A stretch of DNA of 53,648 bases from a bacterium (GTDB lineage Bacteria; SZUA-182; DTGQ01): assembly GCA_023512255.1 (NCBI GenBank), contig JAILZY010000017.1, forward strand, positions 1 through 53,648, in the 5' to 3' direction. Shown here one piece after another: positions 1 through 53,648 of the stretch. The position numbers and the translations under genes were made by a program. The notes beneath the pieces are model-generated. The model saw only the letters and a list, made by a program, of their open reading frames with translations. It did no database searches and was not told the origin of the DNA. The first letter of the stretch is position 1; every line of letters starts with the position of its first letter.

Positions 1-77
1 CTATTGTCTTTTACCTCAATACCCTTCCCCTGCAGCTTATCTACTTCTCCTAATTTTAAATATGGGGAACATCTGAT
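1..77. repeat. Left copy of a 77-bp contig-terminal inverted repeat
   Basis: Bases 1-77 are the exact reverse complement of bases 53572-53648, and the match ends abruptly at base 77. The exact length and position at both contig ends suggest that both ends run into the same repeat; 77 is also a word size used by some graph assemblers. The repeat is therefore real at the level of the assembly but may not mark the boundary of any element. Confidence 0.9.
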
Positions 78-86
78 CCTTTGCAT
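1..86 (-). CDS. Possible 5' fragment of a gene running off the left end
   Basis: On the minus strand an ATG at 86-84 opens a frame that stays open to the contig edge, about 28 codons, starting MQRIRCSPYLKLGEV. I do not recognise the product. A purine run just upstream is only a weak ribosome site. The same frame is present in the right-end repeat copy but without the first codons, because the repeat boundary falls at codon 4. It could be the start of a multi-copy gene or chance. Confidence 0.2.
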   Translation of the reverse strand, partial: MQRIRCSPYLKLGEVDKLQGKGIEVKDN

Positions 87-301
87 TTTTTCTTGACCAG
101 ATAAAATAGTTGTGATATCATCAAAAATAATTGTCACTTCTTTATTTTTCGCTTATCGCTATAATAACGTAATTTAGGGCCTTTTTTAAAGCTGTCTTAC
201 TGGTCGTATATTAGCGATTATGTTGATCTCTATGACAATGGCTCGATTGATTTGGCGTTCCCCAGCATAAGCATATATTAACGATTTCTTCCCTTGATTT
301 T
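87..301. other. Intergenic leader before the hydrogenase cluster
   Basis: This AT-rich stretch lies between the contig-end repeat and the maturation protease gene. I see no gene, no clear sigma-70 promoter and no strong ribosome binding site before the ATG at 302. A promoter for the hydrogenase genes is expected here but not shown. Confidence 0.5.
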
Positions 302-784
302 ATGAAAAATTATAAATTAGTGGTTTTAGGCTTAGGAAATCTCTTACTGAAGGATGAAGGCTTTGGTGTGCACTTTGTTCGCCGCTTTCAGAGGAAGTAT
401 CGGGTGCCTGAGCATATAGCCATAATTGACGGCGGCACTCTCGGTTATGCTCTGATGGATATTATCTGCCAGACAGAGCACCTTTTGGTAGTTGATACGG
501 TCAAGGCGGATGATGAGCCAGGGTCAATTTACCGATTTTCTCCACAGGCAATTCCTGCCTATCTGGATTATACGGCCAGCGCCCACGAGGTTGAATTTAT
601 GGATGTTCTGCTTAAGGCTGAGATGCTGGGGGAGGCGCCGGCCACAACGATTATCGCCGTGAGTGTGGGTGAGATCAAGGGAATGGGGATGGAGTTAAGC
701 AAGGTTATGGAGGATGCTCTTCTAAAAGTAGAAGATATGGTCAAACAAGAGATAAAGATTTTGAGCAAAGATTTCAGTTACTGA
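302..784 (+). CDS. hyaD: [NiFe]-hydrogenase maturation protease (HyaD/HybD family)
   Basis: This 160-residue protein matches the usual length of hydrogenase-specific endopeptidases, which remove the C-terminal tail of the large subunit once nickel is in place. Visible are the N-terminal GLGN motif at residues 10-13, Glu19 in KDEG, Asp65 in LLVVDT, and His95 in SAHE, the three expected nickel-sensing ligands. Its substrate is probably the large subunit two genes downstream, which keeps a 15-residue tail after its DPCxxCxxH motif. The gene comes first, 63 bp before the small subunit gene, whereas the protease more often follows the structural genes. The ATG at 302 is the only good start, although a Shine-Dalgarno sequence is weak. 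No hypA-F genes are in the window. Confidence 0.9.
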   Translation: MKNYKLVVLGLGNLLLKDEGFGVHFVRRFQRKYRVPEHIAIIDGGTLGYALMDIICQTEHLLVVDTVKADDEPGSIYRFSPQAIPAYLDYTASAHEVEFMDVLLKAEMLGEAPATTIIAVSVGEIKGMGMELSKVMEDALLKVEDMVKQEIKILSKDFSY

Positions 785-847
785 TCATTCAATGAAACGC
801 TTCCCGCTTAAACCGCCAATGGGGATGGTGGTGATAAGGAGGATGTT

Positions 848-2050
848 ATGGCCCTGGATGAAATGTTTTCAAACCAGAGTGAAGAACTGAGAGCTTGCTA
901 TAATGACCTGATGAAGAGGTGTGAGGTTCATCTTGATAAAATGCACCAGAAGCTTCCTCCGCCCAAAGATCGGTGGAATGAAATCTTGAATTCGCATGGG
1001 GTGAGCAGACGTGATTTTCTGAAATGGTGCTCGATCATGACTGCTGCCCTGGCCCTGCCGCCGGTCTTTACCCCCAAAGTGGCTAAAGCTGCCGGAATGG
1101 CCAACCGCCTTCCTGTGGTCTGGCTAAATCTGGCCGAGTGTACAGGCTGTACCGAGGCTTTACTTCGAACCGCCTATCCTGGGATAGATGATCTTATTCT
1201 GGATACGCTCTCCTTGGAGTATCATGAGACCCTAATGGCGGCCTCAGGCTATCAGGCTGAGGAGTGCCTGAGCGAGGCCCTGGAAAAATTTGCCGGCCAG
1301 TTTGTTTGTGTTATCGAGGGTGCTATTCCAATGGGCCTGAATGGAAAGTATCTGACCATTGGGGCCAAGGGGAAAACCGGATATGAGATAGCCAAAGAGG
1401 TAGCCTCAAAAGCGGCTATGGTAATCTGTATTGGCTCATGCTCTTCTTATGGAAACATTCAAGCAGCCAGGCCAAATCCAACCAAGGCTCGAGGGGTTGC
1501 TGAGGCGCTGAAAATTTCAACAGTCAATATTGCCGGCTGTCCCCCAAATGCCACCAATTTTGTTGGCACCCTGCTGCACTACCTCCTGTTTGGTGCTCTT
1601 CCTGCCCTTGACAGGCTGGGGCGTCCCTTGTGGGCCTATGGAAAGCGGATCCATGATTTTTGCGAGCGCCGGCCGCATTATGATGCCGGAGAATTCGTGG
1701 AGGAGTGGGGAGATGAGTACGCCAAGCGCGGTTTTTGTCTCTACAAGGTAGGCTGCAAAGGGCCCTACACCTATGCCAATTGCAGCCAGGTCCGGTTTAA
1801 CCAGGGTGTTTCATGGCCGGTGATGGCCGGGCATGGATGCATCGGCTGCACTGAGCCAGACTTTTGGGACAAAATGGCTCCTCTTGAAAAGCCGATGGCT
1901 GACCATGCTCCTCTTCCCCTAGCTGGAGTTGAGGCGACGGCTGATGAGATTGGTCTTGGATTGACTATGGTAACGCTGGCTGGAATTGGTGCCCATGCCC
2001 TGGGAAGTGTATTTAGGGGAGTTGGAAAAGAGAAAGGAGGCGAGGAGTAA
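848..2050 (+). CDS. hyaA: [NiFe]-hydrogenase small subunit, Tat-exported, group 1 type
   Basis: This is the 400-residue electron-transfer subunit of a membrane-bound uptake hydrogenase. A twin-arginine signal is seen as SRRDFLKW (Arg54-Arg55) followed by a hydrophobic stretch. It is preceded by an unusually long hydrophilic leader of about 50 residues, but an AGGAGG site at 838-843 supports the ATG at 848. Proximal cluster ligands include Cys98 and Cys101 (ECTGC), then GSCSSYGN and GCPPN. The distal cluster has IHDFC and further cysteines, and the medial cluster region ends in GCIGC. The two extra cysteines of O2-tolerant enzymes are absent: Gly lies between Cys98 and Cys101, and Asn follows GSCSSYG. 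An O2-sensitive standard enzyme is therefore inferred. A C-terminal hydrophobic helix near residues 368-390 probably anchors it to the membrane beside the cytochrome b. Confidence 0.95.
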   Translation: MALDEMFSNQSEELRACYNDLMKRCEVHLDKMHQKLPPPKDRWNEILNSHGVSRRDFLKWCSIMTAALALPPVFTPKVAKAAGMANRLPVVWLNLAECTGCTEALLRTAYPGIDDLILDTLSLEYHETLMAASGYQAEECLSEALEKFAGQFVCVIEGAIPMGLNGKYLTIGAKGKTGYEIAKEVASKAAMVICIGSCSSYGNIQAARPNPTKARGVAEALKISTVNIAGCPPNATNFVGTLLHYLLFGALPALDRLGRPLWAYGKRIHDFCERRPHYDAGEFVEEWGDEYAKRGFCLYKVGCKGPYTYANCSQVRFNQGVSWPVMAGHGCIGCTEPDFWDKMAPLEKPMADHAPLPLAGVEATADEIGLGLTMVTLAGIGAHALGSVFRGVGKEKGGEE

Positions 2051-2051
2051 C

Positions 2052-3725
2052 ATGGCCAGGCGTATTATCGTTGATCCGATTACCAGAATCGAAGGACATC
2101 TTCGAATTGAAGTAGAAATAGACGACCAAAACCGCGTTGTTGATGCCTGGAGTTCGGCTACTCTTTGGCGGGGGTTTGAGCTGATTTTAAAAGGAAGAGA
2201 CCCCAGGGATGCAGGTCTGATTACTCAGAGGTTTTGCGGCGTATGCACCTATTCTCACTACGAGGCAGCCACCCTGGCTGTAGAGGATGCCATTGGCGTG
2301 GTGCCGCCGAAAAATGCACGGCTCATTAGAAACCTTATCCAGGGGGCGCAATATCTTCATGATAAAATTGTGCACTTTTATCATCTTCACGGCCTTGATT
2401 GGGTGGATATTGTCAGTGCCCTATCAGCCAGGCCAGATGAGGCCGTAGATCTGGCCCGCAGTGTCTGTGAAACTCCTTATAACTGCTCGGTTACCCATTA
2501 TGAGGAAGTCCAAAAGCGCCTGACCGCCTTTGTTCAAAGTGGCCGCCTTGGCCCCTTTGCCCATGCCTATTGGGGCAATCCATCCTATAAACTCCCACCT
2601 CCAGCTAATTTAGTTATTGCCTCTCATTATTTGGATGCCTTGAGTGTCCAGCGAGTAGCTGCCCAGATGATGGCCCTGTTTGGCGGCAAAAATCCCCATC
2701 CGCAAACCTTGGTCGTCGGCGGTGTAACCAGTGTAATGGATGCTTTGAATACCAGCCGGTTGGGAGAATATCTCTACCGACTGAGAGAGGTGAAGAAATT
2801 CATTGAAACGGCTTATCTTCCCGATGTTCTCCTGGCTGCCCGCTATTACAAGGATGAAGGGATAGCAGGCATCGGCGCAGGAGTAAAAAATTACCTGAGC
2901 TATGGAGGATTTCCTCTTGATGATCAGTGGCATGGAAAACTTTTTCCCCGCGGGGTAATCCTGGGAGGAAATTTAAGCCAGGTATATGAAATTGATGAGA
3001 AAAAGATAACCGAAGAGGTAACTCATTCCTGGTATGAAGGCCAGGGCGCTGTGCATCCCTATGATGGTGAAACTAGGCCAAATTATACCGGTTTTGATGA
3101 GCAGGGAAACCTCAAAGGGAGCGAAAAGTATAGCTGGGTCAAAGCCCCTCGCTATGATGGAAAACCAATGGAAGTTGGCCCTCTGGCTCGGATTCTGGTC
3201 GGCTATGCCAGTGGAGATAAAAAGATCAGAGAACTGGTTGATGGATTAATCAGTAAAACTGGCCTTCCGACCGAAGCCCTTTTCTCAACCCTTGGCCGGA
3301 CAGCGGCTCGCTGTCTTGAGGCCAAACTGATCGCCGATAATGTCGAGGGGTGGGTTTTAGAGCTGGTGAGTAACATTAAGGCTGGTGACCAAAGGACCTG
3401 GACCCGATGCGATATTCCAAAATCAGCTCAAGGCCGGGGAATGACTGAAGCCCCAAGGGGTAGTCTGGGACATTGGATAAGAATCGAGAACAAGGCTATC
3501 GCTAACTACCAGGCGGTTGTACCCTCGACCTGGAATGCCTCACCTAGGGATGAGAAGGGGCAAAGAGGCCCATACGAGGAGGCCCTGATAGGAATCTTAC
3601 TAGCTAATCCTGATCAGCCCCTGGAGATTATCCGCACCATCCACTCCTTTGACCCCTGTCTGGCCTGTGCGGTCCATATTATTGATCCCCGAAAAAGCAC
3701 AATCAGAGAGTTTAAGATCCAGTGA
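2052..3725 (+). CDS. hyaB: [NiFe]-hydrogenase large (catalytic) subunit
   Basis: This 557-residue subunit holds the Ni-Fe site that splits H2. The N-terminal motif is RFCGVCTYSH (Cys62, Cys65, His69) and the C-terminal motif is DPCLACAVH (Cys536, Cys539). After that His come 15 residues that the HyaD-type protease should remove. RIEGHLRIEVEI near residue 12 is the usual family start. The chosen ATG at 2052 follows AAAGGAGGCGAGG and lies directly after the small-subunit stop; an in-frame ATG at 1986 would overlap the small subunit and is less likely. The protein has no signal of its own and is expected to ride out with the Tat-tagged small subunit. Confidence 0.96.
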   Translation: MARRIIVDPITRIEGHLRIEVEIDDQNRVVDAWSSATLWRGFELILKGRDPRDAGLITQRFCGVCTYSHYEAATLAVEDAIGVVPPKNARLIRNLIQGAQYLHDKIVHFYHLHGLDWVDIVSALSARPDEAVDLARSVCETPYNCSVTHYEEVQKRLTAFVQSGRLGPFAHAYWGNPSYKLPPPANLVIASHYLDALSVQRVAAQMMALFGGKNPHPQTLVVGGVTSVMDALNTSRLGEYLYRLREVKKFIETAYLPDVLLAARYYKDEGIAGIGAGVKNYLSYGGFPLDDQWHGKLFPRGVILGGNLSQVYEIDEKKITEEVTHSWYEGQGAVHPYDGETRPNYTGFDEQGNLKGSEKYSWVKAPRYDGKPMEVGPLARILVGYASGDKKIRELVDGLISKTGLPTEALFSTLGRTAARCLEAKLIADNVEGWVLELVSNIKAGDQRTWTRCDIPKSAQGRGMTEAPRGSLGHWIRIENKAIANYQAVVPSTWNASPRDEKGQRGPYEEALIGILLANPDQPLEIIRTIHSFDPCLACAVHIIDPRKSTIREFKIQ

Positions 3726-3754
3726 GTAGTTGAGGAAAGGAGGGTAAGGGGCCG

Positions 3755-4459
3755 ATGATAAGTTCAATGAAAAAAAGAAGGCAGGGCAGGGCAAAGCCCC
3801 TGGTGGCCAGAAAGCAGTGGTCTGTGGCCATGTGCATCAATCATTGGGCCATGGCTGTCTGCATCGTGATTCTGATTATTAGCGGATTATATATTGGCCG
3901 TCCCCTGACTATAGGAGCAGGGGAAACTTGGCAAAAGTTTTCTATGGCTAAGGTTCGCTTTATACATCTTATCTTTGGTTTTATCCTGACGGCGCTTTTT
4001 ATCTGGCGGATTTACCTGGCGTTTTTTTCGCGCTTTCATGCAGACTGGAAGGATTTTTTCGCCTGGCTCGATCTCAAGAGCGTATATCACCAGGTCAAGT
4101 TTTATATGCTTATTACCACCCAGATGCCTGAGCATACCGGACTATATGGGACCTTGCAGTCTGCGGCTTATGGTTTTTTGCTGCTCATGGTTTTTTTAGT
4201 CGTGATAACCGGCCTGATTCTTTACGCTGCCCTTTACCGAGCAGGACTTGGAGGCGCCATCTATATGTTTTCCCGGCATCTTGAAGGTGTTTTTGGTGGC
4301 CTGGCCGGAGCCCGCCTCATCCACCATATTCTGACTTGGGGCTTTGTCTTATTTATCTGCGTCCATACTTATCTAGCATTCTGGTATGATATTGTTTCCA
4401 AACGGGGCACTATTTCTTCGATTATCAGTGGACGAGTTTTTGAACATAGTGATATCTAA
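3755..4459 (+). CDS. hyaC: Hydrogenase-linked cytochrome b (HyaC-type)
   Basis: This 234-residue integral membrane protein has four predicted helices, near residues 24-48, 72-95, 140-165 and 185-213. Several histidines sit where haem ligands are expected: INHWAMA in helix 1, RFIHLIFG in helix 2, and RLIHHIL with FICVHTY in helix 4. In this family the b-type cytochrome takes electrons from the hydrogenase small subunit and reduces quinone. It is the last gene of the set, 29 bp after the large subunit, with a GGAGGG ribosome site before the ATG at 3755; a second ATG at 3767 is possible. A triple-hairpin repeat begins at its stop codon and may end the transcript. Confidence 0.88.
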   Translation: MISSMKKRRQGRAKPLVARKQWSVAMCINHWAMAVCIVILIISGLYIGRPLTIGAGETWQKFSMAKVRFIHLIFGFILTALFIWRIYLAFFSRFHADWKDFFAWLDLKSVYHQVKFYMLITTQMPEHTGLYGTLQSAAYGFLLLMVFLVVITGLILYAALYRAGLGGAIYMFSRHLEGVFGGLAGARLIHHILTWGFVLFICVHTYLAFWYDIVSKRGTISSIISGRVFEHSDI

Positions 4460-4585
4460 GGGGAAAACCCTTTTGAAAAATGGTTTTCCCCTTAGAACCC
4501 TTTTCCTAAAACTTTAATTAATTATTAATTAAAGTTTTAGGAGGATGGTTTGGAAGGAACCCTTTTTCAAAAGGGTTCCTTCCAA
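4458..4585. repeat. Triple-hairpin dispersed repeat, copy 1 (bidirectional terminator-like)
   Basis: Three inverted repeats lie in a row: 4458-4493 (stem AAGGGGAAAACC), 4505-4541 (stem CCTAAAACTTTAAT) and 4550-4585 (stem TTGGAAGGAACCC). The same arrangement recurs at 13219-13384, and two of the three hairpins at 21142-21224. Here it lies between convergent hyaC and uvrA, so a terminator role on both strands is plausible. The uvrA frame runs through two of the hairpins. Confidence 0.85.
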
Positions 4586-7514
4586 AATCAGTTTCCAACC
4601 AATCCCTTAGTACCTGACCTGTTGCTGACTCACTGATGCGGCAGATCTCTTCGGGAGTTCCTGCGGCCACTACCCTGCCGCCCTGATCCCCTCCTTCGGG
4701 GCCAAGATCAATGATGTAGTCTGCGGTTTTGATAGTGTCTAGGTTGTGCTCGATGATCAGTACACTGTTGCCTGCATCCACCAGGCGGTTTAGGACAATC
4801 AGGAGTTTGCGAATATCCTCAAAGTGCAGCCCAGTAGTTGGCTCATCTAGTAGGTAGAGGGTCCTTCCGGTATCGGTTCGGGCAAGCTCACGGGATAGCT
4901 TGATCCGTTGAGCCTCTCCTCCTGAGAGGGTAGTTGAGGGCTGACCCAGTTTGATGTATTCCAGCCCTACATCGCGCAGGGTTTGTAGGATACGGATTAT
5001 TTTCGGATGGTTTGAAAAAATAGACATGGCTTCCTCTACGGTGGTATCGAGTATCTGGGCGATATTCTTTCCCCGGTAAGTGATCCGCAAGGTCGCTTCA
5101 TTGAACCGGCTTCCGTGGCAGACCTCACACGGTACATAGACATCGGGCAGAAAGTGCATCTCTACCTTGACCATACCTTCTCCTGAGCAGGCCTCGCACC
5201 GCCCGCCCTTCAGATTGAAGCTAAATCTTTCTTTACCGTATCCGGCAATCTTAGCCTCGGTCTGCCAGGAAAATACCTCTCGGATAAGGTCAAAGAGCTT
5301 GACATAGGTGGCCGGATTGGAGCGAGGAGTGCGTCCGATGGGCTGCTGGTCAATATTGATGATTTTGTCGAGCTGCTCTAAGCCTTCAATCCCTCGATGT
5401 TTGCCTATCGGCAATCTGGCCCCTTGCAGGTAATTGGCTGCAGCTGGATAGAGAATCTGGCGGATGAGGCTACTTTTCCCCGCTCCAGAGACACCGGTTA
5501 CAAAGCAGAGCACCCCAAGCGGGATGGAGACATCAATATCTTTGAGATTGTTTTCACTCGCTCCTCGAATAGTGATCCACCCTTTGGGGGCTCTTCGAGT
5601 TTGGGGAATTGGGATTTTTTTTCTGCCTGAGAGGTATTGTCCAGTCAGGGAGCGAGGATCCTTTTTCATCATTTCAGGGGTGCCGGAGAAAATGATCTCT
5701 CCGCCGTGCACACCAGCGCCTGGCCCAAAGTCAACTACATGGTCTGCGGCTTCGATTGTCTCTCGGTCATGTTCGACTACGATTAGGGAATTGCCAATAT
5801 CCCGAAGGTGGAGGAGTGCCTTCAGCAGCTTCTGGTTGTCCCGCTGGTGAAGGCCGATGCTCGGCTCATCGAGCACATAGAGGACGCCGGTAAGCTCTGT
5901 GCCCATCTGACTAGCCAGTCGAAGCCGCTGGGATTCACCGCCCGAAAGCGATGGCCCAGATCTATTGAGTGATAGATACCCAAGCCCAACATTGAGCAAA
6001 AAACGCAGCCTAGATTGCAACTCCTTGATCAGCTCGGCGGCAATCAGGGCTCGGCTGCTGCCCTCTATCTTCAGGGTAGTAAAAAAGTCGTACAGATGCT
6101 CAATACTCATGGAGGTGAGCTCAGGCAGGCTCTTTCCACCTACCAGGACACTGCGGGCTTCTGGCCTAAGCCTTGTTCCCCCACAGGCGCTACAGGGGAC
6201 ATCGCTCAGATACTGTTCATAGCGGCTCTTTTGGCTCTCTGAGGTAGTCTGTTTCATGCGGCGAAGGAGCATGGGAATAATCCCTTCATTTTTGGTCGTG
6301 TAGTCAAGATCGAATTTCGGCCCCTTGTAGTTGACCACAAATTCCCGATCGCCTGAGCCGTAGAGAATGGCCTCCTGGTGCTCCTTGCTCAGCTCGCCGA
6401 AAGGGGTGTCAAGGTCAATGCCAAGTTCTTTGGCGATGGCTGAAAAAATCTGATACGACCAGCCTTTTTGGTTTTTTAGGGAAAAACCAACAGCTTCGAG
6501 CGCACCTTGATTAATGGACTTGCTCGGATCAGGCACGATCAGGCTAGGATCGATCTCGGCCCGGGTGCCAAGGCCATTACACTCACGGCACATCCCCAAG
6601 GGACTATTGAACGAGAAAAGCTGCGGGTTGAGCTCTGGAAAGCTCAGGCCGCAAAGATCACAGGCCAGATGCTCACTAAAAGGGATATCCTGAAAGCCAT
6701 GCCGCGGCTGCGGGCTACGATCTCCTGAAGCTGCGCCCTTGCCTAGGCCGACGGATGAGGCCTCATCCAGGCAGGAGACCACCACCTGCCCCTTGCCTAC
6801 CCTAAGAGCTGTTTCTATCGAATCGGTCAGCCGCTCTTTAATTTGATCTGAAATGATCAGTCGGTCTACAACCACCTCGATGGTGTGCTTTTTCTTTTTA
6901 TCCAGGCTAGGGATTTCAGAAAGCTCTAGCACCTGGCCATCGAGCCTAAGTCGGACAAAGCCGCCCCGCTGAACCTCGATCAGAAGGTCTTTGAATTCTC
7001 CTTTCCTCTCCCGCACTAGAGGGGCCAGGATGAGAATTTTGGTTTTGGGAGGCAGGCGCAAAACCTCAACCACGATCTGATCGGGCGACTGAGCCCCAAT
7101 CGGGCGGCCACAGCGATAGCAGTGCTGGATGCCAACCCGAGCAAAAAGCACCCTAAGGTAGTCATAGATTTCGGTCAGGGTACCAACGGTCGAGCGGGGG
7201 TTTTTGCTGGCTGCCTTTTGCTCGATAGCAATAGTGGGCGAAAGCCCTCGAATATAGTCATAGTGGGGTTTTTCCATCTGCCCCAAAAACTGGCGGGCAT
7301 AGCTCGACAGCGATTCCACATAGCGGCGCTGTCCCTCGGCATAGATAGTATCAAAGGCCAGGGAGGATTTTCCAGAGCCACTTACGCCGGTAAAGACTAC
7401 TAGCTTCTTTTTGGGAATTTCCAGGTTGATATTTTTTAGGTTGTGCTCTCGAGCTCCTTGAATAATCAGACTAGTTAGCTCGGAGGAAGAGCGATCAGCA
7501 CCATCATTGCTCAT
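4518..7514 (-). CDS. uvrA: Excinuclease ABC subunit A
   Basis: UvrA is the dimeric damage-recognition ATPase of nucleotide excision repair. The protein is 998 residues, against a usual length near 940. Two ABC ATPase modules are visible, with Walker [10 protein letters not shown] at about residue 43 and GVSGAGKSS at about 674. ABC signatures LSGGESQRL and LSGGEAQRI and zinc-finger cysteines ([19 protein letters not shown]) are present. The last 22 or so residues are read from a dispersed triple-hairpin repeat, giving a tail [20 protein letters not shown] that is unlike the family. The original stop was probably lost when the repeat arrived or expanded. The start ATG at 7514 precedes MSNDGADRS; the conserved region begins near residue 14. 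Confidence 0.96.
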
Positions 7515-7792
7515 TTGTCTTCTATCTTCTCCCTTTCATACTCTCCTATGATACGGCAAATAGGGTGTTTTGGTCAAGATACCCAACGGATGCTTCCCTA
7601 AGGGAGAAAAGCTTATACCCCTAGATGCATCGGTGCATTGTTTGCCCCAAAGTGAGGCAGAAGCAGGAAATTGTGCGGTAAATATTTGCAATTTCCTCTC
7701 CCTTGCTATAGAATTCATTTAGATTCCTAGATCAAAAACGAGAGGGGAAAAAGTTAGAGGAATTTGCTGCTTTGGTTTTTTCTAATGAGCAG
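7515..7792. other. Intergenic region between divergent uvrA and rpn-like genes
   Basis: About 280 bp without a supported gene. It should hold the uvrA promoter, but I cannot point to clear -35 and -10 boxes. A small inverted repeat, GATGCATCGGTGCATTG, is seen near 7623-7640. Confidence 0.4.
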
Positions 7793-7926
7793 CTTAGTGG
7801 TCTTTTCGCTAACAAAGTGTGCAAGCTGCGGCGGCGATACAAGGTCCGCCCCTACACCTCTACAATTGATAGCGTAATTGATCCGCTGCGCACTTGTGTT
7901 ACACACTTAGCGAAAGAACCACTTAG
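7793..7926. repeat. MITE-like element A1
   Basis: A roughly 134-bp element with inverted ends: CTTAGTGGTCTTTTCGCTAA on the left and the complement of TTAGCGAAAGAACCACTTAG on the right. The core contains GATAGCGTAATTGATCCGC, shared with copies at 44096-44216 and 49148-49294. It carries no transposase. It ends about 20 bp before the GTG start of the next gene and supplies an open frame that falsely lengthens that gene. Confidence 0.8.
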
Positions 7927-7945
7927 TCACAGGGGAAAGCAGAAA

Positions 7946-8905
7946 GTGAGGAAGATAAATCAATATGATCGTAGTCTTAAAATCTTGGCTAGGCTCTATC
8001 CAGCGATGTTTTTAAGTCTTTTAATTGACCCTGCTGACCGTCTCGAAATTACCGTTGAAAACCCTGAGATTAACATTCCAGAGAAGCGAGGGGATTATGT
8101 TTGGAAGGTAAGCGATGGTGAGCAGGAGGCATATTTTATCTTTGAGTTTCAGCTTCGAGCCAACCAGGAGGCTCTCCGTCGCGCCTATATCAAGTGTGCG
8201 CTCCTGCACGAAGGCTGTAATCTTCCAGTGATTGGCGTAGTTCTTTATCTGACCAAAAATTCCTATCAGGATAAGTACGAGATTAACTTTCACGGCTGCA
8301 AAAACCAGTACTTTTTTGAGACAATAAAACTATGGGAATATCGGGAAGAAATTGAGCAGGGGAAAAGGAAGGAATTGGCCCCTTTTTTAGTCTTGATCTC
8401 TGATCATCCTGATGAAAATGTGCTAAGGAGGGAAAAGGAGCTGATCATGCAGGTTGAGGACGAAAAGAAAAGGGCTGATCTTTTATCCATAGCTTTGACA
8501 ATGGGTTTGCGTTACTTTCCGCAAAATTGGATTAGGGAGTATTTTAAAGAGGAAATGACCATTATGAAAACAGCCAATATTTTCCAAGAATTAATTGATG
8601 AAGGAATCCAAAAGGGAATACAGCAAGGAATACAGCAAGGAATACAGCAAGGAATACAGCAGGGAATACAGCAAGGAATACAACAAGGAATACAGCAAGG
8701 GATACAACAGGGCGCTAGAGAAACTGCTCAGGAGTCTATCATTGAGATTCTACAAACGAGGTTTCATCTGATTCCCAGCGGATTAGCCAAGTTAATAAGA
8801 CAGATAGAAGATATTACCATTTTGCATGGACTACTCAGGAAGGCAGTGCTCGTGGAATCATTAGAGAAATTTGAGGAGATCGTCAGGGCATCCTTTTCCG
8901 GATAG
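7946..8905 (+). CDS. Rpn/YhgA-like PD-(D/E)XK family protein, copy 1
   Basis: This 319-residue protein resembles the recombination-promoting nuclease (Rpn)/putative transposase group. The core has a conserved Asp in RGDYVWKV and the acidic-x-Gln motif FEFQL, followed by an Arg/Tyr helix (RRAYIKCALLH), which together suggest a PD-(D/E)XK fold. The C-terminus has about eight tandem GIQQ units encoded by a 12-bp repeat. The GTG at 7946 is chosen because AGGGGAAA precedes it, because the homologous start of the paralogue at 26280 lies at the same place, and because the upstream open frame is MITE sequence. Possible roles are DNA cleavage or recombination; no partner gene is obvious. Confidence 0.7.
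   Translation: MRKINQYDRSLKILARLYPAMFLSLLIDPADRLEITVENPEINIPEKRGDYVWKVSDGEQEAYFIFEFQLRANQEALRRAYIKCALLHEGCNLPVIGVVLYLTKNSYQDKYEINFHGCKNQYFFETIKLWEYREEIEQGKRKELAPFLVLISDHPDENVLRREKELIMQVEDEKKRADLLSIALTMGLRYFPQNWIREYFKEEMTIMKTANIFQELIDEGIQKGIQQGIQQGIQQGIQQGIQQGIQQGIQQGIQQGARETAQESIIEILQTRFHLIPSGLAKLIRQIEDITILHGLLRKAVLVESLEKFEEIVRASFSG
8614..8712 (+). repeat. In-frame 12-bp tandem repeat inside rpn-like copy 1
   Basis: The unit GGAATACAGCAA is repeated about eight times with a few third-base changes, encoding (GIQQ)n. Because the unit is a multiple of three, slippage would change coil length without breaking the frame. Confidence 0.9.
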
Positions 8906-8922
8906 CGCTGTTTTTACTCTTT

Positions 8923-9456
8923 ATGAATAAAGACCACTATTCGTCAACAGGTTTGATCGTCCTGATAGCATGTTTGATAATAGTCTCATTTTCGGGTTGC
9001 GCCAGCAGTAGTGGAGGTCAGGGCTTTTTTCTCCAGGCTCACTGGCCAGCCCCAGCCGCCTGGCCTAAAACTTCTCTTGAGAGCAGCAAAGTTGAGGGTA
9101 GCGATCAGGCCGGAGGGGAATTTAGCCAAGTTGCTTCGGCAACCTGCCGCGGCCTAGCTATCCCTTTTCTGGTTACTGGGGCTGCTGGCTTGTGGTATCT
9201 TGAGCGCACCGCAGAGGATGATGATCCAGGCAGCATGAGCGATATTCACCACAGGCGCAATCTTTGTCTCCTCAGTCTTGGCTCTTTCCTTGTAGGCAGC
9301 ATTCTTTATTCGGCTAGCTACGGTTTTGACGGTCTGGTTTTGGGCTTCTATCCTCCTGTGGCCATCTTTATTAAGTATCCAGAGACTGCTTCCTTCCAGA
9401 AGTATCCAGAGACCGCTTCCTTCCAGCCAGTGAACTGCTTGAAGTTAATCCCTTAG
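8923..9456 (+). CDS. Hypothetical lipoprotein with membrane segments
   Basis: This 177-residue protein has a signal peptide ending in a lipobox, SFSGC, so it is probably lipid-anchored. Two further hydrophobic segments lie near residues 78-92 and 110-128. I do not recognise a family. It begins 17 bp after the rpn-like gene, so they may share a transcript. The C-terminus holds a perfect nine-residue repeat, KYPETASFQ twice, created by a 27-bp tandem duplication close to the stop codon. The Shine-Dalgarno site is weak. Confidence 0.6.
   Translation: MNKDHYSSTGLIVLIACLIIVSFSGCASSSGGQGFFLQAHWPAPAAWPKTSLESSKVEGSDQAGGEFSQVASATCRGLAIPFLVTGAAGLWYLERTAEDDDPGSMSDIHHRRNLCLLSLGSFLVGSILYSASYGFDGLVLGFYPPVAIFIKYPETASFQKYPETASFQPVNCLKLIP
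9373..9426 (+). repeat. 27-bp tandem duplication at the lipoprotein 3' end
   Basis: Copies at 9373-9399 and 9400-9426 differ at one base. They keep the frame and add KYPETASFQ once more just before the stop. Confidence 0.95.
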
Positions 9457-9620
9457 CTTCTGGTTTGATGATCGGGTGAGTATCATAAAAAGTCTTATAA
9501 AATTGTAAAATTGGCGCACAATTCGGGTAAAAAAAGAGACAATGAGAGAGACAATAGCTGTTTTTATGCCTTTTTGTCCCTGTTTTATGGTCAATTTAAA
9601 AAGTTAAGGAGGAATGAGCA

Positions 9621-11915
9621 TTGCGGTTTACCTGGCTGCCATGGAAATACATTGTTCGCCATGCTGCCCGCTCTCATGGGTTTATTGACCCACTGGCCCT
9701 TTTTTCTCATCTACGCCGCTTTGCCCAGCCGTCCGAGGTGTCTGAGCCGATCGAGCTTTTGCGGGCAGGCATGGTCTTCCATGCCCGTGGTCTTATGAAC
9801 ACCAGGGCTATTCAGCACAATCTCGATTGGATCTGGCCTTATTGGGTTCACCGCCAATTTGATCCGCTGGATGGCTCTTTTATTCCCAGGGCTTTTTCCC
9901 TGACCCACGTCAATCTGACCCACCGGAACTGGACCGCTTTGGGTATTCCTGACTGTCGGGCGCTGCCGATTGTGGATCCGCGAGGGCTAGTTACTCCCTT
10001 TTTCGATGGCTGGTCAATTGATGGGTGGATTCTGGCCGAGGGCAGTGATGAGCATCTGATCCCATCAAAAGCAGCCTCTGGCTCACAGCGGCTAATGTTT
10101 GACCAAGAGCACCTTTCGGTGGTAACCGAGATAGCTGAAAGGGGTATGTCGCTACGGATTGAGGCCGAGGTCATTGATCAGGGAGCTAATCAGGAGCTTG
10201 CGGTATGCAGAGTCAGTTTCCAGGCCCTGGCAGCTTTGCCGGGAGGCCAGGGTGGATGGTTAGTGATCGCCCTTCGGCCCTATAACCCTGAGGGCATAAG
10301 CCTGATTCATCAGCTTGCCCTAACCAGTGACCGAAGAAATTGGATCATTAATAAAAAGCCATGCCTCAGCTTTGATACTCCGGTTGAGCGCCATGTTGTC
10401 TCAAGTTATCGAATGGGCGATGTTTACTTAAGCCTTCCCGCAGGGGGAGAGAGAGGGGCTATGGAATGCGATGTAGGCTTAATCACTGCTGCCGCCCTTT
10501 TTCAACTTCAGCCTAGTGAGCAGCGTACGGTCGTGGTTGAGGTGAACCTGGTTGAAGATAAGGAAAGCAGCCCGCTTTTTTCTGCCGATGCTCCCCGCAA
10601 AAGCTGGTCCGATTCCCTAAAAGGGCTCTGTAGGCTCGATCTGCCCGATCAGCAGTTTCAATTTCTTTTCGAAGCTGCTCTTAGGACCTTAATTTTGCAC
10701 TCGCCCGGTGAGGTTTATCCAGGGCCTTATACCTACAAACGTTTCTGGTTTAGGGATGCTGCCTTTATTCTTCAGGCCATGCTGTGTGTTGGGATGAAGG
10801 AGCGGGTTATGCGGGCGATTAGGCGTTTTCCTATCAAACAGACGCAGGCTGGTTTTTTCCGCTCTCAGGCCGGGGAGTGGGACTCAAATGGAGAAGCCCT
10901 TTGGATCATGCATCGCCTCTGCCAGTTGGCTGATCTTCCTCCTCAGCCAGAGTGGGAGCGAAGTATTCTGAAAGGGGGAAGGTGGATAAAAGAGAAGCGA
11001 CTGGCCGATGATAAAAGCAGCCTTCAGGCTGGGCTTTTGCCTGCTGGCTTCAGTGCCGAGCATCTTGGTCTGAATGATTATTACTACTGGGATGATTTTT
11101 GGGGTGTGGCGGGTCTGCGGGCAGCAGCCTTCATGCTCGAAGCTCTTGGCCAGCCGAAAGCAGCCCGTGACTTTTATCAGGAAGCAGAGGCACTTATGGA
11201 GGCTATTGAGCGGAGTCTTGAAAGATCCTCCCGCATTCGCCGACATCCTGGGATTGCGGCTTCCCCTCATCGGCGTATGGATGCTGGCGCCGTTGGCAGC
11301 ATCGTGGCTAGCTATCCTCTGCGTTTGTGGCCGGCAGATGATGAGCGGATATTGAATACGGTAAATTTCCTGATCGACCATTGCTTTGTTCACGGAGCCT
11401 TCTTTCAGGATATGATTCACTCAGGTATCAATGCTTATCTGACCTTGCACCTGGCCCAGGTTCTTTTGCGGGCCGCGGATAGTCGCTTTTTCGATCTGGT
11501 TAGGACTATAGCTGATCTGGCCTCGCCAACTGGCCAATGGCCCGAAGCTATTCATCCCCAGACTCGTGGTGGCTGCATGGGAGATGGTCAGCATGTTTGG
11601 GCTGCGGCTGAGTGGATCATGATGATGCGCAATCTCTTTGTTCGCGAGGAGGATAACTGCCTGATCCTTGCTTCGGGCATACCCCGAGACTGGCTTGATC
11701 AGCCAAAAGCCATGCAGTGCGGCCCAACGCCAACGCCCTATGGTGAGATTTCAGTCAGGATCGAGCCAAAGCCTCCCGGCAGCAGGGTGGTGGTCTCCTG
11801 GCAGGCCTCCTGGCGTCATTGGGCACCGATGATTGAGGTGAGGGTAGCTGGCCTTCGTCCTCATCTGGTTGTCGATCCTCCAAGCGAGTCGAGGGTGGAA
11901 ATCATACTATCATGA
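9621..11915 (+). CDS. Six-hairpin glycoside hydrolase-like protein
   Basis: This 764-residue protein looks like an (alpha/alpha)6-barrel glycosidase related to GH15/glucoamylase or amylo-alpha-1,6-glucosidase families. The N-terminal 330 residues are beta-rich. The barrel begins near FEAALRTLIL and carries KRFWFRDAAF, YYYWDDFWGVAGLRAAAF, HSGINAYLTLHLAQ and GQWPEAIHPQ, the last a likely acidic active-site region. There is no signal peptide, so it is probably cytoplasmic. The start is taken as TTG at 9621 because AAGGAGG lies eight bases upstream and no in-frame ATG fits better. The stop overlaps the next gene as ATGA, so it is translationally coupled to a glycosyltransferase. A role in storage-glycan or trehalose-type metabolism is a guess. 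Confidence 0.72.
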   Translation: MRFTWLPWKYIVRHAARSHGFIDPLALFSHLRRFAQPSEVSEPIELLRAGMVFHARGLMNTRAIQHNLDWIWPYWVHRQFDPLDGSFIPRAFSLTHVNLTHRNWTALGIPDCRALPIVDPRGLVTPFFDGWSIDGWILAEGSDEHLIPSKAASGSQRLMFDQEHLSVVTEIAERGMSLRIEAEVIDQGANQELAVCRVSFQALAALPGGQGGWLVIALRPYNPEGISLIHQLALTSDRRNWIINKKPCLSFDTPVERHVVSSYRMGDVYLSLPAGGERGAMECDVGLITAAALFQLQPSEQRTVVVEVNLVEDKESSPLFSADAPRKSWSDSLKGLCRLDLPDQQFQFLFEAALRTLILHSPGEVYPGPYTYKRFWFRDAAFILQAMLCVGMKERVMRAIRRFPIKQTQAGFFRSQAGEWDSNGEALWIMHRLCQLADLPPQPEWERSILKGGRWIKEKRLADDKSSLQAGLLPAGFSAEHLGLNDYYYWDDFWGVAGLRAAAFMLEALGQPKAARDFYQEAEALMEAIERSLERSSRIRRHPGIAASPHRRMDAGAVGSIVASYPLRLWPADDERILNTVNFLIDHCFVHGAFFQDMIHSGINAYLTLHLAQVLLRAADSRFFDLVRTIADLASPTGQWPEAIHPQTRGGCMGDGQHVWAAAEWIMMMRNLFVREEDNCLILASGIPRDWLDQPKAMQCGPTPTPYGEISVRIEPKPPGSRVVVSWQASWRHWAPMIEVRVAGLRPHLVVDPPSESRVEIILS

Positions 11916-13210
11916 ACATTGCCATGTTTACCAATACGTTTATTCCCCATGTGGGTGGGGTGGCCAATTCGGTAAAGGCTTTTACGGATGAGTACCGAAG
12001 GCGTGGACACAGGGTGTTAGTCATTGCTCCGGTCTTTGAGCCTATGCCCTCTGATGAGCGAGATGTCATTCGGGTTCCAGCTATTCAAAATTTTAATGGG
12101 AGTGATTTTTCAGTCAGCCTGACCATACCGCTGGTTTTGTCAAAGAAGCTGGAGCTATTCCAGCCAGATATTATTCACTCGCATCATCCCTATCTGCTTG
12201 GAGATACGGCTCTTCGCATCGCGGCCAGTCTCAATGTGCCGCTGGTGTTTACCCATCATACTATGTACGAGCATTATACCCATTATGTGCCGGGCGATTC
12301 TCCGAGGCTGCGGCATTTTGTCCTTGAGCTGTCCACAGGGTATGCCAATCTCTGCGATCAGGTGATTGCTCCAAGTGAGAGTGTGGCCGAAATTCTTGTC
12401 AGGCGAGGAGTGAAAACACCGATTAGCGTCATTCCCACTGGGGTTGATATGGAGCGGTTTAGCAGGGGAGAGGGTCAAACCTTCCGAGCCAAGATAGGGA
12501 TTCCTTCCGAGGCACTGGTCATTGGGTATGTGGGGCGGCTTGCACCAGAGAAAAATCTTGAGTTTTGGGCTGAGGCTGTGGCTCGATTTCTCAGGCAGTC
12601 AGCGGGGAGTCAGGCTCTGGTTGTCGGCTCAGGGCCCTCGTGGGCGAAGATAGAGGAGGTTTTTGTTAGGGAGGGGGTTCAAGAGCGACTCCACTTTTCT
12701 GGCACCTTGGTCGGAGACAGGCTAGTTGAGGCTTATCAGGCTATGGATATTTTTGTTTTCACCTCAAGGAGTGAAACCCAAGGGATGGTGTTGCTTGAGG
12801 CTATGGCTGCTGGTATTCCAGTTGTGGCCCTCGATGCGCCCGGGGTGCGCGAGGTGGTCAGGGATGGGAAAAATGGCCGGCTGGTTGAGGAAGAGAAAAT
12901 TGAGCCATTTGTCCTGGCTATTTCCTCGATCGGCTCACTCGGACCAAAAGAGCGCGCTCCCCTCAAGGAGGCAGCCCAGAACACAGCCAGAGAATTTTCA
13001 ACTGCCAAAAGTGCTGATCAGGCCCTTGCTCTCTACCATCAACTTCTTTTGAAGCGAAAGCAAACCTTGGCCCAGACGGATCAGCATAAGGCCCTAGCTG
13101 CCATACTTCGGCGAATCGAAGAGGAGTGGAATATATGGACTAACCGCCTGTCTGCGGCTGGTAAGGCTGTTTTGGGCCCTAGTGTTGAAAATAGCAGCGG
13201 GCAGTCATAA
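11912..13210 (+). CDS. GT4-family glycosyltransferase
   Basis: This 432-residue GT-B enzyme opens with MNIAMFTNTFIPHVGGVANSV, typical of the retaining GT4 family that transfers sugars to lipids such as diacylglycerol or to polysaccharide. The donor-site motif SETQGMVLLE gives the family E-x7-E pattern and is followed by AMAAGIPVVALDAPG. It overlaps the upstream glycosidase by four bases, which suggests they act on the same glycan or glycolipid. The acceptor cannot be told from sequence. A triple-hairpin repeat begins nine bases after its stop. Confidence 0.88.
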   Translation: MNIAMFTNTFIPHVGGVANSVKAFTDEYRRRGHRVLVIAPVFEPMPSDERDVIRVPAIQNFNGSDFSVSLTIPLVLSKKLELFQPDIIHSHHPYLLGDTALRIAASLNVPLVFTHHTMYEHYTHYVPGDSPRLRHFVLELSTGYANLCDQVIAPSESVAEILVRRGVKTPISVIPTGVDMERFSRGEGQTFRAKIGIPSEALVIGYVGRLAPEKNLEFWAEAVARFLRQSAGSQALVVGSGPSWAKIEEVFVREGVQERLHFSGTLVGDRLVEAYQAMDIFVFTSRSETQGMVLLEAMAAGIPVVALDAPGVREVVRDGKNGRLVEEEKIEPFVLAISSIGSLGPKERAPLKEAAQNTAREFSTAKSADQALALYHQLLLKRKQTLAQTDQHKALAAILRRIEEEWNIWTNRLSAAGKAVLGPSVENSSGQS

Positions 13211-13218
13211 TTAAGTTA

Positions 13219-13384
13219 AAAAGGGAAAACCCTTATCGAGCAAGGGTTTTCCCCTTAAACCCTTTTCCTAAAACTTTTAATAACTCAACCTTTAATAACC
13301 CTTTGGGAATATGACTAAGAAAAAATTTAAAGTTTTAGGAGGATGGTTTGGAAGGAACCCTTATTGAATAAGGGTTCCTTCCAA
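13219..13384. repeat. Triple-hairpin dispersed repeat, copy 2
   Basis: It has the same three stems as at 4458-4585: 13219-13256 (GGGAAAACCCTT), 13267-13339 (CCTAAAACTTT, with an enlarged loop) and 13348-13384 (TTGGAAGGAACCC). It follows the GT4 gene and may terminate its transcript. A false start for the next gene reads out of its right edge. Confidence 0.85.
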
Positions 13385-13458
13385 TGGCTCTAACTTTCTA
13401 TTTGTATTTCCAGAGGGAATGTGCTAATCTCTACATTGAGCAGCTTTGGAGATTCTTC

Positions 13459-14361
13459 ATGAGGAACCAATATAAACGGCTCGATGTTTTCCGCTGTAGG
13501 CATGAGTCTCACCAAGGATTTGGAAATGTGATTTCCGCCTACCATGTGCTCAAAGAAAAGGCATGTTACCCCGACGGCTGCATTTATTTCAAATGGAAAT
13601 GTCATCGGCTAGAGCGGGGGCTGCCCTGCCCTAGATCATTTCTGCATGTGGGACGAAAATGCACCTCATGCCCTGAATATCATGATGAGAAGGTTATCAA
13701 ATACCCGCAATTGCTTTTAAGCCCACATGAGTACCAAATCTTTCTGAAAGAGTTTCAGGAATTTGAACTGTGGTTGCAGAGCAAGAAGGATAGAGGGGTT
13801 GACTTTACTGGAACGATCAAAGCGGTCAAACCAAGGATGATTATGAACTGTAGCCATGGTCGCACCCATCTGGCACTTCAGGGGTTTATTCTGGTGTTCA
13901 AGGAAGGATTTGTGGACCTTACGCCTTTTGAAGATACGATTTACGCCATCCTTAGCCCCTTGCAGCAGAGCAGGCTCAAGCTTGCTGAAGGGGATCGGTT
14001 GGACCTCAAGGCTACCTTACATCTTGATCGAGGCCGGCTGATTTTGAATCATGTCCGGGAGGTTGAAATTGAGAGCAAGGCAGGAGCAAAGTTTTGGACC
14101 TTGGCTGAGGCCAGGCAAGCACTTCTGACTGGCAAAATTTTGGATGATCAGTATGAAAAATGTTTAAGTTGCCCGCATGGTTCCTTGGTGGATATCAGAG
14201 AGACCGAGATAGTGTCTGAGGGTCAGAAGAGGAGAAAATTATTTTGCCTCAAGGGCATATTGAAGCCCGAATACTGCATTGTTCGCTCTAGTGAGGAAAT
14301 ATATCGCCTCGACCACTGCCAGGATGAGGAGCGTCAAGAGAGTAAGGAGAGATTAGGATAG
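13459..14361 (+). CDS. Cysteine-rich protein of unknown function
   Basis: This 300-residue soluble protein matches no family I recognise. Cysteine and histidine pairs suggest metal binding: FRCRHES, KCHRLERGLPCP, GRKCTSCPEYHD, then CLSCPHGS and a final pair CLKG..EYC near the C-terminus. The middle, around residues 115-215, is beta-rich and could be an OB-like domain. The ATG at 13459 is preferred because GGAG lies eight bases upstream and the longer frame from 13384 begins in repeat DNA. It sits 16 bp before the FmdB-like zinc ribbon gene and probably shares its transcript. A nucleic-acid-binding role is only a guess. Confidence 0.6.
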   Translation: MRNQYKRLDVFRCRHESHQGFGNVISAYHVLKEKACYPDGCIYFKWKCHRLERGLPCPRSFLHVGRKCTSCPEYHDEKVIKYPQLLLSPHEYQIFLKEFQEFELWLQSKKDRGVDFTGTIKAVKPRMIMNCSHGRTHLALQGFILVFKEGFVDLTPFEDTIYAILSPLQQSRLKLAEGDRLDLKATLHLDRGRLILNHVREVEIESKAGAKFWTLAEARQALLTGKILDDQYEKCLSCPHGSLVDIRETEIVSEGQKRRKLFCLKGILKPEYCIVRSSEEIYRLDHCQDEERQESKERLG

Positions 14362-14377
14362 AAGGGAGATAAACCTT

Positions 14378-14752
14378 ATGCCAATCTACGAATATGAATG
14401 CAGGCAGTGCTATAAAAAATCAACCTTTTTGGTCTTAAATCTCAAAAGTTCTCCATCTCTACAATGCAAGCATTGCGGCAGCAGCGACATTGAAAAACTT
14501 ATCTCTCGGGTTCGAAGGCTGAGATCAGATGAGGCTAGACTAGAGTCTTTGGCTGATCCGTCCAATCTGGCTGGCTTGGATGAAAATGATCCGGTCAGCA
14601 TGGCTCGATTGATGAAGAAAATGGGCAAGGAGATGGGTGAGGATTTTGCTGACGATGATTTTGAGCAGATGATCGATGAGGCGGCCCATGAGGCCGAAGC
14701 AGAGAGGAAGGAAAATGAGGCAATGTCGTCAGGAGATTTTGAGGATTTTTAG
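14378..14752 (+). CDS. FmdB-family zinc-ribbon regulatory-like protein
   Basis: This 124-residue protein starts MPIYEYECRQC and has a second knuckle CKHCGSSDIEKL, the hallmark N-terminal zinc ribbon of FmdB/CxxC_CxxC_SSSS proteins. The remaining 80 residues are very acidic, with many Asp, Glu and Met. The family is linked by name to formamidase regulation, but its function is generally unknown. It is 16 bp upstream of the purH-like gene. Confidence 0.85.
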   Translation: MPIYEYECRQCYKKSTFLVLNLKSSPSLQCKHCGSSDIEKLISRVRRLRSDEARLESLADPSNLAGLDENDPVSMARLMKKMGKEMGEDFADDDFEQMIDEAAHEAEAERKENEAMSSGDFEDF

Positions 14753-14767
14753 GAGAAAAGAGGGGGG

Positions 14768-15397
14768 ATGAGCACGATGGGAAAGATTCAAAGGGCATTG
14801 ATTAGTGTCTCGGATAAGACCGGCTTAGTAGAATTAGCTAGAAAACTGCACAGGTGGAATATCCAAATTCTGTCTACTGGAGGCACAGCCAGGCTGCTTG
14901 AGGAAAACGGGATTCCGATGATTCCAGTTTCTGACTATACCAAATCGCCGCAAATGCTAGATGGTCGAGTGAAAACCCTGCACCCTAAAATCCATGCCGG
15001 GCTTTTGGCGAAAAGAGATAATCCAGAGCACATGCGGCAGTTGGCCGAGCAGGGTTACTTGCCGATTGACCTAGTTGTGGTTAATCTCTATCCTTTTGAG
15101 AAAACCGTAGCTAATCCAGACTGTACTTTTGAACAAGCTATTGAAAACATTGATATTGGAGGTCCAACCCTCCTTCGGGCTGCGGCTAAAAATTTTCAGG
15201 ACGTGGTCGTCATTGTCGATCCTGCGGACTATGGCCCGATTTGTCAGGAGATGGAGGAAAATCAGGGAGAGGTAAGCTATGAGACCAGATTTTCTATGAT
15301 GAAGAAAGTCTATGCTCATACGGCTCGCTATGATCAGGCTATCAGTGAGTATTTGCAAAGGGTAGAGGTGAGCAAGATCGCCAATAAGAGACCTTGA
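14768..15397 (+). CDS. purH: Stand-alone IMP cyclohydrolase (PurH N-terminal domain)
   Basis: This 209-residue protein covers only the MGS-like IMP cyclohydrolase half of bifunctional PurH, which closes FAICAR to IMP. It is recognised by [51 protein letters not shown] and [18 protein letters not shown] normal PurH is about 510-530 residues with a C-terminal AICAR transformylase domain, and none follows here in any frame. The stop is followed by unrelated sequence and gpsA. The transformylase must be elsewhere or replaced by another enzyme. GGGGGG precedes the ATG at 14768. Confidence 0.9.
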
Positions 15398-15416
15398 TGA
15401 CCGAATGGCTCTTTGA

Positions 15417-15456
15417 GTTGAGAAGAGTAAAATGGCGTTGAGAAGAGTAAGGTGGC
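15417..15456 (+). repeat. 20-bp tandem duplication at the gpsA start
   Basis: Two copies of GTTGAGAAGAGTAAxxTGGC at 15417-15436 and 15437-15456 differ at two bases. The second contains the AAGG that probably serves as the gpsA ribosome site. Confidence 0.9.
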
Positions 15457-15457
15457 T

Positions 15458-16459
15458 ATGAGTGAGAAGGTTGCGGTGATTGGGGCTGGGAGTTGGGGTA
15501 CTACCCTGGCTATTCTGCTAGCAGATAAGGGACATGAGGTTACTCTTTGGGCTTTTGAGCCTGAGCTGGTTAGGGAGATTGAAACCAAGCGGGAAAATAC
15601 CTTATTTTTGCCTGGTATTTCGATTCCTGCTGAGGTAGTTCCCACTCATTCGCTTGAAGAGGCGGTGAGGGGAAAATCGGTGATCGTTTCTGTGGTCCCC
15701 TCTCATGTGGTTCGGCAGATTACTCTCCACTACGGCGAGTATCTTTCTGAAGGAGTGCATCTTGTTTCAGCTTCCAAGGGACTTGAAGAAGGATCCTTGC
15801 TGCGTATGTCCCAGGTAATTCAGCAATCAATTTCATCTGATCGGCAGATCAAATTATCCTGTCTCTCTGGCCCTAGTTTTGCCCGTGAGGTGGCCAAAAA
15901 GATGGCTACTGCCGTAGCCGTAGCCTGCCAAGATGAGCAGGAAGCTATCTACATTCAGCACTTATTTTCATCTTGCTATTTTCGGGTTTACCGAAACAGT
16001 GATCTTATTGGTGTGGAGCTGGCGGGTTCATTGAAAAACGTGATTGCCATTGCCGCTGGGATTTCTGATGGTCTTGGGTTTGGCTATAATGCCCGGGCGG
16101 CTCTGATCACCCGGGGGCTTGTGGAAATCAGCCGGCTGGGGATAGCTCTTGGAGCACGGCCAGAGACCTTCTATGGTCTTGCCGGAATGGGAGATCTGAT
16201 CCTGACCTGCACTGCTGATTTGAGCCGAAACAGGAGCTTGGGGCTGAGAATTGGCCGGGGTGAGAAATTATCAGATATTCAAACTGGCATGAAAATGGTG
16301 GCCGAAGGGGTGAACACCACCCGGGCGGCTTTGCGTCTGGCTAGGGAATTTCAGGTTGAGATGCCTATTGCTGAGCAGGTGTCAGCTATTCTGTTTGAGG
16401 GAAGACCCCCTCTTGATGCTTTTTCAGAGCTAATGAGCCGGACCTTGAAGTATGAATAA
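15458..16459 (+). CDS. gpsA: NAD(P)H-dependent glycerol-3-phosphate dehydrogenase
   Basis: This 333-residue enzyme reduces dihydroxyacetone phosphate to sn-glycerol-3-phosphate for phospholipid synthesis. The Rossmann motif VIGAGSWGTTLA is at the N-terminus; SGPSFAREVA, GSLKNVIAIAAGISDGLG and LAGMGDLILTCT are conserved, including the catalytic Lys in GSLKN. The ATG at 15458 is chosen; a GTG two codons upstream is also possible. It overlaps the next gene by eight bases, so the two are probably coupled. Confidence 0.95.
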   Translation: MSEKVAVIGAGSWGTTLAILLADKGHEVTLWAFEPELVREIETKRENTLFLPGISIPAEVVPTHSLEEAVRGKSVIVSVVPSHVVRQITLHYGEYLSEGVHLVSASKGLEEGSLLRMSQVIQQSISSDRQIKLSCLSGPSFAREVAKKMATAVAVACQDEQEAIYIQHLFSSCYFRVYRNSDLIGVELAGSLKNVIAIAAGISDGLGFGYNARAALITRGLVEISRLGIALGARPETFYGLAGMGDLILTCTADLSRNRSLGLRIGRGEKLSDIQTGMKMVAEGVNTTRAALRLAREFQVEMPIAEQVSAILFEGRPPLDAFSELMSRTLKYE

Positions 16460-17549
16460 AAATAAGGAGACATATGGCCGAGCAAAAATCATCCCGGTGT
16501 TTTTGCCGAATCAGGGATGTCCTAATCGGTGTATCTTTTGTAATCAGAAGGAGGTGGTCGGAACCTCTCTGATTCATACTCCGCGGGAGGTTTATCCGCT
16601 TATTCAGGCTTATCTGAATACGATTCGAACAAGCTGGCAAAAGAAATGGCCTGGATTTTCGGAGCGGATTGAGGTTGCCTTTTACGGGGGGAATTTTACT
16701 GGTTTGCCTGCTGAGGTTCAGCAGGAATTCCTGCGGCCTGCGGCCCGCTTGGTCAGTGAAGGCCAGATTGACGGTCTTCGCATCTCTACCCGACCTGATT
16801 ATATTTCTGAGGCTGGATTAGAGCTTTTGGCTAGCTTTGGGGTTAAGACGGTTGAAGTTGGCGTTCAGTCGATGGATGAAGAGGTGCTAAAGAGAGCAGG
16901 TCGGCTATATTCGGGGCATCAGGTTACGCGGGCTGTAGAGCTGCTGCGGGGCGGTGGCTTTATAATCGGTGTTCATTTGATGGTTGGTCTGCCGGGCGAG
17001 GGTCCTGCCAGTCGGTCTGAGACGATAGAGAAGGTTATCAAACTTTCTCCTCACTTTGTGCGGATTCATCCCACGCTGGTTCTCAAGGGTACTGAGTTAG
17101 AGAGGATGTATCGGGAAGGGAACTACAGGCCGATGAGTTTGGATGAGGCGGTTGAAGTCTGCAAGGAATTCTCTCTTCGGCTAATGAGAAGCCGCATCGG
17201 TGTGGCCCGGATCGGTCTGCAATCGGTTCCGCAGATGCAAGAGTCAGAGAGTGTGATTGCCGGTCCCTTTCATCCTGCTTTGGGAGAGCTAGTAGCCTCT
17301 TCCATCGCCTATGAGCGGATGGAGGAGCTTTTATCCAGGCAGCAGAGTGGTAGGCTGGAGGGTGGCAACAAAAGGCAGATTATGATTTTGGTCCCGGAGC
17401 GAGAACTATCCATGTTCATTGGCCATAAGCGGCAGAACCTTAATCGACTCAGGCAGAAATATTGTGGTTGGCAAATCTGTATCCAGCCTGATCAGAGCCT
17501 TAAGCCTGGGGAGCTTCGGTGCGTGGAAATCATATCCGCTCCAGTATAG
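16452..17549 (+). CDS. Elp3/MiaB-like radical SAM protein
   Basis: This 365-residue radical SAM protein has the cluster motif CPNRCIFCNQ near residue 23, then YGGNFTGLP, RISTRPDYI, VEVGVQSMDEEVLKRAGR and HLMVGLPGEG. The order is typical of the Elp3-like radical SAM group often annotated as oxygen-independent coproporphyrinogen oxidase-like, although no haem role is implied. The C-terminal 70 residues (LVPERELSMFIGHKRQNL) may bind RNA. Its substrate is unknown. It overlaps gpsA by eight bases. Confidence 0.85.
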   Translation: MNKNKETYGRAKIIPVFLPNQGCPNRCIFCNQKEVVGTSLIHTPREVYPLIQAYLNTIRTSWQKKWPGFSERIEVAFYGGNFTGLPAEVQQEFLRPAARLVSEGQIDGLRISTRPDYISEAGLELLASFGVKTVEVGVQSMDEEVLKRAGRLYSGHQVTRAVELLRGGGFIIGVHLMVGLPGEGPASRSETIEKVIKLSPHFVRIHPTLVLKGTELERMYREGNYRPMSLDEAVEVCKEFSLRLMRSRIGVARIGLQSVPQMQESESVIAGPFHPALGELVASSIAYERMEELLSRQQSGRLEGGNKRQIMILVPERELSMFIGHKRQNLNRLRQKYCGWQICIQPDQSLKPGELRCVEIISAPV

Positions 17550-17639
17550 TATTGTCCGTATAGCATTGGTATTGGGTTTGGCGATAGCTTCTCTATCGCC
17601 TGAGTTAACCATCATTGTTTTTCATCCTTTTTTCAAAGA

Positions 17640-19196
17640 ATGGAGGTGATGGCAAAGAGTATGAGGAGAAGTAATAAATCTGGTCAAGAGGAAGGTTTGG
17701 AAGGAAAATATTACCATTTATACCAGAATGCCATTGACGGGCTATTTGCTGTTGATCATAATGGCTTTATCCATGACGCCAACAAAGCCTGTGAGCGGAT
17801 TACTGGATATTCAAGCCAAGAGCTTGAGAATATGCACTACAGTGAACTTCTGTCAGCTAAGGAAAAGAGGTTCATTGCTCACCATTTCAAGATGATTATC
17901 AATGAGCGGCTAATTCCCCGTTCTGATATTCAGATAGAGATCATTACCAAAGACCGCTCAACCAAGATGGTTGAGCTGCATATTCAAAATGAATTTTCGC
18001 AGGATGGGCTAATTCAGGCTTCGATCAGGGATATAACTGACAAGAAGAGGCTGGAGGATCGAATCATCAAGGCTCAGCGGATGGAATGCATCGGAAAGCT
18101 GGTCAATGATGTTGCGCATAAATTCAATGACATCCTGACTGGAATTCTAGGTTCTGCCTCATATCTGCGGGCTTGTGTGAGGGGGGATGGGGAGTGCTCA
18201 CGGTACGTTGAAACCATAGAAAAATCAGCCTCCGTAGGCGCTGAGCTCGTCTCTCAACTGATGGTTTTTGGCAATAGACAAGAATCACACTCGCAGCTAA
18301 TTGATATCAATGAGGTGATCAAAGAGGTTATCAGTCTGTTGCGAAACAATCATCTTTCCAGCCGGATCGAGGTTGACAGCCGGCTGCAGGAAGGCTCTCC
18401 CCTTGCAGTTCGAGCTGACAAGAGCCAGATCATGCAGGCGGTGATGAATATCTGCCATAATGCCAAAGATGCTATGCCACAGGGAGGAAAGCTGACCATT
18501 GTTACCGAAAGCCTGGCTTTGAACGAAGATTTTTGCCTCAAACACATTGGCCTTCGGCCCGGCAAATATCTCCGTATTCAAATATCAGACACCGGCTGCG
18601 GGATCGAAGAAAAATCGCTTCCCTATATCTTTGATCCCTTTTTTACTACCAAGGATGTCGGCAAGGGAACAGGGCTTGGCCTGTCGGTAGCCTTTGGTAT
18701 TATTAGAGCTCACCACGGCACCATTGACGTCAAGAGCCAAGTTGGTGTAGGTACAAGCTTTGATATCTATTTACCTGCTGCCTCCTCAAAGTCTGCTGCG
18801 GTCTGGGCTCGTGAAGACCAGATGAGCCCGGGAGAGGGGAGGGTTATGGTGGTCGAAGATGAAGACCTGGTACGGCGGATGACCTCTAATATTTTGGGGC
18901 GTTTAGGCTACAGGGTCCTGTGTGCCGCAGATGGAGAAGAAGCCCTTGAGCTTTATAAAAAGAATGTGGAGCCAATTGATCTTGTGATTTTGGATATGAT
19001 TATGCCCAAAAAAGATGGACTTGAGACCTTCAAGGAGTTAAAAGAGATCGACCAGAATGTCCGGGTTGTGATTTCAACCGGATACCTTCCAAACCGCATC
19101 AGCTCGGAGTTTCTAAAGGGTGGCGTAGTTGGCTTTATCCAAAAACCATATACGGCTATCGAGCTGTCAAAGCTGGTAAAGCGGGTTTTGGCCTGA
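17640..19196 (+). CDS. PAS-domain hybrid histidine kinase with C-terminal receiver
   Basis: This 518-residue soluble sensor kinase has, in order, a PAS domain (about 25-140), HisKA with phospho-acceptor His160 in DVAHKFND, an HATPase domain with N box NICHNAKDAM, G1 box DTGCGIEE and GTGLGLSVAFG, and a receiver (about 400-518) with Asp452 in LVILDMIMP. It lacks transmembrane segments, so it probably senses a cytoplasmic signal. Possible starts are ATG 17640, 17649 and 17661; GGAGG at 17642-17646 favours the third. The first is given as the outer limit. No output regulator is adjacent. Confidence 0.9.
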   Translation: MEVMAKSMRRSNKSGQEEGLEGKYYHLYQNAIDGLFAVDHNGFIHDANKACERITGYSSQELENMHYSELLSAKEKRFIAHHFKMIINERLIPRSDIQIEIITKDRSTKMVELHIQNEFSQDGLIQASIRDITDKKRLEDRIIKAQRMECIGKLVNDVAHKFNDILTGILGSASYLRACVRGDGECSRYVETIEKSASVGAELVSQLMVFGNRQESHSQLIDINEVIKEVISLLRNNHLSSRIEVDSRLQEGSPLAVRADKSQIMQAVMNICHNAKDAMPQGGKLTIVTESLALNEDFCLKHIGLRPGKYLRIQISDTGCGIEEKSLPYIFDPFFTTKDVGKGTGLGLSVAFGIIRAHHGTIDVKSQVGVGTSFDIYLPAASSKSAAVWAREDQMSPGEGRVMVVEDEDLVRRMTSNILGRLGYRVLCAADGEEALELYKKNVEPIDLVILDMIMPKKDGLETFKELKEIDQNVRVVISTGYLPNRISSEFLKGGVVGFIQKPYTAIELSKLVKRVLA

Positions 19197-19243
19197 TAAA
19201 CACTGCTTCAAACATTATGGGCGGCTCGGAAAGAGCGAAAGTG

Positions 19244-20113
19244 CTAAAAGTGGGTAAGGCTTCCATCCCGTTTGGCCTTGTCTACGGCTAGACGAAAGCA
19301 GAGGACGCTAAGCGGCAGCATAATAAGCGAGAAAAGACCAAGGCCCATGATATTCGGACTAAGCTCTCTCAGAGAGTAGCCCTTTAAGAGAGCTAGCCTC
19401 ATCCCCTCCAGCGAGTAGGTCAGGGGGATAAGGTATGAGAATTTCCTGAGCCAGGCAGGCAGGACCGCGATCGGATAATACACTCCGCCCAAAAACCAGG
19501 ATAGCCCTGAAAATATGTTGGCCACCGGATCCCCCTTCTTCATCACCATGATGAAGCTGGCCGAGATGATGCCGATGCTGCTGAAGGTGGTGATGGTCAG
19601 GAGTAGAATTACCCCCGCGGCGGTGAAATTAGCCTGGCTGATATTGACCTTGAACAGAAGGATGCCGATTAGGAGATAGACAACTACCCGAAATGAGGTC
19701 CACAGGAAGCTATAGAGCGAGGAAGAAATAATAATGGTTGGTATTTCGGTCTGGGTAACCAGAACAGCTTCTAAGGTGCCGGTCATCTGGGCATTTCTGA
19801 TGCTGGAGGAGAAGCTGTGGAGGGCAACCTCAAGATAGTTGCTAAAAGCTACGCCGATCAGCACAAAGGAGAAATAATCTCCGCCGTAAGGTGCAAGAAA
19901 GGCACTCGCCGCGGCTCCAAAGAGCTTGGCGATAAAATAGAATACTAAAACTGATATGAAGATACTAAAGAACTGGAGAAAGAAGGAGAATTTGTAGCTT
20001 GTCTCCTCGATAAAATCTCTCTGAATAAAGGCTAAAGCCTTTCTGGCAAAACTCAAACCCTTAAAGCTCCACTCATTCTTAATATTATTCTTAATTCTTA
20101 ACCTAATCTTCAA
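19244..20113 (-). CDS. ABC-2 type exporter permease
   Basis: This 289-residue protein has six likely membrane helices and the typical ABC-2 ending, where a gate region (WFLGGVYYPIAVLPAWLRKFSYLIPLTYSLEGMR, read as separate blocks) precedes the last helix. It overlaps the preceding ATPase gene by four bases and would form a two-gene exporter. The substrate is unknown; drug or lipid-linked glycan export are the usual roles. The N-terminal 20 residues are basic and may be a dispensable extension. Confidence 0.87.
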   Translation of the reverse strand: MKIRLRIKNNIKNEWSFKGLSFARKALAFIQRDFIEETSYKFSFFLQFFSIFISVLVFYFIAKLFGAAASAFLAPYGGDYFSFVLIGVAFSNYLEVALHSFSSSIRNAQMTGTLEAVLVTQTEIPTIIISSSLYSFLWTSFRVVVYLLIGILLFKVNISQANFTAAGVILLLTITTFSSIGIISASFIMVMKKGDPVANIFSGLSWFLGGVYYPIAVLPAWLRKFSYLIPLTYSLEGMRLALLKGYSLRELSPNIMGLGLFSLIMLPLSVLCFRLAVDKAKRDGSLTHF

Positions 20114-21132
20114 TCTATAATTTTATCATCCCTGGTATAGGCTGCATAGATTTCAGACAGGGGGATTTCCTTTTTTAGGCAGCCTTCTATCCGTGCGCCT
20201 AGAGAAACCATGCAGGCAATCACATCAGGGATTTGCAGCCTGCTTTCTGCCGCCTCTGGACTGGTAGTAGTGCCAAGGGTGATTTCTAATTCGCTCATCC
20301 CATCAGCCTTAATGCTGATTTGGCTATCGAGCTGTTGACTTAGCCTACCAATAAAGTCAGGAGTAAGTGACTGCAAGCGAATGACATACCGCTCCAGCCG
20401 CTCAAGCAAAAGGTCCTGAGGTCTGCCGCAAGCTTTGACTCTTCCCTCATGGATGATGGCCAGCCGGTGTCCGATCTCTTCAACCTCCTTCAGATTATGG
20501 GTGGCCAGGAAAACAGTTTTCCCCTCCCGGTCGACAAGCTGTCGACGGATAAAGCATCGTAAGGACTCAGCACTGGCAGGATCAAGAGAGCGGGTAGGCT
20601 CATCCATGAACAGAACCTGCGGGTCAGTTAGCAGGCTACGGGCAATAGCCAGCCGCTGCTTCATCCCTAGGGAGAAATCCTTGAACAGGGTCTTGGCCTT
20701 GTCGCTTAGGCCAACAAGTTTCAGGACGTGGCTGATCCGCTGAGTTAGCTCTGCGGCTGGAATATTATTCAGGATGCCGAAAAATTTCAGATTCTGCCAA
20801 GCAGTGAGCCGCCAGTAAAAACTGCGCTCCTCACTGATGACGTAGCCGATGGCTTTTCTCACCTTGGCCGGGTGAGCAACCACATCAAGCCCATTGACCA
20901 TAGCCCGGCCCTCGGTCGGTAGCATCAGGGTACAGAGAATCTTGATCAGGGTGGTCTTGCCCGCTCCGTTTGGCCCAAGGAGACAAAATACCTCACCCTG
21001 CTTGACCTTCAAGGAGACGTCCTGAAGAGCAACTACCTCCTTCCAGGAGAAGGGAGCTTTCAGGATTTCCTGAAAGCTCCTCATTTGAGTGAATTTTTTA
21101 GTTATCCCAAAGGTTTCAATAGCTAAGCACAT
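20110..21132 (-). CDS. ABC exporter ATP-binding protein
   Basis: This 340-residue ATPase has Walker A GPNGAGKTT, signature FSLGMKQRLAIARSLL, Walker B VLFMDEPT and a His switch FLATHNL. About 100 extra C-terminal residues follow, as is common in ABC-2 (DrrA/NatA-like) ATPases. It pairs with the permease overlapping its 3' end. The ATG at 21132 is preferred; the longer frame to 21177 is read from the right hairpin of a dispersed repeat and gives an odd leader. The Shine-Dalgarno site is weak either way. Confidence 0.9.
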   Translation of the reverse strand: MCLAIETFGITKKFTQMRSFQEILKAPFSWKEVVALQDVSLKVKQGEVFCLLGPNGAGKTTLIKILCTLMLPTEGRAMVNGLDVVAHPAKVRKAIGYVISEERSFYWRLTAWQNLKFFGILNNIPAAELTQRISHVLKLVGLSDKAKTLFKDFSLGMKQRLAIARSLLTDPQVLFMDEPTRSLDPASAESLRCFIRRQLVDREGKTVFLATHNLKEVEEIGHRLAIIHEGRVKACGRPQDLLLERLERYVIRLQSLTPDFIGRLSQQLDSQISIKADGMSELEITLGTTTSPEAAESRLQIPDVIACMVSLGARIEGCLKKEIPLSEIYAAYTRDDKIID

Positions 21133-21141
21133 ATAGCCATT

Positions 21142-21224
21142 TTGGAAGGAACCCTTTTTCAAAAGGGTTCCTTCCAAACCATTCTCCTAAAACTTTAATA
21201 GCTATAAGTTATTAAAGTTTTAGG
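21142..21224. repeat. Hairpin dispersed repeat, copy 3 (two of three hairpins)
   Basis: Hairpins at 21142-21177 (stem TTGGAAGGAACCC) and 21186-21224 (stem CCTAAAACTTTAAT) match copies 1 and 2, while the GGGGAAAACC hairpin is absent. It lies just beyond the cooS stop on the transcribed strand and may be its terminator. Confidence 0.85.
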
Positions 21225-21233
21225 AAAGGGGTT

Positions 21234-23180
21234 CTATATCCCCAGCACCTTTCGTTTAGCCTCGATATGTTCGCTGATCAGTTTGGCTCCAGCTATGGGG
21301 TCAGGTTCCACGGCAAAGCGGGCACCCATAACCTTCTCGACTCCTTGAGACAGGAGATGGGTAACATTTTGGCTTCCCAGAATGGGTGGCACTACCCCAA
21401 GGAGCACAAAGATACCAGAAGCTACCACATAGGCCCCGATGCTGATAGCCTTCTCCGACATGTATTCTGGTGCTGCTCCGGCCAGCGGCAGATCGCTGAT
21501 ATCCACACCAAGGGCATTGGCAGCTTCAGCCGCTAGGCTCATGATTCGGCTGATATCCACACACGAGCCCATGTGGAGTACGGGCGGGATGCCAAGCTGA
21601 CGGCAGAGGGCCGAAAGTCCAGGGCCAGCCTGTGCAGCTGCCTCAGGCCGCATGAGCCCTGCCTTGGCGCAGGCAATGGCTGCACAGCCTGTTTCCACGA
21701 CCAGGATATCCTTTCCGATAAGCTCTTTGGCCAGGGTGGTGTGGGCAAAATCCTGCTTGACCTTGGGATTGTTGCAGCCGACAATGGCCACAATGCCTCG
21801 GATGGTGCCCGATTTGATGACCTCAATGAGTGGCCCAAGACTGCCGCCCAGAGCCTCAGCAATAGCCTCTTTGCTGAATCCAGCCATAAATTCCATCCGA
21901 TTTTCTGGAATGCACACCTTCTGTTGCTGTCGGTTGGGATAATTTAGCACAGCTAATCTCACGATCTGCCGGGCAGCCTGAAGGGCCTGATCACCCTTCT
22001 CATGGAAGTCAATGTGCAGGGCAGCAGGGAATTTAGCCTTAGCTGAGGTTGAGATGATTTTAGTATGGTAGCAGCCAGCCACAGTGGTCAGTGAGGGCAT
22101 GATGCACTGAACATCGACCACCATAGCCTCAACCGCTCCGGTGATGATGGCTAGCTCCTGTTGGAGGAAGTTTCCAGCCACAGGAAGCCCCCGGCGCATC
22201 AGAATTTCATTGCCAGTGCAGCACATGCCGAGGCAATTGATCCCCTTGGCCCCTACCTCTTTAGCCAGGGCCAGAAGTTCTGGCTCGGTAGCCACTTGGC
22301 TGACTATCTCAGACAGCAGGGGCTCATGCCCATGGAGGATAATATTGACCTCATCAGCCTTAAGTACTCCAAGGTTACTTTGGCAGGTCTTGATTTGTGG
22401 ACTGCCAAAGAGGACATCGGAAAGCTCGGTGGCGGCCATGGAACCTCCCCAGCCGTCAGAGAGCGAGGCCCGCAGGCCTTGAAGCATGAGATTGACATAG
22501 TCGTTGTCTACGCCAATATGGGTGCGGTGCATGATCTCAACAATTTCACGGTCAATGCCGCGGGGTGTGATCCCAACTGTTTCCCACAGGTTGCGGCGTT
22601 TTTGGGGAACGCGGCTGAGAAATTGCAAATACCCTTTGCGGGTGCCAAATTCATCTAGGATAGCCTCAGCAAGCTGTCGGGCGATTTCCTCTGGGCTTTT
22701 GCCTTGCACTTCAAGGCCAAATTCAGTAGCCAAGGCCTTGAGCTTTTTCTCATCCTTGATCGCATAGCCAGCTATCTTACCCTGGCTAGTCAGATAGAGC
22801 ACCTCGACCACATCACGGCCATGATCTGAGTGGGCCGCGGCTCCAGCGGCAATCATCCGAAGGAGATTGCGGGCAACGATGATATCAGAGGTGGCTCCAC
22901 AAACTCCTTTCTTGGGACCATTTTCCAGAGGATCTATTCGGCAGGGCCCCATCAGGCAATTGCGGCAGCATAGACCAAGTTCTCCAAACCCACACTGGGG
23001 ATTTTGAGCCTCGTAGCGGTCCCAGGCGGTTTCTATCCCTTCTCGGGAAGCTTTCTCCAGGAGGAGCTGTGAGGCTGGGTCTGAGGATCTTTCGGCCACC
23101 GGCTTTCTCTCAATCTCTTTCTGAATACAGGCATTCCATAGTGGATGTTTTTGCTCTTTGATATTATCATCACGGTCCAT
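21234..23180 (-). CDS. cooS: Anaerobic Ni-CO dehydrogenase catalytic subunit
   Basis: This 648-residue CooS homodimer subunit oxidises CO to CO2 at a Ni-Fe-S C-cluster. The N-terminal cysteines for clusters D and B are all visible: Cys63, Cys71, Cys72, Cys75, Cys80 and Cys94. C-cluster ligands are LHGHEP, LGMCCTG, VDVQCIMP, VGCNNP, ETGCAAI and MGSCVD, so no ligand appears missing. GGAGGTT eight bases before the ATG supports the start. It is the last gene of a leftward operon after a CooF-type ferredoxin and a CooH/CooL-type hydrogenase. No cooC or cooJ nickel-insertion gene is in the window. Confidence 0.97.
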   Translation of the reverse strand: MDRDDNIKEQKHPLWNACIQKEIERKPVAERSSDPASQLLLEKASREGIETAWDRYEAQNPQCGFGELGLCCRNCLMGPCRIDPLENGPKKGVCGATSDIIVARNLLRMIAAGAAAHSDHGRDVVEVLYLTSQGKIAGYAIKDEKKLKALATEFGLEVQGKSPEEIARQLAEAILDEFGTRKGYLQFLSRVPQKRRNLWETVGITPRGIDREIVEIMHRTHIGVDNDYVNLMLQGLRASLSDGWGGSMAATELSDVLFGSPQIKTCQSNLGVLKADEVNIILHGHEPLLSEIVSQVATEPELLALAKEVGAKGINCLGMCCTGNEILMRRGLPVAGNFLQQELAIITGAVEAMVVDVQCIMPSLTTVAGCYHTKIISTSAKAKFPAALHIDFHEKGDQALQAARQIVRLAVLNYPNRQQQKVCIPENRMEFMAGFSKEAIAEALGGSLGPLIEVIKSGTIRGIVAIVGCNNPKVKQDFAHTTLAKELIGKDILVVETGCAAIACAKAGLMRPEAAAQAGPGLSALCRQLGIPPVLHMGSCVDISRIMSLAAEAANALGVDISDLPLAGAAPEYMSEKAISIGAYVVASGIFVLLGVVPPILGSQNVTHLLSQGVEKVMGARFAVEPDPIAGAKLISEHIEAKRKVLGI

Positions 23181-23269
23181 GCTTAGGCTAACCTCCTTGT
23201 TTGGGCTCTTAAATATGCTCTTATTATCTAGATATGGGTATTATTATTCTGCTAATAGCTAAAAAGAGT

Positions 23270-23845
23270 TTACTTTTGGATACCTAGGCCCCTGAAAAGA
23301 TCGCGGGCACTTTGCTCAAGGTGTGCTTGTCTCCACCTTTCAGGAATGACCATAACCAGAGAGTGCGTAGGACAGGCCTGGATGCAGGCAGGCTGCTTGT
23401 CCTGGATTAGACGGTCATAGCACAGGTCGCATTTATCCGCGACCAGAGCCTGCCTCTCTCCATACTGGCTCCCACCGCCAGCGGCAGTAGCCTGGCGATG
23501 GACTAGCTCAATGGCTCCGAAGGGACAGACCATCATGCAGGTTTTGCATCCAATACATATTTCCTTGTTCAGCTCAACTCTTCCCTCAGCCTGTCTAATA
23601 GCTCCTAGTGGACAGACGCGGCTGCATGGGGCATCCTCACAATGGCGGCACTGCATGAGCATGGTAACCTCATCCACAATTACCAGAGAATTTCTGGCCG
23701 CTAGGGGAACTTTCTGAACCAGCGCGCTGGCCAGGTCCATCTTTGCTCCAGCCGCGGCACAGGCCAATCGGCAACTGTGGCAGTGGCGGCACTTTTGGGG
23801 ATCAGCAAGAATAAATGGATTGCCAGAAAAGATCTGCTCTCTCAT
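23270..23845 (-). CDS. cooF: CooF-like four-cluster ferredoxin
   Basis: This 191-residue iron-sulfur protein has four [4Fe-4S] motif sets: CRHCHSCRLAC, CRHCEDAPCSRVCP, CIGCKTCMMVCP and CDLCYD with ACIQACP. This is the CooF/HycB/DMSO-reductase electron-transfer pattern. By position it should carry electrons from CooS to the CooH/CooL hydrogenase module. AAGGAAGGTG before the ATG at 23845 supports the start. It lies 89 bp before cooS and 105 bp after cooH, a gap that contains a duplicated cooH 3' end. Confidence 0.92.
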   Translation of the reverse strand: MREQIFSGNPFILADPQKCRHCHSCRLACAAAGAKMDLASALVQKVPLAARNSLVIVDEVTMLMQCRHCEDAPCSRVCPLGAIRQAEGRVELNKEICIGCKTCMMVCPFGAIELVHRQATAAGGGSQYGERQALVADKCDLCYDRLIQDKQPACIQACPTHSLVMVIPERWRQAHLEQSARDLFRGLGIQK

Positions 23846-23919
23846 TTTTTTTCACCTTCCTTAGATTATCCTTGTTATCCTTAAATTAATCATAGATAGC
23901 ATAAATGCAATCATCTTTC

Positions 23920-23972
23920 CCCTATCGTTCGAGAGGCAAGCATAGTATCCCTATCGTTCGAGGCAAGCATAG
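23920..23972 (-). repeat. Tandem duplication of the cooH 3' end
   Basis: On the plus strand, CCCTATCGTTCGAGgcaagcatag-type sequence occurs at 23949-23972, where it encodes CYACLER-stop, and again at 23920-23945 beyond the stop with two extra bases (AG). The offset is 29 bp. The extra copy is downstream of the stop and should not be translated. Confidence 0.93.
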
Positions 23973-25033
23973 CAGGGATCAGCGCTGGCCACAATCAGCG
24001 GAACATCTTCGGGCTGGGCATCCATGAGCATCATTTTCAGAGCCTCAAGGTTATATTCTGTCGGAGTGGTGATCTTGATCTGCTCGATCTGAAGATGAGC
24101 CGAGAGGGTAAGTTGGTAGTGGTTTTCTCCTCGTGGGGCTTCCACAGATCCTGCGGCTTGGCCGGGGAGAAGGAGAGGCGGCGGATCAACTGACAGCTTG
24201 CCTTGAGGCAGGGAAGAGAGAATCTGTCGGATCATTCTGATACTCTCTATGATTTCAAGTATCCGAATTTCATATCTGGCTAGAACATCTCCTCGGCTGC
24301 TGGTGGGTATCTGAAATTTCAACTCAGGATAGGCTGCATACCCGCCCCCTTCTTTTCTAAGATCGCGGGCAAGGCCGCTGGCTCTGGCCACTGGCCCAGT
24401 GGCCAGGCTGCTTTCGGCAGCCTGAGACGAGAGAAAGCCAAGCCCTTTTAGCCGCTCATGCCTGAGGAGAGAGCCTCTTGCCTCATCCAGGGGGCGATCA
24501 AAGCTGCCTAGCATTGACAGCATGGTTTGGGCAACCTCGGCCTTTTTTAGGTCAACTCTTACCCCCCCGATCTGATTGACATCATAGTTGACTCTTTTTC
24601 CGGTCAGCAGGCAGAGCATAGCTGCCGCTGCTTCCCTGGCCTCAAAAAGTAACCGTAGGCAAGATGAGGAGGCATTCAGATGAGCGGCTAGGCAGATCAG
24701 GGGAAGAAGGTGTGATTGAATACGCTCGATCTCGGCCACAAGAGTCCTAAGATAAGCAGCCCGGCGGGGAATTTGTACCTTGGCCAGGCTCTCTAAGGTC
24801 TGGCAAAAGCAGAGAGTGTGGCTGATGGGGCAGATGCCACAGATTCTCTGAAGGAGAATGAGATTCTGCCAAATGTTTTGTTTTTTGGCCAGATGCTCGA
24901 TTCCCCGCTGAGCATAGCCCAGCGATACCCGAACCTGGCTGACGCGGCCATGCTGGAGGTCGTATTCGATCGTGAGCGGACTTCCTATGGCCGGAAGATA
25001 AGGATCTAGAGGAAGGCGGGATGTTGGTGACAC
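23951..25033 (-). CDS. cooH: CO-induced-type [NiFe]-hydrogenase large subunit (CooH-like)
   Basis: This 360-residue protein has the short length of group 4 hydrogenase large subunits related to complex I NuoD. All four Ni-binding cysteines are kept: RICGICPISH (Cys65, Cys68, with His72) and DPCYACLER (Cys354, Cys357). The protein ends three residues after the last Cys, so it has no C-terminal tail for a protease to remove. GTG at 25033 is the start, placed three bases after the cooLX stop within a G-rich ribosome site, so the two are tightly coupled. It has no membrane segment. It should produce H2 from, or pass to other acceptors, electrons delivered by CooF. Confidence 0.9.
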   Translation of the reverse strand: MSPTSRLPLDPYLPAIGSPLTIEYDLQHGRVSQVRVSLGYAQRGIEHLAKKQNIWQNLILLQRICGICPISHTLCFCQTLESLAKVQIPRRAAYLRTLVAEIERIQSHLLPLICLAAHLNASSSCLRLLFEAREAAAAMLCLLTGKRVNYDVNQIGGVRVDLKKAEVAQTMLSMLGSFDRPLDEARGSLLRHERLKGLGFLSSQAAESSLATGPVARASGLARDLRKEGGGYAAYPELKFQIPTSSRGDVLARYEIRILEIIESIRMIRQILSSLPQGKLSVDPPPLLLPGQAAGSVEAPRGENHYQLTLSAHLQIEQIKITTPTEYNLEALKMMLMDAQPEDVPLIVASADPCYACLER

Positions 25034-25036
25034 CCG

Positions 25037-26026
25037 TTAGCACCCCCTTTCTTGAATAAGCTGGTGAAGATGCTGCAACCCCTCGGCTGCTGTTTTCAGA
25101 TAGCGGGCTGAGGCAATTTTGCGGCAGGTTGGACAAAGCTCAAGCCACCTTTGGTCAGGGAGTGAGCCAAGCGTTTGTTTGATAAAATCTTTTGGCATGG
25201 CTACCATCCATCCCTGGCAGTTTAGACAGCGGACAAGGGAAAGACAGCCGCGGACCACAAACTCTTGCGGCCGCTGCCGAATCAGAGTGCCTGAGCCACG
25301 GAGCTTAAGGCAGCCTGTCGGGCAGAGCTGCTCGCACAGAGAGCAAAAGAGGCAGGCCGCCTGGTTGAACTCTACCAGGATCGATCCTGCTTCGCCGACT
25401 GCCAGCTCCTGAGCAATGCTTAGCCTGATAGCCTGAGCTGGGCAGATTTGCTGGCATAGGCCGCAGCCAAGACAAAGCTCAGAATGAAACTCTATCCGGT
25501 TGGTCTCCACGCCTCGGGCGGCTTCAGCAGATAGCCGGCCACTACAGCAGGCAAGGCGGTGCAGCCCTTGCCATATATCCTCTGGTGTCGGTGGGCATCC
25601 AGCTACATAAAGATTGGGGGAAAATTCCTGGATCGGATTCTGCCATGAAGAATCAAAAGCGTGAGGTAGCCCTTGGGCTGTCCCTGCGCAGGGGGCTGCT
25701 ATCCAGCCGGCTGATTTAAACAGCGTGCCCGCTATGGCGCAGGCTCCTACTGCTAGTCGCTGGCAGGTGGGATTAAAGCGGAGAAGAAATGCCTTGAGCA
25801 CCTGATAGGCTTCCCGTTTCAGAGAACCGAAGAGAAGAATCAGGTCAGCAGACTCAGGCTGGCTGACAAATTTACATCTAAATCCCTCAGACTGCTGAGA
25901 ATGAAGAAAAAGGGATAGAACTTCAAACTCGCAGCCGCCACAGCCGCCAGCATTGAAAACAAATACAGAATATGGTTGGGAATACCTTGGATCATTGGGT
26001 GAAGAACATTCTCCGGCGACATTCAT
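25037..26026 (-). CDS. CooL-type hydrogenase small subunit fused to a CooX-like ferredoxin and a zinc-ribbon-like tail
   Basis: This 329-residue protein has three parts. Residues 15-165 resemble CooL/NuoB small subunits, with proximal-cluster ligands Cys29 and Cys32 (CGGCE), Cys96 (GAC) and Cys144 (GCPP). Residues 180-245 form a two-cluster ferredoxin with CLGCGLCQQICP and CLFCSLCEQLCP. Residues 260-310 hold two CxxC pairs, Cys267/Cys270 and Cys298/Cys301, spaced like a zinc ribbon or rubredoxin-like knuckle. In known Coo and Ech systems the small subunit and the polyferredoxin are separate proteins. It is the first gene of the operon, with GAGG nine bases before the ATG at 26026. No membrane subunit gene lies upstream; the next gene is divergent. 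Confidence 0.88.
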   Translation of the reverse strand: MNVAGECSSPNDPRYSQPYSVFVFNAGGCGGCEFEVLSLFLHSQQSEGFRCKFVSQPESADLILLFGSLKREAYQVLKAFLLRFNPTCQRLAVGACAIAGTLFKSAGWIAAPCAGTAQGLPHAFDSSWQNPIQEFSPNLYVAGCPPTPEDIWQGLHRLACCSGRLSAEAARGVETNRIEFHSELCLGCGLCQQICPAQAIRLSIAQELAVGEAGSILVEFNQAACLFCSLCEQLCPTGCLKLRGSGTLIRQRPQEFVVRGCLSLVRCLNCQGWMVAMPKDFIKQTLGSLPDQRWLELCPTCRKIASARYLKTAAEGLQHLHQLIQERGC

Positions 26027-26168
26027 GAAGAAAACCTCATGATTTTTAAGGTTATTGCTTGAAATGCCCCATGACTTTTCAAAATTTTTTATAGCTCAAG
26101 ATTACCAGGAGAATAATAAGTTGTCAAATTTATTTCCAACTTTCCAATCACTTCATAAAAAATCTCGA

Positions 26169-26198
26169 TTGACAATTGAATCTCCTATGCCGTATTCT
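26169..26198 (+). promoter_or_regulatory. Possible sigma-70 promoter for rpn-like copy 2
   Basis: TTGACA at 26169-26174 and TATTCT at 26193-26198 are separated by 18 bases, about 80 bp before the ATG at 26280. The match is good but not tested. Confidence 0.4.
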
Positions 26199-26279
26199 AT
26201 TTTCGAGAAAAGAATTTCTCGGCACCAGTCGCCAAAGAAGATAAGCAAGAAGATCATCAAGGGAATAGAGGATAGTGTG

Positions 26280-27248
26280 ATGTCGGCCAAGCGGTTTAAT
26301 CCGTATGATCGAAGTCTTAAGGTTTTAGCCAGGCTCTACCCACGGATATTCTTGAGCCTGCTGAATTTGGGCGAAGGGGTAGTAGTGGCGGTAGAGAATC
26401 CTGAGATTAACCTGCCGGAAAAGCGAGCTGACTATGTCTGGCGGCTGACCACTGAGAGCGGTGAGGAGGGATATATTGCGCTTGAGTTTCAGCTTGCCGG
26501 AGGCAGTGAAGCTCTGCGGCGCTGCTTTGTCAAGTGTGCTCTAGTGCATGAGGTGAGCGGTCTTCCCGTGATCGGGGTAATTCTATATCTTACCCCAAAG
26601 GGCCTGAGTGATACCTACACCATGAGATTTGATGAGTGCAGCAATTGGTATCATTTTGAGACGATCAAGCTGTGGGAGTTCCGACAAGAAATCGAGAGTG
26701 GAAAGAGAAAGGAGCTTGCACCTTTTCTCATTCTATTTGCCGATGAGCCTGTCAAGGAGGTCTTGGACAGGGAGAAGACCTTAATTATGCAGGTTGAGAA
26801 TGAAAAGGAGAGAGCAAATCTCTTATCAATAGCCATGACTCTTGCCCTTCACCGGCTGAAGGAAGAGGAGTGGGTGAGAGAGTATTTCAAAGAGGAGATG
26901 ACTATGATCAAGACAGCAGGTATCTTTGAAGAGTGGCTAGAAGAGAGCCTGGAGAAGGGGTGGAAAAAAGGCCACCAGGAGGGGCTTCAGCAGGGGCTTC
27001 AGCAGGGGCTTCAGCAAGGGCTTCAGCAGGGGCTTCAGGAGGGGCTTCAGCAGGGGCTTCAGCAAGGTATGCGGGAGGGGCTGCTTGCGGCTATCTCCCT
27101 TGGATTGGAGTTGAAATTCGGAGTCGAGAGTTTGAGACTTCTAGCTCGAATCGGTGCAATAGACTCGATTGAGAAATTAATGGCTATTAAAGAGACAATT
27201 AGAGTAGCTAAGGATTTAAAGGAAATAGAGAGGCTGCTTCAGGAGTAG
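26280..27248 (+). CDS. Rpn/YhgA-like PD-(D/E)XK family protein, copy 2
   Basis: This 322-residue paralogue of the 7946-8905 protein shares PYDRSLKVLARLYP, VENPEINLPEKR, the Asp in RADYVWRL, the acidic-x-Gln motif LEFQL, and FETIKLWEFRQEIESGKRKE. The C-terminus has tandem GLQQ/GLQE units from a 12-bp repeat that differs from that of copy 1, so the coils expanded separately. The ATG at 26280 is preferred over an in-frame upstream start at 26055, because the family begins at SAKRFNPYDRS and a promoter-like pair lies in between. It is divergent from the coo operon, with 253 bp between the starts. Confidence 0.72.
   Translation: MSAKRFNPYDRSLKVLARLYPRIFLSLLNLGEGVVVAVENPEINLPEKRADYVWRLTTESGEEGYIALEFQLAGGSEALRRCFVKCALVHEVSGLPVIGVILYLTPKGLSDTYTMRFDECSNWYHFETIKLWEFRQEIESGKRKELAPFLILFADEPVKEVLDREKTLIMQVENEKERANLLSIAMTLALHRLKEEEWVREYFKEEMTMIKTAGIFEEWLEESLEKGWKKGHQEGLQQGLQQGLQQGLQQGLQEGLQQGLQQGMREGLLAAISLGLELKFGVESLRLLARIGAIDSIEKLMAIKETIRVAKDLKEIERLLQE
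26981..27074 (+). repeat. In-frame 12-bp tandem repeat inside rpn-like copy 2
   Basis: The unit GGGCTTCAGCAG is repeated about seven times and encodes (GLQQ)n with GLQE variants. The unit length preserves frame on slippage. Confidence 0.9.
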
Positions 27249-27300
27249 TGAGGGAGTCTGGCTTGATGAGTGAGCGAAACCATGTGAGCAGGGGAAGCAT

Positions 27301-28473
27301 ATGAGCAGGGTTTTCTCAGGCTTAGATGTCCTTCGGGAAGGAGACCTTCAGGGGTTAGGCCAAAGAGTAGGTTTGCTGGCTCATCCGGCCTCGGTGGCTT
27401 CGGACCTTACCCACGCAGTGGTGATCTTTAGGGAAAAGCTGGCTGATAGGCTGGTTTGCCTTTTGGGGCCCCAGCATGGGTTATATGGAGAGACCCAGGA
27501 TAACATGATTGAGTGGGAGGATTTTTATGAGCCAAACTTTGGCCTTGCAGTCCACAGCCTATATGGCCGAAGCCGCAAACCGCAAAAGTATATCCTGGAT
27601 AAGATCGATACCCTAATAATTGATTTGCAGGATGTCGGTGCTCGCTACTACACCTTTATCTGGACCATGGCCCTATGCCTCGAAGCCTGTGCGGAGCAGA
27701 AGGTCAAGGTGGTGGTTTTAGATCGGCCAAATCCGCTTGGGGGACTGAAAGTTGAAGGAAATGTTTCAAGTCATGATTTTCTGTCCTTCGTTGGGCTTTA
27801 TCCCCTGCCAGTGTGTCATGGCCTGACTATAGGTGAGCTGGCCTGTCTGCTGAACCAACACTATCGGATCAATGCTCAACTGGAGGTGGTCTGGATGGAG
27901 GGGTGGAGGCGCTGGATGAGTTTTTCCGACACTGGGCTGCCTTGGGTGGCTCCTTCGCCGAATATGCCTGGGCTGCAAACTGCCCGGGTTTATCCAGGGA
28001 TGTGCCTGCTGGAAGGGACGAATATCTCTGAGGGAAGGGGCACAACCCTGCCCTTTGAGCTCTTTGGGGCTCCCTTCATCCAGCCTTGGGATATGGTCCG
28101 CGAGCTTGGCTATCATTCCCTGCCGGGAGTAGTCTTCAGGCCTTGCTACTTTAAGCCCATGTTTCATAAATTCCAAGGTGAGCTGTGCGCAGGAGCCCAA
28201 GTGCACATCACAGATTGGGATTCCTTTAAACCCTACCTGACTGCAATCGCCATTCTAAAGACAATTAATCACTTGTACCCTGATCGACTGAAGTGGAAAC
28301 TTCCCCCTTATGAATATGAATACGAAAAGTTGCCGATTGATATCCTCTGCGGTACGGATCAGATCCGGCGCAGGATCGAGCAGCATGCTCCCCTGGCTGA
28401 GATTGAAGAGAGCTGGAGGAGAGATCTGGAGGAATTTTTGGCTATCCGGCGCAATTATCTTCATTATGAATAG
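27301..28473 (+). CDS. namZ: Exo-beta-N-acetylmuramidase NamZ-like (DUF1343)
   Basis: This 390-residue protein carries the DUF1343 signatures GLLAHPASV, GPQHGLYGETQDNM, IDLQDVGARYYTFIWTM, DRPNPLGG, CHGLTIGELA and EGTNISEGRGTT. Characterised members release MurNAc from the non-reducing end of peptidoglycan fragments. No signal peptide is seen, so it would act in the cytoplasm or be exported by another route. The murU- and amgK-like genes follow on the same strand after about 300 bp, which supports a MurNAc salvage role. AGGGGAAG precedes the ATG, and the start region is partly duplicated (GTGAGCAGGGG then ATGAGCAGGG). Confidence 0.85.
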   Translation: MSRVFSGLDVLREGDLQGLGQRVGLLAHPASVASDLTHAVVIFREKLADRLVCLLGPQHGLYGETQDNMIEWEDFYEPNFGLAVHSLYGRSRKPQKYILDKIDTLIIDLQDVGARYYTFIWTMALCLEACAEQKVKVVVLDRPNPLGGLKVEGNVSSHDFLSFVGLYPLPVCHGLTIGELACLLNQHYRINAQLEVVWMEGWRRWMSFSDTGLPWVAPSPNMPGLQTARVYPGMCLLEGTNISEGRGTTLPFELFGAPFIQPWDMVRELGYHSLPGVVFRPCYFKPMFHKFQGELCAGAQVHITDWDSFKPYLTAIAILKTINHLYPDRLKWKLPPYEYEYEKLPIDILCGTDQIRRRIEQHAPLAEIEESWRRDLEEFLAIRRNYLHYE

Positions 28474-28775
28474 GGATATGGGCTTGGAACTATCCTTGGT
28501 AAAATTAAGACTATACTTTTGCAATTGTTATAAACTACTTGAAATGTTCTATATTTTCACCTTTTTTTACAATCAGTTAACATATTGATTTTGTACTAAC
28601 ACTTATTTTACCCCCCCTATTTCAAGCGCTTATAAAAAGTGCAAGAATATAGAACGTAAAGTGCAAGAATATAGAAGGTATAGAAAAAATATAGAAATAG
28701 TGAATAGTGTTAAACCACAGTGTTAAGCTAGTGTTAAACCATAGTTTTAAACTATAGTGACTATGATAATATAGA
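28474..28775. other. AT-rich gap with short tandem repeats before murU
   Basis: No gene is seen in these 302 bp. A 22-bp unit, AAAGTGCAAGAATATAGAAC-like, occurs twice at about 28636-28680. GTGTTAAACCA-type units recur three times at 28708-28760. The stretch probably holds the murU promoter, but no clear boxes stand out. Confidence 0.6.
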
Positions 28776-29879
28776 ATGAAAGCTATTGTGCTGGCTGCTG
28801 GATTTGGGAAGAGACTGCGGCCTCTGACAGACTATCTCCCCAAGGCTTTGGTGCCTATTTTGGGTGTTCCGGCCATAAATCATGTGCTCAGGCGGCTGCA
28901 TGAGTATGGTGTCCGGCAGGTAGGGGTCAATGTTCACTATCGGGCTGAGCAGATCAGATCCTACCTAGAATCGGATCGGTGGCTAGAGACAGGCTGTCAA
29001 ATTCGAAAAGAGATTAAATTTAGGATTCATCATGAGGAGCAGATTCTCGGCACAGGGGGAGCGCTGGACAATTTTCGAGATTTTCTTTGGGGAGATGGGC
29101 CTTTCTGGGTTTATAATGGGGACGTTATTTCAGATATTGATCTTGCCTGCGCCTTGCATTTTCATCAGGCCAGGGAAGCCCTGGCCACGCTGATCCTCTG
29201 GGATTATCCACCGATCAATACGGTTTCGCTCGATAGGGAGGGGAATATCATCAGCCTGTTTGAGCGGCCTGGCGGTGCCAGCATGGCCAGCCAGAGCGGT
29301 AGGGAGACGCGCTCTGGATTCTTAACCTTTACTGGCATTTCGATTCTAAGTCCCCGGATTTTGGATTATGTACCATCAGGCTATTGTGAGATGCCGACGA
29401 TCTATCAGCAGATCATCGCCTCAGAGGGGGTGGGGAAAATTTGCGGCTTTAGAGGAAAGGGGAGCTACTGGGCTGATTTTGGGACTATTTCAAGCTACCT
29501 CGATGTCCACCGCCATCTCATGTTGCTTGATCATCCCCAGCAAACAGGGCAGGCACTAGTAGATGGGCATCTGCATTGGGGAGTAGCCAGACAGCATGAT
29601 ATTGGCTGTGTTCATCGAGCAGGCCCAGGGATAGTGATTTCCAGTCGAGCAAAGCTGCTTGGCTTTGTATCCATTGGAGCTGGCTGTATAATTGAAGATG
29701 ATGTCTGCCTTGAAGATTGCGTTCTTTGGCCAGAAACCAGGGTTTTGGCTGGTTTCAAGGCGCGGCGGGCTGTGGTGGGCAAAAATTTTATCTGCCGGGA
29801 AGAGGATCAGCTACTGACCAGTGGCCAAATGGATCAGCCTGGCCATCCGACAGAAGACCGGAATCTTGATAAGCGATGA
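28776..29879 (+). CDS. murU: Nucleotidyltransferase, likely MurNAc-1-phosphate uridylyltransferase
   Basis: This 367-residue sugar-phosphate nucleotidyltransferase has the pyrophosphorylase motif AAGFGKRLRPLTDYLPKALVP, read here in pieces, plus GTGGALDNF, VYNGDVISDID and GSYWADFGT. The last 100 residues look like a left-handed beta-helix tail (SIGAGCIIEDDVCLEDC), longer than in simple MurU. It overlaps the aminoglycoside-phosphotransferase-like gene by four bases (ATGA), as in AmgK/MurU pairs, and follows namZ. A mannose-1-phosphate guanylyltransferase is the main alternative. Confidence 0.8.
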   Translation: MKAIVLAAGFGKRLRPLTDYLPKALVPILGVPAINHVLRRLHEYGVRQVGVNVHYRAEQIRSYLESDRWLETGCQIRKEIKFRIHHEEQILGTGGALDNFRDFLWGDGPFWVYNGDVISDIDLACALHFHQAREALATLILWDYPPINTVSLDREGNIISLFERPGGASMASQSGRETRSGFLTFTGISILSPRILDYVPSGYCEMPTIYQQIIASEGVGKICGFRGKGSYWADFGTISSYLDVHRHLMLLDHPQQTGQALVDGHLHWGVARQHDIGCVHRAGPGIVISSRAKLLGFVSIGAGCIIEDDVCLEDCVLWPETRVLAGFKARRAVVGKNFICREEDQLLTSGQMDQPGHPTEDRNLDKR

Positions 29880-30907
29880 TGGAGCCACATAGTTTATCGA
29901 AAGAAGCTTTGGATCGCAAGCTCATCCTGCAAGAGCCCTTGCTTAGGGAGGCTCCTGGCGGCAAATTCAGCCATTCGGCTATTATCTATCCCCTCACTGG
30001 AGGCGGCTCGGACCGAATTTTTTGCCGGATCAGGGATGGGGAGCGCAGTCTAATTTTTCTCATAGATCCAAACCTGGCTGAATTCTCAGCCTATATTCAG
30101 ATTGGCCAGTTTCTTTATAAAAATCGGCTTCCTGTTCCCCGCATCTATAGTTTTGATGAGCAATCGGGGAAAGCCTTGCTTGAGGACCTGGGGGATGAGA
30201 GCTTTTTCCTCAGAGGGCTATCTTATCCCGATCCTTCTCTTTGGCAGGAAGGCTACCGGAAAATCATTGATGTTCTGATTACCCTCCAGGGGATTTGCGC
30301 TGAGCGGATAGCTACCTGCGCTCCGATTAAAAACAGAGTTTTCGATTATGGACAACTGAGATGGGAAACAGCTTATTTTACCCGCTATTTTCTTAGGGAG
30401 TATTGTCAGCTCTCGGTAGAGGATGAAGAATTGGAAGAGGGGTTTCACCATCTGGCAGCAAGCTTTGCTGAAGAGCCCCGCGTGTTGATGCATCGGGATT
30501 TTCAGTCCCAGAATATCATTTGGAAGTTTGGCAAGCCGTATCTGATTGATTTTCAAGGTGCAAGGCAGGGTATAGCCGCCTATGATCTTGCCTCTCTCTT
30601 AAACGATTGCTACCTTGTACTGGATGATCTGACTCGACAATCCCTTATTTCCTACTATCTTGATCAGCGACAGCGGCGATTGGGAACTAAGTTGGCCGAG
30701 GAAGAATTCCAAGATATTTATCTTCGGGCTGCACTACAGAGAAATATGCAAGCTCTGGGCGCTTTTGGTTTTCTCTCCAGGGTGAAAAATAAGCGGCAAT
30801 TTGAACAATTCATTCCTGCTGGGGTTCGGTATCTTAAGTCAAATCTTCCCCGTTATGCACCACTTTGGATTCTCGAGCGGATAATACGATCTTTAGTGAT
30901 TGGATAA
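29876..30907 (+). CDS. amgK: Aminoglycoside-phosphotransferase-fold sugar kinase, AmgK-like
   Basis: This 343-residue kinase has the APH catalytic motif VLMHRDFQSQNII and the metal-binding motif YLIDFQGARQG, and an N-terminal lobe with GGGSDRIFCRI. AmgK phosphorylates MurNAc (and GlcNAc) at the anomeric carbon, giving the substrate of MurU. Its four-base overlap with the nucleotidyltransferase and the nearby namZ favour this over antibiotic resistance. Two ATGs lie together at 29876 and 29879. Confidence 0.8.
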   Translation: MMEPHSLSKEALDRKLILQEPLLREAPGGKFSHSAIIYPLTGGGSDRIFCRIRDGERSLIFLIDPNLAEFSAYIQIGQFLYKNRLPVPRIYSFDEQSGKALLEDLGDESFFLRGLSYPDPSLWQEGYRKIIDVLITLQGICAERIATCAPIKNRVFDYGQLRWETAYFTRYFLREYCQLSVEDEELEEGFHHLAASFAEEPRVLMHRDFQSQNIIWKFGKPYLIDFQGARQGIAAYDLASLLNDCYLVLDDLTRQSLISYYLDQRQRRLGTKLAEEEFQDIYLRAALQRNMQALGAFGFLSRVKNKRQFEQFIPAGVRYLKSNLPRYAPLWILERIIRSLVIG

Positions 30908-30926
30908 CCATTGGATAAACCTTATG

Positions 30927-31029
30927 CCAGAGCGAATGCTTGATTGCATTTTAAAATCAATCAGTTAACTTTCACAAAATGTGTGAGTTAACATTATGGA
31001 ATATAAAGCTTTTTAGGTGTTCGCTCTGG
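30927..31029. repeat. Nested palindromic element between convergent genes
   Basis: Outer ends CCAGAGCGAA (30927-30936) and TTCGCTCTGG (31020-31029) are perfect inverted repeats about 100 bp apart. Inside, 30964-30992 forms a hairpin with GTTAACT and AGTTAAC arms. It lies between amgK (+) and the receiver gene (-), so it may act as a terminator or be a small mobile element. Confidence 0.75.
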
Positions 31030-31136
31030 ATTCAGGATAACCCAAGATGGCTAATTACTAAATTACTACATAAGAGATCTACTACTCTGCACCGATAGAT
31101 CGTTCCTGGCCTCAGTCATTACCTCTGATTGGAAAA

Positions 31137-31517
31137 TCAGACCGCAGCGCAGGTAATTTGCTGAATCATAGCCAGGAGCTTGGTAATAGGGAAAGGCTTA
31201 TAGAGAATGCCGTAGATTCCTGTCAGCAGGCTATTTTTGGTATGTTCTTCCATGGGGTGTCCGGTCATCATAATGGCCTTGATATTTGGCTGCAGAGACC
31301 TTACTTGATGGAGGGTTTCTAGGCCATTCATTCCGGGCATTCTAATATCGATCAGGGCGATATCATACAGATTAGCTTTAGCTTTTTCAACAGCAACATA
31401 ACCATTTTGAGCCTGCGCAACCTGCAGACCCTCAAGTTCCAGGAGTTCAGCAAGACTCTCCCGCAGATTCTTTTCGTCATCAACAACCAGAATAGTCGGT
31501 ACCTTATAGTCATTCAT
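31137..31517 (-). CDS. Single-domain response regulator (CheY-like receiver)
   Basis: This 126-residue protein is only a receiver domain: VVDDEKN acidic pocket, phospho-acceptor Asp57 in ALIDIRMPG, Thr in MMTGHP, and Lys in LYKPFP. No output domain follows. It stands alone without a kinase next to it; the hybrid kinase at 17.6-19.2 kb is a possible but unproven partner. Confidence 0.92.
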   Translation of the reverse strand: MNDYKVPTILVVDDEKNLRESLAELLELEGLQVAQAQNGYVAVEKAKANLYDIALIDIRMPGMNGLETLHQVRSLQPNIKAIMMTGHPMEEHTKNSLLTGIYGILYKPFPITKLLAMIQQITCAAV

Positions 31518-31755
31518 GGTTTAGTTTCTCCAAATAGCATAGTGACCATTGCTTTCTTATCGCTCATTTATTTCTAAAAAAGACGGTGGAAGGAGCGATT
31601 TTCTTATGAATCTTTATGGAAAAATTTTGATTTATTGGGAAAATAAGATAGAATAACTTAGTTGTAAAATAACTTAGTTATCGTTAGATATTTTAGGGGA
31701 AAAGATATATTTTTGATCTTTGGTAGCTGAAATTAACGATTATTGAGGTGATGGC

Positions 31756-32634
31756 ATGAAGAGAATAAAATGGATTATTGGTTTGCTTTTTTTGATTTTT
31801 CTCTTTCAATCCTATCTTTTGTCTGCTGCTGGAGCACAACCGCCTGAGACTGAAGGGCAGCTAGATGCTCTTTCACCTCCAGCAGCAGCAAAGCAGAAGG
31901 CAGAGCGACTGGTAGCTTCTGTTTTTGCCCAGCAGACAGCAGCTCCATCTGCCCTGAGAGTTGGAGAGAAATTTGTCTATACCTTAACCTGGGGGGTTAT
32001 ACCGGCTGGTTTGGCTACTCTGGAAGTCGATTCCCTAGTATCGTGGAAGGGAGTTGACTGCTATTGGGTAAAAATTACTACCAGGACGAATGCTTTTTTG
32101 GACAAGATTCACAAGGTCAGGGATTCGGTAGGTTCCCTGATCGAAACCTCATTGAAGCGATCGCAGTATTACCGCAAGAAGCAGCAAGAGGGATCATTCT
32201 CACGGGATGATGAGTTGATTATTGATTATCAGAAAGAAATGGTAATTTTAAACCGTGGAGGAAAACTTAAAAATACCATAAAGATCCGCCAAGGGGAAGA
32301 TTTACTCGATCCTTTTGGTGTGTTATATTATGTAAGGGGAATGGATCTGCGAGTAGGTGATCAGATCAGGGCACGGGTTACTGATGGGACCGCGGTCTAC
32401 CAGATGAGGATTGATGTCTTAAAACGAGAGAGGGTCAAAGCGTGGCCAGGGTATTTTGACTGCTTAAAGATTGAGCCAAAAATGGAGAGACTGGAGGGTA
32501 TATTCAATAAGAAGCTGGAGGCGAAACTCTATATCTGGCTGACCAATGACCAGCGAAAAATTCCAGTTAAGATGCAGAGTGAGGTTTTCCTCGGCTCTGT
32601 GCAGGGGGTGCTGAAAGAGATTCATGATCCTTAG
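31756..32634 (+). CDS. DUF3108 domain protein, exported
   Basis: This 292-residue protein has an N-terminal signal or anchor helix (residues 4-25, IIGLLFLIFLFQSYLL). Its core is typical of DUF3108: GEKFVYTLTWGVIPAGLATLEV, read in pieces, RDSVGSLIE and DPFGVLYYVRG. Between the two lies an Ala/Pro/Gln-rich linker. The family is periplasmic and its function is unsettled. GAGGTGATGGC overlaps the start codon. Confidence 0.82.
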   Translation: MKRIKWIIGLLFLIFLFQSYLLSAAGAQPPETEGQLDALSPPAAAKQKAERLVASVFAQQTAAPSALRVGEKFVYTLTWGVIPAGLATLEVDSLVSWKGVDCYWVKITTRTNAFLDKIHKVRDSVGSLIETSLKRSQYYRKKQQEGSFSRDDELIIDYQKEMVILNRGGKLKNTIKIRQGEDLLDPFGVLYYVRGMDLRVGDQIRARVTDGTAVYQMRIDVLKRERVKAWPGYFDCLKIEPKMERLEGIFNKKLEAKLYIWLTNDQRKIPVKMQSEVFLGSVQGVLKEIHDP

Positions 32635-32668
32635 ATTTTTTAATATTTATTATTGTTTATTTTAAATG

Positions 32669-32775
32669 CTTCTTTTGCTAAGTGCGAGCGCAGATCCAAT
32701 TATACAATTAATTGTAGAGGCGGACCTTATATCTGCCCAGCTTGCGCACTTTGTTAGCGAAATGACCATTTTAGT
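32669..32775. repeat. MITE-like element A2
   Basis: A roughly 107-bp element with ends TTCTTTTGCTAAGTGCG and the complement of GCGCACTTTGTTAGCGAAA. The core CAGATCCAATT is shared with the copies at 43999-44095 and 53448-53515. It ends about 15 bp before the proposed hflX start. Confidence 0.78.
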
Positions 32776-32789
32776 GAGGGTGAGAAAAA

Positions 32790-34472
32790 ATTAAAAGCGT
32801 TTACGGAGATATTCAAGGATTAGGTCCCAGTAGCATCAAGCGGCTTGAGAGAATTTACCGTCGCCGGATTCCGAGTCAGGAGGTAATTACTCCTGAGTTG
32901 TGCCGTTATTTAACTGAATTATCGTTTGATCTTGGCCGTCAGGTTGGAATCCTGGTTAACAGAAGGGGTGAGATAGCCTACGTTGTTGTCGGAAACCAGA
33001 AGGAGATTACTATGCCGGCGCTTGATGATTATCGGCTTGGACATCGGCGACTGCGGGGGTTGCGATTTCTTCATACGCACCTGAAGGGGGAGCGGCTGTC
33101 GCAGGATGATCTGACAGCTTTGGCCCTGTCACGATTTGATCTGATCGGCTGTATTGGAGTTGGAGAGTCAGGGCTACCCTCTCAGATTTTTATGGCTCAC
33201 CTGTTGCCAGCCAATGGTGAGGGCAGGACATATGAACTTTTGCCCCCTCGTGATGTTCACCACATCGATATTGATTTTGAACAGCTTATCAGCGAGCTGG
33301 AGCGGCAGATCGCTAGGGCGGAAAAGGGCTTGCTGGAGGTCAGCTCAACCGAGCGGGCTATCCTGGTCGGGGTGCGAGAGATTGGACAGCGGGTCGATGA
33401 GGTGGAGGATTCGATCGAGGAACTCAAAGAGCTGGCCCGGACCAGTTCAGTTCAGGTCCTAGATACCATCATTCAAAACGCTGAGCGAATGAATCCTAAG
33501 TATCTGTTAGGGAAAGGAAAATTGCGGGAGGTGATTATAAGAGCGCTGCAACTTGGTGCCAGCCTTTTGATTTTTGACCGGGAGTTGACCCCTGCCCAGG
33601 TTCGGTCGATCAGTGAAATTACGGAAATGAAAGTGCTCGATCGAACTCAGCTTATTCTAGATATCTTTGCTCGGCATGCCCATACGCCTGATGGGAAAAT
33701 TCAGGTTGAGCTAGCTCAGTTAAAATATATTCTTCCTCGGCTGAAGGAAAACACAGCCGCTTTTTCCCGGCTAGCGGGAGGTATCGGCGGAAGGGGGCCT
33801 GGCGAGCAAAAGCTTGAAACCGACCGAAGGCATATCCGCAGCCGCATTTCATATCTGGAAAAGAAACTGACCGATGTCAGCAAGAGCCGACGACAGAGGA
33901 GAGCTAAAAGGGCAAGTTCTTCCCTGCCGATTGTGTCCATTATCGGCTATACCAATGTTGGAAAATCTACCCTGCTCAATGCTCTGACCAACAGCCGCGT
34001 TTTGGTCGAAGACCTCTATTTTGCCACTCTCGATACCTCATCCCGCAGGCTCCGTTTTCCCCGTGAGAGGGAAGTTATCATTACCGACACGGTCGGTTTT
34101 CTCCGTTCACTGCCGCCTGATCTGCTAGGAGCGTTCCGCTCGACTTTGGAAGAACTTGAGGATGCCAATTTGCTGCTTCATGTCATTGATATCAGCAATC
34201 CGCATTTTCCTGAGCAGATGGATGCGGTAGCCAAAATTTTGGATGATCTTGGCCTGTCTCATATTCCCACTCTTCAGGTTTTCAATAAAATTGATAAAAT
34301 TTCAGAAGAGATGCTTTGCGCATACCGAAAAAGATATGAGGGAGTTTTTATCTCGGCCCGATCAGCTGATACCCTTTATCCCCTTACTCTCAAAATAGAG
34401 AGGATACTTGAAGACCATGGATGCTTTAACGCACGGGATTGCCGGAGTAGTAATTGCGAGAGCCACCTTTGA
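32790..34472 (+). CDS. hflX: GTPase HflX (apparent AUU start)
   Basis: HflX is a ribosome-associated GTPase that rescues or splits stalled ribosomes. The G domain shows GYTNVGKST, DTVGFLRSLP and FNKID. The HflX domain shows ERMNPKYLLGKGKL and FDRELTPAQVRSI, followed by the glycine-rich GGIGGRGPGE. The first canonical start is TTG at 32898, but the 36 codons upstream encode family-like sequence (YGDIQGLGPSSIKRLERIYR). The frame is closed by TGA at 32781, and the only early start is ATT at 32790, six bases after GAGGGTGAG. An AUU start is therefore proposed, giving 560 residues. A MITE-like element lies immediately upstream. Confidence 0.9.
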   Translation: MKSVYGDIQGLGPSSIKRLERIYRRRIPSQEVITPELCRYLTELSFDLGRQVGILVNRRGEIAYVVVGNQKEITMPALDDYRLGHRRLRGLRFLHTHLKGERLSQDDLTALALSRFDLIGCIGVGESGLPSQIFMAHLLPANGEGRTYELLPPRDVHHIDIDFEQLISELERQIARAEKGLLEVSSTERAILVGVREIGQRVDEVEDSIEELKELARTSSVQVLDTIIQNAERMNPKYLLGKGKLREVIIRALQLGASLLIFDRELTPAQVRSISEITEMKVLDRTQLILDIFARHAHTPDGKIQVELAQLKYILPRLKENTAAFSRLAGGIGGRGPGEQKLETDRRHIRSRISYLEKKLTDVSKSRRQRRAKRASSSLPIVSIIGYTNVGKSTLLNALTNSRVLVEDLYFATLDTSSRRLRFPREREVIITDTVGFLRSLPPDLLGAFRSTLEELEDANLLLHVIDISNPHFPEQMDAVAKILDDLGLSHIPTLQVFNKIDKISEEMLCAYRKRYEGVFISARSADTLYPLTLKIERILEDHGCFNARDCRSSNCESHL

Positions 34473-35430
34473 GCCATCTCTGGGAAAATGGGCCACTATC
34501 ACCGCGGTAGCCGTATCTTTACTGCCTGATGTCGATTTTCTGCTGAAGTTTATCAACAAGCGGCTCTATATTAAATATCACCGCAGCTTTGCCAACTCAC
34601 TTTTTTGCCTTGTCCCTTTGAGCCTATTTTTAGGCTTTATATTCAACCGGATCTGCGGCCTCCATAGCTTTCCTTCCTTTACAGCTCTAACTTTTATTAC
34701 CCTTGGCAGCCATGTATTTTTTGATACCCTAAATCCTTTCGGGACCATGATCTTTACTCCATTTTCAAACTATCGCTTTTCCTGGGATGTGGTTTACATT
34801 GTGGATCCCATCTTTACCAGCCTTCTTCTCTTTCCTTTGATTGTTTCGTATATCCAGCCACAGTACAGCAGACTTATCTGCATTGGCTCTCTCATAAGCT
34901 TGTCCTTCTATATCGCTCTTCGCTTCATTAATCATGCTCGGGCCCGTCGATATAATCAGCAATACATCAGGGCTAAGGGTTTGAAGGTCAGTCGATTTGC
35001 CTCCCTGCCTACCCATTTTTCTCCTTTCCGGTGGTGGAATCTGATTGAGACCGAGGACTACATTTATAAGGCCTGGATCAGCACCTTAAATCAGCGCTGC
35101 GGGCAAGAAGAAAATTATCAAATGTGGCCAAGGGTCATCTGTCAAAGTCCCTGGGAAAGTTCTGCCTGGATCCGCAAGGCGCTAGAGCTTCCAGAGGTAA
35201 AGACTTATCTGTGGTTTGCCCGCTTTCCAGTGATGAAATATCATGGCTTTATTCAGAATACCCACCGCATTGCCTTTTACGATTATCGCTTTGAAGGGTA
35301 TAAGGGGAAGCTTCCCTTTGTCTATGTGGTTGACTTTCATCCTGATGGGCAGGTGAGTTCCCAGTATTTTCATCGCAACTGGGATTTCCTCAGGTGGGCT
35401 AGGGATTTGAGGAAAACTACCGCTCAGTAG
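34417..35430 (+). CDS. YdjM-like membrane-bound metal-dependent hydrolase (DUF457)
   Basis: This 337-residue protein starts MDALTHGIAG and has LPDVDFLLKF and KYHRSFANSL, the His/Asp pattern of the YdjM/DUF457 family of inner-membrane putative hydrolases. About five hydrophobic segments lie in the first 180 residues, followed by a soluble C-terminal 150. It overlaps hflX by 56 bases in another frame. The ATG at 34417 is chosen from family alignment; TTG at 34408 has a better-spaced AGAGAGG. Confidence 0.82.
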   Translation: MDALTHGIAGVVIARATFEPSLGKWATITAVAVSLLPDVDFLLKFINKRLYIKYHRSFANSLFCLVPLSLFLGFIFNRICGLHSFPSFTALTFITLGSHVFFDTLNPFGTMIFTPFSNYRFSWDVVYIVDPIFTSLLLFPLIVSYIQPQYSRLICIGSLISLSFYIALRFINHARARRYNQQYIRAKGLKVSRFASLPTHFSPFRWWNLIETEDYIYKAWISTLNQRCGQEENYQMWPRVICQSPWESSAWIRKALELPEVKTYLWFARFPVMKYHGFIQNTHRIAFYDYRFEGYKGKLPFVYVVDFHPDGQVSSQYFHRNWDFLRWARDLRKTTAQ

Positions 35431-35432
35431 CC

Positions 35433-35541
35433 CTAAGTGGTTCTATCGCTAGTAAATATACTTTAACGATAACCTCTAAGGCCAAAACCTTAAGATTGGC
35501 CTTGAGTTAGTGATTCCGTAATTAGTGAGAAAATCACTAAG
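35433..35541. repeat. MITE-like element A7 (alternative core)
   Basis: Ends CTAAGTGGTTCTATCGCTAG and the complement of AGTGAGAAAATCACTAAG resemble family A, but the core is different: GATAACCTCTAAGGCC followed by a GGCCAA/TTGGCC hairpin. The same core occurs at 42674-42785. Confidence 0.72.
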
Positions 35542-35865
35542 TATTTCTTTCAGGCAGTCTTAACCTCTATATTCGAGACGATACTATAACATCGACGATA
35601 CTATACATCAATCAAAGCATTAATTAAAGCATCATTGGATCAATAAAAACAAATCACTCTTGAAATCGCTCTTGCAGCAATGTCTTACGGTTTTTTTCTT
35701 TCTACGAGGAATTGAAGAATAGTCTGATTTAATTGAGAAATTTCTTGTCTACACTTTTGCAGAAATTTCTTAGCGCCTTGACATCCTTGAAAGTTACCTC
35801 TAATAGCAAATCCAGTAAAATCAAGGCCTTGGAGAAAAAGTGCAAAAGCATAGGAAAAGACAAAT
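35542..35865. other. Long non-coding stretch, possible degraded small reading frame
   Basis: No gene with a start codon is found. On the minus strand, about 66 codons are open from about 35888 to 35688, encoding a hydrophobic segment (HFLFLFVFSYAFALFL) and then a short Gln/Lys-rich region, but no ATG, GTG or TTG opens it. It may be the remnant of a small membrane protein. Confidence 0.35.
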
Positions 35866-35915
35866 AAAAATAAAAAATGCCAGAGCTAGGCAGTAAAAAG
35901 TGTCCGCGCTCTGGC
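35866..35915 (-). terminator. Probable intrinsic terminator of the efflux operon
   Basis: Read on the minus strand, GCCAGAGC and GCTCTGGC form a stem (35879-35915) followed by ATTTTTTATTTTTA. It lies about 150 bp beyond the tolC-like stop in the direction of transcription. Confidence 0.65.
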
Positions 35916-35950
35916 GGAGTGCCTGCTAGCCCACTGGCGATGGTATAGGC

Positions 35951-36061
35951 TTTAAGCGATCAACCATAATGAGTTATAACTTCCTGGCCAGGATAAGTGT
36001 TTCACTTGTCCATTGCTTAAGCCATTATGTCAATTTATAAACCTTTATGGTCGGGCACTTA
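35951..36061. repeat. Dispersed repeat C, copy 1
   Basis: A 111-bp stretch similar to 42540-42678: TTAAGCGATCAA, GAGTTATAAC, AGGATAA, CTTGTCCAT and CTTTATGG..GGCACTTA appear in the same order with divergent spacers. It ends on the stop codon of the tolC-like gene. Confidence 0.7.
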
Positions 36062-37585
36062 TTTACCCAGTTGGCCAATGGAGCGCTGGAAGTTTGCTCT
36101 AGCTATAAGATAATCCCACTGGGCTTCAAGGTGTGAGGCCTCGGCCTGACTGAGCGCGGTCTGGGTATCGAGAAGCTCATTCATTGATCCGCTTCCCGCC
36201 TCATAGCGCTCGCGGGCCAGCCGCAGCCCTTCCTCAGCAGTCTGAACCATAGCCTTGGCGGTATTTATGGCCTCGTAGGTTTCCTGAAGCTTTGAGTAAG
36301 AAGACCAGACCTCCTCCTGCACTGCCAGGATAAGCCGCTCAAGCTCAGCCTCCTCTTTTGACAGCTCGGCTCTTGTCCTGGACAGGCTATGTTTGCTCGA
36401 TAGGCCGGTAAAGATTGGCCAATCGAGGACAACTCCAGCCAGCCACTCTTCATCTTCAGGGAAATACTCAGGACCTCGCCAGCCATAGCTAGCTTCGGCA
36501 CTTATCCTTGGGCCGAATGTGCTTTGAGCCGCTCGAACCTCATGCCGAGCCGCGGCCAGCCGATGTCGAGCTGCTTTGAGATCTGGCCTTGATAAAATTG
36601 CCTGATCAAGGGCATCGTAGATATTGATTTCCTCATCAGGTGGCTTGATGACTTCGGTCTGAGCGGCAATCTCAAGCCAGCTTTCAACCGAGCAGCCCAT
36701 AGCGATATTCAATTTTCCCTTGGCTATCCGTACCAGATTTTCTGTTTTGACCACAGCTAGTTTGGCCTGAGCAACCTCACCCTCAGCCCTGATTACATCT
36801 ATTTTGGGCACAGCACCAGCCTCCTTCCTTTCCTTGGCCAGGCGGAGGTGATCCTCGGCCCTGAGCAGGGTTTTGTTGGCAATTGAGCGGGCTTCCTGGG
36901 CTGATCTGAGACCGTAATAGGCCTGGTGAATCTGGAAAATGATCTCCTGTCGTACCCGCTCAATCTCTTCTTCAGCCGCCCACGCCCCAGACATTAAGGC
37001 CTTGAGATGAGCTTTGCGCTCACCGCTATCAAAGAGCAGAAAGCGGGCCCTTAGGCCAGCAGTCCAGTCATCGGTTGGGCCGATGACTTTCGACATCCCG
37101 GGACGGGAGATAGCACTGGGGAGAAAGGCATATTTCTGCCACTGGCTATAGCCAGCATTGAGGCTGATTTGCGGGTAATAGGGTGAGGTGGCCTCACCCA
37201 CTCTTTCCCTGGCCGCGGCTTCCCGGTGTCGGGCCGCTCGATTCAGGGGATTTTGCTCAAGGGCAATTTTGATGCACTCGGCGAGGGTCAGTGGGGTTGT
37301 TGGTGGTGGTGGCGGTGGGATAGGCGGTTTGGTATCTTTCGCTGCTGCCTCGCCAAGGGGCTTGGCTTCAGAGGCCGGGCGCTGAGATCCTGCCGCGGGG
37401 CGGGATGAGGAAGGAGAATTAGAGATCGCCTCAAGGGGCTTAGAAGCGGCTACCCCATCTTTGATGGGCAGTGCCGCCGCCTTTGGCTGTGGAGAAGTGG
37501 CGCACCCTGAAAGTGCCGCTCCCAAGATAAAGACGATGGCTGGATAGAGCCATCGGGCTATGGCTTTTAATCGCTGGTAATACAT
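36059..37585 (-). CDS. TolC-like outer-membrane efflux lipoprotein
   Basis: This 508-residue outer membrane factor begins with a lipoprotein signal ending LSGC, then has a low-complexity Ala/Pro linker with a run of prolines. Two TolC repeats follow (LTLAECIKIALEQNP and NIYDALDQAILSRPDL start the halves), with the coiled-coil ending GSGSMNELLDTQTALSQAEA. The ATG at 37585 has AGGAGG upstream; the frame extends to 37696 but without a ribosome site. It is the last gene of the efflux locus and would form the exit duct. Confidence 0.92.
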   Translation of the reverse strand: MYYQRLKAIARWLYPAIVFILGAALSGCATSPQPKAAALPIKDGVAASKPLEAISNSPSSSRPAAGSQRPASEAKPLGEAAAKDTKPPIPPPPPPTTPLTLAECIKIALEQNPLNRAARHREAAARERVGEATSPYYPQISLNAGYSQWQKYAFLPSAISRPGMSKVIGPTDDWTAGLRARFLLFDSGERKAHLKALMSGAWAAEEEIERVRQEIIFQIHQAYYGLRSAQEARSIANKTLLRAEDHLRLAKERKEAGAVPKIDVIRAEGEVAQAKLAVVKTENLVRIAKGKLNIAMGCSVESWLEIAAQTEVIKPPDEEINIYDALDQAILSRPDLKAARHRLAAARHEVRAAQSTFGPRISAEASYGWRGPEYFPEDEEWLAGVVLDWPIFTGLSSKHSLSRTRAELSKEEAELERLILAVQEEVWSSYSKLQETYEAINTAKAMVQTAEEGLRLARERYEAGSGSMNELLDTQTALSQAEASHLEAQWDYLIARANFQRSIGQLGK

Positions 37586-37951
37586 GTCAACCTCCTGAAA
37601 AATTATCTTATTTTTAATTTCACCCACCGAAGCAGTGGCCACCAAGGAAGAAAACAACAGATCATTAAGATTTTTCCCATATTTTATGAAGGCCACCGTG
37701 CCTTTCTACTCCCACTTGATAGTGGAGGATGCTTTTAGCATTGGACTTTATCGTAAATATAAGTAATTGAAAATAAAAAACTTTTAAAAACTGAGATTCA
37801 AGTTAATTCTTTATATATCAAAATGACATGAAATGCCTGCATTTGCAGGCACATACAAAACCAGAAGATAAAATGTGTCCGCTAGTAAGAAAAATAATTT
37901 CCGATTAAGTCTATCGAAATAGCAGGTAACTTGCCTGCTCCAAAAGTCTCA
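37586..37951. other. Intergenic gap before the tolC-like gene
   Basis: No gene is seen in 366 bp. It contains a tight palindrome, TGCCTGCATTTGCAGGCA, at 37834-37851 and a CTCCCACT/AGTGGAG hairpin near 37707-37726. The gap suggests the tolC-like gene may have its own promoter. Confidence 0.5.
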
Positions 37952-39088
37952 TCAGGCCAGGGTTTTCTTAAACCTCCTTGAGGCCAGCCCCAGGATGCTC
38001 ACCCCCATCAGGGCTAAAGTAGCCATCTGGGGCCAGAGAATGCGCCATCCTACTCCTTTCAAAAAGATGCCCCGAATGATGACCAGAAAATAGCGCATTG
38101 GATTCAGCCGGGTGAGCCACTGGACCGCAACCGGCATATTGGCAATTGGAAAGACAAATCCTGAAAGGAGCATAGAGGGGAAGAAGAAAAAGAAGGTACT
38201 CATCAGCGCCTGCTGCTGGGTGTAGCTTATGGTGGAGATAAAAAGCCCTACTCCCAGAGTGGTCAAAAGATATAGACCTGTGGCTACAAAGAGCAGCCAA
38301 AGGCTTCCCCTGATCGGCACACCAAACCAGAAGACAGCGACCAGGGTAATTAGGATCACATCAACCAGGCAGATCAGAGCAAAGGGCACGGTCTTGCCAA
38401 GGATAAATTCGATCTGAGTGATCGGTGTAACCATGATCTGCTCTATGGTCCCAATCTCCCGCTCGCGCACTACCGCCATGCTGGTCAGCAGCAGACTGAC
38501 CAGGGTAATGACAATAGCGATTATTCCAGGCACATAGAAGTTGCGGCTTTCAAGATTATCGTTAAACCAGGCACGGGTTTCAAGATCAACCTGGTTGAAT
38601 TCCCTCTTTGGCTGGTTGGCCAGCAAGACTTGAGTGCGGCGGATCATAGCCTGCTGGGAAAGCTGCCCGATGAGTTTGCTGGCATAGTTTAGGATGATAC
38701 CAGCGGCATTGGAGTCGGTCCCATCTACGATCAATTGAATCTGGGCCACTTTTCCAGCTAAAAGATCACTCTCAAAACCCTTGTTCAGACGGATGACGGT
38801 CTGCACCCGGCCGCGATCGAGCAGCTCCCGCACCTCTTCTTCCCGGCCGATGTAGCCTACGAGATCGAAATACTCCGAGGATTTGAAATTGGCTATCACC
38901 TGCCGGCTGGCTGGAGTGCAATCAAGGTCATAGATGGCGGTGGTAATATGTTTGACATCGGTTGTTACCGCGTAGCTCAGGGCCAGGGTCTGAATGATGG
39001 GCATAAAGAAGATGAATACTCTCATCCTCGGATCTCGAAGGACCTGAATGAATTCCTTAATCAGCATATGTCTGATGCGCTCAAACAT
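37952..39088 (-). CDS. ABC-2 permease of the efflux locus (YbhR/YbhS-like), second
   Basis: This 378-residue permease has an N-terminal helix followed by a large periplasmic domain (about 50-175), then five helices and the ABC-2 motif NPMRYFLVIIRGIFLKGVG. It is paralogous to the neighbouring permease, as in YbhS/YbhR. The ATG at 39088 has AAGGA ten bases upstream; a TTG three codons earlier is also possible. Transport of drugs or cations is likely by analogy only. Confidence 0.9.
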   Translation of the reverse strand: MFERIRHMLIKEFIQVLRDPRMRVFIFFMPIIQTLALSYAVTTDVKHITTAIYDLDCTPASRQVIANFKSSEYFDLVGYIGREEEVRELLDRGRVQTVIRLNKGFESDLLAGKVAQIQLIVDGTDSNAAGIILNYASKLIGQLSQQAMIRRTQVLLANQPKREFNQVDLETRAWFNDNLESRNFYVPGIIAIVITLVSLLLTSMAVVREREIGTIEQIMVTPITQIEFILGKTVPFALICLVDVILITLVAVFWFGVPIRGSLWLLFVATGLYLLTTLGVGLFISTISYTQQQALMSTFFFFFPSMLLSGFVFPIANMPVAVQWLTRLNPMRYFLVIIRGIFLKGVGWRILWPQMATLALMGVSILGLASRRFKKTLA

Positions 39089-39122
39089 AGGACACAATAT
39101 CCTTAAAGTTTTTCGAGTTAAG

Positions 39123-40280
39123 TTACTCCAGTTTCTTTTTAAATTTCAGCCTGGCCAAAATAACCACACTTAGGCCAAAGAGGGCTAAGAGTGCGGCCTC
39201 AAGGCCCAGAATCTCAAGACCAACGCCTTTTAGGTAAATTCCCCTGACCAGGGTAACAAAATATCTGGCCGGAATCAGATAGGTGATAAACTGTAAAAGC
39301 CGCGGCATATTGGCAATGGCAAACACAAATCCTGAAAGCAGAAAAGAGGGCAGAAGAGTTAGCAGCATGGCCAGTTGGCTGGCCAAGAGCTGACTTTTGG
39401 TAACAATGCTGATCAAAAGCCCAAGGGAGAGCGATCCAGCCAGAAAAACAGCAGCCATGCCAAAGAGCAAAGCCGCGCTGCCCCGAAGTGGTACCCTGAA
39501 GACAAACTGTCCCATAAGTATAGCCACCAGAACATCAAACATGCCGATGGCGAAATAGGGGAGGAATTTGCCTAAAATCAGCTCTCCGGCACTGACCGGC
39601 GTTGAGATTAACTGCTCCATAGTCCCAGTTTCCCATTCCCGGGCTATGGTCAGTGAGGTCAAGAGCGCGGCCACAACCATCATGATGACCGCAATCAGCC
39701 CAGGGATGATAAAATTTCTGGATTTTAAATCGGCATTGAACCATACCCTGGGCCGAAGATCAACCGCCGGGGCAAACCCCCGGCTGCCGCTGGCCATGAT
39801 TAGACTGCCCCCAGAGCGGCTGATTCGATCAATCATTACAGCTTGAGAATATCCCTGCATAACCGAAGTGGCATAGCCAATGGCAATAGTGGCTGTATTA
39901 GAGTTGCTGCCATCGGCGATCAACTGCACCCGGACACGCCGGCCCCCTCTGATTCGAGCGGCAAAGTCTTGGGGAATAATGAGGGCCAAGATAGCCTGGC
40001 CAGAATCAATCGCTTGCTCGATCTGCTGGTAGCTTTGAACATAGTCGCCGACTGAAAAATAGCGAGAGCCGCTGAACCTGCTTATGAGTTGTCGGCTCTC
40101 TTTCGACCTGCTCTGATCCCAGACAATCGTAGGCACCTTGTCCACATCCAGAGTCAAGGCATAGCCGTAGAGAATCAGCATCATCATCGGAATAGCCACC
40201 CCCATGCCAAGGCTTCGAGGGTCCCGAATGATATGAAGAAACTCCTTGCGGGTTATGGCCAGGGTCCGCCGTGGGCTCAT
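39123..40280 (-). CDS. ABC-2 permease of the efflux locus (YbhR/YbhS-like), first
   Basis: This 385-residue permease has the same plan as its partner: helix, periplasmic domain, then five helices ending in IPARYFVTLVRGIYLKGVG. Its ATG overlaps the stop of the upstream ATPase gene (ATGA), so translation is coupled. The two permeases would form a heterodimer or work in tandem with the two ATPases. Confidence 0.91.
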   Translation of the reverse strand: MSPRRTLAITRKEFLHIIRDPRSLGMGVAIPMMMLILYGYALTLDVDKVPTIVWDQSRSKESRQLISRFSGSRYFSVGDYVQSYQQIEQAIDSGQAILALIIPQDFAARIRGGRRVRVQLIADGSNSNTATIAIGYATSVMQGYSQAVMIDRISRSGGSLIMASGSRGFAPAVDLRPRVWFNADLKSRNFIIPGLIAVIMMVVAALLTSLTIAREWETGTMEQLISTPVSAGELILGKFLPYFAIGMFDVLVAILMGQFVFRVPLRGSAALLFGMAAVFLAGSLSLGLLISIVTKSQLLASQLAMLLTLLPSFLLSGFVFAIANMPRLLQFITYLIPARYFVTLVRGIYLKGVGLEILGLEAALLALFGLSVVILARLKFKKKLE

Positions 40281-41272
40281 TCTTTGGCCTCCTGTTGAGG
40301 TTTAGCGGAGCGATCTTTTTCCTCGATGAGCGAGACAAAAACATCCTCCAGGGATGGGGTGATTTTCTCAATCGACAGGAGTTGAAAGCCCTGCTTGGCA
40401 AGCAGATGGTGGATAGATTGCTCAGCGGCCACGGCATTCTCGCAGATTACATGCAGCCCTTGGCCGAACAGGGCCACCTCCTTGATGTCGCTCAGTTTCT
40501 CAATTTCAATCATGGCTTGCTGAGGTTGCTCGCAGATGACCTCCAGCAGATCGTAAGCCATAGCTGAGGTCTTAAGCTTTTGCGGTGTCCCAAGGGAGAT
40601 CAGCTCACCCCGGTAGATGAGGCCAACCCGATCGCAGTATTCGGCCTCATCCATATAGTGGGTGGTAACAAAGATAGTTATCCCCCGGTGGGCCAACTCA
40701 TGGATTAGGTGCCAGAAGTTGCGGCGGCTGATCGGATCTACTCCTGAGGTTGGCTCATCGAGGAAGATGATCGGCGGCTCATGAAGAATAGCACATCCCA
40801 GGGCCAGCCTCTGCTTCCATCCGCCGGACAGAACGCCTGTGCGGAAATGTCGATGTTTGGTTAGGCCGGCCATCTCAATTACCCACTCCTTGCGCTCCTT
40901 CTTTTTCTCCGGCGGGAGGCGATAGATACCGCTGTAGAAATCTATATTCTCCTCTGCGGTCAGGTCCTCGTAGAGTGAAAATTTCTGGCTCATATAGCCA
41001 ATGCTAGACTTGACCTTTTCCGGCTCAGTGGCAATGTCAAAGCCAGCCACTTTTCCCCAGCCGGCGCTTGGCGCAAGGAGCCCGCAAAGCATACGGATGG
41101 TAGTTGACTTGCCGGCTCCGTTAGGCCCTAGAAAGCCAAAGATTTCGCCCCGTTCCACTTCGAAACTGATCCGCCTGACCGCGATAAAGCTGCCAAATCG
41201 CCGCTCAAGGTCTTTCACCAGAACAGCCTTTTCAGGCTCAGTGCCGTTGCAGCTGCTGCTGTTATTGTTCAT
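40277..41272 (-). CDS. ABC ATPase of the efflux locus, second
   Basis: This 331-residue ATPase has Walker A GPNGAGKST, signature LSGGWKQRLALG, Walker B IIFLDEPTSGVDP and His switch VTTHYMDEAE. The C-terminal extension ends in ITPSLEDVFVSLIEE, as in DrrA/YbhF-type ATPases. The signature has Trp where Met or Gln is usual. AAGGAGC eight bases before 41272 marks the start; an upstream in-frame ATG at 41317 lacks one. Confidence 0.92.
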   Translation of the reverse strand: MNNNSSSCNGTEPEKAVLVKDLERRFGSFIAVRRISFEVERGEIFGFLGPNGAGKSTTIRMLCGLLAPSAGWGKVAGFDIATEPEKVKSSIGYMSQKFSLYEDLTAEENIDFYSGIYRLPPEKKKERKEWVIEMAGLTKHRHFRTGVLSGGWKQRLALGCAILHEPPIIFLDEPTSGVDPISRRNFWHLIHELAHRGITIFVTTHYMDEAEYCDRVGLIYRGELISLGTPQKLKTSAMAYDLLEVICEQPQQAMIEIEKLSDIKEVALFGQGLHVICENAVAAEQSIHHLLAKQGFQLLSIEKITPSLEDVFVSLIEEKDRSAKPQQEAKE

Positions 41273-41360
41273 TTTACTTGCTCCTTGTGTTTTGGAAAAG
41301 CTTAGTAGCGGCTTCAAATCAAAGTAGTAGTGGCTTCAAAATAGTAGTGGCTCATGATGC

Positions 41361-41455
41361 TCATTCTTCCTGCTCCTTGGGCTTTGAGTTATTAGGGTCG
41401 GCCGAGATGTTGCCTATCCACATCATTCTTCCTGCTCCTTAGGCTTTGAGTTATT
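41361..41455 (-). repeat. 33-bp duplication of the first ATPase gene's 3' end
   Basis: The last codons (NNSKPKEQEE-stop) at 41423-41455 are repeated at 41361-41393, 62 bp away, with one base difference. The extra copy lies beyond the stop. Nearby, AGTAGTGGCTTCAAA-type units are also repeated at about 41305-41352. Confidence 0.92.
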
Positions 41456-42382
41456 TAGAACCGAGACGAATACATCCTCAAGGCTGGGCTTAATTGGCCT
41501 GATGCCGGAAATTTCAAGACCAGCCTGGGTCAGGAGCTGCTTTGCCCAACGGGCAGTTTTCTCAGGCTCTTTGGTCAGCAGATGAATGCGGTCGCCAAAG
41601 AGATTGATTGACTCGCCGGTCGCGGCAACATGCTCCCGCAGCAGCGATGCGGCCTGTCGGGGCTTTAGGGTAAGGATTTCAAGGATGGTGCCGCTCACCA
41701 GTCCTTTTAGCTCAGCCGGGGTCCCTAGGGCCAGAAGCTTTCCCTGGTGAATGAGCCCAAGGTGGCTGCAGCGCTCAGCCTCATCAAGATAAGCGGTTGA
41801 GATAAAAATCGTTACCTTCTCCCGAAGCAGTTGATACAGGATCCGCCAAAAATCGCGGCGAGAGACAGGATCTACACCATTGGTCGGCTCATCGAGAAAA
41901 AGCACCCTGGGAGTGTGGATCAGGGCGCAGGTTAGGCCAAGCTTTTGCTTCATACCACCGGAGAGATTGCCTGCCAGCCGCTTTTTGAAGGGAGCCAGAT
42001 TGCTGAAGGCCAGGAGCTGCTCGATTTTCTCCCTCCGTTTCCGAGAGGGCACAGCGTAGATATCGGCATAAAAATTAATATTTTCGATCACCGAAAGATC
42101 AGGATAGAGGCCAAACCGCTGGCTCATATACCCGATTTTCCTCTTAACCGCTTCGGCCTCTCTCACCACATGATGGCCCGATACCCAGGCATCGCCTGAG
42201 GTTGGCTCCATGATTGAGGCCAAAAGCCGCATGGTTGTGGTTTTGCCTGCACCATCTGGGCCGACCAGGCCGAATATTTCACCCTCAGCCACTGACATAG
42301 TAAGATGGTCAACAGCAGTCAAATCCCCAAATGATTTGGTAAGAGCCAGGGTCCGTATGGCTAGACTAGATCTTGAGACCAT
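41423..42382 (-). CDS. ABC ATPase of the efflux locus, first
   Basis: This 319-residue ATPase has Walker A GPDGAGKTT (Asp replaces the usual Asn), signature LSGGMKQKLGLTCALI, Walker B VLFLDEPTNGVDP and ISTAYLDEAE, where the usual His switch is Tyr-flanked and not obvious. The C-terminus IKPSLEDVFVSVL matches its paralogue. In E. coli YbhF these two ATPases are one fused protein; here they are separate genes about 150 bp apart. Confidence 0.92.
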   Translation of the reverse strand: MVSRSSLAIRTLALTKSFGDLTAVDHLTMSVAEGEIFGLVGPDGAGKTTTMRLLASIMEPTSGDAWVSGHHVVREAEAVKRKIGYMSQRFGLYPDLSVIENINFYADIYAVPSRKRREKIEQLLAFSNLAPFKKRLAGNLSGGMKQKLGLTCALIHTPRVLFLDEPTNGVDPVSRRDFWRILYQLLREKVTIFISTAYLDEAERCSHLGLIHQGKLLALGTPAELKGLVSGTILEILTLKPRQAASLLREHVAATGESINLFGDRIHLLTKEPEKTARWAKQLLTQAGLEISGIRPIKPSLEDVFVSVLNNSKPKEQEE

Positions 42383-42539
42383 ACAGCCGCTTCCCTTCCT
42401 TGAATCATGCCCGCGTGTATCATATCACCGAATCCATGCCCCGTGTCAACGAATCTGTCATCGAATCCGTGCCACGTGCCATTTTATCTTGCCGCAATCA
42501 TGCTCTCATGGATAATCATATTAACACCATATTAACACC
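42383..42539. promoter_or_regulatory. Direct repeats upstream of the ATPase gene, operator-like
   Basis: CGAATCCATGCCCCGTGT at about 42429 and CGAATCCGTGCCACGTGC at about 42463 repeat with a 34-bp offset, with a partial third (CGAATCTGTCA) between them. They may bind the TetR-type regulator, but no palindrome is clear and a simple duplication is as likely. Confidence 0.35.
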
Positions 42540-42678
42540 ATAAGCGATCAATCGTAAGAGAAGAGTTATAACGTTCTGATTAGGATAATCATCTCGCTTG
42601 TCCATCGTTGATGCTATTGTTGATGCTATTATAGTGCGCTATTATAGAAAGTTATAAATCTTTATGGTTTGGCACTTA
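42540..42678. repeat. Dispersed repeat C, copy 2
   Basis: This copy shares ordered blocks with 35951-36061 (TAAGCGATCAA, GAGTTATAAC, CTTGTCCAT, CTTTATGG..GGCACTTA) and has an extra GATGCTATT duplication. It adjoins element A8. Confidence 0.7.
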
Positions 42679-42785
42679 ATGGCCTTTTCGCTAAGTAACT
42701 ATACATTAACGATAACCTTTTAAAGCCAAAATCTTAATATTGGCCTTTAGTTAGTGATTCTGTACTTAGCGAGAAAACCACTTAA
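42674..42785. repeat. MITE-like element A8 (alternative core)
   Basis: Ends CTTAATGGCCTTTTCGCTAAG and the complement of CTTAGCGAGAAAACCACTTAA, given here as partial motifs, frame the same core as 35433-35541, with GATAACCTTTTAAAGCC and a GCCAA/TTGGC hairpin. It ends seven bases from the HlyD-like stop. Confidence 0.75.
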
Positions 42786-42791
42786 CTTTTA

Positions 42792-43958
42792 TCATCGCTC
42801 TCCGGTCAGAATGCGAGCCTTGGCAGGCATACCAGGTTTTAATTCCATCTCAGGATTGGGAATATCCACCTTGATCCGATAGACAAGCTTGACCCGCTCT
42901 GTCTCGGTCTGAACGTTTTTAGGCGTGAACTCCGACTCCGAGCTGATAAAGGAGATGCGGCCCTCATACACTTTATCCGGGTAGGTATCCGTCATAACCT
43001 GAACTTTCTGGCCGACTTTTACCCGGCCAAGGTCTGTCTCATTGATATAGGCCCTCAGATAAACTTTACTCAGATCGCCAACCGTGATAACCGCTGTCCC
43101 TGGGGCAACCCGCTCTCCGGGCTCAATGGCCTCTGAGAGAACAATACCAGAAAGAGGAGATATAAGGGTAGTGTAATCACGCCGTATCTTGGCTAAAGCC
43201 AAGGCCTCCTGAGCCTGCTTGAGCCGAGCGCTGGCCTGCTCGATCTGCTCTTTTCGCGGTCCTCTCTCCAGCAGGCTGAGCCGCTCCCTGGCCTCAGCCA
43301 GTGCCTGACGGACCTGCTCGATCTGCTCTTTCCTTGGGCCTTCCTGAATGAGTTTCAACTGCTCCTCACTCTCTGCCAGCTTGGCCTGGGCTACTTCAAA
43401 AGCAGCCCAGGCGGCCTCATATTCTCGAGCCGAGATTACCTCTTTTTTAAAAAGCCGCTCCTGCCGCTCATACTCTTTCCGCAAGCGATCAACCTCAGCC
43501 CCAGCTCGCTTGACCGCAGCCTTAGCCGCAGCTATTTCCTGTGGCCGCGCTCCTGCCAGGAGCTCATCAAGCCTGGCCTGGGCCCTGCTCACCGCGGCCC
43601 TCTCGCGGGCAATCTCCTCCGGCCTTGATCCAGCCACAAGCTCAGCCAAAGCTGCCTGGGCAGCCTGGACCTCAGCCTGCCGAAGAGCCACTTCCCGATC
43701 AAATTCAGCACCCTCCAGCCAGGCCACCACCTGACCAGCTCTGACCAGCTCACCCTCTGAAACCGGGCGCTCTTCAACCCTACCGGGAACCATAAAGCTA
43801 AGCTCTGCCTCGGTAACCTCTATATTGCCAAAGACCAGGATACTGTTTGAATCAGCCGCTAAGCTCCTTCTCTGGCGAAGATAGAGATTGTAGCCTACGA
43901 TGATCGACGCCACCAGGACAAACAGCAGCGGAATAAATAGCTTTTTCTTATTCTTCAT
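42792..43958 (-). CDS. HlyD-family membrane fusion protein
   Basis: This 388-residue periplasmic adaptor has one N-terminal anchor helix (residues 6-23), a lipoyl half (IEVTEAELSFMVPGRVEE), a long coiled-coil hairpin built from repeated blocks (PEEIARERAAVSRAQ, PRKEQIEQ twice), the second lipoyl half (LISPLSGIVL) and a beta-barrel. It links the two permeases to the TolC-like duct, as YbhG does. AGAGGTT precedes the ATG, and the start region is tandemly duplicated. Confidence 0.93.
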   Translation of the reverse strand: MKNKKKLFIPLLFVLVASIIVGYNLYLRQRRSLAADSNSILVFGNIEVTEAELSFMVPGRVEERPVSEGELVRAGQVVAWLEGAEFDREVALRQAEVQAAQAALAELVAGSRPEEIARERAAVSRAQARLDELLAGARPQEIAAAKAAVKRAGAEVDRLRKEYERQERLFKKEVISAREYEAAWAAFEVAQAKLAESEEQLKLIQEGPRKEQIEQVRQALAEARERLSLLERGPRKEQIEQASARLKQAQEALALAKIRRDYTTLISPLSGIVLSEAIEPGERVAPGTAVITVGDLSKVYLRAYINETDLGRVKVGQKVQVMTDTYPDKVYEGRISFISSESEFTPKNVQTETERVKLVYRIKVDIPNPEMELKPGMPAKARILTGER

Positions 43959-43999
43959 TGTTCCAAAACCTCTTTCTCATTCTTCCAAAACCTCCTTAT
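43956..43999 (-). repeat. 22-bp tandem duplication at the HlyD-like gene start
   Basis: CATTGTTCCAAAACCTC at 43956 and CATTCTTCCAAAACCTC at 43978 begin two 22-bp copies (19 of 22 bases equal). Each carries a ribosome-site-like GAGG followed by an ATG on the minus strand; only the inner one opens the gene. Confidence 0.88.
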
Positions 44000-44095
44000 A
44001 GTGGTTCCCTTGCTAACAAAGTGCGCAAAGCCGGGCGAACATAATGTCCGCCCACCCTATAATGATTGGGTAATTGGATCTGCTTTCGCACTTAA
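43999..44095. repeat. MITE-like element A3
   Basis: Starts AGTGGTTCCCTTGCTAACAAA and, in reverse, has TTAAGTGCG and CAGATCCAATTA. It is of the same subfamily as A2 and A6, in opposite orientation, and abuts A4 head to tail between tetR and the HlyD-like gene. Confidence 0.75.
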
Positions 44096-44216
44096 GTTGT
44101 CTTTTCGCTAACAAAGTGCACAATTTTGGCGACCATAGGGGGCATCCCTACACTTGATAGCATAATTGATCCGCTGCGCACTTGTGTTTCGCACTTAGCG
44201 AAAGAACCATTTAGTT
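44096..44216. repeat. MITE-like element A4
   Basis: Ends TCTTTTCGCTAACAAAGTG and CACTTAGCGAAAGAACCA with core GATAGCATAATTGATCCGC, closest to A1 and A5. It ends about ten bases from the tetR stop. Confidence 0.8.
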
Positions 44217-44226
44217 CAACAGCCGC

Positions 44227-44853
44227 TTATCTTTTCCCTTCTCCTCTTCGTTCCGACCGAGGCTCAATGCTCTGCCGAAATAGCCGCCAGGCCTCCTGGG
44301 CGTGTCTGGCTATCTCGAAGCTGCCACTACTTAAATGCCAAAAGATACATGACTGCTGCACTAATCCTAGAAACATGATTGACAAGGTCTTAGGATCAAC
44401 ATCCTGACGAATCTGCCCCTTCTGCTGGCCTTGAATGATAATTTTAGCCACATCAGCAAGATAGCTGCGGATGATCTCATACATTTTGGCCTTTCTCTCA
44501 GGATGGCTGACCGAAAAATCATCCGAGAAAATAAGCCGAGCTATGGCCTGATTTTTCTCCACTATTTGTATATGGCGCATCAGAAGGGCCTCAAGTTGCT
44601 CCAGGGGGGCTTGCGCATCTTGCCGAGCCGCCATAATCAGGCTAAAGAGCCTATTCTGAATAAGGTCAATCACTGCCTCAAGCAGCTCATCCTTGTTCCT
44701 GAAGTGTCGGTAAATCGCTGACGGCACAAGGCCAACCCGACAGGCTACCGCAGCCAGGCTCAAGCCTCTCATACCCTGGCTGACCAATAGCTCCAGGGCG
44801 GCCTGAGCAATTTGCTCCTGTCTGACTTCAGTAGTTAGCTTCTCAGCTCTCAT
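44227..44853 (-). CDS. TetR-family regulator of the efflux locus
   Basis: This 208-residue repressor has an N-terminal helix-turn-helix (EQIAQAALELLVSQG, LSLAAVACRVGLVPSAIYRHF) and a ligand-binding C-terminal domain. It is the first gene of the efflux locus and probably controls it, as YbiH (CecR) controls ybhGFSR. Two tandem MITE-like elements separate it from the HlyD-like gene, so the original operon link may have been altered. The ATG at 44853 lies in a 19-bp tandem duplication. Confidence 0.9.
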   Translation of the reverse strand: MRAEKLTTEVRQEQIAQAALELLVSQGMRGLSLAAVACRVGLVPSAIYRHFRNKDELLEAVIDLIQNRLFSLIMAARQDAQAPLEQLEALLMRHIQIVEKNQAIARLIFSDDFSVSHPERKAKMYEIIRSYLADVAKIIIQGQQKGQIRQDVDPKTLSIMFLGLVQQSCIFWHLSSGSFEIARHAQEAWRLFRQSIEPRSERRGEGKR

Positions 44854-44875
44854 CTGGCTTCTCAGCTCTCATCTG
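44838..44875 (-). repeat. 19-bp perfect tandem duplication at the tetR start
   Basis: Two copies of GCTTCTCAGCTCTCATCTG lie at 44838-44856 and 44857-44875. Each has an ATGAGAGCTGAG start on the minus strand, but the outer one is out of frame. Confidence 0.95.
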
Positions 44876-44879
44876 GGAT

Positions 44880-45060
44880 AACTCTTGTCTATGTCTTGAC
44901 CCGTCTTGTATATCTTGATTATGTCTCGGATATATCTTATTGATTATATAGATTATATCTTGCATTTCTTACCTTCCTTGCGGCTTATCCTTGTCTTATA
45001 CTTGCGGCTATCCTTAAACTTTGCGGCTTCTATCCTTGCGGGCAGTTTCTACCGAACCTG
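44880..45060. repeat. Degenerate short tandem repeats upstream of tetR
   Basis: CTTGCGGCTTATCCTTG-like units recur three to four times at about 44977-45040, and GATTATATCTTG-type units recur at 44920-44965. No gene is supported here. Confidence 0.65.
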
Positions 45061-45078
45061 GCCGCAAATCCCAATCAC

Positions 45079-46019
45079 TCATTCATTCCTTATCCCTTCC
45101 TGACACCTTACCAGTGGTACCCAGGGAAGCCCGCCATCATCTATTACCTGGAAGGTAATGTTTTTATTGGTTGCCTCTATTACTTTTACCCTTAGTGACT
45201 TAAAGGTGATCTCATTTTCTCTTCCAAGGTCATACTTTAATTCCTGATAGAAGGCGGGCCGGGCCATATCATCGACATATTCGCGATAAGAAATAGTTAT
45301 TACCTCACCAACCCTTTCAGTGTAGATGAGCTCTGCTTTGAAAGAGCCGCGGCCACTATGGATTGGGATAAAAGAACCTGCTGCTGTTTCTTCAAATAGT
45401 TTAGGTCTGGCAATTCCAAGATATACTCTTTTTTAACTAACTGAGAGGCTGAATCCGGCAAGTTCCAGAAAGGAGAATCTCCTCTCGCCTGCTTAGAATC
45501 TGAATGGAATAATCTTAGGATAAATTCCCAAAGCAATAACTTCCGCATCAATTTCCAGGCAGGGGCTTCCTTTCCTCTATTTTCTCTTATCCAAGGGTGC
45601 TTGTCTGCTAACTCACCATTTGGGGTTATCTCTATACATATTTCAGGATGATAATTAGGCGGTGAGCAAACAAGGTAATTGTGACCATAGGTATAGCGGG
45701 CAAACCAGATTTGATCAGGAGTTATAGGAGGGGAATCTTTAGTTGTTCCTTCGGCTATTCCTTTCCGGGCTAAATAAGAGCGTACTCCATAAGAAAAGGG
45801 ATAGACAATAGGTGGAGGTTGATATTTATACCTTGGTTTATAGGCTGGATAAGAACAAGCATTATAAACTACAATCATGGGAAATCCTGTGTTAATGGTA
45901 TAAGTTGTCCCTAATTGATAACTACTCCCAGCTTGGGGAAATGGGAGAAAGGGTTTTGGGGTGCATCCGGCTAGCGTATAACTTAAGCCTATGATAATTA
46001 TAGCAATGTTTCTCACCAA
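45079..46019 (-). pseudogene. Frameshifted lipoprotein gene of unknown function
   Basis: The 5' part (46019 to 45300) encodes a lipoprotein signal ending LAGC and about 220 more residues, then shifts to a premature stop. Just before that stop, another frame reads HSGRGSFKAELIYTE and continues without a break through ISYREYVDDMARPAFYQEL to the end at 45079. The join falls near 45360, close to an AAACAGCAGCAGG run. Either the gene is broken or the sequence has a one- or two-base error. I do not recognise the family. The two frames together would give about 300 residues. Confidence 0.7.
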
Positions 46020-46241
46020 ATTCTTTTTCCTCCCTCTTTTTGCCGCATCCCCCCTTACGCTGCCAGAAAATTTTATCTTTCTCTATTTGTGAATATTAAT
46101 TCACAATTATAAATAACAAAAAAGGTCTTGTCAAGAAGAAAAAATACCGAAAAATAAAAAGAAAAAGAAAGGAATGAAAAGAAGGGAAGTAGGTTTTGAT
46201 TCTAAAAGCTGAGGAGGTTTTATGAGAGGAGGAATCAGGGT

Positions 46242-47435
46242 ATGAGTATAAAAAAATTGATGGAAGGTGTCTACTGGGTTGGGGTCGTTGACTGGGCACT
46301 TCGGCATTTTCACGGCTTTGAGCTCTCGACGCATCGGGGCTCAACCTATAATGCCTATCTTATCGTTGATCAAAAGGTCGTGCTGGTAGACACTGTCTGG
46401 AGCCCTTTTCAAAATCAGTTGATCGACAATATCAGCCAGATTATTGATCCAGCCAGAATCGACCTCATTGTGGCTAATCATGCCGAGGTTGACCATTCGG
46501 GAGGATTGCCAGCAGTAGTGCGCCACGCTCCCAAGGCCCAGGTTATAGTCTCTCCAAAGGGGGCGGAAAGCATTGAAGGGCACTACCATCAGCCGTGGAA
46601 TTTCAAGGTGGTGAGAACAGGTGATCGCCTCAATATCGGCAGCAGCGATCTTATGTTTATCGAGGCTCCGATGCTTCATTGGCCAGACAGCATGTTCACC
46701 TACCTGACTGGGAAGAATATCCTTATGCCTAACGATGCCTTTGGTCAGCACTATGCGACTGGCTTTCGATATAATGATGAGGTAGATCAGGAAGAACTCT
46801 ACCAGGAAGCCCTCAAGTATTACGCCAATATTCTAACTCCATTCAGTAAGCTGGTTAGCAAAAAGATTGATGAGGTGCTGGCCATGAATCTGCCCATTGA
46901 TATCATTGCTCCCAGCCACGGGGTGATCTGGCGAAAAGAGCCGCTCCAGATCGTCAGAAAATACCAGGAGTGGGCTGCCCAGATCCCCGAAAAGAGCGCA
47001 GTCATTCTCTATGATACCATGTGGGAAGGCACTCGGCGGATGGCTGAGGCTATTGGCTATGGCCTGGCCGATGAGGGCATTCCCTACAAGATATTCCACA
47101 TGGCTGTTACGGATAGAAACGATGTTATTACTGAAATTTTCAAGACAAAAGCGGTGATTATCGGATCCCCAACCCTGAATAATGGTCTTCTGCCAACCAT
47201 AACCCCAATTTTGGAAGACCTCAAGGGCTTGAAGTTTCAAAACAAAATTGGGGCTGCTTTCGGAACCTACGGCTGGAGCGGGGAGTCGGTCAAACTCATT
47301 GAAGAGCACTTTGGTCGCTGCCGCATTCCAGTGGTTGCTCAGGGTGTGCTGGCCAAATGGCAGCCAAAGGAGCCGGATCTTGAGGCTTGCAAAAATCTTG
47401 GCCGCACCGTAGCTGCTGCGGTCAGGGAGGGATAG
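46242..47435 (+). CDS. Flavodiiron protein (FprA / rubredoxin:oxygen oxidoreductase type)
   Basis: This 397-residue protein has an N-terminal metallo-beta-lactamase-like domain with diiron ligands in NHAEVDH (His80, Glu82, Asp84, His85), LHWPDSMF, PNDAFGQHY and PSHGVIW. A C-terminal flavodoxin domain (about 255-395) has YDTMWEGTRRMAEAIGYGL and TYGWSGESVK. Such enzymes reduce O2 to water, or NO to N2O, in strict anaerobes, protecting O2-sensitive enzymes like the hydrogenases and CODH here. GAGGAGGAA before the ATG supports the start. No rubredoxin gene is adjacent. Confidence 0.95.
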   Translation: MSIKKLMEGVYWVGVVDWALRHFHGFELSTHRGSTYNAYLIVDQKVVLVDTVWSPFQNQLIDNISQIIDPARIDLIVANHAEVDHSGGLPAVVRHAPKAQVIVSPKGAESIEGHYHQPWNFKVVRTGDRLNIGSSDLMFIEAPMLHWPDSMFTYLTGKNILMPNDAFGQHYATGFRYNDEVDQEELYQEALKYYANILTPFSKLVSKKIDEVLAMNLPIDIIAPSHGVIWRKEPLQIVRKYQEWAAQIPEKSAVILYDTMWEGTRRMAEAIGYGLADEGIPYKIFHMAVTDRNDVITEIFKTKAVIIGSPTLNNGLLPTITPILEDLKGLKFQNKIGAAFGTYGWSGESVKLIEEHFGRCRIPVVAQGVLAKWQPKEPDLEACKNLGRTVAAAVREG

Positions 47436-47731
47436 AGAGCGCGGAAACTGGATAGTATTGATGGTATGGTATTGTTGATGATTGTTGCTGGCCTTGAGCA
47501 GACTTGACCTTTTTCTGCCCCCCTCTGGCCCTGTGGGATAAGGGTTTATGCAGGACTGAGCTATGAGGACTGAGTGGTGAGTACTCCGGCCCGCGGGACT
47601 GAATACTCTGACCCGCGGGATAAGGTGTTCTGCGGGACTGAGCTATGAGGATTGAGTGCTGAAAATGGCCATGAGCATAAAAACGGCTGCAAAGCCCTAA
47701 AAGCCTTAGAAAAGCAGCCCAGATAAAAGCA
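47436..47731. other. Intergenic region with short direct repeats
   Basis: Units such as GCGGGACTGAGCTATGAGGA occur at about 47535 and 47632, with related CCGCGGGACTGA units between them. A minus-strand reading frame over this region has low-complexity, shadow-like content and is not called. Confidence 0.55.
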
Positions 47732-47769
47732 GCACAAGGCAGGGTAGACTTTTCTATCCCGCCTTGTGC
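47732..47769. terminator. Strong hairpin between convergent genes
   Basis: GCACAAGGCAGGGTAGA pairs with TCTATCCCGCCTTGTGC across a four-base loop with one mismatch. It lies between the flavodiiron gene (+) and the secreted repeat protein (-). No long T-run follows, so it may be a bidirectional terminator or RNA-stability structure. Confidence 0.6.
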
Positions 47770-47826
47770 AGTGTAATTATAGTCAACCAAGAGAAAAATT
47801 TAACCCTGCCACACACAAGCTAGCTT

Positions 47827-48780
47827 TTACCCTCTTTTTGTAGCTTTTACCCTCTTTTTTAATCCTGCAATTCCTAGCAAGCCCGGGGCAAGAAAGAGGA
47901 GGCAGGTCAAGGGCTTTCCTACAGGGACATTAAGCGGTGGGGCTCCCCTGCCGGTAAGTGAAATGGTTAGGGTAGGAGTGTCAGGGTCATCCGAGGATAT
48001 GCTCAGGGTGGAGGCCAGCGCTCCTGCTGATGATGGGGCAAAGGTGATGGCCAAGGTGCCGCTGCCACCTGGGGGAATGGTTGGGGATAGGGTCCCGCAG
48101 GGAGATGAGCCTCCATTGATATCCAGATGAAAGTTTGTCGTATCTGAGAGGGCTATATTTGAGATGTGAAGATCAGCAGTGCCGGTATTTGATATGGTAA
48201 TAACCAGGGGAGAAGATGAGCTCCCTACAGGTATGCTCCCAAAGTCATGACCTTGAGGAGATATGGCAATATTGGGCAAAAGCAAAGTGGCATACTTTAG
48301 ATCGCCATTTGTGTAATCATAGTAGCTGATATGAGCCTGGCCTGATTGATCCAAGGCAATTGAGGTGTATTGGCCGACATCGCCGGTGCTATCTAGGGTG
48401 AAGGTTTGCCATGAGCCAGAGGCATTAGTGGCATACTTTAGATCGCCATTTGTGTAATTATAGTAGCTGATATGAGCCTGGCCTGATGAGTCTATAGCAA
48501 TTGAGGTATATCGGCCGACAACGCCTGTGCTATCTAGGGTGAAGGTTTGCCATGAGCCAGAGGCATTAGTGGCATATTTTAGATCATCATTTGTGTAATT
48601 ACAGTAGCTGATATGAGCACGGCCTGATGAGTCTATAGCAATTGAGGTATATCGACCGACATTGTTGGCGCTATCGATGGTGAAGGTTTGCCATGAGCTG
48701 GCTACGGCAGCCTGGGCAGCGAACATGCTAAAGGTAATGAGAGTTAAGATTGCGGTTTTTAACCAATTTTTTTTGCTCAT
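47827..48780 (-). CDS. Secreted repeat protein with choice-of-anchor-D-like domain
   Basis: This 317-residue exported protein has a signal peptide (residues 1-28, ending AQAAVASS). Three tandem 47-residue repeats follow, each with SWQTFT, GRYTSIA, SGQAHISYYNYTN and LKYATNAS. Next comes an ASPM/choice-of-anchor-D-type Ig-like domain (HDFGSIPVGSSSSPLVITIS, TFAPSSAGALASTLSISSDD). The end is a short hydrophobic segment with a basic tail (LLFLAPGLLGIAGLKKR), like a sorting or membrane anchor. The ATG at 48780 has AGGAGGT upstream. The repeats suggest a beta-propeller-like or adhesive surface; ligand unknown. Confidence 0.82.
   Translation of the reverse strand: MSKKNWLKTAILTLITFSMFAAQAAVASSWQTFTIDSANNVGRYTSIAIDSSGRAHISYCNYTNDDLKYATNASGSWQTFTLDSTGVVGRYTSIAIDSSGQAHISYYNYTNGDLKYATNASGSWQTFTLDSTGDVGQYTSIALDQSGQAHISYYDYTNGDLKYATLLLPNIAISPQGHDFGSIPVGSSSSPLVITISNTGTADLHISNIALSDTTNFHLDINGGSSPCGTLSPTIPPGGSGTLAITFAPSSAGALASTLSISSDDPDTPTLTISLTGRGAPPLNVPVGKPLTCLLFLAPGLLGIAGLKKRVKATKRG
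48284..48704 (-). repeat. 141-bp tandem repeats in the secreted protein gene
   Basis: Three copies have a 141-bp period (for example AAGGTTTGCC at 48401 and 48542). They are nearly identical in DNA, so recent duplication or gene conversion is likely. Confidence 0.9.
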
Positions 48781-49147
48781 ACTACCTCCTAAAATTTGAA
48801 ATTTCAATATCTTATTCAATATGTTAAGATTAAAATTTAATAAATTAAAAATTAATTTTTAACTTTAATTAAAGTTAAGCAATTTTAATGCCATTGATAG
48901 AAGTAATATAATTATTATTTCTTAATTATCAATAATATTTATTAAGATAATATATTAATTTATTTAATTAAATATTAATTTTGTTTTTATATTTTCATTA
49001 TTCTAGACCTTGACGAAAATGATGAAGAGTTAAAAGAATTATTTATATTTCAAATACTTATAAAAATTTAAAAATATAGATATTAAATAAAATTATGAAA
49101 AAAAGTACATAATTATGAAAATTATTTCACACTGCTAGATTTAAATG
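48781..49147. other. Very AT-rich intergenic stretch
   Basis: This region of TTAATTAAA-type sequence has no reading frame with coding character. It probably contains the secreted-protein promoter, but the AT richness makes box calls meaningless. Confidence 0.6.
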
Positions 49148-49294
49148 TTTCTATCGCTAAGTGGTCCTCTCGCCAAATGGTTCTTTCGCTAAGTGCTTAA
49201 CACAAGTGGGCAGCGGATCAATTACGCTATCAATTGTAGGGGTGAACCTTGTGCCGCCGCAGCTTGCGCGATTTATTAGCGAAAAGAACCACTA
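49148..49294. repeat. MITE-like element A5
   Basis: The left end is compound (ATCGCTAAGTGGTCC then TTCTTTCGCTAAGTG), suggesting one element inserted in another end. The core GGATCAATTACGCTATCAATT and right end TTATTAGCGAAAAGAACCAC match A1 reversed. Confidence 0.82.
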
Positions 49295-49305
49295 ACGCGG
49301 CCCCC

Positions 49306-49387
49306 CTGCTCTGTAGGTGCCGACGATTGAACCACAGAGGCGGGATAAGATGCTCAAGCAACTCTCCTGCGCTGGAGGTGCCGACGA
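49306..49387 (+). repeat. Pair of 21-bp direct repeats upstream of the ligase gene
   Basis: CTGCTCTGTAGGTGCCGACGA-like copies lie at 49306-49326 and 49367-49387 (19 of 21 equal), 61 bp apart. The second is part of a GAGGT/ACCTC hairpin. Two copies are too few to call an array. Confidence 0.7.
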
Positions 49388-49618
49388 CCTCATCTTAATA
49401 AGGTATGGATAAAAATTTGAGGTATGAAGAAAAGGTATGGAGAAATTGAAGAAGAGGTATGGAAAAATATAGAGAAGAAGCTTTTGGGGCTGATCACCAG
49501 CTCTTGATTTCCACCTTGACTTATGCTAGCTTAAACTCTGATAAGAGTGTTTTTCTGATTATTGACCACTCTATCAATAAGACTCTATAAGACATAAGAC
49601 TCTATCAAGAAGGTAAAT
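49388..49618. other. Leader region of the acyl-CoA/ACP ligase gene
   Basis: GGTATGGA(T/G)AAA-type units are repeated at 49400-49475. No gene and no clear ribosome site better than AAGGTAAAT before the ATG at 49619. Confidence 0.45.
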
Positions 49619-51136
49619 ATGCTTTTGCACCATCAATTTATCGCTATAGCCAAAAAATATCCCCAAAAGCTCTTCATCATTGACCGCAATACCAACAGGC
49701 GGCTCACCTACTCCAAGGCTCTTTTGGCCTCTTTTATTTTGGCTGATAAATTTAAGGTCTGGGAGCCCGGCTTTCTTGGCATCATGATTCCAACCTCCGC
49801 GGGTTGTGCTTTAGCTACTTTGGCTACCCTGATGAGTGGGCGGACACCGGTGATGATCAACTATTCAACCGGAGCTGCCCATAATGCTGAATTTGCCCAG
49901 AGAAAATGCGGCTTTGAGACCATCATTACTTCCAGGGCACTTTTGGAGAAAATAAATTGTCCCCTGATCAAGGGAATGGTCTTCATCGAAGATCTCATGG
50001 ACAGCATCTCAACCCTGGATAAAGTCAAAGCGGCCTTGAAGGCGCGATTTCCGCTGCCGCTTATCCTGATGAGCGTTCATCGGGGCGATGAGGATGATAA
50101 TCTGCTCATTCTGTTTACTAGTGGCAGTGAACGAGAGCCTAAGGCTGTACAGTTGACTCACCGAAATATTGTCTCAAATATCGAAGGGCTGACCGAAATG
50201 TTTGGATTTTCGGAAAAAGACAGCGTGCTGGCCAATCTGCCTTATTTCCATGTCTTTGGCCAGACGGCTAATCTGTGGCTGCCGGTTTATCACGGAATGA
50301 CGATTATCGCTTATGCTAATCCCCTTGACTATAAGACTATATGCAGCATTGTACGTGAGGAAAAGCCAACCCTGATGGCCGGAACTCCATATTTTTTCAA
50401 AGGCTATCTTCACAGATCAAAACCTGGTGATTTTCAAAGTCTGCGAGTGGTCATAACCGGCGCCGATCGCTGCCCCGAGGCGCTGCGCCAAGGGTTTATG
50501 GACAAACACAAGATAGCGCTCCTTGATGCCTACGGGACCACAGAGACCTCGCCAGCCATTTCCGCTAATACCCCTGAGTTTAACCGGCCTGGAAGTGTTG
50601 GTCGGCCTCTTCCCAATATTCAGGTGAGGATTGAAAATTATGAAACTGGCAGGGAATGCGCTGCCGGTGAGATCGGCAGGATTCTGGTCAAGGGGGCCTC
50701 AGTGATGAAAGGATACCTCAATGACTTTGAGGAAACCTCGCTTCACCTGCGCAATGGCTGGTATGATACTGGTGATATGGGGTTCATGGATAGGGATGGG
50801 TATCTGTGGCATGTAGGCAGATTGAAGCGGTTTGTTAAAATTGGTGGAGAGATGATCTCTCTGGTTTGGGTTGAGTCTGTGCTGGAAAAGCTACTTCCAG
50901 AGGATGTCTCCTGCTGTGTGGTGGAGGTTCCCGATGCCCAGCGGGGCAGCAAAATAGTAGCTGCGGTTACCCGCAAAGTCGATGAAAAACGCATTCTGGA
51001 GCAGATGGCCAAGCAGCTTCCCAATCTAGCCCTTCCGAAACAGTTCGTGGTGATTGATGATCTTCCGAGCATGGAAAATATAAAGACAGACTTTCGAGCT
51101 GTTTCGGAAATGGTACGTGGCAGACTGGCAAAGTAG
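49619..51136 (+). CDS. AMP-forming acyl-CoA/ACP synthetase
   Basis: This 505-residue ANL-superfamily ligase activates a carboxylate with ATP. It has the P-loop-like ILFTSGSEREPKAV, the A5 motif DAYGTTETSPA, the A7 motif WYDTGDMGFMD and a late Lys in MENIKTDFRA where the adenylation lysine is expected. The usual PxTxxGK context there is altered to SMENIK. It resembles the ligase half of Aas-type 2-acylglycerophosphoethanolamine enzymes, so an acyl-ACP or fatty-acid substrate is plausible. It stands alone, convergent with cas4. Confidence 0.85.
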   Translation: MLLHHQFIAIAKKYPQKLFIIDRNTNRRLTYSKALLASFILADKFKVWEPGFLGIMIPTSAGCALATLATLMSGRTPVMINYSTGAAHNAEFAQRKCGFETIITSRALLEKINCPLIKGMVFIEDLMDSISTLDKVKAALKARFPLPLILMSVHRGDEDDNLLILFTSGSEREPKAVQLTHRNIVSNIEGLTEMFGFSEKDSVLANLPYFHVFGQTANLWLPVYHGMTIIAYANPLDYKTICSIVREEKPTLMAGTPYFFKGYLHRSKPGDFQSLRVVITGADRCPEALRQGFMDKHKIALLDAYGTTETSPAISANTPEFNRPGSVGRPLPNIQVRIENYETGRECAAGEIGRILVKGASVMKGYLNDFEETSLHLRNGWYDTGDMGFMDRDGYLWHVGRLKRFVKIGGEMISLVWVESVLEKLLPEDVSCCVVEVPDAQRGSKIVAAVTRKVDEKRILEQMAKQLPNLALPKQFVVIDDLPSMENIKTDFRAVSEMVRGRLAK

Positions 51137-51174
51137 TAAAACCTCTTGGTCAGCTTGGCCAAGGCTTACCGAAG

Positions 51175-51259
51175 TTTTTACCAGACCTCGCCGCATCTTT
51201 ACCAGACCTGGTCGCGTCTTTATTGTCGCATCTATCTTTACCAGATATCGCCGCAAAAG
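51175..51259 (-). repeat. Degenerate tandem repeat at the cas4 3' end
   Basis: TTTACCAGACCTCGCCGCATC-like units of about 21-23 bp occur at 51177, 51198 and 51237. The last one encodes the FCGDIW-stop end of cas4; the other copies lie beyond the stop. Confidence 0.85.
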
Positions 51260-52005
51260 TTTTGGAATTTGCAATAACTACACCGATCTGCCTGCTTTGC
51301 CTGATCAGCGGGTAGCTGCTCTCTTTGAAGCATCTGCCGGATAGAAGCGACTGTCTCCAGCACCCCCTTTTTCAGCTCACCGCTTAGGTGAACAATCTCA
51401 ACATCCTGGCAAGAAAGCGTATAGACAAAACCTTGACTGACCACTATTCCGCAAATATCCTCTAGCAGTAAGGCATAAGCTGCCATCTGATAGAGGCGGC
51501 TTTTTGATAATTTCGGCTGATCTTGGCTTCTAATCTCGACTCTGATCTCAACTGGAAATAGCCCTTCGCTGGATTTGATCACCAGATCTGGCTGTCCGCT
51601 CAGCCCTAGTCTTGAAGATATCAAGATGGGGCGAAAGAGACTCTCTCCTTCGTCCAGGCGATATTTGGCCAGTTTTCGCCGATGCTTGATCTGGCTGAAA
51701 ATATTCTCTACTGTATTCTGAAGTGTATTCTGAAGTCTATCCTGAAAGCAGGCATGAGAATTACCCTTGTGCTCAGGGAGAATTCTGGGGATCGCAGTAC
51801 TCCCGCCTCTCTCCTCTGAATTACCCTTATGCTCAGGGAGAATTTCGTCTGCTGGCCAGGGTACGCTCCCTTGCAGTGGGTCTTGGCTGCTCGCTCGATT
51901 CATTCCATCCACCACTGGCCAGGGAGCAGACATGAGATAGTTAAAAAACACTAGCCGTGGACAGTCAAAATATTTTTTAATATCATAAATATTAAGGATT
52001 ATCAT
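51238..52005 (-). CDS. cas4: CRISPR-associated Cas4-like exonuclease
   Basis: This 255-residue protein has the Cas4 plan: a Cys near the N-terminus (Cys15 in YFDCPRL) plus three C-terminal cysteines (Cys242, Cys245, Cys251) for a [4Fe-4S] cluster. A RecB nuclease core has Asp140 (GQPDL), Glu153 and the QxxxY motif (Gln173, Tyr177). The usual catalytic Lys of the E-x-K motif is Arg155. Between residues 28 and 95 lies an unusual insert with two copies of ILPEHKGNS. Cas4 trims prespacers and selects PAMs with Cas1-Cas2. It follows cas1 by 64 bp; no other cas gene is in the window. The RBS region is duplicated. Confidence 0.85.
   Translation of the reverse strand: MIILNIYDIKKYFDCPRLVFFNYLMSAPWPVVDGMNRASSQDPLQGSVPWPADEILPEHKGNSEERGGSTAIPRILPEHKGNSHACFQDRLQNTLQNTVENIFSQIKHRRKLAKYRLDEGESLFRPILISSRLGLSGQPDLVIKSSEGLFPVEIRVEIRSQDQPKLSKSRLYQMAAYALLLEDICGIVVSQGFVYTLSCQDVEIVHLSGELKKGVLETVASIRQMLQREQLPADQAKQADRCSYCKFQNFCGDIW
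51758..51844 (-). repeat. Two 27-bp direct repeats inside cas4
   Basis: Near-identical 27-bp units at 51758-51784 and 51818-51844 (one mismatch) are exactly 60 bp apart and partly palindromic (AATTACCCT and AGGGAGAATT arms). Both are read in frame as ILPEHKGNS. Repeat and spacer lengths (27 and 33) resemble a two-unit CRISPR. Confidence 0.9.
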
Positions 52006-52006
52006 A

Positions 52007-52038
52007 GGTCTTAATTACCTTGGGTCTTAATTACCTTG
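52007..52038 (-). repeat. 16-bp perfect tandem duplication just upstream of cas4
   Basis: GGTCTTAATTACCTTG lies at 52007-52022 and 52023-52038. On the minus strand each holds the CAAGG that may act as the cas4 ribosome site. Confidence 0.95.
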
Positions 52039-52069
52039 GGGACTTTAATTATTTTGATCTTGAGGCATC

Positions 52070-53275
52070 TCACCATTTGAAGCGAAAAGGTTTGTATCTG
52101 CCCTCGCCCCTGAGAAAAGAGGCTAGATGGCGGCTCTGAATCTGGATTATTGATCTGATCTGATATTCTCGCTCTTCATAGAATTGCGTTGATTCAAGTC
52201 TGTCTAGGATCTTTTGGCTAATTGACTTTCTTGTTTCCGAATCCAGCCACCCATTTTGCAGGCGACGGATCTCTCCGAGGCTAACATGACTGAGGATTGG
52301 CAGATCCACTACCGGCTGGACAAACTCTTCGGCCAGATCAAGCACAAGCGAGATACTGCCTGGCTGGCCCACATGGAGAAAACCTGCAAAGGGCTCAAGC
52401 CCAGCCTGGAGAGCTGCACCCCAGACTTGAGAATACAAAAGACCGCGTCCGTAGTTGAGCATCAAGCGTATGGACTCTGTGGTCTGCTGGTTAACTTGCC
52501 CCAGGAATTCTAACTTTTGGTCGATAATTTTTCTGATCGCCTCCCAATACATTCTCTCTGCTTCCTGCTCAAGCTCGATCAGCACGGCCCGGACTGCATC
52601 GATACGCTCTGCAGTGATCTTTTTGACCTTTCCCCTTATAGCTTCGATGGACTGGGCAAGTTCATAGACATTTTCTGCCCGCAGGGAATCTTTTATTTTT
52701 TTATGGAAGTGGAGAAGCAATTTTTTTTGATTATATAATTTTGCGGATAATACGATTTTACTAACCTCAACTCCGCGCTGGTCGCCAAAAGCCATGATCT
52801 GCTCTCGTCGGGTAGCACTGATCGCGGTCAGCAGGGGTGAGCTAATCATAGCCAGCGGTCTTCCCATTGTCCCCAGCAGACTGAGTCTGATCCCACGCTG
52901 GCACAGATCAACAATCAGTTCGCTTGAGACCAAAACTCCTGTTGAAGAAATGATGACTTCACTCAGCTGGTGCAAAGGGAAGGCATAAATGATTTTACCC
53001 TTCTTGCTGACGATCATCTGATCAGTGGATTTTTCGATCGATGTTCCGCTTCCAGAAATGAGGAGTTGAGAGGAATTTTTATTTTTGACTATCGATATCC
53101 CCGCATCGATGATCATTTCCTCTCCTTCGTTCGGCTCCCAGTGAATCCCGATGGGGATTGGATCAGGCGTATTGGTGAAAAGCGCTAATTGACGGGGATG
53201 ATAAATCTTGCCCGCTGGAGCTGGTGATATCCCAAGGGGCATTGGGTAGACTTTAGGTATGATCTTGGCCTGCAT
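52070..53275 (-). CDS. cas1: CRISPR-associated integrase Cas1 with N-terminal extension
   Basis: This 401-residue protein is longer than the usual 320-345. Canonical Cas1 starts near residue 70 (LLISGSGTSIEKSTDQM, IIYAFPLHQLSEVIIS, ELIVDLCQRGI). Catalytic positions are seen: Glu236 (in EQEAERMYWEA), His301 (AGFLHVGQPG) and Asp313 (VLDLAEEF), so it should be active. The first 69 residues (with IYHPRQLALFTN and IGIHWEPNEGEE) match nothing I recognise. GAGAGGGAG upstream of the ATG supports the long form. The cas1-then-cas4 order without cas2 is unusual; cas2 or effectors could lie beyond the contig end. Confidence 0.93.
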   Translation of the reverse strand: MQAKIIPKVYPMPLGISPAPAGKIYHPRQLALFTNTPDPIPIGIHWEPNEGEEMIIDAGISIVKNKNSSQLLISGSGTSIEKSTDQMIVSKKGKIIYAFPLHQLSEVIISSTGVLVSSELIVDLCQRGIRLSLLGTMGRPLAMISSPLLTAISATRREQIMAFGDQRGVEVSKIVLSAKLYNQKKLLLHFHKKIKDSLRAENVYELAQSIEAIRGKVKKITAERIDAVRAVLIELEQEAERMYWEAIRKIIDQKLEFLGQVNQQTTESIRLMLNYGRGLLYSQVWGAALQAGLEPFAGFLHVGQPGSISLVLDLAEEFVQPVVDLPILSHVSLGEIRRLQNGWLDSETRKSISQKILDRLESTQFYEEREYQIRSIIQIQSRHLASFLRGEGRYKPFRFKW

Positions 53276-53447
53276 AGCTTTTTCTCCCTCTCTAACGTTT
53301 GCTATAGAGCCAATAAATTATTATTAATATACCATAATAATAATCTAAAATAAAATATTTTTTCAATATAAAAAGAAAATATTGATGAAGATTTTTCTCC
53401 TATCTGATAAGGTAACCTATTGATAACAAATGGATCAGGGCAGGATG

Positions 53448-53515
53448 CTTAGTGATTCTTTCGCTAAGTGCAAGAGCAGATCCAATTACCCAATAAATTG
53501 TAGGGGGTACCTAAT
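53448..53515. repeat. Partial MITE-like element A6
   Basis: CTTAGTGATTCTTTCGCTAAG and the A2/A3-type core CAGATCCAATTACCCAAT are present, but the right end is not recognisable before the contig-end repeat. It lies about 170 bp upstream of cas1. Confidence 0.7.
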
Positions 53516-53571
53516 CAACTATAGAGCTTGGAGAAAATACCCTAAAAGTAACATAAACATAGGCCTAGCAC
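53516..53571. other. Short spacer before the right contig end
   Basis: No gene or array repeat is seen. The whole stretch 53276-53648 upstream of cas1 holds only AT-rich leader sequence, element A6 and the contig-end repeat. Confidence 0.5.
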
Positions 53572-53648
53572 ATCAGATGTTCCCCATATTTAAAATTAGG
53601 AGAAGTAGATAAGCTGCAGGGGAAGGGTATTGAGGTAAAAGACAATAG
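53572..53648. repeat. Right copy of the 77-bp contig-terminal inverted repeat
   Basis: The exact reverse complement of bases 1-77. One frame is open through all 77 bases, as in the left copy, so the repeat may lie in a multi-copy gene. Confidence 0.9.

Follow-up and report, generated by a model that had tools for sequence, protein, structure and literature searches.

The locus lies at positions 21,234 to 26,026 of the window, the whole 53,648-nucleotide stretch analysed here (contig C130 of its genome). Four intact open reading frames run leftward on the reverse strand in the order cooLX, cooH, cooF and cooS, with no frameshift or stop in any of them, and their identities were assigned with Pfam and NCBIfam models. 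Only 3 bp separate cooLX from cooH, the next two gaps measure roughly 105 and 89 bp, and Shine-Dalgarno-like sequences precede cooH, cooF and cooS. A single operon joins CooS, CooF and a hydrogenase module, as in CODH/ECH (Coo) systems, and no gene for a NuoC, NuoH or antiporter subunit was found near it. The divergent open reading frame upstream of cooLX resembles a second QQG-repeat open reading frame at 7,772-8,905.

The cooS gene (21,234-23,180, reverse strand) encodes a Ni-CO dehydrogenase of 648 residues, which scores 716.6 bits against TIGR01702 (cut-off 478). Alignment with 6t7j and five homologues shows that the ligands of the C-, B- and D-clusters and the acid-base motifs are present. 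By search score, the best structural matches are 6t7j (810 bits) and 6b6v (731), followed by 1jqk and ChCODH-II (574), a comparison that bears on a possible place in clade E. At the nearest CooS loci that were inspected (55-62% identity), neither CooLX nor CooH adjoins. The genome codes for a second CooS within a full CODH/ACS cluster on contig C153, which also carries HypD; no ACS genes accompany the cooS of the operon. The adjacent cooF (23,270-23,845, reverse strand) encodes a 191-residue ferredoxin of the CooF/HycB/HydN type with four Cys motifs. Its best NCBIfam model is HydN, and its best PDB matches are HycB4 and HycB3 of the hydrogen-dependent CO2 reductase HDCR, with HycB of formate hydrogenlyase (FHL) next. 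The sequence-only reading of this DNA had described a four-gene leftward operon lacking a membrane subunit, with a CooF-type ferredoxin, a complete set of CooS cluster ligands and all four Ni-site cysteines in CooH, and the annotation bears out each of these features.

That reading also had the operon end at a hairpin after cooS. A strong hairpin is indeed found by folding at 21,183-21,227 on the reverse strand (-28.2 kcal/mol, z -6.5). It is, however, AT-rich without a U-tract, and a terminator scan does not call it. As two ABC-transporter genes of the same strand follow after about 57 bp, the end of the operon is not proven. A tie to clade B ABC transporters was considered and rejected, as the neighbours are DrrA/B-like ABC-2 genes whose orthologues in the sister species (G001) lack the operon.

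The hydrogenase subunits

The cooH gene (23,951-25,033, reverse strand) encodes 360 residues that match both Complex1_49kDa and NiFeSe_Hases, and the Ni-ligand cysteines Cys65, Cys68, Cys354 and Cys357 are kept in the motifs RICGIC and DPCYAC. Because the protein terminates exactly at DPCYACLER, three residues past the last cysteine, no cleavable C-terminal peptide is encoded. Trees place CooH with the group 4 hydrogenases and apart from NuoD (100/99), and it carries the RxCGxC and DPCxxC motifs of group 4 large subunits. Its placement inside group 4 is not resolved and its branch is among the longest in the trees (1.9-2.3, as compared to a median of about 0.2); therefore the label CooH-type is a loose one, and by its sequence the protein is a group 4 large subunit with no assigned subgroup. 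The long branch could also reflect a changed function. L045 is probably of the R. rubrum CooH type, judging by its motif. An AlphaFold model of CooH, built without plasmid-derived alignment rows, has a pLDDT of 89 overall and of 60 at residues 11-20, and its fold corresponds to that of FHL HycE and of complex I. At its 3' end, cooH is touched by a short tandem duplication, which is imperfect.

A common coupling mechanism is assumed for group 4 hydrogenases and complex I, in which the β1-β2 loop connects the membrane arm with the active site. Positions on which 41 or all 42 of the group 4 references agree were treated as near-invariant, and CooH retains 45 of the 52. Four of the five such positions in residues 1-30 are lost (G10D, H13L, E18S and E29G), as compared to three of 47 elsewhere (Fisher p = 6e-4, for a split chosen retrospectively on data already seen and with many of the references related). 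G10, H13 and E18, replaced by D, L and S, fall in the β1-β2 loop (residues 10-19; 24,977-25,006, reverse strand), which joins strands 5-9 and 20-27 of the model. The His and Glu of this loop are found in 42/42 references. Positions 13 and 18 map onto HycE His188, which touches the membrane subunits, and Glu193, the proton donor (PMC9474812), and the loop lies at the interface with the membrane arm in both FHL and Mbh (PMC9474812, PMC11228991). Eleven further active-site positions were checked in CooH, canopy included, and all are kept: the four Ni cysteines along with His72, Ser107, His108, Arg217, Glu260, Arg301 and Asp352, the last seven corresponding to HycE His248, Ser283, His284, Arg395, Glu437, Arg478 and Asp529. 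Such clustering of the losses at the site of the membrane arm fits a long-established soluble form rather than a recent deletion.

The loop Glu (HycE E193, MbhL E21) is reported to be strictly conserved and essential, soluble hydrogenases included (PMC9474812), and the E28Q variant of E. coli Hyd-1 showed that one of the two proton steps depends critically on it (PMC11228991). Given its loss, H2 catalysis by CooH may be impaired or may use another route. For the second proton step, computations on Mbh gave a route via His75 as an alternative (PMC11228991), and the equivalent residue of CooH, His72, is retained. Reduced, biased or altered catalysis by CooH is therefore possible, as judged from these residues.

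The small subunit, too, has lost a loop motif on the side that faces the membrane. The sequence-only reading had called cooLX (25,037-26,026, reverse strand) a CooL-type small subunit, which holds for its Oxidored_q6 domain; the 329-residue product is, however, a single chain in which CooL is fused in frame to a Fer4-type CooX that matches the HycF model. The CooL domain has the cluster cysteines Cys29, 32, 96 and 144, and the CooX domain has two 4Fe-4S motifs and a HycF-type C-terminal Cys quartet. The quartet lies in an extension of residues 245-329 (25,040-25,294, reverse strand), where Cys267/270 and 298/301 align with Cys117/120/155/158 of E. coli HycF, reported to bind metal beside HycB/FdhF (PMC9474812). 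Within CooL, Q-S-E-G-F-R stands in place of the loop motif D-x-E-R-x-G, such that D45, R48 and G50, each invariant or present in 32/33 references, are missing. A Glu takes the place of MbhJ Arg64, which ion-pairs with the membrane subunit MbhM (PMC11228991) and is Arg or Lys in 31/33 references, and the equivalent of MbhJ Asn36 is gone (N30G). Where a CooX-type subunit is a protein by itself, some 45 residues precede the first cluster motif, and HycF's membrane-surface helix sits in this stretch (PMC9474812). The fused domain does without it, its first cluster motif following CooL after a short linker.

Membrane-arm genes and chromosomal setting

The genome was searched for a membrane arm encoded elsewhere (3.83 Mb in 172 contigs, 96.6% complete, such that 3.4% may be missing). 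It has one NuoH-family gene (PF00146), in a complex I operon on contig C147 that also encodes NuoB, C, D and I, and two genes of the 49-kDa family, which are CooH and the NuoD of that operon, which lacks the Ni cysteines. Genes of the antiporter type occur only with complex I and in two Mrp-like clusters, on C42 and C77, with no hydrogenase gene among the open reading frames seen there. No NuoC-like subunit besides that of complex I was seen in the genome. With a single NuoH that belongs to complex I and antiporter clusters free of hydrogenase genes, the hydrogenase has no membrane arm, within the 96.6% completeness; neither the window nor the genome holds CooM, CooK, CooU or equivalents for it, nor a NuoH-like and antiporter-like pair for a group 4 enzyme. 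What had been said of the operon, that it lacks the Coo and Ech membrane subunits, thus extends to the genome searched.

The best CooH matches among 386 genomes are 34-39% identical, and none closer than 39% appeared in three surveys, which covered 386, 82 and 388 genomes with some overlap among the sets. Genes for NuoB, NuoC, NuoH and antiporter subunits adjoin the well-covered ones among 20 loci of CooH relatives, a few of the 20 being cut by contig ends or shifted. A contig scan with CooH returned only one Endomicrobiales locus, at 35% and with a full membrane arm, and since the patterns it used came from weakly conserved parts of CooH, the scan is no proof of rarity. Two CooH-like proteins with CxxC and DPCSAC (G068 and G210) were set aside as not closely related, with membrane genes adjoining. 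The comparison with relatives that the sequence-only reading had invited turned up no close relative in the genomes searched, and the distant ones carry membrane genes. The four-gene form is known here from one genome.

The operon sits in a native chromosome. A flanking gene at 27,301-28,473 has counterparts of 81% identity in the same genus and of 71% and 67% in the family; as this identity falls with kinship and the gene order is common to a sister species, contamination was rejected. In that species (G001) the gene order matches on both sides, over 27,301-35,430 and the two ABC genes, and the place of the operon is taken by 17 kb of different genes, among them those for a group-3-like [NiFe] hydrogenase and its FAD/NAD subunit. 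Synteny on two sides with a different interior puts the operon in a variable interval of the native chromosome. No comparable CooH was found in the other members of the class that were searched, and horizontal gain of the operon is likely.

A candidate soluble enzyme and its alternatives

The gene set, the cofactor ligands, the lack of membrane partners and the specific loss of membrane-contact features are all evident at the sequence level. From these we infer complex formation, solubility, the order of electron transfer, H2 production and H2 re-oxidation. The operon probably, if far from certainly, encodes a soluble CO:H+ oxidoreductase that works without an ion-pumping membrane arm, one of two possibilities that the sequence-only reading had raised and the one that the genome search and the protein-level signatures support. 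CooS would oxidise CO, and the electrons would pass through the four clusters of CooF and the two of CooX to the proximal cluster of CooL and then to the [NiFe] site of CooH, where H+ would be reduced to H2. The overall reaction would be CO + H2O -> CO2 + H2. Energy would not be conserved within the complex, the membrane arm being absent, and the H2 would probably be re-oxidised by an uptake hydrogenase with a b-type cytochrome encoded in the same window.

Membrane subunits belong to the CODH/hydrogenase complexes described in the literature (PMC13077300), and surveys of CODH gene context list ECH accessory together with catalytic subunits (PMC6344411, PMC13056359). The part of the literature that was searched yielded no report in which a CODH is linked with a group 4 hydrogenase that lacks membrane subunits. 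The Coo systems of R. rubrum and C. hydrogenoformans and the CooS-CooF-HyfGHI-HyfBCDFE system of Parageobacillus (PMC13077300) share CooS, CooF, a group 4 module and the predicted reaction. Unlike these, the window operon has no antiporter, NuoH-like or NuoC-like subunit and no maturation protease or CooC of its own, its CooL and CooX are fused, and its β1-β2 loop has lost the His and Glu. The soluble arm of E. coli FHL (HycB, HycE, HycF and HycG) has counterparts in the HycB-like, HycE-like, HycG-like and HycF-like parts described here, extra Cys quartet included. Here, however, CooS replaces FdhF, the HycG and HycF counterparts form one chain, and HycC, HycD and a NuoC-like domain are missing. 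HDCR also wires a cytoplasmic C1 dehydrogenase to a hydrogenase by HycB-type ferredoxins, but it uses a formate dehydrogenase and an [FeFe] hydrogenase, neither of them homologous to the CooS and [NiFe] subunit of the operon. By analogy, the architecture would be a CO counterpart of HDCR, or the soluble arm of FHL with CooS for FdhF. Group 4 hydrogenases at plasmid loci of Azospirillum and Butyrivibrio (L120, L123 and L121) have large subunits that also end in DPCxxCxxR, that of Azospirillum having the highest identity to CooH in the tree set (38%). These loci do contain NuoH-like, antiporter and NuoC-like genes, with no CooS in the portions shown.

Rather than evolving H2, CooLXH might have become a soluble relay or a CO/redox sensor that passes electrons from CooS to another acceptor. 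The loss of a loop Glu found in 42/42 references, the N30G change at the MbhJ Asn36 position and the very long CooH branch are in keeping with this, but the retention of the Ni cysteines, the canopy Arg, Asp and Ser, His72, His108, Glu260, Arg217 and all cluster ligands makes it unlikely, as does an operon that codes for no other redox enzyme or flavoprotein. A split-gene pump, in which the module docks in trans on NuoH of complex I or on the C42 or C77 antiporters, is very improbable. The genome does code for complex I with NuoH and for several antiporter-type proteins; yet the losses fall on the very residues that touch subunits of the NuoH and antiporter types, the sole NuoH lies in a complex I operon that supplies NuoB, C, D and I as well, and a NuoC-like subunit was seen only in complex I.

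Decay of an ordinary CODH/ECH operon after deletion of its membrane genes would account for the membrane genes at the well-covered loci of the closest relatives and for the imperfect duplication at the 3' end of cooH. A decaying remnant is nonetheless highly unlikely, given four intact open reading frames, an in-frame CooL-CooX fusion and losses that cluster at the interface while the active-site residues are fully kept. Least probable of all is a complex whose main direction is the reverse one, in which H2 would drive the reduction of CO2 and the CO formed would supply the CODH/ACS of the genome, as this reduction is thermodynamically unfavourable under standard conditions and a CooS is already part of the CODH/ACS cluster. 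What suggests the idea is the presence of that full cluster and the precedent of HDCR, the formate counterpart, which acts as a CO2 reductase (PMC7005907).

To judge from the genes, the proposed CO:H+ oxidoreductase seems to be a soluble, unattached form of a type of enzyme known only as a membrane machine. If so, the joint loss of the arm and of the loop residues around a preserved catalytic core would amount to a natural uncoupling experiment, one that could tell the residues needed for catalysis from those needed for pumping. Such an enzyme would also have practical interest as a compact, soluble catalyst of the water-gas shift, and the use of CO by its host would conserve energy only through re-oxidation of H2. 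A possible consumer of this H2, outside the complex, is encoded at 302-4,459 on the forward strand, where the open reading frames specify a group 1 uptake [NiFe] hydrogenase along with a maturation protease and a b-type cytochrome that match the HyaD/HybD and CytB-hydrogenase models.

The operon interval and its borders

The interval that holds the CO dehydrogenase-hydrogenase operon (21234-26026, minus strand) is variable, and in the sister species G001 a different hydrogenase is found at the matching position. This enzyme, a group-3-like [NiFe] hydrogenase encoded at about 42300-45300 of contig C87 (locus L156, 6917-9863), consists of an FAD/NAD subunit, a small subunit and a large subunit. 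Directly adjoining the operon is an ORF with QQG repeats (26055-27248), related to a second such ORF at 7772-8905; no Pfam family was matched above cut-off, and both resemble Rpn-type transposase/nuclease genes. The 3' end of cooH, the large subunit gene, is repeated as a short, imperfect tandem duplication (23905-23965; TATGCTTGCCTC..GAACGATAGGG, twice), with the second copy immediately past the stop codon.

Related large subunits and an antiporter cluster

L145 (9359-10465) and L146 (3320-4393) each encode, within a cluster of membrane proteins, a CooH-like protein that bears the motifs CPTC and DPCSAC, and no NuoB or NuoI gene was recognised near either. The group 4 large subunits of L041 and L043 (genomes G121 and G259) are each read through one TGA, and possibly contain selenocysteine. 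Contig C77 of the operon's own genome carries a large cluster of Mrp-like genes (about 10900-24650; L036), interleaved with those for a sensor kinase and a response regulator. It encodes several proteins of antiporter type, and one of them is about 995 aa long.

Other genes of the window

A flavo-diiron-type protein, combining an ODP lactamase fold with flavodoxin, is encoded at 46242-47435; such proteins are typical of anaerobes that handle O2 or NO. Cas4 and Cas1 genes lie at the window edge (51238-53275) and probably belong to a CRISPR locus extending past the window.
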